Shown: positions 1-62,021 of the stretch, piece by piece
Position numbering within the stretch: position 1 is the stretch's first letter
Layout: each line of letters begins with the position of its first letter
Origin: a virus
Virus record (IMG/VR): IMGVR_UViG_3300021964_000060
Coordinates: 1 to 62,021 of that record
Length of the DNA: 62,021 nt
Strand: one strand, 5' to 3'
Made by a program: the position numbers and the translations under genes
The notes under the pieces: generated by a model
The model's database searches: none
What the model was told of the DNA's origin: nothing
What the model saw: the letters and a program-made list of their open reading frames with translations, nothing else

Positions 1-1032
1 ATTATCAATTGAAAAGGATCCCAGTTCATTTGTTTGTGTGTTCGCAAATGCATAAATTTCGGCAGTTTGTGCCGAAAGCGTACCTACAGGGAATTGTACA
101 GTAGGTATTGAAGAATAATAGCCACCGCCACTATCGATAGAAACTGAAGATATATTAGTGTTTGATCCAACTGCGCCGCCGCCTGATGCAGTTCTTATGT
201 CAGGTGCAGAAAGAGTAGCTGTTGCTGTTTCATATGCATAACCCGGATTTACTATTTGAGCAGCATTAATTTGACCTGCAAGCGTGGTTGTTGTTGCAGT
301 TGCCCTTTCTCCCGTCAAAATATTTGTAGGTTGTCCATCTGATGTTAAACCTGGTTGCGAAGTTATAGATGATAACTCTGTTTCTGAAATAGAATCTTTA
401 ATGGGTGTATCAATAAACTTAATAACTTTTCTGTTAGTCATTGGCCCAAAATAATAGCCACGCACAGTAAATCCTAACGTATATGTTAAAGATCTACGAG
501 TCAAAAAGTCACCTTCGTATTGGTCATCCATTACAACGTTATTCAAAATGATAGGAACATCTACTTGTAATTCCATATCATCAATTAATTGAACAGACAC
601 TGTTACATCAGGTTTGAAAAATGGTAATATTTGCTCAAGTATCTTTGTACCATCTTCTTGATATTTGACCATGATATTAAGTTGAAATTCAAGATCATAT
701 GGGGCAGGTACAAACTGAGATATTTTTGAATTTGCATCACTAGATTGATAATTGTTTCTTGTTAAAGACGTTAATTTTCTTTCTGGCGAAAAATTCATAT
801 TTACAATTTCAAACGACATACGAGGCAATGTCATTGCAGGAGCATTTAAACTCGGATCACCTTCCAACCTAGCTAAAACTTTTTGCATGGGTGCGTAGTG
901 AATTGGAACTTTCATTTTCTGAATGAGCTGCTTTTGATTATCCTTTCGCTCAATAACAATATCGTTGAACAATGTGCCAAACATTGCAACGTATCGTCTT
1001 GTAGTTTCATGGTAAAATCTATTGCCGAACAT
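1..1032 (-). CDS. 15: Tail sheath stabiliser and completion protein gp15 (C-terminus cut by window edge)
   Basis: Partial: the frame is open from the ATG at 1032 to base 1, giving 344 visible residues with no stop. The N-terminus (MFGNRFYHETTRRYVAMFGT) and the following 'LFNDI' match the T4 gp15 family, whose hexameric ring caps the sheath and joins the tail to the neck. The family core ('QYxxDGxKILEQILPFFKP', then 'DFLTRRSLTYTLGF') is present. T4 gp15 has 272 residues, so this one carries a C-terminal extension. The extension contains Gly-Tyr beta repeats ('NPGYAYETATATLSAP' and 'GGGYYSSIPTVQF') that resemble an insert in the neighbouring gp14. The start codon overlaps the gp14 stop by one base (TAATG), indicating translational coupling. 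It is the last visible gene of a probable 13-14-15 late operon. Family assignment is confident; the role of the extension is unknown. Confidence 0.85.
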   Translation of the reverse strand, partial: MFGNRFYHETTRRYVAMFGTLFNDIVIERKDNQKQLIQKMKVPIHYAPMQKVLARLEGDPSLNAPAMTLPRMSFEIVNMNFSPERKLTSLTRNNYQSSDANSKISQFVPAPYDLEFQLNIMVKYQEDGTKILEQILPFFKPDVTVSVQLIDDMELQVDVPIILNNVVMDDQYEGDFLTRRSLTYTLGFTVRGYYFGPMTNRKVIKFIDTPIKDSISETELSSITSQPGLTSDGQPTNILTGERATATTTTLAGQINAAQIVNPGYAYETATATLSAPDIRTASGGGAVGSNTNISSVSIDSGGGYYSSIPTVQFPVGTLSAQTAEIYAFANTQTNELGSFSIDN

Positions 1033-2018
1033 TAGTAATTATTCTCTCCAAAAGGATTTTCTGCTGTAAAATCAAGGATATTATCAGCCTCTGACTCAAT
1101 AGTAAAGTTATCAGCAAACGGATCTGCCGTTTCAAGAGCTTGGTTGTTTGCAACAAGTTCATCTGAGGTTGTATTGTAAGGAACAAATATATCATCAACT
1201 TCAGGTATTCCTGTTTCAAATCTTTCATTGCTGTACTCAAATAATTCACATCTTAGATCATATGTTTGCAATGAACCCATTTGATAGAAAATGGCCTCAT
1301 GCTCAACATGCATAATTTTAAATATTTTTTTATTGAGTGGGAAATATATTAAATCACCTTCAAACGGTCTTTCAGGCACACCTTCTAAATTTTTACCAAC
1401 TTCTTGGTCCCAGGATCTAATTGCGACTGTTAGTGTCATCGAATCTCGAATCTGTAATCCGAATTTAGATAAGAAATCACCCTCACCTTCAAACCCATCA
1501 ACATTCTTAACATACATTTCAATTTCAAGTGCGTCTTTATACAACGGCAAATCGTCTTCGTTGAGAAGTTTATCGTATCCGCCTCCCTCAATAAGAACAA
1601 TGCCTAATCTATCAGCAACTTCTTGTGGCGACTCAATGGTAACAGTAGGATTATCAGATTGTAAATAACCTGTACCCGGGCTTGTTATTTGAACATCAGT
1701 GACAACACCACGAGTTAAAACTGCTGTTGCAGTTGCCGTTGTACCTGAAACTGGATCGGAAATTGTAATATTAGGAACACCCGGATAACCCAATCCGTTT
1801 TCCCTAATAGTTAAAGAAAATACTGTGCCTGACGGATCGTCTATGAGAATATCTATGGCTGCTGTTTTTTTAACGACAATCCTATTGTCTGGGACTCTAT
1901 ACTTAGGAATGTAATAACAATCTACTCCGTAAATCTTAATAGATTCTATAACAAGGTCTTCAATTAGACTTTGCTCCATAGAATTTTGAAAATTTTCGAA
2001 GTAATAATTCTTAGCCAC
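1032..2018 (-). CDS. 14: Neck protein gp14
   Basis: 328 residues starting at a GTG codon four bases after the gp13 stop. T4-like gp14 forms part of the neck that closes the filled head and docks the tail. Family signatures include the N-terminal 'YYFENFxNSxEQxLIEDLVIESIKIYG' region (residues 5-31), 'EMYVKNVDGFEGEGDFLSKFG' around 167-187, and 'FYQMGSLQTYDLRCELFEYS' near 245-265, followed by an acidic tail. Residues about 55-131 are an extra beta-rich insert with two 'GxGY...P.(V/I)TI' units; the protein is longer than T4 gp14 (256 residues). It lies between gp13 and gp15, as in T4. The end of the gene overlaps the gp15 start by one base. Confidence 0.88.
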   Translation of the reverse strand: MAKNYYFENFQNSMEQSLIEDLVIESIKIYGVDCYYIPKYRVPDNRIVVKKTAAIDILIDDPSGTVFSLTIRENGLGYPGVPNITISDPVSGTTATATAVLTRGVVTDVQITSPGTGYLQSDNPTVTIESPQEVADRLGIVLIEGGGYDKLLNEDDLPLYKDALEIEMYVKNVDGFEGEGDFLSKFGLQIRDSMTLTVAIRSWDQEVGKNLEGVPERPFEGDLIYFPLNKKIFKIMHVEHEAIFYQMGSLQTYDLRCELFEYSNERFETGIPEVDDIFVPYNTTSDELVANNQALETADPFADNFTIESEADNILDFTAENPFGENNY

Positions 2019-2022
2019 TTAA

Positions 2023-2766
2023 TTACCCAATCATGTCGTTTACAGGAAGTGAGTAAGAACTAATCATTTCTTCTTCCATCCTGCGAATTTCATCCTCTGC
2101 ATCTTTTAAAATTTGTTCACCGTTAAACTGAATATTCCCGGGTAACTGCATACCATTAAACTTTGTTAAATTAGAACCCCATTGATATTTAATTTTAGCA
2201 GTAGCGTAATTCTGTAACCAACGGTCTTTCCACACATTTGTGTAGGTTTCTGGATCAACAATTGAATAGCATTCTGCAACAAGATATGTACCAGGTGAAA
2301 TTGCATCCCAGTCATGGTCAACCCATAATTTGTTTACGTGTCTATTATATCTTATTGGCTGCATACCTGATAAGATTTCTTCCATAAATTGAAGATACTG
2401 CATTGACATGTAAAAATGTGTCAAATTATAGTTCGTCATTTCATGTAGATGATTTAAGATAAATTGATATTTGGCACTAAACATATTAGAGCTAAATGCA
2501 GGACTAGATGATAAATTGAAAACGTTAATAGTCCCTATAATATTTTCTGGAACCTCAATATATCTATTATCAATGTCCTGCTGTGTTAATTGACGTTTTA
2601 AATAGATTTTTTCTGTTCCATCAAAATGATAGTCCCAATAATATGAAAGGGCTTCATCAACCCTATCATCCACTTGATCTGGATCTACATTAATTTCAAT
2701 AACTGGTTTACCTAACTTTCGTAAACACCATTCTTTAAATTCTTTGCGTGTGGTCGGCTGAGCCAT
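2023..2766 (-). CDS. 13: Neck protein gp13
   Basis: 247 residues; the ATG at 2766 is preceded by a GGAG ribosome-binding site. The N-terminal 'EFKEWCLRKLGKPVIEINVDPDQ' region, 'VDEALSYYWDYHFDG' and the C-terminal 'GNIQFNGEQILKDAEDEI' are typical of gp13 of marine T4-like phages. With gp14 this protein forms the neck connecting head and tail. It is shorter than T4 gp13 (309 residues), which is usual in marine relatives. It is the first gene of the 13-14-15 group and has its own perfect late promoter octamer 26 nt upstream. Confidence 0.88.
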   Translation of the reverse strand: MAQPTTRKEFKEWCLRKLGKPVIEINVDPDQVDDRVDEALSYYWDYHFDGTEKIYLKRQLTQQDIDNRYIEVPENIIGTINVFNLSSSPAFSSNMFSAKYQFILNHLHEMTNYNLTHFYMSMQYLQFMEEILSGMQPIRYNRHVNKLWVDHDWDAISPGTYLVAECYSIVDPETYTNVWKDRWLQNYATAKIKYQWGSNLTKFNGMQLPGNIQFNGEQILKDAEDEIRRMEEEMISSYSLPVNDMIG

Positions 2767-2792
2767 AGACTATCTCCAATACAGTATATACG

Positions 2793-2800
2793 TATTTATA
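2793..2800 (-). promoter_or_regulatory. T4-type late promoter TATAAATA upstream of gp13
   Basis: On the minus strand the octamer TATAAATA ends 26 nt before the gp13 start codon, in the short gap after the 54-aa gene. This is the exact T4 late consensus, recognised by the phage sigma factor gp55 and the sliding clamp. It would drive the 13-14-15 group. Confidence 0.75.
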
Positions 2801-2814
2801 AAATAAACAATAGA

Positions 2815-2979
2815 TCACTTAGTAATCAGTCTACGTAATTTTCTTTGTCTTTCGGCTAAATGTTTATTATCAATACCTTTAATGATATTTGATTTCTTTT
2901 TAGAATCAAGAGACTCTAGATACATACCTAGAGCCTCTCTTTCTAGTTTACTTTTAGCTATTTGCTCTTTACTTTGCAT
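2815..2979 (-). CDS. Small charged hypothetical protein (54 aa)
   Basis: The ATG at 2979 lies one base after the stop codon of the 1,861-aa gene, so the two are probably translationally coupled. A longer start inside the upstream gene is possible but would give a long out-of-frame overlap, so the short form is preferred. The 54-residue product is rich in Lys, Arg, Glu and Leu, with an arginine/lysine-rich C-terminus ('AERQRKLRRLITK'), and looks alpha-helical. No signal peptide or membrane segment is visible. I do not recognise the family. Its place between a giant structural gene and the neck genes suggests a late product, perhaps an assembly factor; that is inference only. Confidence 0.55.
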   Translation of the reverse strand: MQSKEQIAKSKLEREALGMYLESLDSKKKSNIIKGIDNKHLAERQRKLRRLITK

Positions 2980-2980
2980 A

Positions 2981-5900
2981 TTACGCCTGTGATTCTGACC
3001 ATGTGATACGAGCTGAACATTGGAATGGGTTAGTTGACCGAATATCAGACGTGTCATTAACTGTAACAGCAACTGTTAATATGTCTGGCCCATTCGGAAA
3101 TACTCCATCTCCGCCTAAAATTGAATTACCCATATCGACAACAGCGGCTAGACTGAAGTTTGTAGCGTTTGTAATTCTTTTACCGTTGCTATCTTTTGTA
3201 CCACCTGCGGCACGGAAAGAAAATACCTCTGCCCCACCATCGATAGTTTCACCAAACGAATGCTCATATAATTGAGATAATGATGGCGATCTAACATTTT
3301 CCCAACCTGTGGTTGATAAGTTTGCATTAAGCAATAACTTAACAGTACAGTCGTGCGTCAATACTAAACCAACTTCGGCTAATTTCAACTGCATACGATT
3401 GATGATATCTCTTTGCCCTAATAGTCCAGTCAAGTTACTATCAACTGATGGTGCAAGTCTTAATGATACCAATGGAATTAAATCATTTCCTAATGAAACA
3501 TTTTCTTCGGCTGCACCACCACCAATTGTAATTACCGTACCGGATGGCACACTTGGTACTTTAGGCTGTGATGCATTAAAGGCCCTTGATGCGACATACA
3601 GATATGCGTTAAAATTACCATTTGAATAATCAGTATATACAACCGGTTTACTTTCAAGGTCCCCTAAAATCCCGGTAGATGTTTCAAAAATTGTACCAGC
3701 ACCAAAAGATCCAGCAGTTGAAGTATTGAAAGGTATTTGTAAATAATAGTCATATTGAAAAGTATTGTAATTTACTACTCGGACTCTTACTGCAGCTCCA
3801 TTAGTCGTTACAGTTGCACTATCACCACCTGTAAAGTTAAAAGTTTGTGACTCAGCAGTAAACAAATAGGCTTCGTCTTCATCAAATTTACCATCCATAA
3901 TGACTGATGTACCCCAGTGGAATAATGTTGGGGCATAAGTAGGCAGTTGGTCATTTATAATTTCATATTTAGCAGGCAAGTTACCTGACCTCATATATGC
4001 CTCATCTAATCTATTATTATGTATAAATTCATGTACATATCTTACATGGCCTTTTGTATCTTTAAATCCAAAGCGAATCTTACCGGCCCCATACCAAGAA
4101 TAATCCATATAACACATTTGAATTGCGTTAATATCTAGTAAAAAGCCTTCTGGGCCTGATCCATCACATCTATCAATATTCCAATCGATTTGCGGGATTT
4201 TTAAATCTTCTGTTTTTGTTAATATAACTTTAGAGGCACTAACTCCTCTATATTCTGGCTGAACATACATTTTAGTTCTAGATTCAATTTTTGTGATTTT
4301 GTGCGTCTGCCCTCTAATCACAACAAAATCGCCAACAGTTAATTGTCCGGTAAAGTTTGTATCCGTTCCATTAATTTCATTGCTTCTATTTGCAATATCA
4401 ATAGATCCTGATAATTGAGTTGTAGATGACCTCCTTACGCAATAAACCGTATTGCCATCATACTCAAAGAAAAATCCATTTTGAAAATCAAACATTCCAG
4501 ATCTAATAGCAGATCCTGAATAACCGTTAAGATTATATTTAATGATACCCGAAGGAATAGAAGTTGCGGGTGTTTGAGGTAAAACAAATGTAAATGTAAA
4601 ATCATCAACTTTAGTTATTGTAAATATACCATTATATGTAGTATCGGTAGAATCTTTTACTTTAATAGATTGACCAGTACTCATCCTATGAGGATAAGTT
4701 GTTTTACCAGTTGCAGTTGTTCCTGCCGCTGTTAAAGTCTGAAATATAGTTGGTGGATTAAAATTAATAGCTAAAGATGTTTGAATACCTTTACCGGATT
4801 GATAACGGAAATATTTACGTGTTTGTCTTAAAATTTGTGAAAACGGTGCTGTTCCCGCAGCAATTTCAACGCCACCATCGAATGGTCTATGCACAGCATA
4901 TCCATCAGGTCTTGCATATACTTTTGTTGTGGTATATGCTCTAGCTGTTTGTTCGGATGTAGCCGCACTAGTTGTAAGAGTAAGTTCAGTATCAGATGTT
5001 ATACCTGAAACTACATATGTTTCAAAACTACCAACAGACTGTGCAGTTTCTACCCTAAAGGTTATTGTGTCCCCGGGTTTAAAATATCTTGTAAACAATG
5101 TACTTGTTCCAAATACATGATCTTGACCTTCAACGAGTTCGCAGGTTCCGGGCATTTTAACATACCCGCTTATAGACTCAGATTGAATCTCATGGGTTCC
5201 TGTGGCAGCAGTTAAAGTTACTCCTAATCCATTAATAGCGTTTTCATACGTATTTGCAACCTGGATATTTTGGTCATCTACAGGAATAGTATAATATTGG
5301 GAACCAGAACTCAATCCACCTATAGGTGAATTGCCTTTTGCATCATATGCAATTAAACTTCCTGGGACTAAATGATGATATAAATCTCCAGAAACCAGAG
5401 GTATTGTATCATTTAAAACCGTACTCGAATCAAAGCTATAATCAATAGGACTAACTAAAACATTTGTATTAAAGTTTATTAAAGTGTCTGCTACAGAAGC
5501 AGCAGTATACGCACCATCTAAAACTCCAGGAGTTGCAGCTGTTGCAAATTGTAGGGTTTCTGTGCCAGAATTAGTAATATCTACTTCAACATTATCTTTT
5601 GTTAATCTAAATCTGTTTGGTGTAGTAACTATTACTCCATAAGTGTCTCCATCATTCACAGTAGGTTTTGTCATGGCATCGGATGCTGCTGTGACTAATG
5701 CTCTTCCAAAGCTTTCAAATTCTGTAGTACTATCAAAATCAGCAGTATTGCTCATTTGGAAAAAGCCAAGGACTTGAATTCCGTTTTCTAATAAAGCATC
5801 ATATTGTCTTAAACCGTTATAAGTACTACCCGTCAATGTGAATTGATACATATAATTGTAATTGGTGGATGTTGCTGCCGGGTATGCTCTAAGTCCAAAA

Positions 5901-8566
5901 AGAACAACTTGTCCACCATTTCTTGCCAAGCGGGCGGTCGTGATATTGCAATACCAACTACCGTTAGATGTAGTTGTTATAAAGTTTCGACCGTTTCTTA
6001 AACTTGATGGGGATGGATTACTCCATAGTATTCTTATCTCAAGAGGGTCTATTCTTATCCAATCGCCACCAGATGATCTATCAAGATAAGAAGTCAACGG
6101 GTTAACGTCATATTGCAACATCCAACCGTAATGAGACCCTGAAGTAAGATCTTTTGTCATAAAGTTTGGACTGAAGTCACTGAACAGTACATTGTCATTG
6201 ACTGGAGAGAAGCCATCAGTAGCTGCTGCTAATCCTAAAGACCCTGCAATATTAACCGATACCGAACCTTGAAAATTCCCGCCAGTATAGCGAGAAACGC
6301 CCAGGTTATAAGGGAAATAAATTTGGTTAAAACTGTTTCCCCACCAAGTTGGGTCTGTAGTCAAAACTCTTCCAGCGTTCCAATCATTAATAGTTGGGGT
6401 TGGTATGAATTCTATACCTGAAAGACCCCCCAAATATGTTTCCATAGCAGTATTAATAGCATCATATTTAGTTCTACTGGTGTTAGGAACAGCAGTATCT
6501 ACAATTCCCGTGGCTGTTGTTGGCACAACACCTCCAGTTCCAAGACTAAAAACTACGTTTTGTCCATCAACCAATCCATGACTTTCATTGTAAAAAGTAT
6601 TTCTATTTGGATCTTCAGTTGAAACATCAAAAGTATAACTACCTGTTGCATAGGAAAGTCTTTGTGTCACACCTGATGTATTTTTCAATCTGATACGATC
6701 TTCAGATAGAACTTCAGATAACCAATTTGTAGTTGTTGTAGTTTGAGTACTATAAAAATTCTGTAGAGCAATATTACCTGAATTATAAGTTATAGTTAAA
6801 GGAGTGTCGTCAACAGCTCCATGATTTGCAACATAAAAGCTATCAGCTTCAGGATCTTGAATTAACGGAACCATAAAGAAATCATTATGACCATAACTAG
6901 TAAATGCATTATTACGATAAGTGGTAGATCCTATGTATGCACGGAATGTTCCATCGCTTAAAGGCTGCCCAGAGTAAAACAAGCTATTCTGGTTGTAAAA
7001 ACTTTCTGAGGTTCCGTATCCGTTTTCAATGAAATTATAACCGCCAGGAACAGTTCCTGTTTGCCCTAGGATGTAATTTGCATTTTCGGAACTTGAGAAT
7101 ATAATAGGATAATATACCAAATTTGCAACATTAAGAGCCCTGTAAGCGTCTGTTCCATTTTTAGAAACATAAAGCATAGATCTTACATTGGTGGCATTCG
7201 ATATACCGGCTTTAAAATATCCCCGTAAATTACTATCATAGGTCGCCGCATCCCACCCAGAACCTGTACCCAACGCTCTATATGTTGTTTCGCCAAATGT
7301 GTATGAACCTGTGTTTCTGCCTTGATATATTTCATATACAAGCCCTAATAAAGCTCTACCGTAGTTAAATGTTCCAGTAGAAGTAATATTAATCTCAGAT
7401 CCATTGTATGAATTAGATAAACTTATGGTATCAGCGGTTTTATAGATAACATAATAAATCTGAAAGTTTGTCAATCCTCCGATAGCAGTGTCACCTGCAG
7501 AGTGTTGATAAATTACGCAGTCGTTTGTTCTTAGATCGTGCGATTCCCAAGTAATAGTATTATCGTTAACATTTATATCACCTGATGAAAATTTAACATT
7601 ATATGGAGGTATCCATTTTTTAGTTTCTGTAAGTTGTAAATTTGGCGATACAGAAGTTGCAATAAAATCATCATAATGAACATACCTATCGCCATCAGGT
7701 GCTGTCGAAGACGTAACATTAGAAATTTCGAATGTTTTTCTTCCAATAGAGTTTACAAGATAAAAATTAGAATTTGGCTGAAATCCGTGAGGAGTTGGTG
7801 TAGTTACGGTTAACGTACTTTGTGTACCTTCAGTTGTTGAAATGCCTAAATCTTCTCTATAACTTATTTGTGATCCATTAAAAAATTTTCCAGGGGCAAT
7901 TTGAGTATATAACCCAGATATTGTTCCTGTTACGGTTTGAACGGATGCAGCATTATATGAAAAAGTTGTTTCTGTGACAAATTTTATAATATATTTACCT
8001 TCAGCAGTTCTAGATGATAAACCTTGAACATCGATAGGCACTCCTACATCTAAACCGTGAGGCGATTGTGTTGTGACCGTAATAACATCAGATCCAGTTC
8101 TGGCTGTGACTGATAATACATCCGAAAGATAACCCTGTCCGTCACCAATATATGTTGAAGGAATATTGTTTGAAAGCTCTAACGTTTCCCATTTTGTGGG
8201 CTGAAGGCCATATTCAAAATCGGTATCAATTAAGTTTTGTGGATTAGAAACACGAAGTTTATGAACTGGATCTAATAATGAATCAGAAACATCCATTTTT
8301 TGTTCCGGTTCATCAACAAAAATTTGAAATTTATCTACATTATTACTTCCAGGTGCGGGACTATCTAAAACAATTGTTGTGGTTTCTGAATTAGGATCCC
8401 ATGTTACTGTTGCACCCTTTTGGTCATCCGCAAAATTATATACAATAGTATTTAAAGTAACATTTGTAACAATTAATAACTCTTCGTGCTTAACGAACTT
8501 AGGAACGGTTAAAGTTCCGGATGCACTATCATATTCGTAATAAGCCTGTAATAGTTTTTTCGCCAT
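2981..8566 (-). CDS. Giant virion structural protein with HGL beta repeats and SWYG module
   Basis: 1,861 residues; the ATG at 8566 is preceded by AGGAAAG. The N-terminus ('LLQAYYEYDSASGTLTVPKF', then 'IDTDFEYGLQPTKWETL' at 113-129) resembles large structural proteins of marine T4-like phages. The body is beta-rich, with recurring 'H-G-(L/F)-x2-G' type units near residues 170, 259, 342, 662 and 1292, each probably one small beta domain. From about 1250 to 1560 runs a module beginning 'FRYQSGKG' and containing 'DGSGPEGFLLDI', 'MDYSWYGAGKIRF', 'YMRSGNLP' and 'HWGTSVIMDG'. Versions of this module recur in the proteins at 30209-33715 and 33716-37939. No enzyme motif or signal peptide is visible. 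It lies between fibre genes and neck genes, so a tail or fibre structural role is likely; the exact location in the virion is unknown. Confidence 0.75.
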   Translation of the reverse strand: MAKKLLQAYYEYDSASGTLTVPKFVKHEELLIVTNVTLNTIVYNFADDQKGATVTWDPNSETTTIVLDSPAPGSNNVDKFQIFVDEPEQKMDVSDSLLDPVHKLRVSNPQNLIDTDFEYGLQPTKWETLELSNNIPSTYIGDGQGYLSDVLSVTARTGSDVITVTTQSPHGLDVGVPIDVQGLSSRTAEGKYIIKFVTETTFSYNAASVQTVTGTISGLYTQIAPGKFFNGSQISYREDLGISTTEGTQSTLTVTTPTPHGFQPNSNFYLVNSIGRKTFEISNVTSSTAPDGDRYVHYDDFIATSVSPNLQLTETKKWIPPYNVKFSSGDINVNDNTITWESHDLRTNDCVIYQHSAGDTAIGGLTNFQIYYVIYKTADTISLSNSYNGSEINITSTGTFNYGRALLGLVYEIYQGRNTGSYTFGETTYRALGTGSGWDAATYDSNLRGYFKAGISNATNVRSMLYVSKNGTDAYRALNVANLVYYPIIFSSSENANYILGQTGTVPGGYNFIENGYGTSESFYNQNSLFYSGQPLSDGTFRAYIGSTTYRNNAFTSYGHNDFFMVPLIQDPEADSFYVANHGAVDDTPLTITYNSGNIALQNFYSTQTTTTTNWLSEVLSEDRIRLKNTSGVTQRLSYATGSYTFDVSTEDPNRNTFYNESHGLVDGQNVVFSLGTGGVVPTTATGIVDTAVPNTSRTKYDAINTAMETYLGGLSGIEFIPTPTINDWNAGRVLTTDPTWWGNSFNQIYFPYNLGVSRYTGGNFQGSVSVNIAGSLGLAAATDGFSPVNDNVLFSDFSPNFMTKDLTSGSHYGWMLQYDVNPLTSYLDRSSGGDWIRIDPLEIRILWSNPSPSSLRNGRNFITTTSNGSWYCNITTARLARNGGQVVLFGLRAYPAATSTNYNYMYQFTLTGSTYNGLRQYDALLENGIQVLGFFQMSNTADFDSTTEFESFGRALVTAASDAMTKPTVNDGDTYGVIVTTPNRFRLTKDNVEVDITNSGTETLQFATAATPGVLDGAYTAASVADTLINFNTNVLVSPIDYSFDSSTVLNDTIPLVSGDLYHHLVPGSLIAYDAKGNSPIGGLSSGSQYYTIPVDDQNIQVANTYENAINGLGVTLTAATGTHEIQSESISGYVKMPGTCELVEGQDHVFGTSTLFTRYFKPGDTITFRVETAQSVGSFETYVVSGITSDTELTLTTSAATSEQTARAYTTTKVYARPDGYAVHRPFDGGVEIAAGTAPFSQILRQTRKYFRYQSGKGIQTSLAINFNPPTIFQTLTAAGTTATGKTTYPHRMSTGQSIKVKDSTDTTYNGIFTITKVDDFTFTFVLPQTPATSIPSGIIKYNLNGYSGSAIRSGMFDFQNGFFFEYDGNTVYCVRRSSTTQLSGSIDIANRSNEINGTDTNFTGQLTVGDFVVIRGQTHKITKIESRTKMYVQPEYRGVSASKVILTKTEDLKIPQIDWNIDRCDGSGPEGFLLDINAIQMCYMDYSWYGAGKIRFGFKDTKGHVRYVHEFIHNNRLDEAYMRSGNLPAKYEIINDQLPTYAPTLFHWGTSVIMDGKFDEDEAYLFTAESQTFNFTGGDSATVTTNGAAVRVRVVNYNTFQYDYYLQIPFNTSTAGSFGAGTIFETSTGILGDLESKPVVYTDYSNGNFNAYLYVASRAFNASQPKVPSVPSGTVITIGGGAAEENVSLGNDLIPLVSLRLAPSVDSNLTGLLGQRDIINRMQLKLAEVGLVLTHDCTVKLLLNANLSTTGWENVRSPSLSQLYEHSFGETIDGGAEVFSFRAAGGTKDSNGKRITNATNFSLAAVVDMGNSILGGDGVFPNGPDILTVAVTVNDTSDIRSTNPFQCSARITWSESQA

Positions 8567-8579
8567 GAATCTTTCCTAA

Positions 8580-8816
8580 TTAATATGCTAAAGCAGTTGC
8601 GTATGCAACAACTGTTGGTATGTCAGTACCGCCGCCGCCACCACCGCCTTGAATATTTCCGCCTGTTAATGTCCCACCTACATCTACATCACCGTCAATG
8701 TCTACATCATTTCCGACATATAGGTTTAAAAATCTTTTTGTATTAGCTCCAATATCACCTGTATTATTTTCTGAAGGCTCAATTCCATTGTCTACTCTAA
8801 ATGCTTGCTTTGCCAT
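8580..8816 (-). CDS. Small fibre-like structural protein (78 aa)
   Basis: The ATG at 8816 has an AGGAG ribosome-binding site. The product starts 'MAKQAFRVDNGIEPSENNTG' and continues with 'RFLNLYVGNDVDIDGDVDVGG', a shape found at the N-terminal ends of long T4-like tail fibres. It then runs into an eight-glycine tract and a short hydrophobic C-terminus. It resembles the attachment end of a fibre without its shaft, so it may be a small partner protein or a remnant. It has its own CATAAATA octamer, and its stop lies 13 nt upstream of the 1,861-aa gene. Confidence 0.6.
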   Translation of the reverse strand: MAKQAFRVDNGIEPSENNTGDIGANTKRFLNLYVGNDVDIDGDVDVGGTLTGGNIQGGGGGGGTDIPTVVAYATALAY

Positions 8817-8837
8817 TTTAATCTCCTATAATGTATA

Positions 8838-8845
8838 TATTTATG
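8838..8845 (-). promoter_or_regulatory. Late promoter variant CATAAATA upstream of the 78-aa gene
   Basis: CATAAATA on the minus strand, 21 nt before the ATG at 8816. It differs from the T4 late consensus only at the first base. The TAA stop codon of the upstream 966-aa fibre gene lies inside the octamer. Confidence 0.55.
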
Positions 8846-11741
8846 ATTCTATCATTGTATACTGTATTTTTACTGTCATAGTATTTGTATTACTTCTGGT
8901 CATAACTAAAGAAGTTGTTCCGCTTGAAAATGAAACATCAAAATCCATTATAGGTTGACTCCCGGTATAAATATTAGCGTAAGAAGTAATTTGCGGTAAA
9001 GCTCCATTTGTTAGTATAAGAGCTTCTTGAATTTGTTCTTCAGCCGAAGTATTATCTCTAACATGTATTAATAATTTAACACCTTTATAATTGTTTGAGG
9101 TATACGTAAATGTTGGATTTGCGGGAGTTGCAGTTACATTAAAAGATGCTGTTCCTTGTTGTGCAATACCGTAATTTACATATCCAGAAAAATCAGCATT
9201 TGTTCCATAAATATCGCCGGTTATTGTTAAGTCACCTGTATTAGCAACAGATAACAAATCAACATTTTCTAATACACTAGAATTGTATGTATAAATTGTT
9301 ACATCAGCACCCGTTGTTGGTGCAGGAGTAATTGTAACAATACCTGTTTGTGAATTTGCAGTAAAATTACTATCATCGACCAAACTTCCGTTAACAAATG
9401 GTTGAAAATATAACCATTTATTTGTTGCCGTACCGAATGTCGAAGATCCGGAAGATGTAAAGTTATAAACTTCAACAGCCACAAACCCGGAGCCGCCTCC
9501 ACCTCCACCGCCAGTGACTGTTGTAAATGAGAAATTGCCATTTCCGTCTGTCTGTAATACTTGTCCTGCATTACCATCTGAAATATTAAAATCTAAAAGT
9601 GATGTAGGCGTATTAGTAAAATTAGTATAATCTAAATAATGTGTTCCATCTTGTCCATCTAATGTGTCTGCATCAAGCCCTGTTGTAGACGATGTTAAAA
9701 TATTTGATCTTGTGGTACCATCACCTACTACCCATACATCATTTGACTCATCCCATTCGATGTAAGAATCAGTAGAAGAACCTCGATTTACGACAATCGC
9801 AACATTTGAAGTTGGAGCTACGCCACCTAAATCTGAATTTAATGTAATAACAGTGTCAACACCTGTCAAATCAAGAACAGGAGCTGTTAACTTTCTGCCT
9901 GAACCGTTATTAACCGTTATAGAGCCATTAGTAGCAACACTTTGAAACGTTACGATACTTGAAGTTGCAACGGCTTGACCGATAGAAATGGTGCCACTAC
10001 TTATTGTTACACCAGTTCCTTGTGAAAATGCACCTTGAGCTAAACTGTCTGAAAAATATTTATTTGTAGTTCCTTCTATTAAATCATCAGTTGTAAATCC
10101 GCTTAAATTATGATTAACAACACTTACGCTTGAACCCATATATGAATGGACGCCACATTGATAATACAATTTACTAGGAGTAGAATCTGTAACAATTAAT
10201 TCAGCGTAAGCTCCAGGGGAACCTGCAGTACCAACATATGTAAAGTTAGTTGTATATCCTAGAGATTTTGCTGCATCAAGGTAAAAACCTAAAGGGTGGT
10301 TAGTGTTGGTTGAATCTGACTGGTCAAACTGATAAGTCACATTGGGAATAAATGATATATGCGGACCTTCTATACCGTCAATAGCATATCCATTTGAGGA
10401 TCCTTGTCCAAAGAAAATATGGTCAGCAGTTTTACCTTGAACAGTTACAGTATAGGTTACGATTTTGTTATTGTTAATCGCATCCATTTTTTTACTATCT
10501 GTGACTAATGTGTAACCATTAAGTATGTTTACAGTTTTGTTTTTACCATTCAAGGTAACCGCAGGATTATTAACGCCCGTGTCATCTCTAACCACAAACT
10601 CTAATCCTCCAGTCCATGGATTAGCAACAACTGGATCTGTAATAGTACCTCTAATATGAGAATATAGCGCCTGTCCCCCAATGAATCCGCCTGACGTACC
10701 GGAACCGTAAAACAAAATTTCACCCGTCCGAGTTCCAACAACCGGTAAATTTGCATTAGTCATATTGTGAGCAAACGTTAATTCTGGGCTGTCTATTGTA
10801 TCAGTAAGATTAAGGTCTAGGAATGTTGGTTGAGAAGTTGTGCTTAAATTATATGCTGTACCTGAAACTGAAAGTTGACCAGAAAGATTAATACCAACCC
10901 CCGTATTTAACGCTCCCTGTGTTGTGGTTGTCGTTGATGCACCGGCAACGGCAACTGTACCTGAATTATCTGGTAAACTAATTGTTCTATCAGTAGATGG
11001 GTTTATTACTGTTAATGTTGTTTCCCAACCATCATCGGTTGCACCCTCAAAAACAATACTACTGTTAGCATACAAATATAAATCAGCATTTCCTCTTACT
11101 TGCACTTGAGGTTTAATTGCACCTAAACCAGTTAATGATAACACTGTTGTATCGAACTTTTGATGTGCAACAACAAAATCCATTATGCCATATTCAGAAC
11201 CTGCAAGACTGTTAAACCCTCGCTGTTGGATTCTTCCATACGCCATTAGGCTTCCGCCATTATCATAACCTATAAAATCAAAATCAGCTATGCTACTGTG
11301 ATTAGACTCAATCCAGAAATTAAATCCGCCAACACCTTCATTAACAAACTTTGCGCTATAATCTACAATTGGAGTATTTGCTGTGACTAATAAGTCATCT
11401 TTTAAAGAAACTGAACCTTCAACTTGAAGTTTATTTACACCATCATCGGTACCTGTACCGATTAATGTATTGCCTTTAAACTCATTAAGGTAAATTGTAC
11501 CGTTAGAATCAACTTCAATAATAGGTACATTGTTAGCATCGTTTGCAGAAAATACAATTCCGCTTAATGAATTTGTGATATTAAATAAATCACCAATTGA
11601 ACTAGAAAAGTTTAAAGAACCGTCATCCTCAACTGTTAGTGTAACAGGATTATTTGACCCACCCGTAAATACAATGGTGGGATCTGCATTTGCATTGCCC
11701 GTTTGAGGCGTAATTAATATGTTCTTATCTGAATCTGCCAT
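8841..11741 (-). CDS. Tail fibre protein with embedded cupredoxin-like domain
   Basis: 966 residues from the ATG at 11741. The N-terminal module ('ILITPQTGNANADPTIVFTG' to about residue 90) is a recurring start of fibre proteins in marine T4-like phages. Fibre-shaft motifs follow ('DRTISLPDNSGTVAV' at 251-265; 'DADTLDGQDGTHYLDYTN' in the second half). Residues about 426-544 form a cupredoxin-like domain with candidate type-1 copper ligands His482, Cys529, His532 and Met535; the C-x2-H-x2-M spacing equals that of amicyanin. A polyglycine run leads to the C-terminal beta domain. The predicted role is host recognition at a fibre. Copper binding is inferred from ligand conservation only. The gene ends inside the next late promoter. 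Confidence 0.75.
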   Translation of the reverse strand: MADSDKNILITPQTGNANADPTIVFTGGSNNPVTLTVEDDGSLNFSSSIGDLFNITNSLSGIVFSANDANNVPIIEVDSNGTIYLNEFKGNTLIGTGTDDGVNKLQVEGSVSLKDDLLVTANTPIVDYSAKFVNEGVGGFNFWIESNHSSIADFDFIGYDNGGSLMAYGRIQQRGFNSLAGSEYGIMDFVVAHQKFDTTVLSLTGLGAIKPQVQVRGNADLYLYANSSIVFEGATDDGWETTLTVINPSTDRTISLPDNSGTVAVAGASTTTTTQGALNTGVGINLSGQLSVSGTAYNLSTTSQPTFLDLNLTDTIDSPELTFAHNMTNANLPVVGTRTGEILFYGSGTSGGFIGGQALYSHIRGTITDPVVANPWTGGLEFVVRDDTGVNNPAVTLNGKNKTVNILNGYTLVTDSKKMDAINNNKIVTYTVTVQGKTADHIFFGQGSSNGYAIDGIEGPHISFIPNVTYQFDQSDSTNTNHPLGFYLDAAKSLGYTTNFTYVGTAGSPGAYAELIVTDSTPSKLYYQCGVHSYMGSSVSVVNHNLSGFTTDDLIEGTTNKYFSDSLAQGAFSQGTGVTISSGTISIGQAVATSSIVTFQSVATNGSITVNNGSGRKLTAPVLDLTGVDTVITLNSDLGGVAPTSNVAIVVNRGSSTDSYIEWDESNDVWVVGDGTTRSNILTSSTTGLDADTLDGQDGTHYLDYTNFTNTPTSLLDFNISDGNAGQVLQTDGNGNFSFTTVTGGGGGGGSGFVAVEVYNFTSSGSSTFGTATNKWLYFQPFVNGSLVDDSNFTANSQTGIVTITPAPTTGADVTIYTYNSSVLENVDLLSVANTGDLTITGDIYGTNADFSGYVNYGIAQQGTASFNVTATPANPTFTYTSNNYKGVKLLIHVRDNTSAEEQIQEALILTNGALPQITSYANIYTGSQPIMDFDVSFSSGTTSLVMTRSNTNTMTVKIQYTMIES

Positions 11742-11766
11742 TTCTAATTCCTAATTGAGACACTAT

Positions 11767-11774
11767 TATTTATG
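11767..11774 (-). promoter_or_regulatory. Late promoter variant CATAAATA upstream of the 966-aa fibre gene
   Basis: CATAAATA on the minus strand, 25 nt before the ATG at 11741. The TAA stop of the upstream glycine-rich gene is nested in the octamer. Confidence 0.55.
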
Positions 11775-12756
11775 AAACATTTGTGCTAGGGAAAGCACGA
11801 TTTTCTCCCCAAATAATTCTGACACCTCCGGGAGCTCCCCTTGCAGAACCAGATCTATCAGCAGCACCGCCACCACCATATTCACCACCTCGACCTTTAT
11901 CAGTGTTAAACCCGGTACCGGTTATGCCGTCATCGCCATTTGACCCACCTTCTCCAAAATTACCACCTTGACCGGTTGTTGATTGACTTCCTGGATTGCC
12001 GCTAGTGCCCTCACCAAAAAGACCTACACCACCGCCGCCACCGCCGGTATTGACAGAACCACCACCGCCGCCACCACCAGCGCCTCCGGATCCACCTGTG
12101 CCTGCTTGACCTTGACCTGTTGAGCTGTTACTTACGCCACCATTACCACCATTGCCCGAATATCCTCCAGCACCACCGCCACCTCCGCCTCCGGAACCGC
12201 CTTGGTCACCACCTGAACCCCCAAAGCCACCGCCTTGGGTACTGCCTGTATCTGTTAATGCAGCGTATTGTCCACCACTCCCACCGACTCCATTACCGTA
12301 AACAGAAATTACGCCTGCATTTCCGCCGTTTGCTAAAACAAATGTAGTTCTTCCAGAGGAGACTATGGATCTTAAACCGCTACCTGCATACATAGGAAAA
12401 TCTGAACTTAGACCTGGAGATTTTCTTACATCTTCTCCACCACCGCCAACAGTAATATCAAGAACTTGACCCGGAAAAACATCTATATCATTTTTCCAGT
12501 GCAAAGCGCCGCCACCGCCACCGCAACCACCATTGTAACCATAACCTGCGCCGCCTCCGCCAACAGCAACAATACATATACTCCACACACCTTGAGGAAC
12601 TGTCCAAGTGTAGTATTTTGAGTCATACGGTACTGCTGGATCAACCTCAAATAATCTTGAACCAAAAGGCACGGGTAATTTGGTCGCAGGGTATTTTGCG
12701 TTTTTATCTCTACCTAGATTTGATGTTGCTACTCGAGGCCCAGAATGTCTTCCCAT
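11770..12756 (-). CDS. Glycine-rich adhesin-like protein, MxxHxGxR family member A
   Basis: 328 residues; the ATG at 12756 is preceded by AAAGGTGA. The N-terminus 'MGRHSGPRVATSN' shares the M-x-x-H-x-G-x-R tag with the next two upstream genes. Residues about 45-80 ('TWTVPQGVWSICIVAVGGGG') start a glycine-rich domain with long Gly runs through most of the protein, ending 'APGGVRIIWGENRAFPSTNV'. Such domains resemble the polyglycine-rich receptor-binding tips of T-even phages (gp38-type adhesins), but the pattern is not the Gly-X-Y of collagen. The predicted role is surface recognition. Its stop codon is embedded in a late promoter for the next fibre gene. The gene is richer in G and C than its surroundings because of its glycine codons. 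Confidence 0.7.
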   Translation of the reverse strand: MGRHSGPRVATSNLGRDKNAKYPATKLPVPFGSRLFEVDPAVPYDSKYYTWTVPQGVWSICIVAVGGGGAGYGYNGGCGGGGGALHWKNDIDVFPGQVLDITVGGGGEDVRKSPGLSSDFPMYAGSGLRSIVSSGRTTFVLANGGNAGVISVYGNGVGGSGGQYAALTDTGSTQGGGFGGSGGDQGGSGGGGGGGAGGYSGNGGNGGVSNSSTGQGQAGTGGSGGAGGGGGGGSVNTGGGGGGVGLFGEGTSGNPGSQSTTGQGGNFGEGGSNGDDGITGTGFNTDKGRGGEYGGGGAADRSGSARGAPGGVRIIWGENRAFPSTNVS

Positions 12757-12771
12757 GTTTTCACCTTTATA

Positions 12772-12873
12772 TTAATTAGGCCAAGGAACATGAGAATACT
12801 TGGGTGCTTTGAGATTCCTATAATTAGGAAACCCTTCAATTCTTTTAGTTCTTTTACCTAGATGTACGCCCAT
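12772..12873 (-). CDS. 33-aa orphan with MxxHxGxR N-terminus
   Basis: The ATG at 12873 is preceded by AGGAAG at good spacing, and the frame closes with TAA at 12772, in the gap between two glycine-rich genes. The peptide begins 'MGVHLGKRTKRIEGFPNYRN' and is rich in basic residues and Pro. Its first eight residues match the tag M-x-x-H-x-G-x-R of both neighbours. It could be a free-standing version of their N-terminal attachment peptide, or the remnant of a third adhesin whose glycine-rich body was lost. The good ribosome-binding site and the match to the neighbours support a real gene. Confidence 0.6.
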   Translation of the reverse strand: MGVHLGKRTKRIEGFPNYRNLKAPKYSHVPWPN

Positions 12874-12881
12874 TTTACTTC

Positions 12882-14057
12882 CTAATATACAAACAATGTG
12901 TTATTTTTCCTATAACGAATAAATTCCACATTTGTAGAAGGAAATTCACATACTAAACCGGTTGATGTGGGAAAAGCACATATTCTAACAACGCCATCAC
13001 CGCCATGACCACCGTAAAGACCATCTTCGCTACCTGCACCGCCTCCCCCATAATGTCCAGTTCCTTCGGACCAACCTAGTGTCCTACTAACCGCATTTAC
13101 TGAACTTCCGTTAAGACCACCACCCCAAAAACTTATTTGAGAACCTCCAGTTCCAAAACCAGCAACAAGTCCGGTGTTGGTGTTGGTTTGCCCCGCACCA
13201 CCCGTTCCGCTAGCACCTTCTCCCCAAATTCCCGTTCCGCCACCGCCTCCGTGGTTACAGGAATTAAAATGTCTTCCACCCCCGCCGCCACCACCACCGG
13301 CACCATCGAATCCACTATTTCCTCCTAGAGTGGAACCTGGATTTGAACCAAGAAAAGCACATCCGTCACCACCATTGCCCGAATAACCTCCAGCACCGCC
13401 GCCACCGCCACCGTAGTTATAGCACCCACCTCTACCACCATTGCCGCCACCCATACCGGTATTATTACCATAAGTAGTAGTTTGTGAAATACTTCCATCA
13501 AATCTAGGCTTAGCAGCTAATTCCGTTGTATTAGTATTGCGTGATCTTGCTCCAAGACCGCCTTCGGCCTGAACCCTAAAATTACCAAATGCCTCGAGGC
13601 GGTCATCCCAAGTTGAGTCTTCGCCTTCCTGTGCTAAAGTGGTTCCGCTCTGAATAGATATGGCTTGACCGCCTGAACCAACCGTTATATAATATGTGCT
13701 CCCCGGAGTAACATCAATTCCATTCATATAAGCTAAGGCACCGCCAAAGCCTCCTGCCCCGTATGAAGAAGCGCCTCTTCCGGCTCCACCGCCGCCAATA
13801 CATAAAACTGATATTTTACTAATTCCATCTGGGCATATCCAAGTATAATTACCAGGAGTTTCAAATACCCAATCTAATCTTTCTGAGTTTGCACTTGCAG
13901 TCTCATTACCATTGGCACCTTGCAGATATCGAAACGGAATATTCCTAGTAATTAATTCTGCCGTTGCTCGGGCTTCTTCACTCTCATTGAGTCTTTTAGC
14001 AACTTCTTTGTTCGAACTATCAATTACTGAAGCTCGTTTTCCGTAGTGTAGGCTCAT
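12882..14057 (-). CDS. Glycine-rich adhesin-like protein, MxxHxGxR family member B
   Basis: 391 residues from the ATG at 14057, which overlaps the TGA stop of the 1,180-aa fibre gene (ATGA), so it is translationally coupled to it. The N-terminus 'MSLHYGKRASVIDSSNKEV' carries the M-x-x-H-x-G-x-R tag. A short helical segment (about 15-45) leads into 'WVFETPGNYTWICPDGISKI' and a glycine-rich domain with many GG and GGGG runs, ending 'FPSTNVEFIRYRKNN'. The 'FPSTNV' ending is shared with member A, so the two are probably duplicates that diverged in the glycine-rich region. The predicted role is a tail-tip or fibre adhesin. Its placement directly after a long fibre gene resembles the T-even gene 37-38 arrangement. 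Confidence 0.7.
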   Translation of the reverse strand: MSLHYGKRASVIDSSNKEVAKRLNESEEARATAELITRNIPFRYLQGANGNETASANSERLDWVFETPGNYTWICPDGISKISVLCIGGGGAGRGASSYGAGGFGGALAYMNGIDVTPGSTYYITVGSGGQAISIQSGTTLAQEGEDSTWDDRLEAFGNFRVQAEGGLGARSRNTNTTELAAKPRFDGSISQTTTYGNNTGMGGGNGGRGGCYNYGGGGGGAGGYSGNGGDGCAFLGSNPGSTLGGNSGFDGAGGGGGGGGRHFNSCNHGGGGGTGIWGEGASGTGGAGQTNTNTGLVAGFGTGGSQISFWGGGLNGSSVNAVSRTLGWSEGTGHYGGGGAGSEDGLYGGHGGDGVVRICAFPTSTGLVCEFPSTNVEFIRYRKNNTLFVY

Positions 14058-17000
14058 TTTGCATCATACTCCACAACCATCTTGTCGATGTCTTTACGCT
14101 CGCCATACACGGTGTAGAAACAATTAATCTCCTTGCTTAATAAATTATCATTGCCAACAAGAACTGCATTGGCAGCAATGTCTTTGACAAATAACTTTTG
14201 ATGTTTACCAATAGGTGTTAATTCAACTGTAATTGTATCCTCATCAACCAAACCTAACCAATACTCAGGCAATTCAATAATGTTATTGCCTTTTAGACGA
14301 CCACGAACATAAACACCGTTTTCCGGTCCTTCTAATGAACCGTGCTTTAACTTCATGCCCTCTTTTGTTGGGTGGTCAATTAAGAATGATTTTGCTGTTG
14401 CTGTTAATGTGCCGGTAACATCAACTCCACCAGAATTTGTTTCTAGTTTTGGGCTTCCGTTGTAGTTCAGTTTAACATTATTAGTTGAATCCCCCATGGC
14501 GATATAGGTAACACCGCCTCTCTTAAGTGAGAATATTCCGGTTGATGTATCTTTAAGTTCTATGTTAGCATTATGATTGTTATATTTTTCAAAAATAAGC
14601 GACCCAGTTCCACCAAGCATCTTTATTTCTTGTGGCTTCAGAGTTAAAGTACTCAAAGATATTTGATTATTCAATGGGTTATATTTCAATCCGCTATCTG
14701 ATTTACCTTCCTGAGCTCCTGACGCACTGTCAACAAAGGTAATAAATCTTTCTGCATCTGAAGAATTATCTTTGGAAATATTTTGCAATACATCAGTGCT
14801 AGATACAGAACCCCATGAAAGTTCGCCTGTTGCAGAGTTTGCAACTTGTAATACTTCACCATCTGCACCGATTTGTTTAGGGAAAATTTGTCCTTCAATT
14901 TTAACAACGCCGTCTGTTGTCGAATTGCCGCCAGAAATTTCAACATCACCACCCACAACAGTGCTTGATGATCCATCACCACCTTTGATAATAACGGGTG
15001 TGGGTACTGTCCCATCTGTTTCATTAGGACCAGAAATTTCCATTGTGAGGGTGCCAGGAGCAGCTGAAAGCAAGAACAAACCGTTATCATAGTTTGTAAT
15101 AACATCTGTGTATAATGTTGAATTAGAATCTACGAAAAGATCACCGTTAATAGTTGTGTCGTCTGAAATAGTTACTGAACTTGCGCCAACAGTAACTTTA
15201 TCAGTGCCCCCAACGCTCATTACAAGGAAGTTATTTGCATCTTCTACTAATAATTCTACATTTGCCGTTAGACCCGAATGAACTACTATCGACTGATTAG
15301 ATGAATATGAGGATCCAATCCTTAGATAGTTTAAGCTGCTACTTGTTGCTGTGCTTCCACCTTCAATTATAATAAATGATTTGGTCGAATAACCTTGAGC
15401 AGGAAACCCTCCGGTTGCGATTCCTCCAGCTCCAATGTTCATATCGTTAATATCAAAACCTTGAGTTTCAGGATTTCTTGTAAACCACAATTCCGAAAGT
15501 TTCATTCCTGCCAGACTGGTTGACTGAACCAAACCATTTGTAATAGTTCCGTCACGGACTAAAATAAATCTACTTCTATCATCATCCCAAGCAAGGAGTG
15601 CTTGGTTAGATGTATTTGCAGCAGTATTAAAATAAGGAAACGCAATACCACGATCTAGGCCATCGTCCGCATTTGTGCCTACTGTAATGATGTTATCTTC
15701 AAATGTGACATTTCCGGATACATCTAATGTACCGTTAACAGATAATCCGGATACATTTGCGTTACCGTTAACAGATAATCCGGATACATTTGCGTTACCG
15801 TTAACGGATAATCCTGCTGAATCAATTGTTACTACAGTAGTATTTGCAGCATACAATTTAATATTGTTATTTGTGCCGTCAAGGAGAACCTTTTCAGTTT
15901 CACTATTTTCAATTTGTAAATCAGATGCGCCAAAAGTAGATGATGTTGAAAGGATTAAGCTATTTCGATTTCTTGTATCAAAGTTCCATCTAGCGGCAGC
16001 GCCACCAATAGTCAGCGCATTGAGACCTGCAGTCGCAAAAGCAATTGTAGAGGAGTTTCTAGAATTAATTCCAGCTACAAGTAAATCACCTTCACCAAAT
16101 GAATTCTTTGTAATAACGCCATTAGATTCTGAAACATCATCATATAATACGAATGAGCTTTCACTATCATCCCAACCCATGAATCCTTGTTTAGGGTCAC
16201 CGTCATTGTAACTAAATACAATACCACGATCTAAATTATCATCAACTGAATTATTAGAATTTCCTATGAAAATGATAGGATCTTCAATTTCTAATGATTC
16301 TGCTGTGATAGTAGTTGTATTTCCATTAACAAGTAATCCGCCTTCGACAGTTAAGTTTCTAAAAGCGGCATCACCCAAATTACCTGTTGCAGACATGTCA
16401 TTATAAGTATCATTATTGACTATAGTTGCATCTGGAATATATTTAAATTTATTATCTGACTTATCTACACCAAAGAATGCACGCTTTTGACCTGAAGTCG
16501 GTGCAGCAATACCGGTTCCTGTGCCTGCACCAGTTGCAGTAAATATAGTTCCTACTGTGTTATTAGGTGAACCTATAGATGTCCATGTTGTATCGCCTGC
16601 ATCAATAATTTGATATTCAACACCAACTTGTATATTAGATGCGGTTACGTTTGCCTCATCATTATATCCAATAATAACACCCATATCAGAATTTGTTTGA
16701 TATAGTGCAACATTATGACCTAAGTTAATATATTCTGGGGCAACATCAACAACATCATAAAGATTAATATGACCTTGTCCGTTACCACGGATAGTGATAT
16801 CAGTATTTGTCTGTGTTGCTTGTATAAGATCAGCGGCTACATAGCCACTAAATGAAACAATATTTTGACATTGAAGTGTATTAGTTCCGGGATTAAAAAT
16901 TAAGCCACTATTATCAACCATAGCAGCTCGACCTGTGGTTGCGCTACCTCCAGGTAATGTTGTTCCGCCTGACGTTGCTTGCATTAATAATACATTGTAT

Positions 17001-17596
17001 GCATTATCATCGTCTGTTGATTCATCAACCTGCAAATAACCTGCCACTGCATCAGTTGGATCTAATTTATATGAAGATGTTCCGTTTGTTACATAATAAT
17101 CATAACCTGTTAAAGGAGGATCTCCGGCATATACAAGATTTCCAACACCTGTTGTTAATAGTTCTCCAGATGCATTGGGTAATGTAATTGTTCTTGCCGC
17201 TGTTGCTGTAGCGGCACTTAATGTTGTATTAAAAGATCCTGTATCAAATACAAGATTAGAAGTATTTAAAATAATATCGTTTGTTGTAATATTTCCAAAA
17301 TCAGTTGCTGTTTGCAAATCTGTATTCGAAATACTTTGGTTAACAATTGTTTGAATTACTTCAAGGTTTGCTGTATCAACAGTTAATTCACCATTAGCAA
17401 CAGAAATACCCGAACCTAATTGAACCCATTGTCTTAAACCAATATCTGACGATATAAGCATTCCATTATTTGCTGTAGGAGATCCTAAGTTAGGCTCCGC
17501 ATTTTCAAGACTTAAATATGAGTAACGATCCGCATCTACTGATGTAGGCGAATTAGCTTTTACTCTACCGCTAAGATAATGACCAGGTTTACGCAT
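14054..17596 (-). CDS. Long tail fibre protein (1,180 aa)
   Basis: The ATG at 17596 lies eight bases inside the upstream 110-aa gene. The N-terminal 'MRKPGHYLSGRVKANSPTSV' leads into repeated fibre-shaft beta motifs. Residues about 317-363 hold a 'VGVEYQIIDAGDTTWTSIG...FTATGAGTGTG' module common in phage fibres. Residues about 594-622 are a tandem repeat (unit 'SGLSVNGNANV'). The last 110 residues, from 'FLIDHPTKEGMKL' through 'GSLEGPENGVYVRGRL' to the end, are a recurrent C-terminal domain of marine T4-like fibres. No S74 catalytic motif is present. The glycine-rich gene that follows overlaps its stop and could encode its tip partner. A long tail fibre or side fibre is likely. Confidence 0.75.
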   Translation of the reverse strand: MRKPGHYLSGRVKANSPTSVDADRYSYLSLENAEPNLGSPTANNGMLISSDIGLRQWVQLGSGISVANGELTVDTANLEVIQTIVNQSISNTDLQTATDFGNITTNDIILNTSNLVFDTGSFNTTLSAATATAARTITLPNASGELLTTGVGNLVYAGDPPLTGYDYYVTNGTSSYKLDPTDAVAGYLQVDESTDDDNAYNVLLMQATSGGTTLPGGSATTGRAAMVDNSGLIFNPGTNTLQCQNIVSFSGYVAADLIQATQTNTDITIRGNGQGHINLYDVVDVAPEYINLGHNVALYQTNSDMGVIIGYNDEANVTASNIQVGVEYQIIDAGDTTWTSIGSPNNTVGTIFTATGAGTGTGIAAPTSGQKRAFFGVDKSDNKFKYIPDATIVNNDTYNDMSATGNLGDAAFRNLTVEGGLLVNGNTTTITAESLEIEDPIIFIGNSNNSVDDNLDRGIVFSYNDGDPKQGFMGWDDSESSFVLYDDVSESNGVITKNSFGEGDLLVAGINSRNSSTIAFATAGLNALTIGGAAARWNFDTRNRNSLILSTSSTFGASDLQIENSETEKVLLDGTNNNIKLYAANTTVVTIDSAGLSVNGNANVSGLSVNGNANVSGLSVNGTLDVSGNVTFEDNIITVGTNADDGLDRGIAFPYFNTAANTSNQALLAWDDDRSRFILVRDGTITNGLVQSTSLAGMKLSELWFTRNPETQGFDINDMNIGAGGIATGGFPAQGYSTKSFIIIEGGSTATSSSLNYLRIGSSYSSNQSIVVHSGLTANVELLVEDANNFLVMSVGGTDKVTVGASSVTISDDTTINGDLFVDSNSTLYTDVITNYDNGLFLLSAAPGTLTMEISGPNETDGTVPTPVIIKGGDGSSSTVVGGDVEISGGNSTTDGVVKIEGQIFPKQIGADGEVLQVANSATGELSWGSVSSTDVLQNISKDNSSDAERFITFVDSASGAQEGKSDSGLKYNPLNNQISLSTLTLKPQEIKMLGGTGSLIFEKYNNHNANIELKDTSTGIFSLKRGGVTYIAMGDSTNNVKLNYNGSPKLETNSGGVDVTGTLTATAKSFLIDHPTKEGMKLKHGSLEGPENGVYVRGRLKGNNIIELPEYWLGLVDEDTITVELTPIGKHQKLFVKDIAANAVLVGNDNLLSKEINCFYTVYGERKDIDKMVVEYDAK
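15731..15815 (-). repeat. 33-bp in-frame tandem repeat in the 1,180-aa fibre gene
   Basis: Two perfect 33-bp copies (15731-15763 and 15764-15796) are followed by a diverged partial copy. Each codes for 11 residues, 'NGNANVSGLSV' in rotation. The near identity at DNA level points to recent slippage or unequal recombination that lengthened the fibre shaft by whole units. Confidence 0.85.
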
Positions 17597-17921
17597 CTAC
17601 AGTTTCCAAATAGCTCAATGTTAATTTAAGAGAAGCACCTGTAGAAGCAAATCCTTTTAAGGAATCTCCGGATTCTAATACAATTTTACCTGTAGTCAAC
17701 GCTGTTGCATCATGGGCCGGAATAGTTAATTCGTCTACAAGTTCTGTTTCTGTTCCGCCCCTTTCATGTAAAAATGTAACTGTGTGATCTGCATTTGTTA
17801 CATTCACACATTGTGCATTAAGAATAATAGATGTCCTTCCTGCAGGCGCTGTGTACACAGTTGCATTTGTGCCTGTAAAGATATAGGTTGTGGTTTTAAA
17901 CTGATTAAGTGAACTTGCCAT
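17589..17921 (-). CDS. Small virion structural protein (110 aa)
   Basis: The ATG at 17921 lies one base after the stop of the 616-aa fibre gene. The protein is entirely beta-rich, with 'YTAPAGRTSIILNAQCVNV', 'HTVTFLH', 'TELVDELTIPAHDA' and 'KIVLESGDSLKGFASTG' in order. This pattern occurs in small structural proteins of marine T4-like phages and resembles a compact beta-sandwich. Its 3' end overlaps the 1,180-aa fibre start by eight bases. Its function is unknown; a fibre- or baseplate-associated cap is plausible. Confidence 0.65.
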   Translation of the reverse strand: MASSLNQFKTTTYIFTGTNATVYTAPAGRTSIILNAQCVNVTNADHTVTFLHERGGTETELVDELTIPAHDATALTTGKIVLESGDSLKGFASTGASLKLTLSYLETVDA

Positions 17922-17922
17922 T

Positions 17923-19773
17923 TTAATTACCTTCTAAAGCGAGAATGTAAGGAGTCATAATTGCGAATAGTGATCTATCAAACGTTTCACCCTCGATGAT
18001 ACCGTCTGTTCTATTAATCGACAAATCACCGCCAATTCTAAAATCGCCCCTTTGGTCTGTTGATGTGAAATATACCTGTCCTTGATTATTTGTATCTTGT
18101 TCAACTTCATGTTGTTGAATTGGGAAAGCCCCAGCTTGTGGGGTATCATACAAACTAACACCTGTGCCTACATATTCAAATGTAATTGAAGATGCAGCAA
18201 TTAAACTTCTTTGATGAAATGTAATTGACAATGATGAAGAAATATTATCAACTAGTGTTTCTCTAAATCCTATTTTATAATTTCCATTTTGCAATTCAGC
18301 CACAGTTTCAACAGTATAATAAGTTGAAATTCCTTGAAATTGCATTACATCTCCATACCTTGGTTTTTGTGTAGGAGAGCTAATTGTAATACTTGTATCT
18401 ACATTGGCTACCGAACTTGATTGTGTTGTACCTGTATATAGTGATGGGCCTGCACCCGTTGCTCTTAACCCATAATTACCGAATCCACAATTTGAGTTTG
18501 TTAAAGAGCATTGTCCGCCTGATTCAGCAAGAATTCCTATATGACATGAAACAGTAAAGATTGATACTAATTGTGCATAACCGCCATTTAATAGGTGTAC
18601 ACCAATTCCGCCTCCAGAAATTTCTGTGGGCAATGATGATAAACCATTATTAATCACATCAATTATGATTTGAACATTAGACACCGATTGTGCTGAAGAA
18701 CCTGCTTCAGCATCTGCTCCTGATGTATTTTGAGTTGAAGAGGCTTGATATGTCCCATCTGAAGGGGATGTTTTTAGCAACGCATCTTCAATCAAATCTC
18801 TAGTTTTTTGAAGAGCAGCCGCAGTTTCATCTTGTTGTCCAGAAATTCTACTAACTCCATTTGGGGCATAATATAATTTCGCAGCAATTATTGAATGGGC
18901 ATTTGATGATACATATTGAGATTCTTCTAAATCTTTAATTATAGCATCTACAATCAAACCTGTATCTCTATAGCATTTTTCTTCATCATATACAAATGAG
19001 GAAGTAAAAGGAGCTGTATTTGTCCCAATTTGTTCATTAATCCATGCAATAGTTTCATCCTGTATCCATTCTCTATTGTTTGCAAGTAGAGTAGTTGCGT
19101 TAGGATGATTTGATGTTGGTGCACCATTTATTTGTGTGAATGAATCAGAAACCATTGATTTCAATCCTGATGAAAGATTTCCGTCAATTCTCATTCCTGT
19201 TCCACCATTTTGTGTTAATGATGTACAATTTTCAATATAAGGAGAAACGTATACACCGGAAGTAGTCATACCTCCAGGAGGAAAAGATATTGCAGCAGCA
19301 CCTGATGCCATATTTCTGAATGTGAAGTTTGTTAAGTAACATGCTTGATTTACGTAAAATAAATCATTTGTTACGTCAACACCACTAATAGAAGTTGTTC
19401 TTAAGTTATCGCCATATAATGATACATTGGAAGGTATTTCGATGCCACCGTTAGAGTTATCGAGTACATAATCTCCGCTTTTTACAAAAATGGTTGTGCC
19501 TGATGATGCAGCAGAAAGAGCTGCTTCAATTGTTAGGAATGATGTTGAAATTGTTGCACCATCGTGTGCATCATTTCCAGTTTTTGATACATATAAAACA
19601 TTTGATGTTGAATCTGGCTTACCTACCTCTATGATAGACACAGCGCCATTAGCATCTCTTTTGAGATACATTTTACCATCATGGGTATTGATGGCGACTT
19701 CGCCTAACTGTAAATCCCCAGCAGCAGGCACCCGCCCTGCAATGGCACTTCTTTTTAACTTAACGGTTGACAT
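17923..19773 (-). CDS. Beta-helix tail fibre protein (616 aa)
   Basis: The ATG at 19773 has an AAGGTGAGGA ribosome-binding site. The N-terminus 'STVKLKRSAIAGRVPAAGDL...LGEVAINTHDGKMYLKR' is a common phage fibre attachment module, also seen in the 637-aa fibre. From about residue 60 ('LYVSKTGNDAHDG', 'IEAALSAASSGTTIFVKSG') it has the look of a right-handed parallel beta-helix (pectin-lyase fold). A helical insert holds 'KCYRDTGLIVDAIIKDL' at 266-282. The beta-helix resumes around 390-440, and the protein ends with the fibre motif 'VYFTSTDQRGDFRIGG'. It may bind or degrade surface sugars, but no catalytic residues can be assigned. It has an unusually long leader with hairpins and its own late promoter. 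Confidence 0.7.
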   Translation of the reverse strand: MSTVKLKRSAIAGRVPAAGDLQLGEVAINTHDGKMYLKRDANGAVSIIEVGKPDSTSNVLYVSKTGNDAHDGATISTSFLTIEAALSAASSGTTIFVKSGDYVLDNSNGGIEIPSNVSLYGDNLRTTSISGVDVTNDLFYVNQACYLTNFTFRNMASGAAAISFPPGGMTTSGVYVSPYIENCTSLTQNGGTGMRIDGNLSSGLKSMVSDSFTQINGAPTSNHPNATTLLANNREWIQDETIAWINEQIGTNTAPFTSSFVYDEEKCYRDTGLIVDAIIKDLEESQYVSSNAHSIIAAKLYYAPNGVSRISGQQDETAAALQKTRDLIEDALLKTSPSDGTYQASSTQNTSGADAEAGSSAQSVSNVQIIIDVINNGLSSLPTEISGGGIGVHLLNGGYAQLVSIFTVSCHIGILAESGGQCSLTNSNCGFGNYGLRATGAGPSLYTGTTQSSSVANVDTSITISSPTQKPRYGDVMQFQGISTYYTVETVAELQNGNYKIGFRETLVDNISSSLSITFHQRSLIAASSITFEYVGTGVSLYDTPQAGAFPIQQHEVEQDTNNQGQVYFTSTDQRGDFRIGGDLSINRTDGIIEGETFDRSLFAIMTPYILALEGN

Positions 19774-19795
19774 CTGTCCTCACCTTATGTATAAT

Positions 19796-19807
19796 CGCTA
19801 TATAGCG
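19796..19807. other. 12-bp palindrome CGCTATATAGCG in the 5' leader
   Basis: A perfect palindrome between the leader hairpin and the ribosome-binding site of the 616-aa fibre gene. As RNA it can form a four-base-pair stem with an AUAU loop; as DNA it could be a protein-binding site. Confidence 0.5.
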
Positions 19808-19822
19808 CAAAAAACAATAAAC

Positions 19823-19862
19823 TTTTGAATAATTTGTTATATAACAAATGTGCTATTCAAAA
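19823..19862 (-). terminator. Nested hairpin between two fibre genes (possible terminator or 5' stabiliser)
   Basis: The outer arms TTTTGAATA (19823-19831) and TATTCAAAA (19854-19862) are perfectly complementary. Between them lies an 18-base perfect palindrome, ATTTGTTATATAACAAAT (19832-19849). On the minus strand the structure follows the stop of the 637-aa gene by nine bases and is trailed by a T-rich stretch, as in a weak intrinsic terminator. It also begins two bases after a TATAAATA late promoter, so transcripts from that promoter would start inside it. Its stems are AT-rich, so terminator strength is doubtful. Confidence 0.45.
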
Positions 19863-19863
19863 A

Positions 19864-19871
19864 TATTTATA
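19864..19871 (-). promoter_or_regulatory. T4-type late promoter TATAAATA for the 616-aa fibre gene
   Basis: An exact late consensus on the minus strand, directly abutting the TAA stop of the 637-aa gene. The start codon it serves is at 19773, about 90 nt away, giving the longest leader in the window. Confidence 0.7.
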
Positions 19872-21785
19872 TTAGTATGTTCCACCATCAATTGTATCGA
19901 CTGTAACATGGCCTACCGGTGTAACATCAAAGTTTGTAGAATCAAATGATGCAACGCCAGGAAGTCCCGGAGTCACGCCTGCATTTCTAGCATCAATAAC
20001 ATATAACCCACCTTCCGTTTGTGCGTTACTAGTTGTTACTAGAATTCCATTATTTCCAGAAATTTCAGCGGCGTAATTACCTGTTGTGTCAGTCCCTAAT
20101 GCAACACTATCAGCTTGAATAGTTGTTGTAATTACTGCATTATTCGAACCATTAAACGATACAGTACCTGAAACATCTCCAATTAATTGAATATCTCGAG
20201 CCGTTTCTAATGTTGTTGCCGTACTTGCATTGCCCGTTACATTACCTGTAAATGTGGCATTTGTTCCGTTTGTTCCGCTTTCTAAAACTTTTACGCCATT
20301 ATCAGCAAGAATATCACCAGTCAAATCACCAGTTACGTCACCTGTAAATGTAGCATCAGACCCATCGGTACCACTCTCTAAAATTTTAGTTGAACCGTCA
20401 CTTGCGTAAACATCACCTACTAAATCACCAAAAACTGTACCGACCTGTATATCTGCAAAAGAATAACTCGGATCCGTATCATCAATAAATGCACCAATTG
20501 TTAAAGACGCATCATAACCATCGAATATTTTGAATCTAGATGTAGACGCATCATAATACAAACCAGCATTTTCAGCAAGAGATGTGTTCGCAGGGAATAG
20601 GTTATATGTTCCAACAAAACCTAAATCGGGTGATGTTGATGTACTATTCGCATTTAAGAAAATAATGTTATCGTCAACAGCAAGTGTTGATGTACTAATC
20701 GCAACCGAGTTACCTTGAACGGTTAAGTCACCTACGATAATTGTATTGCCGCCAACCTCTAAATTATTATTAATTTTGGTTGTGCCTGTACCAGACGCTT
20801 TACCAATTTGAATATCTTCGTTATCAGTAAATACTGTTACAGGTGATGTGTTATTAGTTGAAACAATATTTGTTGTTGTGACCGTAGGTGCTGTTACTGA
20901 AGTTGCACTTACTGTGTTAAATGATGCAGCACCTGCTGAATCAGTTGTAATTAAAATTTGGTCATCAGTTACTGCAGTTTTAATGCCCGCATCACCTTTA
21001 ACATTTAAAGTTCCATTTAAAAGAGAAACTGTGTCTGTTCCGGTATTACCTGCAATTGAAAGTGACGTAGAAATTGATACAGTATTTGCGGCAGTTAATC
21101 GACCTTGTGCATCAACTGTAAATGTCGGAATATTTGTTGCATCACCATATGAGCCTGCAGTAACCGCTGTATTATCTAAAACAATATCAATTTGATTATC
21201 AGTAACAGTAGTAGAAATTCCTGTGTTACCGGAAAGTGTAAGTGTTTGACCTAATGCAATTGTATCATTAGTGCCATTATCTGCAGATAGTGTTAAACCA
21301 CCTGATGTTAGTCCTGTAATTTGGTCATCAACGTACTTTTTGTTAGCTGCTTCAAAATTACTAGATGGTGTTGCTAGGTTAATAATCTTATGATCTGTAA
21401 CATCAATTCTATAAATTTGATTATTTGATGTTCCAAATTGTAAATTATTTGTACCTGTTGACGCAACTTTAATACCGTTGATATCAATATTATCAACTAA
21501 TAGTTGGTCAATTTTCTTGTCAGATCCTGTGATTATTGCTGCACTAGCAGTTAATGTACCTAATTGATGATCTAGTAAGCCCGTATAGTATGCACCACCA
21601 ACAGTAACGATATTTGATGCATGACCATTTGCGTCCTCAACACCTGAACCGATGTAAAGTTTTTGACCACCTGTCCATGGTGCCGTATTTGCTGCATACG
21701 GATGATATGAATATGCTAATTCACCACTCGCTAGATTGCTAGGTGCTCCGCTTACACCAGATCGTTTTATCTTGATGGTGCTCAT
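19872..21785 (-). CDS. Tail fibre protein (637 aa)
   Basis: The ATG at 21785 overlaps the stop of the 73-aa gene by one base (TAATG) and is preceded by GGAGG. The N-terminus 'MSTIKIKRSGVSGAPSNLAS' and 'GELAYSYHPY' match the attachment module of the 616-aa fibre. Then come 'FEAANKKYVDDQITGL', a phage fibre motif, and beta repeats such as 'LAVDDNIIFLNANST'. Two degenerate copies of a 'KILESGTDGSDATFTGDVTG' unit lie in the C-terminal third. The short C-terminus ends 'GHVTVDTIDGGTY' with no recognised tip domain, so a separate adhesin or partner may cap it. A late promoter variant lies 26 nt upstream. Confidence 0.72.
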   Translation of the reverse strand: MSTIKIKRSGVSGAPSNLASGELAYSYHPYAANTAPWTGGQKLYIGSGVEDANGHASNIVTVGGAYYTGLLDHQLGTLTASAAIITGSDKKIDQLLVDNIDINGIKVASTGTNNLQFGTSNNQIYRIDVTDHKIINLATPSSNFEAANKKYVDDQITGLTSGGLTLSADNGTNDTIALGQTLTLSGNTGISTTVTDNQIDIVLDNTAVTAGSYGDATNIPTFTVDAQGRLTAANTVSISTSLSIAGNTGTDTVSLLNGTLNVKGDAGIKTAVTDDQILITTDSAGAASFNTVSATSVTAPTVTTTNIVSTNNTSPVTVFTDNEDIQIGKASGTGTTKINNNLEVGGNTIIVGDLTVQGNSVAISTSTLAVDDNIIFLNANSTSTSPDLGFVGTYNLFPANTSLAENAGLYYDASTSRFKIFDGYDASLTIGAFIDDTDPSYSFADIQVGTVFGDLVGDVYASDGSTKILESGTDGSDATFTGDVTGDLTGDILADNGVKVLESGTNGTNATFTGNVTGNASTATTLETARDIQLIGDVSGTVSFNGSNNAVITTTIQADSVALGTDTTGNYAAEISGNNGILVTTSNAQTEGGLYVIDARNAGVTPGLPGVASFDSTNFDVTPVGHVTVDTIDGGTY

Positions 21786-22006
21786 TAGTAATTGCCTCCG
21801 TTAATCTTTGTATTTATGTTTTCGATTGTCTGTGTGGACTCCCATTTTCCGGTCGACTCACTATAAACTAGCAACGCACCATCATTTACGTTATTCGTAT
21901 CAACATCAAATAGATCACCGATTCTAATAGAACCGCCGCTAACATTATAATTAGTTACGAGCAATTTTTGTTGAGGATTAACTGTTGCTTTTATTTTATC
22001 AGCCAT
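21785..22006 (-). CDS. Small fibre-associated protein (73 aa)
   Basis: The ATG at 22006 follows the stop of the 111-aa gene after one base, with AAGGAT upstream. The product contains 'RIGDLFDVDTNNVNDGALLVYSE' and 'GKWESTQTIENI', a motif class ('DVD...DG.LLVY....KW') found in phage fibre proteins. It is too short to be a fibre itself and may be a joint or attachment subunit. A late promoter for the next gene lies inside its C-terminal coding sequence. Confidence 0.6.
   Translation of the reverse strand: MADKIKATVNPQQKLLVTNYNVSGGSIRIGDLFDVDTNNVNDGALLVYSESTGKWESTQTIENINTKINGGNY
21811..21818 (-). promoter_or_regulatory. Late promoter variant CATAAATA for the 637-aa fibre gene
   Basis: A minus-strand octamer inside the 3' end of the 73-aa gene, 26 nt before the ATG at 21785 and upstream of its GGAGG site. 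The spacing matches the other late promoters here. Confidence 0.5.
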
Positions 22007-22007
22007 T

Positions 22008-22343
22008 TTAGATCCTTGTAATACCAGGAGTTACTACAACTGTTCCTTCAACAACACGAGTTGTCGTATTGGCAGAACTAGTTATTTCAACATCGTATAA
22101 GTATCTTCCTGGCTCTAATTGATTTGTATATTGTCTATCTAGCGATAAAGTTATTTGACCCGCAGCCTGATTGTTACTTGTCACAAAGGTTGCGGCAGGT
22201 GAAGAAGATGCATAGTTTTTTCTCATTTGAGACGCAACTAAATGTCCAGTAAGGTCATAAGGATTACCATCCACATCGCTTAAATCAATAGTTGCTTCAA
22301 AATCTGTACCTTGGTCAATGGTAATATTCGCTTTGATAGCCAT
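22008..22343 (-). CDS. Small structural protein (111 aa), fibre attachment type
   Basis: The ATG at 22343 is preceded by GGAGAAAATA. The protein is beta-rich: 'AIKANITIDQGTDFEATIDLSD', 'DLTGHLVASQMRKNYAS', 'EPGRYLYDVEITS' and 'RVVEGTVVVTPGITRI' in order. This arrangement is common in small structural proteins encoded beside phage fibres and resembles an immunoglobulin-like domain. It is the first gene of the minus-strand series 111 aa, 73 aa, 637-aa fibre, and is driven by one half of the divergent late promoter. Confidence 0.65.
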   Translation of the reverse strand: MAIKANITIDQGTDFEATIDLSDVDGNPYDLTGHLVASQMRKNYASSSPAATFVTSNNQAAGQITLSLDRQYTNQLEPGRYLYDVEITSSANTTTRVVEGTVVVTPGITRI

Positions 22344-22370
22344 TATTTTCTCCAGTTTAATATCAATTAG

Positions 22371-22382
22371 TATTTATAAATA
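22371..22382. promoter_or_regulatory. Bidirectional late promoter TATTTATAAATA
   Basis: A perfect 12-bp palindrome containing TATAAATA on both strands (22375-22382 plus, 22378-22371 minus), overlapping by four bases. It lies in the 72-bp gap between the divergent genes at 22343 and 22416, with start codons 28 nt and 34 nt from the respective octamers. Confidence 0.75.
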
Positions 22383-22415
22383 ATCATATCACCAATTCTA
22401 ATATTGAGAGGAAAA

Positions 22416-24989
22416 ATGGCCGTAAGAAATAAATATTCCAGATTTGGTCTAAGAGCTGATAAAAACTTATCAGATTTGCCAGACAGTCAGGTAGCTTTAG
22501 GTAATGTCTTAGACGATTTAGTTACGGGCACCCCTTTTAGTGGATTTGATTTAAAAGTTATTGATGGACTCAGAAATACGAATACAACAAAAAGTGACCT
22601 TGCGGAACTTGCAGGGCAAGAGTCTAAATATACCCCAATAACACAACAATTGGGTGAAACAGTTATTGGTGATCCAGAAGTAACAACTCCTGTATTAACA
22701 ATACAAAATGTAATAGACAATAGGAAAACAATTTTAGGCGACCCACCCATTTTTAGAGGCGGTGATGGGCCTAGAGCAACCGTTTTTCCTGGAACAGCTG
22801 TGTCTGCAAATTCTCATATTGGTGTTAGACCTATATTTGATGATACAAACGATTTTAATGTTGTTAGTAAAGATTATTGGTTAGATGGATATTTTGGATT
22901 TAGTGATGGAATACACCCAACCTTTGAGGACAATTTTGGAGGTATTCAATGGGAAGGGTATCTAGGTGTAGCGCAAGATGAAACTATTGGATTGAGAACT
23001 AATGGATACTTCTTAATTGAAAAAGAAGATGGATTAAAAAGATTTGTTCCCATACTATCTAACACAGCAAGCAATAGAACAATTACTCTGCAAGAAAACG
23101 TAACTGCAAATTTAGAATTTAATGTATCAGTAACTTCGAATACAGCTTTTGTTGATGGTGTTGACGAATATAAAAATAGATGGATAGGAAACTGTGTTTT
23201 TGTAAATGATATATTTGTTGCCAATGGAACTACGTATGAAGTAACATCAGTTGAATATGATTTAGATGCAGAAAGAGCAACATCACAGCCCACAATTGGT
23301 ATAACAAAAATTGATGGACCTGAAAATGGTGTTACGGGTATTATCGGTGACGAATTTACTTTACGGAATAAAGTAATTGGCTCTGAAGTACAAGAATTTG
23401 TCATTCCGGGTGATTTATTATTTGATGGGGAACTAAGAGCTTATAAAATGTCACTATGGTGGCCCAAACCTAAAGATATCGACCCAACAGATAACAGGCT
23501 AAACTATCCGTCTAAATGGGCAACTTTTGATTTTGCTGATAATACGAGTTCTAACCCTGCACCTTATGTTTATTGGTATGAAAATCATCCTAATTTAGAT
23601 GGAACATTGTTTTCATATCAATATTTTATTAACAATAAGATTTCTAACAGAAACGAAAGGACAGAAACATTCGTTGAAAGTTCTAAACAAATATTCACAC
23701 AATATAATGCACCCATATTTTGGAAAGATGCTTGGTTGTCAATGGATTTAAGATGGCTAGGTAGAAATAAATTTGAGATTCTTAATAAAGAAACAGGTAC
23801 TGCTACATCTGAAATAGATATTCAAGCGGGTGATAGACTTGTTATTAGCGGGTCTGTAGGCGGTCAAATATCCTTCGTACACTTTACTGTGTATCAAGTT
23901 AATGGTGATATAATTTGGACAAATCCTGTAGGTGAGTCAACACCAGATCAAATTTGGGATTCACTTAGTTTTGTTTGTAATAGTCCAGACGGACCTATGC
24001 CCGTATTAAACGGCACATGCTTTGCGTTTGTGCTAAAAGCCGATGGCCTGCAAGGTATCTATATGGCTAATACTGCCGTTGTCGCAGCTGGGCGTGAAGA
24101 AACCTTTCAATTAATTAATCCATCAGATGCTCCTAATTGTTATAATTTCCCAGGAACTACGAGGTATTCATTAAATAATATTAAAGGTGATAATATAATC
24201 CATTATCCTTATAATCCACCCCAAGTATCTTTTAACGATACCTATATAGCAAATCGTATTGTATCATCTTTCGCAAATACATTAAATGATAGCACGGAAA
24301 GTGCAGATGTTGTTGTACACCCAGTTGACCCAGCCTTTGGAAACTCGGTTGGATTAACAAGTGCAAATAGACCCGTTGCTGTGTATTCACATAGAGGTTT
24401 AGATGACGCATCTGTTACATTACAGTGTGTTGGTGTATTTGGTAAAGAAGTTAAAAACTTTCCGGAGGCACCAGCTGGTACAAATCGAATAGCAGTGGAT
24501 AGTATTGAGGGTATTGATGTAGGAGATTACGTGGAATATAAAGGCATTATTCCCACACCTACTACTGTGACTAATATTATTCAAACTCCGGTAACAATAA
24601 ATGGCGAACAATACCACGAAATTGAGTTGAGCAATAACTTATTCGCTAACCTACCTAACGCATTTACAATTCTATTTATTAAAAATTCAGAAATTAATCG
24701 ATATTCATCACAGGGTGGACTTGTTATTCAAGATGTTAGTTTCTGTGTATTGCCATTTAATACGGCCCCACCATTTTTGGGAACACCTCAAGGACTGTCA
24801 ACATCACTTGAATATCCGCATGTAGACACAGCGGGTGGTAGATTTATTATGGAACAATTTGAATTAGAAGCGAATACATTTCCTATATTTGACCCAGAAA
24901 CCGCAAACTATAATAGAGGCGTGAGAATACAGGATGGGCAAGGAAATACATTCTTTATGATTGGATCTACTATACCTGAAAACCCTTAA
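22416..24989 (+). CDS. Large structural protein, lone plus-strand gene (857 aa)
   Basis: The ATG at 22416 follows GAGAGG at good spacing; an in-frame TTG at 22404 lies before that site and is rejected. The N-terminus 'MAVRNKYSRFGLRADKNLSD' looks like a short attachment peptide. Residues about 130-220 ('DYWLDGYFGFSDGIHPTF', 'GGIQWEGYLG', 'LRTNGYFLIEKEDG') weakly resemble a PA14-type carbohydrate-binding beta domain. The rest is beta-rich with no motif I can name. It is transcribed against every other gene in the window, from one half of a bidirectional late promoter, and its TAA overlaps the stop of the convergent gene. A virion structural or fibre role is inferred from context. Confidence 0.65.
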   Translation: MAVRNKYSRFGLRADKNLSDLPDSQVALGNVLDDLVTGTPFSGFDLKVIDGLRNTNTTKSDLAELAGQESKYTPITQQLGETVIGDPEVTTPVLTIQNVIDNRKTILGDPPIFRGGDGPRATVFPGTAVSANSHIGVRPIFDDTNDFNVVSKDYWLDGYFGFSDGIHPTFEDNFGGIQWEGYLGVAQDETIGLRTNGYFLIEKEDGLKRFVPILSNTASNRTITLQENVTANLEFNVSVTSNTAFVDGVDEYKNRWIGNCVFVNDIFVANGTTYEVTSVEYDLDAERATSQPTIGITKIDGPENGVTGIIGDEFTLRNKVIGSEVQEFVIPGDLLFDGELRAYKMSLWWPKPKDIDPTDNRLNYPSKWATFDFADNTSSNPAPYVYWYENHPNLDGTLFSYQYFINNKISNRNERTETFVESSKQIFTQYNAPIFWKDAWLSMDLRWLGRNKFEILNKETGTATSEIDIQAGDRLVISGSVGGQISFVHFTVYQVNGDIIWTNPVGESTPDQIWDSLSFVCNSPDGPMPVLNGTCFAFVLKADGLQGIYMANTAVVAAGREETFQLINPSDAPNCYNFPGTTRYSLNNIKGDNIIHYPYNPPQVSFNDTYIANRIVSSFANTLNDSTESADVVVHPVDPAFGNSVGLTSANRPVAVYSHRGLDDASVTLQCVGVFGKEVKNFPEAPAGTNRIAVDSIEGIDVGDYVEYKGIIPTPTTVTNIIQTPVTINGEQYHEIELSNNLFANLPNAFTILFIKNSEINRYSSQGGLVIQDVSFCVLPFNTAPPFLGTPQGLSTSLEYPHVDTAGGRFIMEQFELEANTFPIFDPETANYNRGVRIQDGQGNTFFMIGSTIPENP

Positions 24990-26179
24990 GGTAGCGGAAC
25001 GTTATTAGCGGTCAATAGTAAGTACATTGTTTCGCCATTAATTTCAACTTCCATTTTATGTGTAAATCCGCCAAATTGTGGTAACTCAACTACGGGTGTT
25101 GAGGCTGCCGTAACTAATATGTCTGAATCATAAAAATTAAATGAAGGTCTAGGGCCTACCATTTTTAGTTTTAAAACTTGAACATCGGTATCACCAACAA
25201 CATTGCTATCAACATATAGCATATCTAAAGTTAATGATGTTCTAGGATTTGTTCTTCTATTTTCTTCCTGGTTCCAAGGATTTGTTGTATCACTAAAGGC
25301 TCTCTTTGATATGCCATTTGCAACAATATATAATCCTGGGAATGTTGTATCATCAAACTCTGGATCTTCTGGATCGAATGAAATATTATCATCATTTGTT
25401 ATTTTTACAAATCCATCTAATGTTAAAGGCCTTGTATAAGAATTATGCCTATAGCTCAATATGGATGAAGATTCTTTAAAATAAAATTGATTGAATGAGT
25501 CATCAATATCATCTGTATATGTAGCGTATGAAGTTGCCTTTAAAAAATTATTATCTGGATCAACTGCGGTTAATACGGCAGGCGTGCCGCCAATGGCTGT
25601 TGGGTCGTCTGTTAAATCCGGATCAATAGGTACAAATGATGCTTCTGGGTTAGACCCATCATTCAAAACTGGCCTATCTTTAGAAAAATTAGTCATATTA
25701 GCCAATAAAACACTATCATCTCTATATAATGTTTTATTTTCCAATAAAGAAAAATCTGCCCATGAATTTCTAGTTCCTACAGTAACACCATCTAAATTAA
25801 AAAGTTGAAATTCTTTTAACGTGTCACTGTTTTTGACAATATGAAATCTTCTGGATCCATCATTGTCAATAACAAAAAGTACTGTATCATTAGAAAAAGG
25901 TACTATATCTCTTCGATTGGTTGCAACAACAAATCTATAATAATCTGTTATATCACCCCCAGAAGTAGCAACAGTATTATTTCCCGTATATAAAACATCT
26001 TGAGCATTTTCAATATTATACTCTGTGATATTAACTTCTTCTCTAGTATTTAAATTATTTGCAAACAACCTAACATCAAGGTTAATGCCTGAACCTGCTA
26101 AATTATCTAAAATAGATCTAGCAGATTTAGCATCTTGTGATTCAAATAAATTTAAAGCTTCTACAAAACCTCTTGCCAT
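24986..26179 (-). CDS. Putative structural protein (397 aa)
   Basis: The ATG at 26179 is preceded by AGGATAAG. The N-terminus 'RGFVEALNLFESQDAKSARS', followed by 'LDNLAGSGINLDVRLFANN', looks like a helical attachment region. The remainder is beta-rich, including 'DDSVLLANMTNFSKDRPVL' and 'PGLYIVANGISKRAFSDT'. I do not recognise the family. It follows the LRR giant in the same direction after nine bases, so the two are probably co-transcribed and may act together. Its stop overlaps the stop of the convergent plus-strand gene within a shared TTAA. Confidence 0.55.
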   Translation of the reverse strand: MARGFVEALNLFESQDAKSARSILDNLAGSGINLDVRLFANNLNTREEVNITEYNIENAQDVLYTGNNTVATSGGDITDYYRFVVATNRRDIVPFSNDTVLFVIDNDGSRRFHIVKNSDTLKEFQLFNLDGVTVGTRNSWADFSLLENKTLYRDDSVLLANMTNFSKDRPVLNDGSNPEASFVPIDPDLTDDPTAIGGTPAVLTAVDPDNNFLKATSYATYTDDIDDSFNQFYFKESSSILSYRHNSYTRPLTLDGFVKITNDDNISFDPEDPEFDDTTFPGLYIVANGISKRAFSDTTNPWNQEENRRTNPRTSLTLDMLYVDSNVVGDTDVQVLKLKMVGPRPSFNFYDSDILVTAASTPVVELPQFGGFTHKMEVEINGETMYLLLTANNVPLP

Positions 26180-26188
26180 TTTCTTATC

Positions 26189-29100
26189 CTAGTTTATATT
26201 GATTTGCCAACCAGCTATTTGTCTCAAGAATGTTAATTTATTAAAATATGTACTGTTCTGAGATATTTGGGTTTCATTAATTAACGGGTTACCTAATAAA
26301 TCAACTTTAACACCTGATCTGTTATTATTATTGTAATTCGTTTCCATATCATCTAAAATTCTAAATGCATCTTGTAATGTTAAAGCGTTATTTGAGAGAT
26401 TTAAATCTCTCAAATTTAAACAAGTTGCTAAAGAATTAGCTGTATAAGCATTGAATTGGTTTGCAGACATATTTAAATCTTTTAGGAAAATAGAAGATGA
26501 AAAACTAGGAATAGTTCCTCCTAAAAGGTTAGTAGAACAATTAAAATATTCAAGACTTGGCAAACTGAGTTCACCTAAAGAGGTAAATTTATTTTGGCTA
26601 ATATCGAGTATTTTTAAATCATCTAAACTTGTTGCGGGAAAAGCTCCACTAAATAGATTATCTTGAATTTTAATTGTTACTGCATTTCCAATCTGATTTA
26701 AATCTACAGGCCCAGTCATATTTGTTCCGTATAATTCAAATGTTCTAAGCACATTGAAGTATTGCATATCCGGCATCTTTCCTTCAATAGTCCGTGTACC
26801 CCCAACAGAAAATGAATCTAGAGCAGGGAACATAGCAAATGCTTTAGATGACGCAGGAACTTCAAATGGTTCAAAAATAGGTTCCGCACCATCAAACTGC
26901 ATTATATCTACGCTTGGCATGTAGGAATACGCCCCAGTATTAGATTCGAGATTTCCGTATCCTGCAGAAGTAATTTCATAGGTAAATGTTCGGCTGAGGT
27001 GACCTTTGTGCGCTAGGTAAGTAATTAAAGGACCACCCTCAACTTCTCTAAATTGCCAAAAGTATAAATCACTTGCAAAACCTTCACGTTGACCTGGATC
27101 TAGAGCATCGTCATCTTCAAACCCGATAGTGTCTAATAATGTCCCGTCACTTAGATATAACTCAACTGTTGAGCCGTAACCAGTAGTTGGTGTCGGACCG
27201 TAGTCCGAATACGATGTACTTGCCACCGCAATAACTGTATTTCCATCGTCTAACTGTGCAATAGCAGCAGCTCTTCCAAAATTTCTACTGTACACATCTT
27301 GGCTTAATCCCGAAGGTAAATTTGTAGATCCTGGGAATATTCTAGTTATGTCATCTGTAGATTTATTGATAACAAAAACAACACCCGAAAGTGTGTTTGC
27401 TCCAACAGTAGAACCTTGGGCACCCAAAACTATATAATCCTCACATTGTTTCATCGTTGTAAAGACTGTTCTGGGTGTCTCTGGATTAATATTTGTTTGA
27501 TCTATTTCTGCTGAGGTTAGCACTCGCCCTCTATCAACAAACCCTTGCTCAGATCTAAATTTTCTAAGGATTCTGTCTCCATCATCCATTACCCAAATAA
27601 ATTCATTATCGCAAATAACATCACTCCCGTAATGTGATGATCCAGATAATCCGCTAGGTTCTCTTAACCCATTTGGATTAGATGGAAGTTCAGTACCATT
27701 GCTTCTTCTATGGATTGAAACTGTTCCTGCCTGCGTAAATCTTGTTATAAATGCACCGGGAAATCCCACAAATACATAATCATCATTCATTGCAACACTG
27801 GCGCCAAATTCACTATGGCTAACTGAATATCCTCCAAAAAATCCTCTTTCGCCCCTTTCGGGTATATAAGATTCACTAACTTCTAATCTTCTAACCACCG
27901 CTCCGTTTGCGTTGTATAATACACAAGCGCCCTCAACATCATAATCCCAACCGTTTTGGCTCGAAAAGCCGCCACTTTGTGAATTTTGATAATAATCAGT
28001 TTCTTTGGATGTGATAGCAAATCTTCCTTGACTTGCATCATTAAAGAAATCACCTTTAACGTTAGTAGCCACATCAGTGAAATCTTGAACAGCACCTACA
28101 CCTATACTCAATGTGGAAGCAAAGTTATTATCTGTTATAGTTGTGAAAGAATCATTTTCGGCTGCCGAAGGTACAGATAAAAATAAAGGATAAACGGTAG
28201 GATTTAGTGCCTTAATGTATGTAACTTGGTCTCTAGAGCCATTTATATAAGCGACTGAACTATAAAACGCTTCTCCAAAATCAGTAACAATAGGATCTTC
28301 ATCATTTCCAAAAAAGTTATTTGCGGTGTCAACCGTTGTATTAAATGTACCACCACTAAGTTTAAAAGTAGCTAAACTTGATGCGAGATTTGAAACAATC
28401 TCTTGATACTCTGCGCCTTCTGTTGCAAACGCTCCAGCCAGCTCTAATTCAATTTTACGCTTGCCGGCAGCTGCTAATGGTTGAAATGTTCCGTTTATTC
28501 TTGTGTTTGATAAATTTAATTCTTCTAAACTAGGACATCCTTTAAAGGCTAAGTCAAACCTGCCCGTCACATAAGAATCCGAAAAATCTACAAACCTTAA
28601 AGAACGGCAACCTTCAAAATATCCATGTGTATTAGAACCATATATATTTGCTTCACCTATGTTTACAGTTGCACCGTTGAAATTTTGATTATGCGAATAT
28701 TCAACGAGTTTTTGTGAAGAAAGCGTAGAAAGGGCATTGTTACCTGATGCCGGACCACCGAAACAGATAGGTTCAACACTATTTTGATCTAAAATAACAG
28801 TAGTAATTTCAACATCCACAGGATTACCTACAATAAATGGATCGTTTTCAATTACTTCACCTTCTTCTTTCATTGACCTTATATTATTATTAAAAAGATC
28901 TATTATCTGGATAGATTTACCCGTTTCTAACAACGAAGTGCTTAAAAATCTATAACTTTGATCTTGAACTCTGTAATTTAATAAAGAACTATTAATTTTA
29001 GGTGTAACACCTGCATATGTATTTCTTCTAATATTACCTCTACTCCAAGAAGAGTTAAATTTAAAATCTATTAATTGTTGATAACCTGATAAATCTATAT

Positions 29101-30208
29101 CACCTGAATTTGTAAATGTGCCTGAAATATCTAAAAAAATTAGATTTGAAGCACCTAAAGAATTTATCTGAGTATTTGCATCAGGTGTATTAGATAAAGG
29201 ATTACCGGCAAAAATTAAGGTATTTAAATTGGGAGTTCTAGCCGATAAGGGCGGATTATCCGGAACATTTTGAAAATTATTTTGAGTTAAGTCAAGATAG
29301 TTTAAATTAGGCAAAGTTGCTTTGGGAAAACTAGAAATATTTAAGTTCTTTAATGTAAAATTAAAGAAGGCATCAGGTCTTGCATAGAAGTCAAGACGTT
29401 TAGATCCGTTAGTCGTAAAATTAAATTCTTGTTCAAATACTGTTTCGGGCAAATCTCTAAATATATATTCTATGGCCGGATCAAATGAATTATCCAAAAT
29501 AACTAATGTAGGTTTAACACCTGCTGTTGTTTGAAAAGTTAATTCCGAATTTCTGAAAAATGCATCAAAAGATAAAGGAATATTTTGCATTGCATAGAAG
29601 AAATACGGTTGCCCATTTATAGATAATTGTACTTGAGTTGTTGGTTCTTCAGCATCAAATCTTTTTTCTGTTATAGGGCCTTTGAATACAAGAGAATCTG
29701 TAAAAATATAAGAATCGTTAGGATCTGCATTTAGACCCGTACCAGGATCTACAGGATTAATAGAAAGCTCTGCTCCATAAAAAATAGTGTTACTTGTATC
29801 GCTGTTTATCGATGACCAAGATGATACACGGCTTGTTGAAATGTCTGCCTGCACTGTTTCATAATAAGGAGAGGATTCACCGTATTGGAGGAAATTATAT
29901 TTAATTGCTGAAGCACGAACCTGACTGTTGACAATGACATTTGAATCATAGGCAGGTTGATAGATATCAACTAAACTTCCTGCTTTTGATGCCATTTCAA
30001 AAGCGGATCTATATGCAGAATATGTTGCTTTTTCCTGGTCATCATTTAAATTACCCAACAAGTGTAATTCTTGTGTTGTTATTTCTTCAGACAAACCTCT
30101 AATTTTGTTTAGGTCACTAATATTTAAACCTAAGTTAATTAGAGAGTCAGCAAGGTTATCAACATCACCTAAATATAGGAAAACATTTAATCCTCTAAAG
30201 ATTGCCAT
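26189..30208 (-). CDS. Virion-type protein with leucine-rich repeats and FG-GAP-like propeller (1,339 aa)
   Basis: The ATG at 30208 directly follows the stop of the 1,168-aa gene. The N-terminus 'MAIFRGLNVFLYLGDVDNLA' with 'LGLNISDLNKIRGLS' looks like an attachment domain. Leucine-rich repeats occupy about 284-385 ('LPNLNYLDLTQNNFQNVP'), 530-592 ('CPSLEELNLSNTRINGTF') and 1120-1337 ('LKILDISQNKF', 'LRDLNLSNNAL'). Residues about 750-1070 carry repeated 'FGASVAMNDDYVFVGFPG' type units, which resemble FG-GAP or kelch propeller blades. No signal peptide or transmembrane segment is seen. These folds bind proteins or glycans, so a receptor-binding role on the tail is plausible. The phage origin is supported by its position between structural genes and its similar base use. 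Confidence 0.65.
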   Translation of the reverse strand: MAIFRGLNVFLYLGDVDNLADSLINLGLNISDLNKIRGLSEEITTQELHLLGNLNDDQEKATYSAYRSAFEMASKAGSLVDIYQPAYDSNVIVNSQVRASAIKYNFLQYGESSPYYETVQADISTSRVSSWSSINSDTSNTIFYGAELSINPVDPGTGLNADPNDSYIFTDSLVFKGPITEKRFDAEEPTTQVQLSINGQPYFFYAMQNIPLSFDAFFRNSELTFQTTAGVKPTLVILDNSFDPAIEYIFRDLPETVFEQEFNFTTNGSKRLDFYARPDAFFNFTLKNLNISSFPKATLPNLNYLDLTQNNFQNVPDNPPLSARTPNLNTLIFAGNPLSNTPDANTQINSLGASNLIFLDISGTFTNSGDIDLSGYQQLIDFKFNSSWSRGNIRRNTYAGVTPKINSSLLNYRVQDQSYRFLSTSLLETGKSIQIIDLFNNNIRSMKEEGEVIENDPFIVGNPVDVEITTVILDQNSVEPICFGGPASGNNALSTLSSQKLVEYSHNQNFNGATVNIGEANIYGSNTHGYFEGCRSLRFVDFSDSYVTGRFDLAFKGCPSLEELNLSNTRINGTFQPLAAAGKRKIELELAGAFATEGAEYQEIVSNLASSLATFKLSGGTFNTTVDTANNFFGNDEDPIVTDFGEAFYSSVAYINGSRDQVTYIKALNPTVYPLFLSVPSAAENDSFTTITDNNFASTLSIGVGAVQDFTDVATNVKGDFFNDASQGRFAITSKETDYYQNSQSGGFSSQNGWDYDVEGACVLYNANGAVVRRLEVSESYIPERGERGFFGGYSVSHSEFGASVAMNDDYVFVGFPGAFITRFTQAGTVSIHRRSNGTELPSNPNGLREPSGLSGSSHYGSDVICDNEFIWVMDDGDRILRKFRSEQGFVDRGRVLTSAEIDQTNINPETPRTVFTTMKQCEDYIVLGAQGSTVGANTLSGVVFVINKSTDDITRIFPGSTNLPSGLSQDVYSRNFGRAAAIAQLDDGNTVIAVASTSYSDYGPTPTTGYGSTVELYLSDGTLLDTIGFEDDDALDPGQREGFASDLYFWQFREVEGGPLITYLAHKGHLSRTFTYEITSAGYGNLESNTGAYSYMPSVDIMQFDGAEPIFEPFEVPASSKAFAMFPALDSFSVGGTRTIEGKMPDMQYFNVLRTFELYGTNMTGPVDLNQIGNAVTIKIQDNLFSGAFPATSLDDLKILDISQNKFTSLGELSLPSLEYFNCSTNLLGGTIPSFSSSIFLKDLNMSANQFNAYTANSLATCLNLRDLNLSNNALTLQDAFRILDDMETNYNNNNRSGVKVDLLGNPLINETQISQNSTYFNKLTFLRQIAGWQININ

Positions 30209-33200
30209 TTACTGTTCCCTTGTTGTAATTGTAAATTGCATTTCACCAAAATTTGTTGGACTTTCTGGCAATGCTGTTGCTTTAAAATATATAGCTCTAT
30301 TGTTATACAAACCTATGCTAATTTTATTTCTATCAAAATTAAAAATATTCGATAAATCAATTTCTTCATTTTGATTACCGGGTACAAAGAAAGAATAAAT
30401 TGTCTTACCGTCTCTAATTGGGTTTAAAGCTGCTGTATCATAACCAATACCCGATAGTCTATTTTGTGAAATAAACGATGATGGAGGAAATACTGCAGAT
30501 ACACCTGTGTCTGCACTTTCAGTCGCATCAAATCCTATTCCTGTTCCAGCAAAAGTTGGAACATGTGTTACACTCCCATTTACATTTATTTGTTCAACTA
30601 TGATATTATTTATTTCAGCATTACTTCTCATTCCTATAAACAAATGTAATGGATCCTGTCTAAACGGTAATACCCTTTTTAAAGGCCCAAAGTTTCTCGG
30701 ATCATCTGGACCCGATTTAGTCAGTTTATAATCGTCTGATAATGTAAATTCTCTAACCAAAATTTCAGTGATTGTAGATGGGTCAATGTTAGGTGGATTA
30801 CCGCTATTATCATTTATAACGTAAACAACATTTTTAGGTAGTCCTAAAACTGTTTGTATTCTAGGAATTGTTGTAAATTTAAATGTTGTTTCATTATCGT
30901 TTGCCCCAAATGTAGAATAATTTAAATCAATTTCATTTATGGGAGGTGCATCACCTTCAAAAACAACTAGGTAATCACCACCGGATACGTCAGGGGTATC
31001 TAATTCAATAATTTGTTCTACAGCGTAGGTGTTAATGTCTATTTTACCCTTTAGACAACTTAACAATCCAGTAAAGTTTCCTTTAGGTAATTCATCACCT
31101 CTTATTCGGTCATCCTGCTCTAATCTATATCCGCCCGAAAAATCTGTTTCACCGGATTCAGCATTTGTTGTTAACTCATAACCATTTTCTCGGTTTGTAA
31201 ATTCTCCATAAAGCTCGGTGTTATAATCAAAGTATACTTCACCTACAGGTGGTAAAGTTTGATAGAACCTTTCTCCTCCAAATTGTAAATATGTTTCACC
31301 TACAGGTACCTCAGGAGTTTTAGTTGTAAATCCTAATAAGAAATCATTAAATCTTCCATTTGTAACATTTCTGTCAATAGGGTTTAAAAAATGAACTTTA
31401 AATTCATTAGAAGTAATTTCTGTTGTATCGCCAACAAACGTACTGTAGTTATGAATTTCTGCATCAAATCTAGAACTCGGCAATGCAGTGAGAATGGAAC
31501 CGTTATCTCTCCTTGTTTTGAAAGGAACGGGTAATCTAGTTTCAGTAATTTCATAATTAGATCTTCTGTATATTTTAGAAAATCCATCATCTGCCGGATC
31601 AAAATTTGCATATATGTTATACAAACCATCTCCAACTATTTTAGAATTTACGTCTAAAATATCAAAAGAATTCTGAGATGTGCTAGTTAATAATATACCT
31701 GTATTATCGTCTACAATATTAAAACTTATATTTTTATTTTGGTTGAATGTGCATCTTAATGAAATTGATTTAGAGCCATGTTGACCATCGGGTGAAACAT
31801 TAACCTCTTCAATGTCAATTCTTGTATCTTTACTAGAAAACACAGAAATAGTTTGCGGAAATGCTGACTTTAAATTAATATTGCCATCAAACGGATTATT
31901 TTCATCATCTAATCCCGTTGAATTTACAATTTTATTTTTAGGGTGTATACCGACAATAGGTGTTTTTACATTAAATGGTTTTGTTGGGGATTGTAAACTG
32001 GTAAATGTTGTTGTGCCTTCATCGCCACCATCAATATAATAAGATGCACCATATTTGTAAATGTAGATAGGTTCAAATAAATTCGAAGTATTTTTATTAT
32101 ATACCATATATCTAAATTTAAAATCTGGGTTTTGTAAAACAGGAACTTCCATCTGATTTTCAATAATCATTGTGTGGAGCCTGACCCATCTTGCTTCTCC
32201 GGCGCCAACAGGTACGTATGCATAAAATCTTGCACCAATCGCACCATACCAAGAGTATTCAATTTTATACATTGTAACTTTTTCAAAATCTATAATGTAT
32301 CCAGATGGCCCCGAGCCATCTAACGGATCACCATTCCATTTAGATCTTGGAATTTTTAATTCGTGCATAGGCACTGAATTATCTTTACCTGGAGGAAGTA
32401 CCTTTGTTGGTTGTGAATTTTCATCAACGCTCATATATAAACTATACGGCGCTAAGTCGTATCTATCTTCAACAAGATTTATTGGTCTCTGTACTGTAGA
32501 CCTTACAATGATACTCCATTGTGTCCCTGCAACTTGAAACATATACTGATCTGTGGGATTAGCGGCGCCCCATTCAACGAGATCGTTTGTTGAACCAGGG
32601 TTGTTTCTCAATCGTAAACCGAATGTAAATCCGGAAATACGACCAGGCTGATATCTAAATGTTTCTTTACTTTCTAAAATACCTATAGATTCATTTTCTG
32701 CCGAATCTCCAGGTCTTGTATATTCTGGGTCACAATATCCCACAATAAAATCATAATTACCTGCATAATCATTTGTACTGTCAAATATAATTTGCTCGGG
32801 TAATTGAGTAGGTGAAGGAGGAACATTAAATATCGGATATGTTTCTGTGCCAGCTCTAATTTTTTCATAAAACACAGTCCAGTTTTCAATAGCATCCATT
32901 GCATCTTGCACAGTTGAATTTTCTGTACCTGATCTGTATTCAATTTCATAATATAGCTGCTCATTATAAAATCCTGCAGCACCACCGCCTAATCGTAACC
33001 ACGAATTAACAACTCCTGGCGTCCCTCTTTTTACTCCTATAATAGGTATCTCATCACCATCTTGAGTCATTATTCTTACGTAAGGTGGAATGAAATTTTT
33101 TCTAGCAAATTCTCTTCCTTGAGCATCTGCATTTTGCCATATTTCATACATCCATCTACCTAAGGCAATAAACCTTATATACTTGTAGAAATTATTTGTT

Positions 33201-33715
33201 AATTCACCGTTGGTGTATGTAGGCCCAAATGGAAAGGTATATTGTGTTGGGAATGATTTAAAATACAGAGCCTGTTCAGTAGTTCCTTCATAGAACTCCG
33301 CAGCAGCTCTTTTACCAAAGATTGGATGCTGTCTGTTGTACCACTCATACGGTTCATTGTTAGGAGCAACTGTATAAAAATTCCAATTATCTTTATCAAT
33401 TCCATATGATGATACATCGGAGAACAAAGAAAGTTGCTCTTCGGCACGAGGAATACCTAATAAACTAACCGATACTTCAGAAAAATCGCTAAATTCTTCT
33501 TCTATAGGGGCAGGCGCCCCTGTTTCCTGGTTAACAATAACCGACATTGCGTTAGCTCTTCTGTTATAACTATCTAATGTTGTTATAACAGAAGTTATCA
33601 GCCTATTGCCTGCAACGTCAGTTAATGGTAACCCTTGAATATCAACTAATTCTGGAAAAGTTTCAATTAAAGGGGCAGGTATCTTATCGAATCCAACCTT
33701 GACTTGTTTTGTCAT
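30209..33715 (-). CDS. Large virion structural protein, SWYG family paralogue 1 (1,168 aa)
   Basis: The ATG at 33715 directly follows the stop of the 1,407-aa gene. Residues 79-100 ('SEVSVSLLGIPRAEEQLSLF') match residues 52-71 of that neighbour. A 'FRYQPGRISGFTFG' motif near 352 and an 'IPRSKWNGDPLDGSGPSGY...EYSWYGAIGARF' module at about 450-540 follow, then 'YGASYYIDGGD'. The same order occurs in the 1,407-aa protein, and versions occur in the 1,861-aa protein. The N-terminal half has 'FPFGPTYTNGELTNNFYKYI' and other features seen in marine T4-like structural proteins. No catalytic motif is visible. Tandem duplication with its neighbour is likely, and a tail or baseplate-associated role is inferred. 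Confidence 0.7.
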   Translation of the reverse strand: MTKQVKVGFDKIPAPLIETFPELVDIQGLPLTDVAGNRLITSVITTLDSYNRRANAMSVIVNQETGAPAPIEEEFSDFSEVSVSLLGIPRAEEQLSLFSDVSSYGIDKDNWNFYTVAPNNEPYEWYNRQHPIFGKRAAAEFYEGTTEQALYFKSFPTQYTFPFGPTYTNGELTNNFYKYIRFIALGRWMYEIWQNADAQGREFARKNFIPPYVRIMTQDGDEIPIIGVKRGTPGVVNSWLRLGGGAAGFYNEQLYYEIEYRSGTENSTVQDAMDAIENWTVFYEKIRAGTETYPIFNVPPSPTQLPEQIIFDSTNDYAGNYDFIVGYCDPEYTRPGDSAENESIGILESKETFRYQPGRISGFTFGLRLRNNPGSTNDLVEWGAANPTDQYMFQVAGTQWSIIVRSTVQRPINLVEDRYDLAPYSLYMSVDENSQPTKVLPPGKDNSVPMHELKIPRSKWNGDPLDGSGPSGYIIDFEKVTMYKIEYSWYGAIGARFYAYVPVGAGEARWVRLHTMIIENQMEVPVLQNPDFKFRYMVYNKNTSNLFEPIYIYKYGASYYIDGGDEGTTTFTSLQSPTKPFNVKTPIVGIHPKNKIVNSTGLDDENNPFDGNINLKSAFPQTISVFSSKDTRIDIEEVNVSPDGQHGSKSISLRCTFNQNKNISFNIVDDNTGILLTSTSQNSFDILDVNSKIVGDGLYNIYANFDPADDGFSKIYRRSNYEITETRLPVPFKTRRDNGSILTALPSSRFDAEIHNYSTFVGDTTEITSNEFKVHFLNPIDRNVTNGRFNDFLLGFTTKTPEVPVGETYLQFGGERFYQTLPPVGEVYFDYNTELYGEFTNRENGYELTTNAESGETDFSGGYRLEQDDRIRGDELPKGNFTGLLSCLKGKIDINTYAVEQIIELDTPDVSGGDYLVVFEGDAPPINEIDLNYSTFGANDNETTFKFTTIPRIQTVLGLPKNVVYVINDNSGNPPNIDPSTITEILVREFTLSDDYKLTKSGPDDPRNFGPLKRVLPFRQDPLHLFIGMRSNAEINNIIVEQINVNGSVTHVPTFAGTGIGFDATESADTGVSAVFPPSSFISQNRLSGIGYDTAALNPIRDGKTIYSFFVPGNQNEEIDLSNIFNFDRNKISIGLYNNRAIYFKATALPESPTNFGEMQFTITTREQ
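33558..33594 (-). repeat. 13-bp perfect inverted repeat inside coding sequence
   Basis: CTTCTGTTATAAC (33558-33570) and GTTATAACAGAAG (33582-33594) are separated by 11 bases. In the mRNA this forms a 13-base-pair stem about 120-160 nt into the 1,168-aa reading frame. Each arm also contains the palindrome GTTATAAC. Confidence 0.8.
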
Positions 33716-36700
33716 TTATTGCTCTTCCCATGTTATCCCTACTGCAATTGGATCAGTGTTTTCTCCGACAAGCGTATCACTATCAACAGCAATATATAAA
33801 GATTCAACTTCATCAGTTAACGGGTAAGACAAATATTCTTTATTATAATCAAAATACGTATTCAATTCTATTTGTTCAGTACCTTGTGTCAAATATAATG
33901 TTGCAACAGATGTTCCTGTACCAGGTATTGGTAATACAGGATTATTAACAACATTAATAGATGTTAAACTGTCTTGAGAAGGCAAAATAGTCCTTGTTTC
34001 ATCCGAATATGTAATCACATTAACATCGCCAGTTACTGTATTTGCTTGATAAGCAAATCTATCATCAGGTAAGAATTCACCTGTTTTTAATGTAACAGTA
34101 TCTGTAAATGTATCAAACATATCGAAATAATATGAATTAGCTAACTTATATAACCTACCAAATACTGTGACTTCTTCACCTAAAACTCTTGCTTGGAACC
34201 ATCCATATTTTTCAGCATTATTTAATAAGAATGGATCGGGAGCAGCGGATTCAGTTACTGTTAATGGCAGTCCCTCAGCGGATATAGTATATTCTGCTGA
34301 AAGATTTAGAGTACCATCTATCACATCTTCTGTTTGAAATACTGGTGTCTTTTTCATTCTCATTCTTACAGGGTTATTTCCTAAATTCGCTGTTGATAAT
34401 TTTGTAGGATAAACCTGTACACGGTTTCTTACTCCAGAAGAATTTACGGCAGATACAATAACATCTTTTGTTTCTAATCCGTATGCTGTAGGAGCTCTAT
34501 CTGTTACAAGTGTTATACCTTGACCTACAGGCTGTCTTGTGAACTCAACGAAATTTCCATTAACCCAATTAACTTTGATGCCCTGGTCTCTCGCATCACC
34601 AGTCTGTAATTCCGCACCCATAAAGAATGTTTTATTGCTTGGAATTGGAACTCCATCTGTAGTGGTCAACTCAGTTATTTCATATTGTCTTGAGGCAGCA
34701 GCGCCTGTGGTTGTTATTTGCCACTTTTTACCTACTGCATCAACTGTTGTGTTGTTATTATGAGAATATAACCTGACTGTACCACGGTCACCGCCATCAA
34801 TATAATACGATGCACCATACTTGACAATATGATGAGAGGCATTACCATAATTGTATGTATCAGTTTGATATTCTAAATCACCACCCGTTATTTCAGAACC
34901 CCCACCCCATACATTGTATGTAATAGGTAATGTTGCGTTACCTAAAGATGCAATTTTTAATTGGTTAGAAGCTCTTAAATGGTGTACACGAACCCATCTT
35001 GCTTCACCGTTATCAATGGGAACATACGCTAAGAATAATGCACCAACCGCACCGTACCATGAGAACTCAACCTTAAGCATGGTAACTTTTGTGAAGTCAA
35101 AGTTATATAGTGATATTGCATCTTCCCATAGTCCATCTTGATCTTGAACATTAGCGCCGGGTCTAACAATACCTGTAGGTCCTGTTGCTACATCAGAATA
35201 AACTCGCTTACTAACTTTGCCATCTAACTTATCATGCGAGAATCTAGATCTAGGAACACGATATTCGTACACACCCCAATACTCTGGATTAACATTATTC
35301 TTAATCCAGTTAATATATTCTATATTAAAGTTAATATTGTCATATTGTCTTCTTATTTCTGACAAATTTGCATTGACATTAGAATCTAATGATGTGTCGA
35401 TATATCCTAAGTATACAGCTTCAGCATCATCTAATTGAATATTAGATGAATACTTTAGAGGGAATTGCATACCTTTAATAAACGGATCTGAATCATCATC
35501 ATAATTTGTAGATATATTTACTCCATCAATATTGGTAATTGTACCTGCTTCTCTTGTATCAAATCTGTAATATTGTGGATCATAAACCTCTGGAACTTCA
35601 AAAGGAGTCACCAACTCAAAGTATACGTAATTATCACCATCATCATTTGTTTGTGGTGTAAAGTCTTCTCCTGTATCCGGATCAATTGTAAAAACTTTTT
35701 GACCTTCAGGATTGTTAGAATATTTGTATGCTCTAATAGTAAATTGATTACCTTTTGCACCAATTACTCTATCAACTGTAAATATTGCTCCATTTTGCCA
35801 TCCTCCAACAGATTCACCCGATGTTCCTGTAACAACAGGCCAATCTTGACCATTACCTGTATACATTCTTACTTTTTGACCGAATGTAACGATTCCTTTT
35901 GTTAAAGTAAATACAGTTTGATATCCATCAAGTCGTGCATTGTTCATATCGTAATCATCGGGTCCAGGACCAGCCGTACCATCATTATTAAAATCAATAA
36001 ATTCAAATCTTGTATGAGCTTTAATTTTTTCAATCGGTTTAAGCAAAGATGGATCATTAACAGCGGCATGGATCATAGGCAACCCATCTCTAAATGCAAC
36101 TAAGTTAGCAGCAAATCCACGAGTACCGTATTCTACTGCAATAGTTGATTCAGAGTTAAAGTTTTCGATTAGATCACCAGCAAGCGATATGATTTTACTT
36201 TCAATTGGATTTGAAGTATTCATATTAAAAGGTGCTTCTTTTAAATCTTCGAGAATCATATCTCTTAGGTGTGTATGCCTTGATCTTTCGGATACTTGTG
36301 AGTTTCCGTCTTGACTTTGACTATAAATTGATTGTCCATCACCCTTATAATACATTGACATATTATATTTTGTTTCGGCATTTCCTCCGCCAACAATATC
36401 ATTTTTATATCCATCAATCACATATAACAAATCTCTAGCACACTTATATTTGATATTTTCGTAAAATCTGTTAAGTTCTAATGCCATCGTAGCACTCACA
36501 TCAGTTCCATACAATTGAGTGAGTGGAGGGACATATCCTGGAATAACTTGATTTACCATAAAATCAAGACCATCGCCTGGCCCGTTAATAGGATTGTATC
36601 TATAATTTACTGCGTTTGATGTGCTATGTATAGCTGTATTCGAATAAGGAATAGTTGCACCTGCATCGACATCACCAGCGCTATAACTAGATACAAAATA

Positions 36701-37939
36701 AGACCAATAATATTTTCTGGCATCAAAAATAGTATCTATTCTTTCTTTATTGCCCCAGTCAACTGTAGCACAAAGAGTTTGCCAGTATGTCTTAACAGAA
36801 GCAGTGTTTTGACTGAAAAGATCTAGTGTAATATCTGTTAAGGTATCTAACTTGTTATATGCTCCACTACCTATTGAAAACTCAGCAAGAATTAAATCCT
36901 TTACAAATGAATATAAGAATTTTTCTCTTTCTGGGTTAGGCAATAAAGCGGTTCTATAGTTTTTACTGTTTAATCTTGTGTGAGCATCTCCTCCCCATTC
37001 AAGATCCATCATATACATTTCAATTGCAAATTGTACATCTCTATGACATTTATCTCTAAAGACAAACATATCTCTGTCTTCATATTGTGTCACAGCATTT
37101 TGGCCACCATATTGTGTATTAAAGTTATCACCATTAGTGTCTGTCCATGTAGTATTTGCGAGAGCTTGTTCAAATGCTGATTCCGCAATTGCAATTTTTT
37201 TATCGGTTAGTATATCTCTTTCTCTAACAAACAAATTACCTTTCGGAATTTTAAATCCTTTTCCGCAAGCTCTATAATCATCCGTTTGCTGTTTTGTAAT
37301 AAATTGTTCATCATTAAAGTTTGTAGCTTTCCTAATTCCTTGCCCGACATTACCAAAGGGTGAATTTGGAAAATTTAACAACGATTGTGTTCTACGAACA
37401 ACATTAAAGTTATCACCTTCACCAGATTGACGATGCTCCCAATAATACCCATCAAAATTATCAAAAATTCCGTATTTACGTATAGCGGGATTAGGTGCAA
37501 AATCTGCAGTTGATACTGTTGCTTTAACACCAAATGTTGCTGCTGAAACACGACCTGGTTGATATCTAAAGAAACGCTTTGACGTTAAAATAGCATTTTT
37601 ATCTCTAACTGCTTCAACTAATGCGCCAGCTTCATTAGGTAAGTGTTTAATACCTAATCCTGGAGTATATATAGGTGGCTGAGAAGACCATTCTGATGGG
37701 TTAACATCATAGGTGTTAACATCAGCAAAAATACCTAATGCAACTTCAGCACGTGGAATGCCCAAGAGTGAAAGTGATACTTCCGACTGTACTTTGTTTT
37801 GCTCCTCAACAGGAATTGGTTGTTGATCTGAAGCAAGTACAACAGGAATGGATCTCGATGCAGGCTGTTGTCCTGGTGATACAGGAGTTGTACGACCAAC
37901 GTTTACAACACTGCTATTTGAATTAATTCTAGTTGACAT
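33716..37939 (-). CDS. Large virion structural protein, SWYG family paralogue 2 (1,407 aa)
   Basis: The ATG at 37939 is preceded by GGAAGGATAG. The N-terminus has 'ASRSIPVVLASDQQPIPVEE', a recurrent phage structural motif, then 'SEVSLSLLGIPRAEVALGIF' (52-71) and 'FRYQPGRVSAATFGVK' (about 123). An insert of about 700 residues is largely helical and contains two 'KC(H/A)RD...GG(D/N)A' units at about 290-320 and 495-527. The 'VEFSWYGAVGALFLAYVPI' module follows at about 950-985, then 'YGASYYIDGGDRGTVRLYS'. It is larger than paralogue 1 because of the helical insert. The predicted role is tail- or baseplate-associated. Confidence 0.7.
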   Translation of the reverse strand: MSTRINSNSSVVNVGRTTPVSPGQQPASRSIPVVLASDQQPIPVEEQNKVQSEVSLSLLGIPRAEVALGIFADVNTYDVNPSEWSSQPPIYTPGLGIKHLPNEAGALVEAVRDKNAILTSKRFFRYQPGRVSAATFGVKATVSTADFAPNPAIRKYGIFDNFDGYYWEHRQSGEGDNFNVVRRTQSLLNFPNSPFGNVGQGIRKATNFNDEQFITKQQTDDYRACGKGFKIPKGNLFVRERDILTDKKIAIAESAFEQALANTTWTDTNGDNFNTQYGGQNAVTQYEDRDMFVFRDKCHRDVQFAIEMYMMDLEWGGDAHTRLNSKNYRTALLPNPEREKFLYSFVKDLILAEFSIGSGAYNKLDTLTDITLDLFSQNTASVKTYWQTLCATVDWGNKERIDTIFDARKYYWSYFVSSYSAGDVDAGATIPYSNTAIHSTSNAVNYRYNPINGPGDGLDFMVNQVIPGYVPPLTQLYGTDVSATMALELNRFYENIKYKCARDLLYVIDGYKNDIVGGGNAETKYNMSMYYKGDGQSIYSQSQDGNSQVSERSRHTHLRDMILEDLKEAPFNMNTSNPIESKIISLAGDLIENFNSESTIAVEYGTRGFAANLVAFRDGLPMIHAAVNDPSLLKPIEKIKAHTRFEFIDFNNDGTAGPGPDDYDMNNARLDGYQTVFTLTKGIVTFGQKVRMYTGNGQDWPVVTGTSGESVGGWQNGAIFTVDRVIGAKGNQFTIRAYKYSNNPEGQKVFTIDPDTGEDFTPQTNDDGDNYVYFELVTPFEVPEVYDPQYYRFDTREAGTITNIDGVNISTNYDDDSDPFIKGMQFPLKYSSNIQLDDAEAVYLGYIDTSLDSNVNANLSEIRRQYDNINFNIEYINWIKNNVNPEYWGVYEYRVPRSRFSHDKLDGKVSKRVYSDVATGPTGIVRPGANVQDQDGLWEDAISLYNFDFTKVTMLKVEFSWYGAVGALFLAYVPIDNGEARWVRVHHLRASNQLKIASLGNATLPITYNVWGGGSEITGGDLEYQTDTYNYGNASHHIVKYGASYYIDGGDRGTVRLYSHNNNTTVDAVGKKWQITTTGAAASRQYEITELTTTDGVPIPSNKTFFMGAELQTGDARDQGIKVNWVNGNFVEFTRQPVGQGITLVTDRAPTAYGLETKDVIVSAVNSSGVRNRVQVYPTKLSTANLGNNPVRMRMKKTPVFQTEDVIDGTLNLSAEYTISAEGLPLTVTESAAPDPFLLNNAEKYGWFQARVLGEEVTVFGRLYKLANSYYFDMFDTFTDTVTLKTGEFLPDDRFAYQANTVTGDVNVITYSDETRTILPSQDSLTSINVVNNPVLPIPGTGTSVATLYLTQGTEQIELNTYFDYNKEYLSYPLTDEVESLYIAVDSDTLVGENTDPIAVGITWEEQ

Positions 37940-37942
37940 AAC

Positions 37943-40900
37943 TTATTCTATCCTTCCCGCTGCAATAACAACATCCTTTCTGGACATTAATTTACCCCCG
38001 TAACCACCAACTGCTGTTTGTCCTTGTACTGGGTCAATATAATTTGCCCACTTCCATCTAATTACCACTTCTAAAATGTTATTTGGTAACTCATTACTAT
38101 TTATAATTTCTCCAAAACCTTCTGGAATATGTTCAATGTTTCCTGGGCCAACGTAAGTGGTACCTGCACTAAATCCCAAGTGGGCATTTAATCCACCTGA
38201 TTGAGGTGTGACAATTTGTGTATTCGATACAGATTCATAATTTTGTAATCTAATTGTATAATCCGAATAATATACACCCGATCCAACAGGATATTCATAC
38301 GGAACAGTCCATTGTCCTCTACCTGCTTGGTCAGATGTATTAATAATGTTAGATGTTTCTACGAATTTAAATATTGAAGAAAGCCATCCTAATCCAATAT
38401 GGTTAGCGTTACCGTTAACAGTTCTTCCTGCACCAACTGGAATGACATTATCTGTATTTCTCATAAATTCTTGTGCATACACACCGCCGACCGCTTTAAC
38501 AGAAAATACTGCTCCTGCTCCCGCCCCGGTTGTATTCCATCCGCTAAAAGAAGTGAGATTTTCATATGTCTTAGATTGGATAATTGATTGTTGTTGACTT
38601 GCAACCTCAAATGCTTCAATTGATCCAGTTGCAACGTTAGCAACTAGTACATTTAAAGTTATGTCATTAGATCCTGTATTGCCACCCAAGAAGTTTCCTT
38701 CAATCGTAATAATATCACCGTTTACAAAATCTTGACCAGGATTTGTCATCAATACATCTGTGTATCTTCCGGAGTTAGACCTTAACCTTTCAACAGAATC
38801 TGAAGAAATTGTAAATGCAAATCCTCCTTCAGATAAAGGAGATGCTGTTGACGGATCTCTATTGATAGCGAAATAATCTTCAGCATTATCGATGAATACC
38901 CATTCTGTTTCTGTACCTGTTAACGGATCTTTCGCAATACCGTATGCCTGATATGATAGTGTAGAACCTGTTAAGTCAAAATTTTCACCATTTTCTTGAT
39001 AAACAAACTTATCAGATTCAAATAATGTGAATCCGCCTGCAATTGTACTATTACTTAGATCAATATTGATTTGGTCATATTGTGAATTAAATGCATCTGG
39101 GTTAGGTAAAAATTCTCCTGCAGGTCCGATAAGAATATTTGGCTCTGCGACTAAGAATCTAGATCCATAAGTCAATAACCCAGATCCGCATGCCACAATA
39201 ATATTACCAGAAATAACACCTTTATCGGTAACAGAAGTGTTTACATTATCTGTAAAGTTTTCAAATCTATTCGATACAATTGATGTATTTTCTCCGCCTT
39301 GCAATTGCAAAGGTGAGAATAAGTTTCTATCTGTTAATCCAGAATCCTTTACCTCAGATGCAAAAATTTTAAAATTAGATCCGTTGTTTGCATAGATGCC
39401 GCCACCAATCATTGAGTTCACACGCACCTTATCAATAAGAATTGAGTCTGAGCCCTCACCAAAATCTAATGCATAGTTTTTTGCATCATCATTTACATCA
39501 TTGAAAAGAATTTGATTGACTGCATTACCTTGTATATCAAAACCTACAAAAGATATATTCCTAGGAGTTCCTGAAGATGCTCTTAATATTTTATTAGATG
39601 GATTATCACCATAACCCGACCAAGGCATTTTCGTTATACTTGTATTATACGCAAATCCATTAATACCAAAATCGTTAGGTATTGTCAATCCGGATACAAT
39701 ATAATTCTTAGGGTTTAACTGAACGGCTTTTCTTCCGTTTGTTGCATTGAAGTTAATTGCTTGTTGAATTTTAGTTGTATCATTGTGACAAATCCAGCAT
39801 CCGTCCGATTCACCTTGAACAACATCATCTAGGTATAAATCAATATATTCACTTTGTTCAAAATTGTTTGGGTTTTGATATCTAACTTCGGTTATAGTTC
39901 TATCTATCCAACCCTTTCTTGGCGAAGAAGGCTCTGATTTAGGTCTAAATAAAACTGTTTCTTCTGGAAGATACTTATTAGCCGTACCGCCTGTTACTAA
40001 TTGGAACTTTTTATTATATGTAAGGATATCATCTGAATAATAATCAATCCATGCACCTAGAGCAATTTCCCTTGGACCTAATACAGCAACTAATTCATGT
40101 GAACCCGAAGCATTAGCAATATCGTTATTTGCATTTTCCCAGGCACCTAAGAATCTTCTGTAAATTAAAAGACCTCTATCGCCACCTTCAGGTAATCCTG
40201 TAAAGTTTAATTGAATAAAGTTTTCAACACTAAATGCATCTAGGAATCTTTGAGCATCATATTCAGTAAATTCTGGATCCAGTTCATCAATAAATTCCGG
40301 TACACCAATGTATACTTCAACAGGTGATGATCCGACTGCGGATTGTCCTGTCTCTAAACTCCATTCAGCAACTCGATACGAGAAACCTAAATGTGGTCTG
40401 TCAGGTCCCAGGTCATTAGTTCTTTGTTCTGTTCTAAATCCTATCACTAAAGGATTTATATCTGCTGTACCTGTAATGGATTGTGAAGCGTTTCCGTCTG
40501 CTCCAAAAATTCTAATGTTCTGATCTTTTCTATAACCTAAGAATCTTTCGTTTTGGCTTGTTCTTTCAGCGCCTGCACCACCAGGAATAGTACCAATTCG
40601 ATTAATTCTAATTACATTTGTTTCTGATTCAACAACGCTAGGTAAAATAAATTGACCAATAGTATCGGTATAAGAATCTTTAACATTACCTTCATCGAAT
40701 GTTGCAGCAAATGAATTATAAAATCTACCAAAATTATCATCAAAAAATGTTTCTACACGGTTATCGGTGTAATATAGATTATCGCCTTCTTTTAGTGCGG
40801 TTGTATCAATAATCTGACCGTCTGATATCACTCCATTTTGTTTTGGTTGGTATACTAATTCGACACCAGCTTCAGTTAATGTGTTAACCCTAAACCGTAC

Positions 40901-41278
40901 AAATCCTCCCGAATCCTGTTCATCAAAGTTATTAAGTTGATGAACGTCTGTAGGAATAAATGGAGTGTTTACATGGTTATTATAGTTTAAAAGAAATGCT
41001 AAATCTACAGGTGTAATAATTCCTGTATTAGCATCTAAACTTTGAATTGTAGTAGCTTGTAATTCGTTTAATCCTGTAACAGGATCTCTATAATCATTTA
41101 CAGCGTTTACGATTAAATCAGCATTTTCACTAAATGTAGCTTGGTCAACAATGATGTTTTTTAAACTACCAAATGTAATACCGGACGTTACGCCTTCGCT
41201 AAAATCAGCTACCGCAAAGACATCTGTGTTAGCAAGAGCGGTTAACCTGGGTTGTAGTTCAGTAATTTTTATTGACAT
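37943..41278 (-). CDS. Tailspike-like protein with pectate-lyase beta-helix (1,111 aa)
   Basis: The ATG at 41278 follows TAGGATATTC and a late promoter. The N-terminus 'SIKITELQPRLTALANTDVF...VADFSEG' is a common attachment start in marine T4-like structural proteins. From about residue 497, 'DTTKIQQAINFNATNGRKAV' and 'LNPKNYIVSGLTIP' mark the start of a right-handed beta-helix that continues with short repeats ('NISFVGFDIQGNAV', 'ILIDKVRVNSMIGGGIYANN', 'NTSIVSNRFENF') to about 700. Such folds form tailspikes that bind or cleave surface polysaccharide. No active site can be assigned by eye. A later segment has 'GQDFVNGDIITIEG' beta units. An isolated CWICH near 493 is judged coincidental. Confidence 0.7.
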   Translation of the reverse strand: MSIKITELQPRLTALANTDVFAVADFSEGVTSGITFGSLKNIIVDQATFSENADLIVNAVNDYRDPVTGLNELQATTIQSLDANTGIITPVDLAFLLNYNNHVNTPFIPTDVHQLNNFDEQDSGGFVRFRVNTLTEAGVELVYQPKQNGVISDGQIIDTTALKEGDNLYYTDNRVETFFDDNFGRFYNSFAATFDEGNVKDSYTDTIGQFILPSVVESETNVIRINRIGTIPGGAGAERTSQNERFLGYRKDQNIRIFGADGNASQSITGTADINPLVIGFRTEQRTNDLGPDRPHLGFSYRVAEWSLETGQSAVGSSPVEVYIGVPEFIDELDPEFTEYDAQRFLDAFSVENFIQLNFTGLPEGGDRGLLIYRRFLGAWENANNDIANASGSHELVAVLGPREIALGAWIDYYSDDILTYNKKFQLVTGGTANKYLPEETVLFRPKSEPSSPRKGWIDRTITEVRYQNPNNFEQSEYIDLYLDDVVQGESDGCWICHNDTTKIQQAINFNATNGRKAVQLNPKNYIVSGLTIPNDFGINGFAYNTSITKMPWSGYGDNPSNKILRASSGTPRNISFVGFDIQGNAVNQILFNDVNDDAKNYALDFGEGSDSILIDKVRVNSMIGGGIYANNGSNFKIFASEVKDSGLTDRNLFSPLQLQGGENTSIVSNRFENFTDNVNTSVTDKGVISGNIIVACGSGLLTYGSRFLVAEPNILIGPAGEFLPNPDAFNSQYDQINIDLSNSTIAGGFTLFESDKFVYQENGENFDLTGSTLSYQAYGIAKDPLTGTETEWVFIDNAEDYFAINRDPSTASPLSEGGFAFTISSDSVERLRSNSGRYTDVLMTNPGQDFVNGDIITIEGNFLGGNTGSNDITLNVLVANVATGSIEAFEVASQQQSIIQSKTYENLTSFSGWNTTGAGAGAVFSVKAVGGVYAQEFMRNTDNVIPVGAGRTVNGNANHIGLGWLSSIFKFVETSNIINTSDQAGRGQWTVPYEYPVGSGVYYSDYTIRLQNYESVSNTQIVTPQSGGLNAHLGFSAGTTYVGPGNIEHIPEGFGEIINSNELPNNILEVVIRWKWANYIDPVQGQTAVGGYGGKLMSRKDVVIAAGRIE
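38098..38105 (-). promoter_or_regulatory. Possible internal late promoter TATAAATA
   Basis: An exact octamer on the minus strand near the 3' end of the tailspike gene, about 160 nt before the 1,407-aa gene start. It is inside coding sequence, so it may be chance in AT-rich DNA. Confidence 0.3.
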
Positions 41279-41311
41279 TTAATGAATATCCTAAAATATT
41301 ATTGTTTGTTT

Positions 41312-41319
41312 TATTTATA
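41312..41319 (-). promoter_or_regulatory. T4-type late promoter TATAAATA upstream of the tailspike gene
   Basis: An exact consensus on the minus strand, 33 nt before the ATG at 41278. It contains the TAA stop of the upstream 251-aa gene. Confidence 0.7.
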
Positions 41320-42070
41320 TTGCTTGCGGATCAAATTCAGCAGTTTCCCACCAATCACCCCAAACATTATCGCCTAAAGGTTTTAATCTTTTTCTTATTT
41401 GAAATGTTGATCTAAGGTAATTCACCTCAGATGTTGTAGCATCAGAAACAGATTGCTCAACATTATTACCTGACACATTTTCTTTATATGTGTTAGATCT
41501 ATTATAAACTTTATAAGTCTTTTCCGGAACAACAGTTTCTACGCTATGTGTTATAGTAGAAATTCCTTTAGGAAAAATTCTAGACATTAAACCTAACTCA
41601 TTCACTCTTTCTTCTTTAGTTTGAATCCAAACAATTTGTCTATTAGAAATGTAATCATCAACAGTTTCTTTAATATATGTATAACAATCATCTAATGAGG
41701 TAAAATTTCTAGATATTACTGTATCATCAGTTTCTGCAGTCATTCCTGGATGATTTACGATGTACTCCCCAGCATCTTCTATATTTTCTTTTCCAAAAAT
41801 TAATCGTAAATACTGAACGTTAGATAAATATCCTAACATTCCCTGTCTCCAGAATTGAGGAATTGAGTGATCTGTGTGTAATAAGTGCAAGTGTTGTTCC
41901 GGATCTTGGCTTCTTGGGTCACCTAGTTCTGGATGGTTTTTAAAATATTCGACCAAAAATTTTCTGGACTCAACACACCCATCACCTTGAACTTCAGCAT
42001 CAGGTACAGTTACACTAAATAACTCAATCATGCGCTGCATTTTAATTAAATCAATTCTATATTTGCTCAT
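41315..42070 (-). CDS. Hypothetical protein in tail cluster (251 aa)
   Basis: The ATG at 42070 overlaps the TGA stop of the glycine-rich 411-aa gene (ATGA). The protein is mixed and soluble, with a helical N-terminal half ('IDLIKMQRMIELFSVTVPDA', 'QFWRQGMLGYLSNVQYLRLIFG') and a C-terminal part rich in Ser, Thr and Asn, ending 'GDNVWGDWWETAEFDPQAI'. There is no signal peptide, membrane segment or enzyme motif I can name. Coupled translation with a glycine-rich adhesin suggests an assembly partner or chaperone for it, comparable in position to fibre chaperones, but this is inference. Confidence 0.5.
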   Translation of the reverse strand: MSKYRIDLIKMQRMIELFSVTVPDAEVQGDGCVESRKFLVEYFKNHPELGDPRSQDPEQHLHLLHTDHSIPQFWRQGMLGYLSNVQYLRLIFGKENIEDAGEYIVNHPGMTAETDDTVISRNFTSLDDCYTYIKETVDDYISNRQIVWIQTKEERVNELGLMSRIFPKGISTITHSVETVVPEKTYKVYNRSNTYKENVSGNNVEQSVSDATTSEVNYLRSTFQIRKRLKPLGDNVWGDWWETAEFDPQAI

Positions 42071-43302
42071 AGTTCAGATCCTAATCTTACTCCGCCAATA
42101 TCAACGACTTGAACATTTGCATCCGTTCCGGAAACTCTAACTGCCTGTCCTCCGGCGCCGCCCCTGCCGCCGCCAGATCTGGTACTATCACCTCCCGGTT
42201 GGCCCCAGCCGCCACCACCACCAGTTTCACTACCATTAGAGCCATCGCCGCCCCAGGCTCCTCCGTTTCCGCCACCATTATTGTCACCGGTGCCTCCTGT
42301 TGCGGTTTGTCTCCAGTCACGGCCTCCGCCACCGCCACCACCGTATAGTGTAGAAGCTTTGGTTCTTGTGCGTCTTCCGCCACCGCCGCCGCCAGCAAAT
42401 CCGCCAGCTCCCGGTTCGTTACCGCCACCATTAGCGCCTCTTAGAATATTTGCATCGTTTCCTTCATTACCAGATATAGCTCCTGCACCGGTACCCGTGC
42501 CGCCTGCTCCGTTATATGCTCTTCCGTTTCCACCGCCAGCGGCACCGCCGCCGCCTCCGCCAGAGCCAACATCGGATCCGCCACCGCCGCCTCCGCCAGC
42601 TAAAATAAACCCTGCATTAAGAACTCGGACTAAAGGTAAAACACTATCTGGATCATTGACGTTTTGCCTACCTGCATTTACTTCTATAGCATCGCCGCCA
42701 ACTTGACCGGATCCTCCATCACCTCCGCCTTGACCACCTTTTCCTAATATAATTCCTCTTGAATCAACTGTAATAGGGTTTACCCAAGCAGCTCCACCGT
42801 TGGGATTATTAGTGGCTTTATCTATTTTAATTGTAGGATTTTGTACTGATGTTCCATAGATAATTACATCTGCAGGTATGAGAATAACTAATTCACTAAA
42901 TCCATTCCATCCTTGTGCAACTGCATTTGATAATAAATCATAGTTTGATGTTTGATAGGTTCTGTATGTTTGACCTCCAGCGGTTGTGAAAGTGTTAAAA
43001 TCACTTGGACCAGGAAGTTGTCCATCAGGATATCCAATTGCCGCATCTTCAGGATTACCGCCAAAATACCATGTGTGTATATTTTCTGCCCCATAGAAAT
43101 CACTTAATGAAATAGGGGAACCTTTTGAAGGTATATCTCTGTCAGCTGAAAAAAATTCTGAAATAGCAGTAAACCCTACATCATTAAATTCGGCCCTCAC
43201 ATCACCCAGAGAAATAGGTACGCCATTTCCTTGAAGAATACTAGTTTGAATATTATCAGTACTAGTATTAGATGAACCAACAATAAAATCCGTATTAGCC
43301 AT
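42067..43302 (-). CDS. Glycine-rich adhesin-like structural protein (411 aa)
   Basis: The ATG at 43302 overlaps the stop of the S74 fibre gene by one base. Residues about 20-75 carry the structural module 'GNGVPISLGDVRAEFN' ... 'SPISLSDFYGAENI', known from marine T4-like virion proteins. A middle domain ('NAVAQGWNGFSELVILIPAD') precedes a C-terminal domain dominated by Gly runs ('AGGGGGGGSDVGSGGGGGG'), which ends 'VQVVDIGGVRLGSEL'. It lacks the M-x-x-H-x-G-x-R tag of the other two glycine-rich proteins, so it attaches differently. The predicted role is an exposed adhesin. High local GC reflects the glycine codons. Confidence 0.68.
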   Translation of the reverse strand: MANTDFIVGSSNTSTDNIQTSILQGNGVPISLGDVRAEFNDVGFTAISEFFSADRDIPSKGSPISLSDFYGAENIHTWYFGGNPEDAAIGYPDGQLPGPSDFNTFTTAGGQTYRTYQTSNYDLLSNAVAQGWNGFSELVILIPADVIIYGTSVQNPTIKIDKATNNPNGGAAWVNPITVDSRGIILGKGGQGGGDGGSGQVGGDAIEVNAGRQNVNDPDSVLPLVRVLNAGFILAGGGGGGGSDVGSGGGGGGAAGGGNGRAYNGAGGTGTGAGAISGNEGNDANILRGANGGGNEPGAGGFAGGGGGGRRTRTKASTLYGGGGGGGRDWRQTATGGTGDNNGGGNGGAWGGDGSNGSETGGGGGWGQPGGDSTRSGGGRGGAGGQAVRVSGTDANVQVVDIGGVRLGSEL

Positions 43303-44729
43303 TACTTTGTTCTTTTTAATTCTTCAATTTCTTGTTTTAACTCTTTAATTGCTTCTACTAAAAGTCCAACAACGTTGCCGTATCTAATAGCTTTCATTTC
43401 ATCTGGGGTTTCATAAACTGCTTCAGGCAAAACTTTTTCTAATTCTTGAGCTATAAGACCTGTTGTTCTTATTTCAGGTTTATCTTTATAATTAAATGTA
43501 ATACCCTGTAAGGTTGAAACCTTATCCAATGCGTTAGGTATAACATCAATATTTTCTTTTAATCGAATATCTGAAGCATCCGTGAAAGCCGTAACATCGC
43601 CGTCTGCATAGATAGAGCCATCAGACATATCGAAATATACTTTTGTAGTATCAATTCCTAATGCAGCGTCAAGATATTTAAAATTAAAGAAATTAGGAAC
43701 AGAAAAATTCATTTGACCGTAAGTCTGTCTAACAATAAAGTTTTGACTCAGTCGGTTGTATTGCATTTTAACAGCATCTTCTCCTGCTGCCTCTGTCCAA
43801 TTAGATCCAAAAATTAACTGTGTATCATCACGTAAAGCCATTCCACCCTGTACGATTTCTGATACAAAATATTCACCAGCATTGTCTGGATTTTCTGTAG
43901 GTTCTGTTCTAACGTATCGTGTGTCGCCATCAGATATAGATGTAAAGTTATTATCAATTTCAGTTCGTGTGTAATACCTTGTATCGTGGAAGTGAGAATC
44001 ATCTCGAACTTTTAAGAATGCCTTAATGTCACCTGATCCATCTATAATCATTTCACCTGAAACATGACCTTGGGTTCCGACTGAAATAGGTCCTTGGTCA
44101 TCATCTGTTAATAATTTAAAGTCATCTGAAAATTGTATAGTTCTTGCTGTCTTCCATCTGTCGGCTGTACCAACATTTGAAAATCTTATTTCTTCTGGGA
44201 AAAGCGCATCATCAAAAAGAATATTAGTACCTGTAACGATACCAGGATTTGCATTTCCTGTTAGTACATTTCTAGAATTTGATCTTTGAATTATAAGTTT
44301 TGTCGTAATAGGATCTACACCCACATCACCTGGATAGTACCCTGTAAATACTAATGACTCGCTGTCAACACCAGTTCCTATTGAAAATGTTTCATCAGCA
44401 GTTGTTTCACCAAATCTAAACTGTATTGCATTTTCTATGCCACCTTCAGGTACAAATATTTCTTGCATGTATGTTCTAAATACAGGGGAAGAAGCTAGAG
44501 TTCCGACTGTAATTCTATTTGTTGCACCATCTAAAGGATATAATTCGTCAGAATATAACCCACCAGTTGTTTTTATATCACTATCAATATATAACTGTGC
44601 GTCATTATTTGCGCTAGGACCACCTAGCGTAGCAACATTTGAAAGTGACGTAATAATTTCGTTTGTACGATTTTTCCACGTATCAAACGTATTTGTATTT
44701 ACTACTGCTTGTAAATTTCTAATTGTCAT
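43302..44729 (-). CDS. Tail fibre with C-terminal S74 self-cleaving chaperone domain (475 aa)
   Basis: The ATG at 44729 lies 11 bases inside the coiled-coil gene. The N-terminal and middle parts are fibre-like ('ITVGTLASSPVFRTYMQEIF', 'YYTRTEIDNNFTSISDGDTRY'). Residues 384-475 are a peptidase S74 intramolecular chaperone: 'DASDIRLKENI' holds the conserved cleavage serine Ser386 and the catalytic Lys391 with the family spacing, followed by 'GLIAQELEKVLPEAV' and a C-terminal helix ('LLVEAIKELKQEIEELKRTK'). In this family the domain drives trimerisation of the fibre and then cuts itself off. The mature fibre would therefore end near residue 386. Confidence 0.85.
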   Translation of the reverse strand: MTIRNLQAVVNTNTFDTWKNRTNEIITSLSNVATLGGPSANNDAQLYIDSDIKTTGGLYSDELYPLDGATNRITVGTLASSPVFRTYMQEIFVPEGGIENAIQFRFGETTADETFSIGTGVDSESLVFTGYYPGDVGVDPITTKLIIQRSNSRNVLTGNANPGIVTGTNILFDDALFPEEIRFSNVGTADRWKTARTIQFSDDFKLLTDDDQGPISVGTQGHVSGEMIIDGSGDIKAFLKVRDDSHFHDTRYYTRTEIDNNFTSISDGDTRYVRTEPTENPDNAGEYFVSEIVQGGMALRDDTQLIFGSNWTEAAGEDAVKMQYNRLSQNFIVRQTYGQMNFSVPNFFNFKYLDAALGIDTTKVYFDMSDGSIYADGDVTAFTDASDIRLKENIDVIPNALDKVSTLQGITFNYKDKPEIRTTGLIAQELEKVLPEAVYETPDEMKAIRYGNVVGLLVEAIKELKQEIEELKRTK

Positions 44730-44907
44730 TTTGTTCTAGCTTCCGTAATTTATTAGATAGTTCAAGCACACATTCTTCGAGTTGTGCTACACGTTTAGTT
44801 AAATTTTCAACCATATTAACATTTTTATTTCTTAACTTAGCAGCTTTATATTCGGCATAATCGTTTGCGACTAAGGCTTTACTATTTGTTCTTGTTAACT
44901 TTTCCAT
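44719..44907 (-). CDS. Coiled-coil microprotein (62 aa)
   Basis: The ATG at 44907 overlaps the stop of the DUF4815 gene by one base, and its own stop overlaps the S74 fibre start by 11 bases, so it is coupled on both sides. Residues about 31-59 ('VENLTKRVAQLEECVLEL...') show heptad spacing of Leu, Val and Met typical of a coiled coil, preceded by a basic N-terminal half. It could oligomerise a fibre or baseplate partner, or act as a fibritin-like whisker piece. No family is recognised; the coding call rests on coupling and the heptad pattern. Confidence 0.6.
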   Translation of the reverse strand: MEKLTRTNSKALVANDYAEYKAAKLRNKNVNMVENLTKRVAQLEECVLELSNKLRKLEQNDN

Positions 44908-47900
44908 TATGTTAATGCAATAGCTCTATAATCATATACGTGGCAGAATAGATTCTTTCCTCTTGTAATATTAAACAAATCAAATTCATTTAATTCAAGA
45001 TCAGTTGCGTGTCTCATAACGATCTTCAATTGGAAAGAAGTATATTCATTAGGTATAGGATTACCTAAGTCATCTAAATCATCACCGAACTCATTTTCTA
45101 ATGTGTATGTAAACTCTCTATAGTCAGTAATATTAGATGTTGTTGAATATAAATCTGGACTTCCATTAGCAAGTTTTACCCAGTCAGAATATTCTTCAAC
45201 ATTTGTTGGGTAAACAAATCTAGAGTATACATCAATAATTGTACCAGCTGGACGATACGCCGCTAAGATAACTTTGAGTCCTTGAGCTTCCATTTCAGGT
45301 TGTAATACAACTTCTTTAGATACATATTTAGAAGAACTTAATTCCGATTGGCCAATATCATATTCGTAGCATTGAAGCAGCGATAAGTTATTGTCAATTG
45401 TTGGTGTAACTAATCTGAAGTTTTGGTTAGTTAAGTTTAATCTAAATCTAAATCTGTCAGGCGACCCACTGCCATCAATAGCAAAGATTTTTGATTGCTT
45501 TGAAGGAATGAATCTTTGCTCAGAAGTCATATAAGCATTGTCAAAGAATGGAATGCTCTGTCCTTGAGTATCAAACGCAGATTGATAATCACCCTCATCT
45601 TGATGCAATGTCATATCCGTTCTTGTACGAATAGTGTTGGTTTGCATTATAAATGGCTGGAAATAAGAAACGGGTGCGTCAAAAATACCATCCTGTGCAA
45701 TAGTAGCATATGCTCCAGAATCAGCACCCCTAATCACTTCGGTACCGTCTAATTCATATGCTAATAGAGGTATATTATTGTTCTCATCAAATCTAACTGA
45801 GCTTCCAGATAGATGTAATCTTCCATTGTTTCTAGGATCCCAGAAAGATACTTTACCACCAATACACAATGTTATTGTACACGCACCGACTTCCAATGGT
45901 GGCGGCTCATACAATCTAATCGTATACAGTCCATTATTTTCGTTAAGTTCAGCAACTCGACCTACAGAAAACTTACCCAAATTAGCCTGATTAACATGAA
46001 TGATATCACCTTCAACTATTGCAAAGGTTGAACCAGCTGCTACAGTTAGTAATCCGTCAGATTGTAACGTGGCTGAATATACATCGTCTTGGAATACATA
46101 AGCGTATTCATCTTTTAAGAAATTGCCTGTTGGGTTTTCAACAGTTAAGAATTCCATATCATTAGGTATTAAATCTACATAAGATGCATCTGTTGAAAAC
46201 GCTAACTTATAAAGTGTAAATTTCAAATCTTCGTTATCATATGGCTTCCAAGCGCTATTATTTGTTGATGAGAATAGCATTCCATCACCCCAATCCGAAG
46301 ATACATTAAAGTCTTCATTTTGCAATTCGGGCTCACCTACAACAGCAGTAAATGCTAAATAATCTGGGTCATTCGCATCAGGTATTAAAACGATACAATA
46401 TTCTGTACCTACTTTTAATTTAACCGGGTCATCAAATTGAATTGTGGTTGCGACAGAACTATCATCAGAAACATTAATATCCGCCCAATCAATATGCTTA
46501 CTTCCAAAAGGAACAACTTTAGGACTAGGGTAACCATTTGCAGTTTCTCTAATCTGTACAGTTAATCCATTTCTTGCAGAAGCTTTTGATTTACGCTTCA
46601 AGTAAATATCCAAGTCCCTAGAGAAAATATATGATGCTTCTTCATCTTGCCCAGGCCTAACAATAAATGTTTGTGCTAGCGGATCAGGTCTCGGAATACG
46701 GATACGTCTTTCTCTTGTATCTGTCCACACATTTTCATCAATGTAAAAATCCGCTGTTCTAACGTCCGATGATATTCCTTGTCTGTTGACAGCAAAAGAG
46801 TAGGCACGATAAATTTCTGTTCCTGTAGAAGTTGAGCCAGATTCTATAGAAGAGAATTGGTCAACGTCTGCAATTTGAATTTGTGCTTCACCAACAAAGA
46901 ACGTTTCTGGCGGTAATGCAAAAACAGCGTATAATTTACCAAAAGCATCTGTGCTTACAGCAGTACCCTTTTCACCTTTTCTAAATACATCGGAAGCTTT
47001 AACAGTTGTTAGATCTGCATTAACTGCTCCAGGATAAACATGTGAATTAATATCAACACCATCAAAATAAAAATAATGTCTTGTATTTGGTCTTAAACCC
47101 GATACAGCAATCTGTATATTTCTAGAATTCATGTATGGAGTAATTGAAAAATCAGTAACAAATGTTCCCAAATCTTGCTGAATGTTATAAACATCTGAAG
47201 TCAAGAAATCTGTTCTGAACGTATCGAGCATTGGCGTTACACGGAACCCGCCTTGATTCCTTGTCGGACCTACTGCTTGTGTATTTGTTCTAACTGTATT
47301 TGTTAGAGGAACATATCTTTGAATACCCTCAACTAAGTCAAGTAAAGGTGTTGCAAGATCAATATCTAGAGTGACACCGGGATCTGTTGTAACATCATAC
47401 TCTGCATCAAACTTAGGATTAATAAGAACATTACCCTTGTATTCATAATAATTAGAAACTAGGTTTCTAAAACTTGTCGCATATTCTTGTTCAATTAATG
47501 TTTCAACACCTTGAACGCCTATAGTCGTAATATTATCAAAGTTTGTAATGTTACCAGGTCCGATACATTCCGGATCAACTTTTAAGTCTACAGGAAACTG
47601 TGTGACAAGAGGTGTTAATACTGTTGCACCTCTTTCAATTGAGGCTCTGTATTCATCATCTAATAAATCTGCAATATATAAATCTTTAAATTGATCTACG
47701 ATAATTCCATTTTTAAATCTATTTAATCCATTAGCATCAGGTATAAACAAATCTTTTGTTTGTTGCTCTAATAAAGTTAAAGCTAATACATCAACAACAT
47801 TATCTACACGTCTTTCAATTCCACGAATTGCTTCCATTGTATAATTTTTGACTGTGTTTGTTGTTGCCTGAACACTATTGACTCCATTAACACTTAAATC

Positions 47901-50327
47901 GTCACCAGGAATATAGATATCAGCCAATCCAAATATAGAACTATTTGTAATTTTACTAGGATTATCAGAAGGCTGACCTTGCATAATCGTAAAGTCACCT
48001 TGGTCGTTGATAGCAACTTTATCAAATCTAGGTAAGTAATATTTTAAATTTGCCGTAATAGCCGAATTATTAGATAAAGGTATAGGCGGTTGTACGGATG
48101 CTGCAGACAAGTCAGTATCAACCGTCACAGGATTTGAGGCCGATGTTGTATACGTGACTGCAGGTCTTTGATAAGGTCTAAAGTCATAGCAATTTGTAAT
48201 TGCGTATGTTGTGCCATTTTTAGCTGTAAATGGTTTGACTAGTGTTAAATCAACTTGTGCGTAACTATCTGCTGTAAGAACTCCGGACAATCCAGTAAAT
48301 GATCTTTTCAATGCAATCATATTAACTTTAAGACTGACTGAGTTTCCTCCGCCCGTTGCAACCGTTTCACCAGATTTCAACGTTAGATAAGATAAAGCAT
48401 AATAACCATCTTTCTGATTGTTAACTAATCTAAATTTAGATGTAACATCTTCGTTAGTGTCAGTATCAACAATACTATTAATTTTAATAACGTTAGGTAT
48501 ACCTAAGTTAGCTCTATTTTTGTCAACTGCATATGTTGTATTAACCCAAACACTAACTTGTTGTAGAATATCTGGAGTTATTCCGTTTGTTGTTGCATCA
48601 TAATAAATCTCAGAAATGTCTTGTGCATTTGCAGAATCAAATGTAACAACTATTTGTGCTAATCCAGAATTAATATCAGCACCTTGATTATATTGTGGAG
48701 AAATATCTACTGCACGAACCACTTGGTTTACGCTATCAACACCATATATGCCTGAACCTAATGGCGTAGTTGTAATATTACCTGAAGTGGTGGATGGAAT
48801 AGTAACCTGGTTGTTTGCATTTACTGTTAATCCGCCAACACCAATTCTTTGATTGAACTTTCTTGTTAGGGTAATATTTTCAGTAGAAATCATACCCGTT
48901 CTTCCAGTATCAAATAATGCAGCTCCTAAATTAACTTGCTTTATTTGTCCATCTAATACAGGGGTTTCACCAATATGTGAGATTCTAGCTTGTTTGTAAT
49001 CAGCGTCTTTTTCAACAGCGTAAATATAAATTTTACCTCGACCATTTTCTGGACCAGGTTCAATATTTCTAATCGAACATGCACCTATTCGTGTCTTTGC
49101 ATCCGTTGGTCCCAATGTTGCATATAAAATATATCTGTCAACAAAATTGTGATTTTCTAGTATTGCAGGATTGCCGCCTTCTCTATTAGACATATCAAAT
49201 TCTAAATAGGCACCGTATATAGCACCAATTGTTTGATTTTGTCTTGACCCCTCTAAAGTACTGGGGGTTAATTCCAATCTTCTATTATTTAAATTATTTA
49301 CTTCATATCCAAATGCATATGCTTTACCTGGCCCAATAACTGCGTTTACAGTGCCATTTGTATCTTGTTCAACAGAAACTTTTAATCCGTTAACAACATA
49401 AGAACCTGATTCATCGAATGTTCTTTTTGCCAATTCCCTACCAACAGAGTTAAAAGCAGTCTCAGATCTAATGTAAATAGGTTTGCCACGTTCTAACCTA
49501 ATTAAAGTAAAGAAGTTAATAGGTCTTGTATCAGTAGGATATGCAATAAGCACAGGTCTTAATTTTAATCTATCTGCGCCAGGAGCATTTAAATTATTAA
49601 AACCTTGTGCATTATCTAATAATGTAATATCAATAGCAGTGTCAACAATAGATTCTTCAATATCGAATCCTATTGATAAATTATCTGGAACATTATTATA
49701 TTTTGAAACAATAATTAATTGTGGCTCTACATAATTGAAATGTCCACGCTGATAGATAATACCATCTGTTACTTGTACAGCGTATGAGAATCCTGCATAA
49801 TTATTTGTTGAAGAAGCAGTAATTGTTTCAACAGTAGTCCCATCACTATCTTCAATTGAAAGCAACTCCCCTTGAATAAATTGCTTTACTTCTGGGTTAT
49901 TAATATTAGGTTGTGCCGAAACTAAGTATCTAATAAAGAATGTTTTTAAATCAGGCTCTCTAGTTTGGAATCCATTTGCCGAGGCGACAATTTCAGCATA
50001 CAACCCAGAAGATCTTCCTCTTAAATAAAACTTTGTATCTTCGTCAACAGGATTATAGATTGTCAAATCATCAAAATCAACCTGGTCATTAACCTTGATG
50101 TAGTTTAAATCGGAACGTACAGAAGGGTTTACGCCTTCAATAATAGTTCCTTCTTGATAAATGTTACTCCCAAATCTCTCAACTTGTGTCTGTAACATTG
50201 TCTGCAATTGTGTAAGCTCTCGAGCTTGAACCGCCCTTGCAGGCTTAAAAAGAACCCTTACATACTGCTTATCCGGATCGTAATCGTCAAAGTAAGGTGA
50301 TATATTTAAATTAGTATTGATTCCCAT
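44907..50327 (-). CDS. Giant structural protein with N-terminal DUF4815 domain (1,806 aa)
   Basis: The ATG at 50327 is preceded by GGAAAG. The N-terminus 'NLNISPYFDDYDPDKQYVRV' with 'ARAVQARELTQLQTMLQTQV' and 'FGSNIYQEGTIIEG' (about 5-64) is the DUF4815 signature found in tail proteins of marine T4-like phages. The body is beta-rich; 'YDFRPYQRPAVTY', 'GLRPNTRHYFYFDGVDIN' and 'DPLAQTFIVRP' are typical segments. It is the second largest gene in the window and follows the gp8-like gene. In T4 this place holds genes 9-11, which link fibres to the baseplate, so a fibre-baseplate connector role is plausible but unproven. Confidence 0.75.
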   Translation of the reverse strand: MGINTNLNISPYFDDYDPDKQYVRVLFKPARAVQARELTQLQTMLQTQVERFGSNIYQEGTIIEGVNPSVRSDLNYIKVNDQVDFDDLTIYNPVDEDTKFYLRGRSSGLYAEIVASANGFQTREPDLKTFFIRYLVSAQPNINNPEVKQFIQGELLSIEDSDGTTVETITASSTNNYAGFSYAVQVTDGIIYQRGHFNYVEPQLIIVSKYNNVPDNLSIGFDIEESIVDTAIDITLLDNAQGFNNLNAPGADRLKLRPVLIAYPTDTRPINFFTLIRLERGKPIYIRSETAFNSVGRELAKRTFDESGSYVVNGLKVSVEQDTNGTVNAVIGPGKAYAFGYEVNNLNNRRLELTPSTLEGSRQNQTIGAIYGAYLEFDMSNREGGNPAILENHNFVDRYILYATLGPTDAKTRIGACSIRNIEPGPENGRGKIYIYAVEKDADYKQARISHIGETPVLDGQIKQVNLGAALFDTGRTGMISTENITLTRKFNQRIGVGGLTVNANNQVTIPSTTSGNITTTPLGSGIYGVDSVNQVVRAVDISPQYNQGADINSGLAQIVVTFDSANAQDISEIYYDATTNGITPDILQQVSVWVNTTYAVDKNRANLGIPNVIKINSIVDTDTNEDVTSKFRLVNNQKDGYYALSYLTLKSGETVATGGGNSVSLKVNMIALKRSFTGLSGVLTADSYAQVDLTLVKPFTAKNGTTYAITNCYDFRPYQRPAVTYTTSASNPVTVDTDLSAASVQPPIPLSNNSAITANLKYYLPRFDKVAINDQGDFTIMQGQPSDNPSKITNSSIFGLADIYIPGDDLSVNGVNSVQATTNTVKNYTMEAIRGIERRVDNVVDVLALTLLEQQTKDLFIPDANGLNRFKNGIIVDQFKDLYIADLLDDEYRASIERGATVLTPLVTQFPVDLKVDPECIGPGNITNFDNITTIGVQGVETLIEQEYATSFRNLVSNYYEYKGNVLINPKFDAEYDVTTDPGVTLDIDLATPLLDLVEGIQRYVPLTNTVRTNTQAVGPTRNQGGFRVTPMLDTFRTDFLTSDVYNIQQDLGTFVTDFSITPYMNSRNIQIAVSGLRPNTRHYFYFDGVDINSHVYPGAVNADLTTVKASDVFRKGEKGTAVSTDAFGKLYAVFALPPETFFVGEAQIQIADVDQFSSIESGSTSTGTEIYRAYSFAVNRQGISSDVRTADFYIDENVWTDTRERRIRIPRPDPLAQTFIVRPGQDEEASYIFSRDLDIYLKRKSKASARNGLTVQIRETANGYPSPKVVPFGSKHIDWADINVSDDSSVATTIQFDDPVKLKVGTEYCIVLIPDANDPDYLAFTAVVGEPELQNEDFNVSSDWGDGMLFSSTNNSAWKPYDNEDLKFTLYKLAFSTDASYVDLIPNDMEFLTVENPTGNFLKDEYAYVFQDDVYSATLQSDGLLTVAAGSTFAIVEGDIIHVNQANLGKFSVGRVAELNENNGLYTIRLYEPPPLEVGACTITLCIGGKVSFWDPRNNGRLHLSGSSVRFDENNNIPLLAYELDGTEVIRGADSGAYATIAQDGIFDAPVSYFQPFIMQTNTIRTRTDMTLHQDEGDYQSAFDTQGQSIPFFDNAYMTSEQRFIPSKQSKIFAIDGSGSPDRFRFRLNLTNQNFRLVTPTIDNNLSLLQCYEYDIGQSELSSSKYVSKEVVLQPEMEAQGLKVILAAYRPAGTIIDVYSRFVYPTNVEEYSDWVKLANGSPDLYSTTSNITDYREFTYTLENEFGDDLDDLGNPIPNEYTSFQLKIVMRHATDLELNEFDLFNITRGKNLFCHVYDYRAIALT

Positions 50328-50341
50328 TTAGCATTCTTTCC

Positions 50342-52207
50342 TTAAAAGTCAAAGACTAATTTTACTTTTTCTCTACGATCTTCTGTTCTCTCAATCGGAT
50401 CGAAATTCACAAAATGTAAAACTTTACCTGAGTATGGTTTAAATTTTTCCGTCTCAACATTATTTATAATGAATGTTTCAACGTCCTGTGAGTCTGCATT
50501 TGCTTTAACAGAAATTTGTCCAGAAAATGCTTGAACAGGAGGCGTCTGTGTTAAATCTTCTACAATTTGAGCTGTAAAAGATTCACTATACGGACCCACT
50601 GTATCATATAACCAAACATAAGTTTTACCCTCTTGTGCATCATACATAACTTCATGTACATTTGCAGTAATTTCTTGTCCGTTTTTAATTTGTGACACAA
50701 AATAGTTTTGTACAAAATTAGCTTCTACATCTGCATTAAATGTTAACTTAACTCTATTATCAAATGTTTGAGGAGTTAATCCAGAATAAAACTCAGGATT
50801 TTTCACAAGAGCAACTTTAGTATACGTATTTGTCACCGGAGTATTTCTTAAAGCATCTCTAAAGAAGTTAGTACTTACTGCTATTTCAGACATAAACAAT
50901 TCTGTAATCGGATTAGACCCATGACCCCCAATTGGTGACATAATACATCTAAACGAATTGTTCTCTGCTCTATCTTCGATTGCTGCAGGTAAAGCTAAAG
51001 TAGCTAAAGCAGTTTTATAACCCGAGCCTTTTTCTCTAAATTGAACTTTTCTAATAGTACCTGTATAATCCAGAATACCATATGCAATTGCTCTTGTTCC
51101 TTGCAGATCTGCATCTGGAACAGATATTTCAATCTTAGGAACTATTTCTATTTCTAGACCTACACGACCTAATATATTAGTTTCAGTTTTTACAAATAAA
51201 ATTAAAACTTTATTTAATGATGGGTCTTCAACCCCATTAGGTATTTCAGAATTTAAAATATCAAAAATTTCCCCTGTGCTTGTAATTCTTGCATATAGGT
51301 TTCTATATGCACCTGCTGTATTACGAACAATATTTTCGGAAGTAAAAGTAATCCTATATGTGTTATCAGGCACCGAATCTATTTCAACAGAATCAATAAC
51401 AGCAGAAGTTGGATTAAGAGAGTTTTCTTCTCTACTGCCAATAAGGTAATCACTGAAAATACCAAAATCAGTATTGTTAATAACTATGTCAGATATTCTT
51501 TCTCTTGCATTTGTTGAAACACCTGTTTCAGCAATATAAGGTAATGTAGATGATGTTGCAAATATTAAATACTCGGAGGCAGGTACCTCAAACATATATT
51601 TCCATACATATCCATCTTCGAGTGTTGTTTCAAAATAGATATCAAGATTAGAAGTAGATGGCCTAACAACGGAAGGTGCTCTATTATTATTTCTTATGCA
51701 TTTAAATACTTTAAAACTTGCTTCACCTACATCTCCATCAAGCACTGTAACATAGAAGTTTGTAGTTTGCATATCAATGGTATCATCAAAAGAGTCATAA
51801 ACAGTTCCAGATATCCATTGATTATTTCTAAACATATAACGAACATTAGTTTCGTCTAGTTTATTTCCAAATAAAACTCTTCTAGAAAATTCACGCTGCT
51901 TAAATTGTGAATTATTAACATCACCATCATCAGTTACGCTAGAAGCCATAACGTAATATGTATTCTGCGGAAGAATAGTATTAATATTTTGTCTTGCAAT
52001 AGCAGTAATAGATTCAACTTGTGCATCAGTTAATCTTTCACCGTCTTCCTCATCTTCCTCTGGAATAAAATCTAAAGGTAAATCACTATTGTAGCTTTCT
52101 AAGCCTGCTTGGAAAGACCTGACAACTGCTTCATTATTTGTTCTATATGATTTAACAAACTCATTTGCAGTTTCCACTCTAAAATTTTCTGTAATTATTT
52201 TTGCCAT
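50342..52207 (-). CDS. 8: Baseplate wedge protein, gp8-like (621 aa)
   Basis: The ATG at 52207 is preceded by AGCGGA. Features of the gp8 family are an N-terminal 'ITENFRVETANEFVKSY', 'YYVMASS' near 84, 'NNQWISGTVYDSF' near 128-140, 'FKVFKCIRNNNRAPSVVRPS' near 165-184, the strong 'EDGYVWKYMFEVP' motif (197-209) and the C-terminal 'KVKLVFDF', comparable to the T4 ending. It is nearly twice the size of T4 gp8 (334 residues), with extra beta-rich sequence including an 'EKGSGY' unit near 388. Gene order relative to gp6 and the gp7-like gene also fits. Confidence 0.72.
   Translation of the reverse strand: MAKIITENFRVETANEFVKSYRTNNEAVVRSFQAGLESYNSDLPLDFIPEEDEEDGERLTDAQVESITAIARQNINTILPQNTYYVMASSVTDDGDVNNSQFKQREFSRRVLFGNKLDETNVRYMFRNNQWISGTVYDSFDDTIDMQTTNFYVTVLDGDVGEASFKVFKCIRNNNRAPSVVRPSTSNLDIYFETTLEDGYVWKYMFEVPASEYLIFATSSTLPYIAETGVSTNARERISDIVINNTDFGIFSDYLIGSREENSLNPTSAVIDSVEIDSVPDNTYRITFTSENIVRNTAGAYRNLYARITSTGEIFDILNSEIPNGVEDPSLNKVLILFVKTETNILGRVGLEIEIVPKIEISVPDADLQGTRAIAYGILDYTGTIRKVQFREKGSGYKTALATLALPAAIEDRAENNSFRCIMSPIGGHGSNPITELFMSEIAVSTNFFRDALRNTPVTNTYTKVALVKNPEFYSGLTPQTFDNRVKLTFNADVEANFVQNYFVSQIKNGQEITANVHEVMYDAQEGKTYVWLYDTVGPYSESFTAQIVEDLTQTPPVQAFSGQISVKANADSQDVETFIINNVETEKFKPYSGKVLHFVNFDPIERTEDRREKVKLVFDF
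50461..50468 (-). promoter_or_regulatory. Possible internal late promoter TATAAATA
   Basis: An exact octamer inside the 3' end of the gp8-like gene, 134 nt before the DUF4815 gene start. It could supply that giant gene with its own late message, or be chance. Confidence 0.3.
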
Positions 52208-52219
52208 TTCGTTTTCCGC

Positions 52220-53824
52220 TTAACCTGTGTTTGTTATTGTTAAATTGTTTACCGTAGTAGGATTTACTTTTTGATACTTACTGGGAAAATATGCAATTCT
52301 GTTATTGCCGCCTTGAATACTATCTTGGTCGTCCCAGTCATCAATAGCACCTTCGTATAAAAGATTTTTAGTACTGTTATTAGCTAGCCATTTTTTCATC
52401 TCTGCGGGAGTCATTCCCGGATTCATTTCCAGTACACATGCAATTAGTCCAGCCACATGAGGGGAGGCCATTGATGTGCCGCTTATCTTCATCAGATAAC
52501 TACTACCATCTAATGGGTGTTGCACTCTTGTATATCCACTTTGTTGTATGTTGTTCGTGCCGGAACCATTGTCCGTACTACTCACGCTAATAATCTCTGT
52601 CCCGGGAGCATATATATCAACACCTGGACCACATTCACTTGATTCTGATTTGTGCTCAAATCCACCTTGATATGTTATATCTATATTTCCTACAATAATT
52701 GCTTTATCAGAATAGGGTGAGGATCCTCTATGATAATAAATTGTTCCTGCATCCGTACTCATACTATTATCATAATCAGGCCCACCTTCTACATCTATTT
52801 TATGATACCCGTTGCCGGCAGATATACAAACGTGTACACCAGCATCAATCAATTCTTCTAAATCTATATCAATTGACGAAATCCTGAGCTTACTTCGGTA
52901 GCTAAACTCATCCGAACCAATGAGTGGGACTATACCGTAGTTTTGCCATCTGTATGTTGCATTTGTAGTAGTGCTAGAATCTGTGAACGTATTGCCTCTA
53001 AATGTAACTGATGAAACAGAAGTAGCAGTATACTCAGAGTAATAACCCCAACTCATATTTACAACTGTGGGACGTTTGTATCCAGTTTGTGGGTCTATAG
53101 GTTTATTATTATGAAACGCTTTTATAAGGTCAAATGCAAAAGTGGGAGATATTCCTCCGCCTTCACCTCCATCTAAACCCGCAATCTTTTGCGAATAAAT
53201 TCTTGCACCACGAGCCATACCCATTGTGCGTCCTGCTGCAGTTCCTGCGACATGCGAACCGTGTCCATCATAATCAAGGTTATGGTTTGCGGGTAAAGGA
53301 TCTGCGAACCCGCCTTCATCATACCAATTTATTGATTGAAATCTTGAAACGCCATTTTCATCTGTGAATTCTATATTGTCTGCATCTATCCCACTATCTT
53401 GAATAACGATATCAACACCCTCACCTGTTGCGGTGTAATTGTAAACACTATTAAGAGAAATAAGTGCATCGAATGGATCTGCTTGGCTTATACATCTAGT
53501 TATTGTCCAAGGATATTCATTCGATTCTATAGCATTTGTTTTTCTGTATGTTCCGGGTTGTGATGCATCTGTACCAATAATAGCGGTTGGATCATTCTCT
53601 GGCGGTATGTGAATGTCATACACTCTTTCGTCATTTTTTAATTCTTCTACTTCTTCATCTGTTAAAGAATAATGTGTCATTCTACGACTATGTGGTCTAG
53701 GATTAGCTACCTCAACAGAACGACAGGGAATATTTCCCGCACCTGTTTCTTCAATCATTTCTTGATTGAATGCTTCGTAATCTACATCTTTTTTTAATAT
53801 AACAATATATTCTTTTTCAGACAT
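52220..53824 (-). CDS. Subtilisin-like serine protease (S8 family, 534 aa)
   Basis: The ATG at 53824 follows a weak TAGGT site. Residues 1-75 look like an inhibitor-I9-type propeptide ('EYIVILKKDVDYEAFNQEM', 'SLTDEEVEELKNDERVYDI'). The catalytic triad is complete: Asp143 ('IQDSGID'), His188 ('DGHGSHVAGT') and Ser451 ('SGTSMASPHVAG'), with oxyanion-hole Asn338 ('ISAGN'). An insertion of about 60 residues (about 262-322) lies between the first two and last catalytic blocks. No signal peptide is present. It sits among baseplate genes between the gp8-like gene and a cupredoxin fibre. Possible roles are maturation of tail or fibre proteins, or action on host surface proteins while virion-bound. 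Family is certain; role is inferred. Confidence 0.9.
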   Translation of the reverse strand: MSEKEYIVILKKDVDYEAFNQEMIEETGAGNIPCRSVEVANPRPHSRRMTHYSLTDEEVEELKNDERVYDIHIPPENDPTAIIGTDASQPGTYRKTNAIESNEYPWTITRCISQADPFDALISLNSVYNYTATGEGVDIVIQDSGIDADNIEFTDENGVSRFQSINWYDEGGFADPLPANHNLDYDGHGSHVAGTAAGRTMGMARGARIYSQKIAGLDGGEGGGISPTFAFDLIKAFHNNKPIDPQTGYKRPTVVNMSWGYYSEYTATSVSSVTFRGNTFTDSSTTTNATYRWQNYGIVPLIGSDEFSYRSKLRISSIDIDLEELIDAGVHVCISAGNGYHKIDVEGGPDYDNSMSTDAGTIYYHRGSSPYSDKAIIVGNIDITYQGGFEHKSESSECGPGVDIYAPGTEIISVSSTDNGSGTNNIQQSGYTRVQHPLDGSSYLMKISGTSMASPHVAGLIACVLEMNPGMTPAEMKKWLANNSTKNLLYEGAIDDWDDQDSIQGGNNRIAYFPSKYQKVNPTTVNNLTITNTG

Positions 53825-53833
53825 TTATTATAC

Positions 53834-56026
53834 CTATACAATATTAATCGTATTACCCATACCGCTATGAGTCACACACTGGTAATACAACGTTGCTGGC
53901 GCAGACATTGGAACAGTAAACTTAATTAATCCTGTTGATGCTCCGTTGTTTGTAACACCTACGCTATATGCTGCACCTCCAGAAGCAACACGAATTTCAA
54001 AAGGATGAGACCCACCTGAATTATTTTCAAATATATATGTTTCACCTCTACGTAAATATAAAACTGGATCATTTTCCGTAGTTGGGAACCAAGCATTTTT
54101 ACTATCACTAAATGTAAAATCAGATGTTCCGTTAGCGCCTAATACAAATACATGTGTTGTACTACTTGCACCCCAACCTGCTGAGCTATAGGATTCTATT
54201 CTTTCATATTCATTATTATAAATCATGTCCCCTAAAGTTGGGGCAAGACCATTTCTTTCTGTGGTTGTAAATGAACCCAATCTAATTGGAGCACCCACTA
54301 CTACAACAGCGTTACCTGCTTCTAAATTAAGATTTTGTGAAGCAACAATTTCTGTATCACCTGTTCCGCCTGTTGTTATTCCTGTACAAGTGATAGCGCC
54401 AACAGAGATATTATTTGTTGTTGTTCCGCCTCTTGTTGTAACAGCATCTAATGTATCTGTTTCAAGGTATGATGTTAAATATCCTGCTGATGAGTGGTCA
54501 CCCCAACCATATGCAGTATCCCAGTTGCCAACTTTAGCGTCAGTAATAACATTTGTACCCATGTCAATTTCGTTGCCGTTGGCATCAAGTGTACCACCCA
54601 ACTGTGGAGTAGTATCATTAACCACATCACTAATTGCATTTGCAGGAATCCAGTTTGCACCATTCCAAGATAAAACTTGACCGTTTGTTGGTGCTGCAGA
54701 TGTTGTATCAACATCTAATAAATCATCAATGTAAGCAACATTAGATGAGCCTGCTGTTCCTGTCTGGACGTTAACAGTCGGTGTCGATCCGTAAATTATA
54801 AATGTAAATGGACTGAATGAACTTGGTGTACGGCTTTGTGTATCATCATAAAACTCTGCCGTAAACCCGGTTGTTGTTTTGTTTGTTATACCAACAAAGT
54901 AATTGTCAAATGTTTCACTGTCTGTGATAATAGAATAGTTTGCATCAGGTTGTGCGCTATCAAAAGTAAAATCCAGTGTTGCATTTCCACTGTTCCAACT
55001 GCCCCAACTGATACCCGTGCCTGTACCGTCAGCAGTATCATCTACAAATCCAAATGCAATTGGAGCAATAATAGATGTTTGTCCTCCGCCTGGAACAAAT
55101 TCGTTTGCATTAGCGTCCCAAACGAGAGCTTGACCGTCCGTAGGAGCGACTGAAGAAATATCAACATCAGAAAGGTCATTAATAGATCCAACAGACGAAC
55201 TTGTACCCCATTCTAATTGTCCTGTTGTCCCATTCGCTATTTTTAATACTGTACCTGTTGCACCTTTTGTAGAAGGCCATATAACATCCGCAACAGTAAT
55301 TACGCCACCAGCAGCTGTGTTTGCTACAATGTTTAATTGACCGCCACCGGAAGACAAAATTAGTCCACCCGTGGTATCATTATCTGAATCACCTGCTATA
55401 GTAACTTGACCTTGACTCGATAATGTAACTTGTGATTGAGCAGTTAATTGTAAAACACCTGCAGATCCTAAAACTTGAATAGCGAAATTATCATCTTCAG
55501 GAGCAACAATATCATTACCGTTTGTGTCTAAGTTTGCTCCTAACTGCGGTGTAGAATCATTTACTAACTCAGCAGAAACTCCGCTAAGTGCTGTTTGAAT
55601 AGAAGTATTGACAAAACTTTCTGTTGCATATCCTGTTAAGTCAACTGATAACCCAGACAAGTCAACTGTATTACCGTCACTAATTGTTAATTCATTTGTA
55701 CCAGAATTGAAAGTAAGTGTTTGAGAATCGCTATCAGTTAGTAAGCCTATTGATGTATCAATATCTGCTTGTGTAACATAGTTGTTTGCTATTGTATCAA
55801 CCGTAGCGCTAAGCGCATTGACAGTACCTGGCAATGTAACTAGAGGCGCTACATTAGCAGATAACTGTTGCAGCGTTGCATCAAGTGTGACGATATCAGC
55901 TTGTGCTACGCTAATATCATCATAAACCTCTATGAAGTTAGCATTTATTTTTGAACCTGCCGCTCTAACTGAATCTCCCAATCCATCATTAGGTGCATTT
56001 CCTGTTTCTATGACTTGTCTTGCCAT
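53834..56026 (-). CDS. Fibre-type protein with C-terminal cupredoxin-like domain (730 aa)
   Basis: The ATG at 56026 follows the gp7-like stop after three bases. The N-terminus 'IETGNAPNDGLGDSVRAAGS', then 'KINANFIEVYDDI', is the common phage module for baseplate-attached fibres, followed by a possible helical segment. Two 'DLxDVDxxSxAPTxGQxLxW' units and two 'NDxTPQLGxxLDxNGNxI' units alternate. The final 100 residues form a cupredoxin-like domain with candidate ligands His674, Cys717, His720 and Met723, and end 'MGNTINIV'. The same ligand set occurs inside the 966-aa fibre. Its position between the gp7-like gene and the protease suggests a short fibre or tail-pin role at the baseplate. Confidence 0.72.
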   Translation of the reverse strand: MARQVIETGNAPNDGLGDSVRAAGSKINANFIEVYDDISVAQADIVTLDATLQQLSANVAPLVTLPGTVNALSATVDTIANNYVTQADIDTSIGLLTDSDSQTLTFNSGTNELTISDGNTVDLSGLSVDLTGYATESFVNTSIQTALSGVSAELVNDSTPQLGANLDTNGNDIVAPEDDNFAIQVLGSAGVLQLTAQSQVTLSSQGQVTIAGDSDNDTTGGLILSSGGGQLNIVANTAAGGVITVADVIWPSTKGATGTVLKIANGTTGQLEWGTSSSVGSINDLSDVDISSVAPTDGQALVWDANANEFVPGGGQTSIIAPIAFGFVDDTADGTGTGISWGSWNSGNATLDFTFDSAQPDANYSIITDSETFDNYFVGITNKTTTGFTAEFYDDTQSRTPSSFSPFTFIIYGSTPTVNVQTGTAGSSNVAYIDDLLDVDTTSAAPTNGQVLSWNGANWIPANAISDVVNDTTPQLGGTLDANGNEIDMGTNVITDAKVGNWDTAYGWGDHSSAGYLTSYLETDTLDAVTTRGGTTTNNISVGAITCTGITTGGTGDTEIVASQNLNLEAGNAVVVVGAPIRLGSFTTTERNGLAPTLGDMIYNNEYERIESYSSAGWGASSTTHVFVLGANGTSDFTFSDSKNAWFPTTENDPVLYLRRGETYIFENNSGGSHPFEIRVASGGAAYSVGVTNNGASTGLIKFTVPMSAPATLYYQCVTHSGMGNTINIV

Positions 56027-56029
56027 TTC

Positions 56030-58432
56030 TTATTCCCTATCAAATGTGATACTGTCGTTATCGAAAGTCAATAATTCTTCATCAAATGTATCTAAGTTGT
56101 AATCTTGTCCTATTGCCAGCGGAACCGAATTATCGAAAAATGGTAATTCAATTCCTGTAGTTGCGTCAAAGTTAACAATTACTGCATTAAGTATTTCACC
56201 TTGCTCAGTTGTAATTGTTACACCATTTTCATCTTCTTGCTCAACTCTTAACGGCAATTCAGCAAACGTATATGACTCAATGGCTACATCCGCATTAGGT
56301 CTTGTATTATTAATTGTATTTATCAAAGGACTGCTAAACATTTTTGTCCCAGCAACATGAACAGTGTCCTTTACGATATTTTCATATTTTGAAGGATCTA
56401 ATAAAGATGAAATATCGTATGAATACTCTTGATAATAATTATTATCTTGAATATATTTACCTGGATCATTTAAATGAGAAGTTGTTGTAAACCATTGTCC
56501 GTTTGTTTCACCCATGCCCCCAACAGAAAGTTCAGCAAATGCTACTGTTTCACCTGATTCTTGATTTACAAGAGCAACCTTTTCTTTGTCTCTGTATTTA
56601 AACCCGGACTGCAAAACATTAATTCTACGAATTTGACCAATAAGTAATTCTGAATTACCTCTAATATCAGCGTTATAACCCATAGGTCTTGAATTTAAAT
56701 CCTCACCAACATCTTCAATTACAAGTTCCCTTCCCCTAAACTCAACTTCTCCTCTTTTTGGCTGAAAGAAAGTAATAGGTCTAAAATAGAATATACTTCC
56801 TTCACGTCTTAAGAATGTTGCCTTTGCATCATAAGGTCTAAACCCTGTAGGGAAGGCATCTGTATTATAAGTTAAATCTTCAATTTCAATTCTTTGTGTT
56901 AATACATCACCTGCCTGAATAATAAAATCACTTCTATCGAATCTAATGGCTAAATCTCTATAATCATATTCAATTAAATCTGGAAACCTTAAAATAGTTC
57001 TAACGTTATTTACATAATCTGTTCCAGTGTCTAATACTCTCAATCTTCGAACACTGCCAATTTCATATGTAGTAGGTGTAAACGCATCTTTTATTTGCGT
57101 ATTAATATTCTCTAGACCCGGACCTGACATTCCATAGTTTTGCGAGTCTAGCCTTACGCTCAGAAAATCTTCAATCTTATCTGTAATAACACTAATCTCT
57201 TCTTGATTAGAAAAGACACCTATATCAAAAAGAGCAGTATCGTTATATTCCGCATGTCCATCAACTTGTATTCTTAATCCATCATTTAATGTGACAGTTG
57301 TTGACCCCTGTGTTGGATAAGGAACAAATGCCGTATTTCCAATGGCGACAAAAGCTCCGTTTGCAGGCGATACATTGTTAGGCGGTTCAACATCTAAGTA
57401 AACAATAGGATGTTCATATGCGACAACAGTTCCTCTTCCACTAAATACGTTATTACTGTCCGCATCTGATAATGGGTTTTCCGGATCTCTTGTGAATATC
57501 TCTTCTGACTCTGCTGTTAAGACGTCAAACGGTTCTATGTTATACGCTGTGTTACCACTTAGAATTAATACCTGTGTCGAAATAATAAGTTCGTTTTGTG
57601 TTTTATCGACAGAAAATCCAAAACCACCATCTGCAATTTCCCATTCAATAATACCTGATGGTTTAAGAGATACATCTTCAACAACAGCAGTCGCATCTAC
57701 CCCAAAGGCATCAGATATAAGATTTAACCTATCGCCCACTTTATTGTTAGGTCTGGAACCTTCTCTTAATATTGTGGTGCCTTGTATTGATCCATAAATT
57801 AGAGGACCCGGATAAGAAACAACCCCATCTCTTTCCCGTATAATCCCGTCATCAGCTAAGAAGGAACCGAATACGTTTGAAACATATCCTACGGGAACAA
57901 TTGCGCCATTAATATTATAAAATACAATATCATCAATATATGCATATGCCTTTGATAAATCTCCTCTAATAACATCACCTTTTGATAGAGGAAATTCATC
58001 AACTGTTGAAACAGATTTGAATTCTATAAATTTAGTAGATACAAATTTAGAATCTGATATTTTTAATATTGCATTTGATGGATAAAATAATTCAACCTCT
58101 TCTTTAAAAAACATATTAAAGAGAAGTTCGACCGATTCAGGTGTTCCTTTTCTAGTATATAAATCAGCGATATGCTTTACAATAAATCTTAAGTCATCAA
58201 AAGAAGTATTTACAAAAGGTAAATCTTTTAAAAACTTTCTTTTATAATATATTAAAAACTGATTAAAGGTAGTATCAATATCACACAGTTCAGAAAAGTT
58301 TCTATGGGTTTGATTATCTAAAAACTCATAATACGCTTTAGTAAACTCGACAAAGAGTTTACCATCTTCCCTATAAAACTCCGGGAACTGGTCAGGTATA
58401 AATGGAGCTATGGAAGGTGCAGCATATCTCAT
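56030..58432 (-). CDS. 7: Baseplate wedge protein, gp7-like (800 aa)
   Basis: The ATG at 58432 overlaps the gp6 TGA (ATGA). The N-terminal 120 residues ('APFIPDQFPEFYREDG', 'LFVEFTKAYYEFLDNQTH', 'IADLYTRKGTPESVELLF', 'FFKEEVELFYPS') match the conserved C-terminal part of T4 gp7 ('FYSTKGI...FLFKVLYNEEVEI'). This core joins gp6 in the wedge, as in phage tail protein I relatives. The rest is beta-rich with Gly-Tyr units such as 'VLQSGFKYRDKEKVALV'. It is shorter than T4 gp7 (1,032 residues) and differently arranged, so the symbol is by homologous core and position. Confidence 0.68.
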   Translation of the reverse strand: MRYAAPSIAPFIPDQFPEFYREDGKLFVEFTKAYYEFLDNQTHRNFSELCDIDTTFNQFLIYYKRKFLKDLPFVNTSFDDLRFIVKHIADLYTRKGTPESVELLFNMFFKEEVELFYPSNAILKISDSKFVSTKFIEFKSVSTVDEFPLSKGDVIRGDLSKAYAYIDDIVFYNINGAIVPVGYVSNVFGSFLADDGIIRERDGVVSYPGPLIYGSIQGTTILREGSRPNNKVGDRLNLISDAFGVDATAVVEDVSLKPSGIIEWEIADGGFGFSVDKTQNELIISTQVLILSGNTAYNIEPFDVLTAESEEIFTRDPENPLSDADSNNVFSGRGTVVAYEHPIVYLDVEPPNNVSPANGAFVAIGNTAFVPYPTQGSTTVTLNDGLRIQVDGHAEYNDTALFDIGVFSNQEEISVITDKIEDFLSVRLDSQNYGMSGPGLENINTQIKDAFTPTTYEIGSVRRLRVLDTGTDYVNNVRTILRFPDLIEYDYRDLAIRFDRSDFIIQAGDVLTQRIEIEDLTYNTDAFPTGFRPYDAKATFLRREGSIFYFRPITFFQPKRGEVEFRGRELVIEDVGEDLNSRPMGYNADIRGNSELLIGQIRRINVLQSGFKYRDKEKVALVNQESGETVAFAELSVGGMGETNGQWFTTTSHLNDPGKYIQDNNYYQEYSYDISSLLDPSKYENIVKDTVHVAGTKMFSSPLINTINNTRPNADVAIESYTFAELPLRVEQEDENGVTITTEQGEILNAVIVNFDATTGIELPFFDNSVPLAIGQDYNLDTFDEELLTFDNDSITFDRE

Positions 58433-60180
58433 CTAGAAGCCTTTATATTTACAACTACATCTTGCTGTCTGATCTTAACGATTCTATCTTTTGTTCCCAC
58501 AACATCAGAATCTTCTGTGTGTGCAATAATGCAAATAGCACTTCCCGTAAATGATTGAACACTTATGTCTTTAAGAGATACAATACCTCTTGTATAATCT
58601 ACGCTGCCAAGTTTCTTTTTAAATATTTCTCTATTATTTGTATTTGATGTAATGGCTACAATCTCACCTGCACCATCATCTTGCAATGTTACTGCTTGAC
58701 CGTCTAATACAAATTGAGAAGAAACAAACGATGGTTTGAAATCTGTTAACCCAATACTATCATTATAAGGATATGGTTTTATTAGAGGTGTTGCAAAAAC
58801 AAAAGAAGGACTTTCGACTGTTCCTAAAGACGGAACCCACTCAATAACAGGCTGTGAAACAATCGATACTGAATCAACTGATGGATCAGATGTTAAGAGT
58901 TTAGATTCAAGAGCAGATGTGATTAGGCCAACATTAAAATCATCTAGATTATCAGACGAATAGTCACTAATATTTTGTCTAATAATATCTTCTAATTGAC
59001 CAACCGATAATAATATATCATTTTTGTTGTACTTAACATTAACATTAAGATCTGCATATAAAAATTTAGCTGATCTTAGAATTGGTTCAATCGAAATAGG
59101 TGCTTTGGATTTAATAAAATCTTTAAACTGTTCCAATTCAGATAATGATGCACCATCCCGTCCTTGCACATCCACAACAATGATAACACGACCGAACTGT
59201 GGAGGCTCATCATCCTCTCCGCCGAACACGGAAATTGATTGTATTTGTGGATATCTTTGTCTTAATAATATCTCATAATCTTTACTTGTTACTGCTCTTT
59301 CTTGTACCTGAAATGCTGCAGGAGCAAATCTACGAATTGATTCGGTTGTTTCATATTCTGTTCCGCCAGCACTACAACCTTGAGGTATCACCGTTATTGA
59401 TTGTGCACCATATCTTAATGCATCAATAGTGTATGAGTTGACTCCGTTGCCATCAACTCCAGATGATATTCTATATCTTACAGTTATTCTATCTGTATTC
59501 GTTGGCTGTAATCCAAAAATGTTTTCACCAAATTGAATAGAATACTTATTGTTAAGTTCTGGCTGAATATAGAAAACCGCATCATCTGTATCCACGCCAA
59601 ATATATTTGACTTGTATTGATACTCAACACCATTAACAAATACTTGCAAAGAGCTTGTATCTATAAAACTATTATTAATAATTGTATTATTATAAGGAAG
59701 GACTTCGTCAAATAGACGACCTTCATATACTTCAACACCTTCAACTTCAAATAAAGTTCCGCTAACACGAGAGGCGGCGTATGCTCTATCAGTTATAAAT
59801 TCATATGTAATATTTCCACATCGTCCTAAGAAGATAGAAAACTTAGGAAGTATGTATGTATTAGATTGTTGATTACTTCTAATTTGTAAATTAACAGTAC
59901 CTTTAGATGATCTTCTAGATCTAGGAATATAATTTAATTCTTTAGCGTGACTAACAACTGAATTTTTTAATTGAGCCGAATCTAAAAACATTTCACCAAT
60001 AGACATATTATAATATTGTAATGTGTTATACGTATTATATGCCAATAAATCGACTAACACAGATATATTAGATCCGTCAAAATCATAATCTTTAAATCGA
60101 TTTTGATTTTTTAGGAACTCAACTAAATTAGATTTAACATCAAAGAAATCTACTTTACTATAAGGGGCTATTTTCGCCAT
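58429..60180 (-). CDS. 6: Baseplate wedge protein gp6
   Basis: 583 residues; T4 gp6 has 660. The N-terminal 'DYDFDGSNISVLVDLLAYNT' and 'NMSIGEMFLDSAQLKNSVVS', followed by 'HAKELNYIPRSRRSSKGTV' (about 31-97), is the defining gp6 signature, equivalent to the baseplate J-like family. A dimer of gp6 forms the inner ring of the contractile baseplate and clamps gp7 and gp25. It follows gp25 with one base between the stop and start, and overlaps the gp7-like gene by four bases. A CATAAATA octamer lies inside gp25, 49 nt upstream. Confidence 0.9.
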   Translation of the reverse strand: MAKIAPYSKVDFFDVKSNLVEFLKNQNRFKDYDFDGSNISVLVDLLAYNTYNTLQYYNMSIGEMFLDSAQLKNSVVSHAKELNYIPRSRRSSKGTVNLQIRSNQQSNTYILPKFSIFLGRCGNITYEFITDRAYAASRVSGTLFEVEGVEVYEGRLFDEVLPYNNTIINNSFIDTSSLQVFVNGVEYQYKSNIFGVDTDDAVFYIQPELNNKYSIQFGENIFGLQPTNTDRITVRYRISSGVDGNGVNSYTIDALRYGAQSITVIPQGCSAGGTEYETTESIRRFAPAAFQVQERAVTSKDYEILLRQRYPQIQSISVFGGEDDEPPQFGRVIIVVDVQGRDGASLSELEQFKDFIKSKAPISIEPILRSAKFLYADLNVNVKYNKNDILLSVGQLEDIIRQNISDYSSDNLDDFNVGLITSALESKLLTSDPSVDSVSIVSQPVIEWVPSLGTVESPSFVFATPLIKPYPYNDSIGLTDFKPSFVSSQFVLDGQAVTLQDDGAGEIVAITSNTNNREIFKKKLGSVDYTRGIVSLKDISVQSFTGSAICIIAHTEDSDVVGTKDRIVKIRQQDVVVNIKASR

Positions 60181-60181
60181 T

Positions 60182-60586
60182 CTATCTTACCCTATCTAAA
60201 ACAATATTGAACGAAACAGGTTCAACAGTATTTATGAGTGTGAAAACAATTGTTATTGCTAACTCATTTGAATCAGCTGCTCCAGTCACATCAACTCCGA
60301 TTAGATTACATCTGGGTTCATATGCCTCGATAGTAGCTTTTACTGTTGACTTAATTAATTCAATAGTTTGTGGTGTTATGTTTTCAAACAAAAGTTGTCT
60401 AACGTCACAACCCAAGTCAGGTTGAAACGGTCTTTCGCCACGGTTAGTTAAAACAAGGTTACGTATAGACTCTTTGATTGATTCTTCATTGACCTTACGT
60501 GCCAACATTCCCTTTCCTGGAACCAAAGAAAGGTCTCTGTGAAAATCAGATGATATGACTTGTTTAGTAGTATCCGGAGAAGGCAT
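60182..60586 (-). CDS. 25: Baseplate wedge protein gp25
   Basis: 134 residues, nearly the same as T4 gp25 (132). Residues 46-60 ('VLTNRGERPFQPDLGC') and the Glu-Pro-Arg motif (90-92, 'AYEPRCNLIGVDV') are the family signatures. Gp25 initiates sheath polymerisation by anchoring the first sheath ring on the gp6-gp7 wedge; it has a lysozyme-like family name but no lytic activity is implied. The ATG at 60586 follows AAAAGGAAC, and a late promoter variant lies just upstream. Confidence 0.92.
   Translation of the reverse strand: MPSPDTTKQVISSDFHRDLSLVPGKGMLARKVNEESIKESIRNLVLTNRGERPFQPDLGCDVRQLLFENITPQTIELIKSTVKATIEAYEPRCNLIGVDVTGAADSNELAITIVFTLINTVEPVSFNIVLDRVR
60229..60236 (-). promoter_or_regulatory. 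Possible late promoter variant CATAAATA for gp6, inside gp25
   Basis: A minus-strand octamer in the 3' part of gp25, 49 nt before the gp6 start. The spacing suits a promoter for the long gp6-gp7-like message, but its position in coding sequence makes it less certain. Confidence 0.35.
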
Positions 60587-60603
60587 ACGTGTTCCTTTTT
60601 ATA

Positions 60604-60611
60604 TATTTATG
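60604..60611 (-). promoter_or_regulatory. Late promoter variant CATAAATA upstream of gp25
   Basis: A minus-strand octamer in the 27-bp gap between the TAG stop of the upstream gene and the gp25 ATG. It would start the gp25-gp6-gp7-like group. Confidence 0.6.
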
Positions 60612-60613
60612 TT

Positions 60614-62021
60614 CTATCCAACAGTAGCGTACTGTGATAAGTTAGTAATTCGAGAAGATCTTATTTGCTCAACAGGTAGGTTACCTGATGCAAGAATCCA
60701 CTCGCTCTTTTGATGCTTTTCAAGAGCCGCTTCTATATATGTTGTTGCGAAGAATGAACCAATAGAACCCGGGAATGAGGCTTTTATCTTTCCGGTGTCT
60801 GCTAGTATAACTTGATTGAATCCTTCAACATGTATCTCTGAGAATCCAGCTCTTGATGCTGCAATAATTAAATACAAAATAGAATTTTCTCCATTTGTTA
60901 CTATTGCAACTGCTCTTCCTGTTGATAGATGTGGATGATTTGGATTGAATCCGTCCGATACAATTTGTGTATATCCAATCTGTTCATAAACTCTTAACAG
61001 TTTAACCCACACGGAATCATTAACATCTTGCCAACCTGGACCTTGATTGTTTGTTTCAACTCCGTCTTTTCTAGTTGTGACTTCAAATATAGGTCCTGCA
61101 AAAACAATCTTTGGTGGACAACCTGTAGAGAATGGTCGTTGTAATTTCTGTACATCATTAATTTCATTGGGTGTAAAATCTGTCAGCGCAGTGTATGGTT
61201 TTATTTCAACTGTATCAAACCAATTGACTGTACCTGCATTAAATTGTTGTATACCTTCTGAAAAAGCAAGTCCTGCGTTTTCAATGACTTGGTCAACAAC
61301 AGAAGAAGGATCTGAACCATATAATGGATGCTGTGTAACACCTAATGATTGTCTTTCATTTTGTGTTGAAATTTTTTGTCTTGCTGTTGCTTCATTCTCT
61401 CTTGCAATCCTAACAATTGCTTGAGGAGATTGTGCTGCACTATTCATTGCAAGAGCTGCTTCACGTCTTGCTGTTCTCTTTTCCTGGTCATCAAATCTTA
61501 AAGCGTTTGCGGATACGGCTTCTTTTCTTCTTATGTTTGAAACATTTGCAAGAACAATTTGTGATCTTACCATACCTTCTGCAAATTTCTGCAAACCATC
61601 AACTGGATTTTTCATAAACGCTTGAAGTGCATTTGTTAATTGACAGAAGCGATACATCAACATTCCGATAATCCATGGATCTAAACTTTCGAAAGCAGAG
61701 GCTGCTGCTGTAATCATCCTTTCAATATACTGCTTTAACGAATCCATATTATCATTAGAAAAGAATTCTTTTACATCATTCACACGGCGCTTGATTGCTT
61801 GTGAGATTGCAGCTGCTCCTTCTTCGATGTCTGCCACAACTTGCTTTAGACCTTCTTCAATAGATTCAACAGCTTGTAAAAATGCTTTTGCAAGGTTCTC
61901 AATTGTTTTAATAATGGAATTAATTACATTAATGATAGGACCAAACACTGCTTGTAATATTCCCGCAATAATATCTTCTGGATTTGCATTTTGTAAATCA
62001 TTAACAAAAGATGCAATCTGC
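60614..62021 (-). CDS. Baseplate-region protein, 5' end outside window (468 residues visible)
   Basis: Open from base 62021 to a TAG at 60614. A GTG at 61948 could be a start, but the frame continues upstream with coding-like sequence to the window edge, so the gene is treated as partial. The visible N-terminal half is strongly helical, with 'NVINSIIKTIENLAKAFLQA' and many Glu/Lys/Ala repeats, then 'SLDPWIIGMLMYRFCQLTN'. The C-terminal 130 residues ('HPHLSTGRAVAIV', 'ASRAGFSEIHVEGFNQVILA') faintly resemble the M15 D,D-peptidase fold, but the expected metal-binding Asp and final His are absent. In T4-like phages baseplate hub genes lie here; a hub or tail-associated role is possible. I do not recognise the family with confidence. 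Confidence 0.55.
   Translation of the reverse strand, partial: QIASFVNDLQNANPEDIIAGILQAVFGPIINVINSIIKTIENLAKAFLQAVESIEEGLKQVVADIEEGAAAISQAIKRRVNDVKEFFSNDNMDSLKQYIERMITAAASAFESLDPWIIGMLMYRFCQLTNALQAFMKNPVDGLQKFAEGMVRSQIVLANVSNIRRKEAVSANALRFDDQEKRTARREAALAMNSAAQSPQAIVRIARENEATARQKISTQNERQSLGVTQHPLYGSDPSSVVDQVIENAGLAFSEGIQQFNAGTVNWFDTVEIKPYTALTDFTPNEINDVQKLQRPFSTGCPPKIVFAGPIFEVTTRKDGVETNNQGPGWQDVNDSVWVKLLRVYEQIGYTQIVSDGFNPNHPHLSTGRAVAIVTNGENSILYLIIAASRAGFSEIHVEGFNQVILADTGKIKASFPGSIGSFFATTYIEAALEKHQKSEWILASGNLPVEQIRSSRITNLSQYATVG

Follow-up and report, generated by a model that had tools for sequence, protein, structure and literature searches.

A predicted cupredoxin domain with a complete type-1 copper ligand set in tail proteins of marine T4-like phages

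Introduction

The tail tip of T4 gp37 holds iron by means of HxH motifs (PMC11705849). This site, together with the Ferrojan horse idea, likewise puts a metal on a phage tail fibre, but it is an HxH iron site on a different fold from the domain described here. Cyanophages encode plastocyanin (petE) (PMC3037559), which belongs to the same superfamily as that domain but is specified by a separate gene as a small metabolic protein that is not known as part of the virion. No published description of a cupredoxin on a phage tail was found in the open-licence literature, and neither PHROG 30742 nor PHROG 677 carries a cupredoxin or copper annotation in the libraries and records examined.

The window (the whole stretch of DNA analysed, a 62,021-base virus record) spans the tail module of a T4-like phage. 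Residues 424-546 of a 966-aa tail-fibre-type protein encoded there probably form a cupredoxin of the plastocyanin/amicyanin kind, a mobile extracellular module on the tail that is copper-loaded and has a role in binding or assembly. The first-pass annotation noted this domain in a single fibre protein. The finding is wider, extending to a family of probable virion cupredoxins in marine phages that includes a baseplate protein.

Genomic context and ligand set

Genes for gp13/gp14-like head-tail proteins (1032-2766; gp14-like 2023-2766) and a block of baseplate genes (50342-60586) encoding gp25, gp6, a gp7-like protein, a further baseplate wedge subunit and a gp9-like connector flank a run of fibre-like genes. 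The gene for the 966-aa protein (8841-11741, minus strand; the open reading frame at 8844-11741 translates to 966 aa) sits in this fibre module, between the gp14-like gene and the baseplate genes. In related marine phages, the variable stretch from VrlC to gp14 is named the host recognition cluster (PMC7029224), and the domain-bearing gene occupies the corresponding place. The 966-aa protein matches phrog_30742 (tail fiber protein; E 1e-38) over residues 427-546 only, so that the PHROG-based fibre label rests on the domain itself; further support for the label comes from the position of the gene within the fibre module and from homologues that carry a tail-fibre annotation.

Two neighbouring glycine-rich proteins (11770-12756 and 12882-14057, minus strand) belong to one family (phrog_4474, function unknown) and are probably duplicated adhesin-like proteins. 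Elsewhere in the window, the C-terminus of the product of 43302-44729 (minus strand) has matches in numerous families of long-tail-fibre distal subunits and of other tail proteins, which suggests a swappable fibre tip.

The cupredoxin domain, supported by AlphaFold2 and Foldseek, is encoded at 10104-10472 (minus strand). Its ligands, all on the minus strand, are His482, the first copper ligand, in the sequence NHPLGF (10296-10298); Cys529, the thiolate ligand (10155-10157); His532, the second His ligand (10146-10148); and Met535, the axial ligand (10137-10139). Translation and conservation identify all four, and the hhalign register also identifies His482. The DNA at these sites reads ...aaccaccct... 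and ...tatcaatgtggcgtccattcatatatg... The first-pass annotation had proposed a complete type-1 copper ligand set at these four residues, with 47 residues from His482 to Cys529, and the translation places each of them there. The spacing is His-x46-Cys-x2-His-x2-Met, ending in the shortest, amicyanin-type C-x2-H-x2-M. Ahead of His482 lies the loop F-D-Q-S-D-S-S-N-x-x-H-P-L, which is conserved and peculiar to the phage domain. Cys529 is the only cysteine among the 966 residues. Histidines occur at positions 148, 193, 325, 362, 441, 461, 482, 532, 544, 701 and 893, and a check of all of them finds no HxH motif of the T4 gp37 iron-tip type in the protein.

A chance origin of the motif was considered and rejected, as H-x(40-55)-C-x2-H-x2-M appears in none of 20,000 shuffles of the 966-aa protein. 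Only two C-x2-H-x2-M strings occur in the approximately 37,000 residues of the window's reading frames, both in homologous copies of the domain. The second copy, also complete, forms the C-terminus (53837-54157, minus strand; HPF ... CVTHSGM; domain profile E 1.1e-33) of a 730-aa gp9-like baseplate wedge or tail-fibre connector protein (53834-56026, minus strand; phrog_677, E 1e-54).

Predicted fold and kinship to copper proteins

For residues 424-546, structure prediction and Foldseek searching yield a model with a cupredoxin fold, in keeping with the first proposal. The AlphaFold2 model of the fibre-type domain, built from 63 aligned domains, has nine strands (pLDDT 96.4, pTM 0.88). In this model His482 (model residue 59) stands just before the strand at 61-64, Cys529 (model residue 106) closes the strand at 101-106, and His532 and Met535 lie in the loop preceding the strand at 114-118, so that the predicted placement of the four ligands along the strands is that of cupredoxins. 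The best 50 Foldseek matches in the PDB are all cupredoxin-fold proteins; rusticyanin ranks first (E 2.8e-5), and multicopper oxidases, laccases, nitrite reductase and plastocyanin are also among the matches. TM-scores to PDB entries, normalised by query length, are moderate (about 0.42-0.56).

The gp9-type copy is modelled with similar confidence (pLDDT 96.7) and matches rusticyanin best, with plastocyanin and amicyanin also found. Identity to PDB fold matches is low for both copies, at about 9-16% for copy 1 and 9-23% for copy 2. In the AlphaFold2 models and Foldseek comparisons, both copies have the Greek-key beta-sandwich of the cupredoxin superfamily. The fibre-type copy also has its His...Cys-x2-His-xn-Met order, in which the Cys ends the penultimate strand and the His and Met precede the last. 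In a viral fold library, the best named matches of the domain are cyanophage fibre and connector proteins. Short "beta-sandwich proteins" from Pithovirus/Marseillevirus relatives (A0A481Z6J5, A0A481YWX9) also match the domain fold (E 5e-10 to 4e-9) and are possible giant-virus cupredoxins.

Kinship is detected through profiles and fold comparison only; single-sequence searches find no match in Pfam, NCBIfam or the PDB. A profile of 17 phage domains run against the PDB retrieves copper nitrite reductase (E 9e-4) and also finds pseudoazurin, multicopper oxidase and plastocyanin, with weak unrelated matches among and below them. Aligned by hhalign with 12 cupredoxins taken independently via PF00127 (93% probability, P 3e-7), the phage domain has His482, Cys529 and His532 in register with cupredoxin ligands, His482 being aligned with the plastocyanin ligand His. 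Cellular members of the family pass the PF00127 (Copper-bind) cut-off of 21.2 bits, with scores of 32.4 (a Bacteroidota protein), 29.1 (a secreted Prochlorococcus protein), 21.9 and 21.6. Since the window domain itself has no Pfam match whereas these cellular members do, its superfamily membership rests on fold and on intermediate sequences.

Ligand conservation

Among 96 domains of less than 70% identity, conservation is highest in five columns, namely His532 (100%), Met535 (99%), Tyr527 (98%), Cys529 (98%) and His482 (96%). Because many of these loci were fetched by the C-x2-H-x2-M pattern, the count was repeated on 45 non-redundant domains collected without the C-H-M motif. All four ligands are kept in 38 of these 45, and they hold ranks 1, 2, 3 and 7 of 95 columns (naive hypergeometric p 1.1e-5). 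The seven domains without a working C-H-M include six that miss it altogether and P-HM2 gp7 (K-D-H), in which only a His aligns. His482 is lost in 3 of these 7 and in 0 of the 38 with C-H-M (Fisher p 0.0025, kinship ignored).

The alignment points to a ligand set that goes as a unit and does not erode, as would be expected if the metal site is a working one. The four ligands are conserved jointly and do not vary freely among relatives, which supports the copper site first proposed; that site, as a complete type-1 cupredoxin ligand set on a tail protein, is supported by fold, kinship and joint conservation alike. The set H-C-H-M is present in 82 of 82 domains comprising those of the window and loci L163 upward, which are the best-scoring relatives. 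The C-x2-H-x2-M spacing is found in 244 of 244 pattern matches in the collected set, a count biased by the choice of part of that set on the same spacing. Cysteines other than the ligand are nearly absent (5 in 257 domains).

Some orthologues (S-SZBM1_53, P-RSM6, S-CREM1) keep the fold signature and have lost the C-H-M stretch, so the metal site is not essential in every context. Homologous domains without C-H-M also occur at L353-L355 and L385-L388. In L385-L387 the first His is replaced as well (SPFWIQ, IPFWIQ, APFWIQ), again a joint loss.

Distribution among phages and cells

By tblastn, the fibre-type domain occurs in 61 phage records, from phages of Synechococcus, Prochlorococcus, Pelagibacter and Methylophilales. 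The C-terminal gp9 type is found in far more (349), which are not 349 independent cases because many are near-duplicates (S-RIM2, ACG-2014 series). IMG/VR holds at least 566 relatives of the domain. Nineteen phage genomes searched whole have 1 to 5 domain matches each, and the carriers include fibres, among them one of the small Pelagibacter phage Baldr, as well as gp9, gp7 and other structural proteins. Among phage records, the domain is confined to phages of marine hosts or sources.

Virion proteomics places a homologue in the particle. The gp9-type domain of S-SZBM1 (146116-146424, within a 498-aa CDS at 146110-147606) keeps H...C-x2-H-x2-M. The S-SZBM1 virion proteome contains a 498-aa baseplate wedge protein, S-SZBM1_206, detected by 9 peptides that cover 24.9% of it (PMC9146016); its pairing with the domain-bearing CDS rests on equal length and on annotation, not on peptide sequences. 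Mass spectrometry of a homologous gp9-type protein with all four ligands thus agrees with the location on the phage particle suggested at first (PMC9146016).

Cellular proteins bear the domain as well. Domains of large repeat-rich Prochlorococcus proteins fall inside the starred fibre clade of 47 rows (99/97). The tree has few columns and unsettled bootstraps, and is used only for this clade, which mixes phage and Prochlorococcus domains. Some match is present in 72 of 266 Prochlorococcus genomes, mostly to a small single-domain protein. This protein has a reading frame of about 150 aa, a signal-peptide-like start, one domain, and its axial Met in a plastocyanin-type C-x2-H-x4-M. It represents a secreted single-domain cupredoxin family, distinct from plastocyanin, that is present in about one in four or five of the searched Prochlorococcus genomes. 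Bacteroidota and SAR116 proteins also bear the domain. Phage contamination of individual contigs is possible because several of the cellular genomes are single-cell assemblies; L148 resembles a phage gene.

The computationally established fold, kinship to copper proteins, joint ligand conservation and spread over tail and host surface proteins therefore identify a true extracellular cupredoxin module common to marine phage tails and bacterial surface proteins.

Interpretation

Copper loading of the phage domain is predicted and likely. We favour a copper-stabilised adhesion or assembly module, in which the apo protein would fold in the host cytoplasm, each domain would take up one copper ion outside the cytoplasm, from lysate or seawater, and the copper would lock the ligand loop. 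The domain would then be a sturdy tail module for binding or assembly instead of a carrier of electrons in metabolism; its docking face may be the one surrounding the C-terminal His, with either a surface partner or an adjacent tail protein as the target. The T4 virion has 18 copies of gp9; with as many per particle here, tens of coppers per virion are therefore conceivable.

That the cupredoxin fold is only a rigid beta-sandwich scaffold, with relic ligands and no metal in the virion, is highly improbable. Homologues that hold the fold signature without C-H-M indicate that the fold does not need metal, but relic ligands should erode singly, whereas those observed are top-ranked columns that vanish as a set; the ligand Cys is moreover the sole Cys of the protein, and non-ligand Cys is rare across the domains. 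The first-pass annotation had also entertained a stable fold that retained its ligands; as a passive relic this is now disfavoured because C-H-M is lost as a unit where constraint is released. Its other two suggestions were that the domain may bind copper-handling surface proteins of the host or undergo a redox-triggered conformational change. Sequence alone cannot name the metal, and the HxH iron tips of T4 gp37 (PMC11705849) lend some colour to a functional site with another metal (Zn, Fe, Ni), an unlikely reading for the 966-aa protein, which is without HxH. The same judgement applies to the Cys as a thiol, for example in a fibre-trimer cross-link, since the conservation of a Met and two His would not follow from a bare thiol function. 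The retained His and Cys-x2-His-x2-Met, with the Met strictly kept, is the type-1 copper signature, and its soft thioether disfavours Zn and Fe.

What the copper would do is a separate matter. Adhesion or assembly, a role proposed by analogy from the positions that the module occupies, is preferred to electron transfer because the domain is spread over many tail proteins, photosynthetic and non-photosynthetic hosts, and host surface proteins. A redox device, either passing electrons to and from surface or photosynthetic proteins of the host or triggering the tail on sensing redox state, is unlikely. It keeps some plausibility because the axial Met is near-invariant, as in redox cupredoxins, and Prochlorococcus hosts encode plastocyanin; but the module is also found in phages of heterotrophs and in surface proteins of Bacteroidota and SAR116, which argues against a general photosynthetic partner, and a display module accounts better for the presence of up to five copies, in different tail proteins, within one phage. 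Copper scavenging or delivery, with virions as seawater copper ligands that protect the lysate or host or exploit host copper uptake, is very unlikely. It would parallel the role of iron in the Ferrojan horse idea, and the confinement of the phage domain to marine hosts and sources, the secreted single-domain homologues in Prochlorococcus and the copper sensitivity of picocyanobacteria are in its favour. Against it, tens of atoms per virion are small relative to cell quotas, and the domain is built into fibres and baseplate, not displayed in bulk on the capsid.

The preferred copper-stabilised module carries a bolder and quite tentative extension, namely that the dominant T4-like phages of the sea have copper-loaded metalloprotein tails, on which a conserved blue-copper module of gp9 and the fibres, shared with host surface proteins, makes attachment or triggering depend on seawater copper or redox state. 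The carriers are among the ocean's most common viruses, the domain occupies a core baseplate position (gp9), and the module is common to host surface proteins and to the phage tails that have to make contact with them. Confirmation of copper would make this, to our knowledge, the first described blue-copper site in a virus particle, and would tie phage infection to trace-metal chemistry.

Comparison with known systems

Amicyanin, plastocyanin and pseudoazurin (PF00127) share the fold and the order and type of ligands with the phage domain, and the C-x2-H-x2-M spacing of amicyanin is that of the phage domain. These proteins are soluble electron carriers, whereas the phage domain is part of a large tail protein. 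Amicyanin is a small soluble redox partner of methylamine dehydrogenase, and a domain internal to a 966-aa protein is therefore not an amicyanin. Rusticyanin, the best PDB fold match of both phage copies, is a longer, periplasmic protein of iron oxidation, with identities of 11-14% to copy 1 and 18-23% to copy 2. The direct relatives of the window domains are phage proteins, PSSM2_295 of P-SSM2 and cyanophage gp9, and the domain is contained in PHROG 30742 (tail fiber protein) and PHROG 677 (baseplate wedge tail fiber protein connector, gp9).
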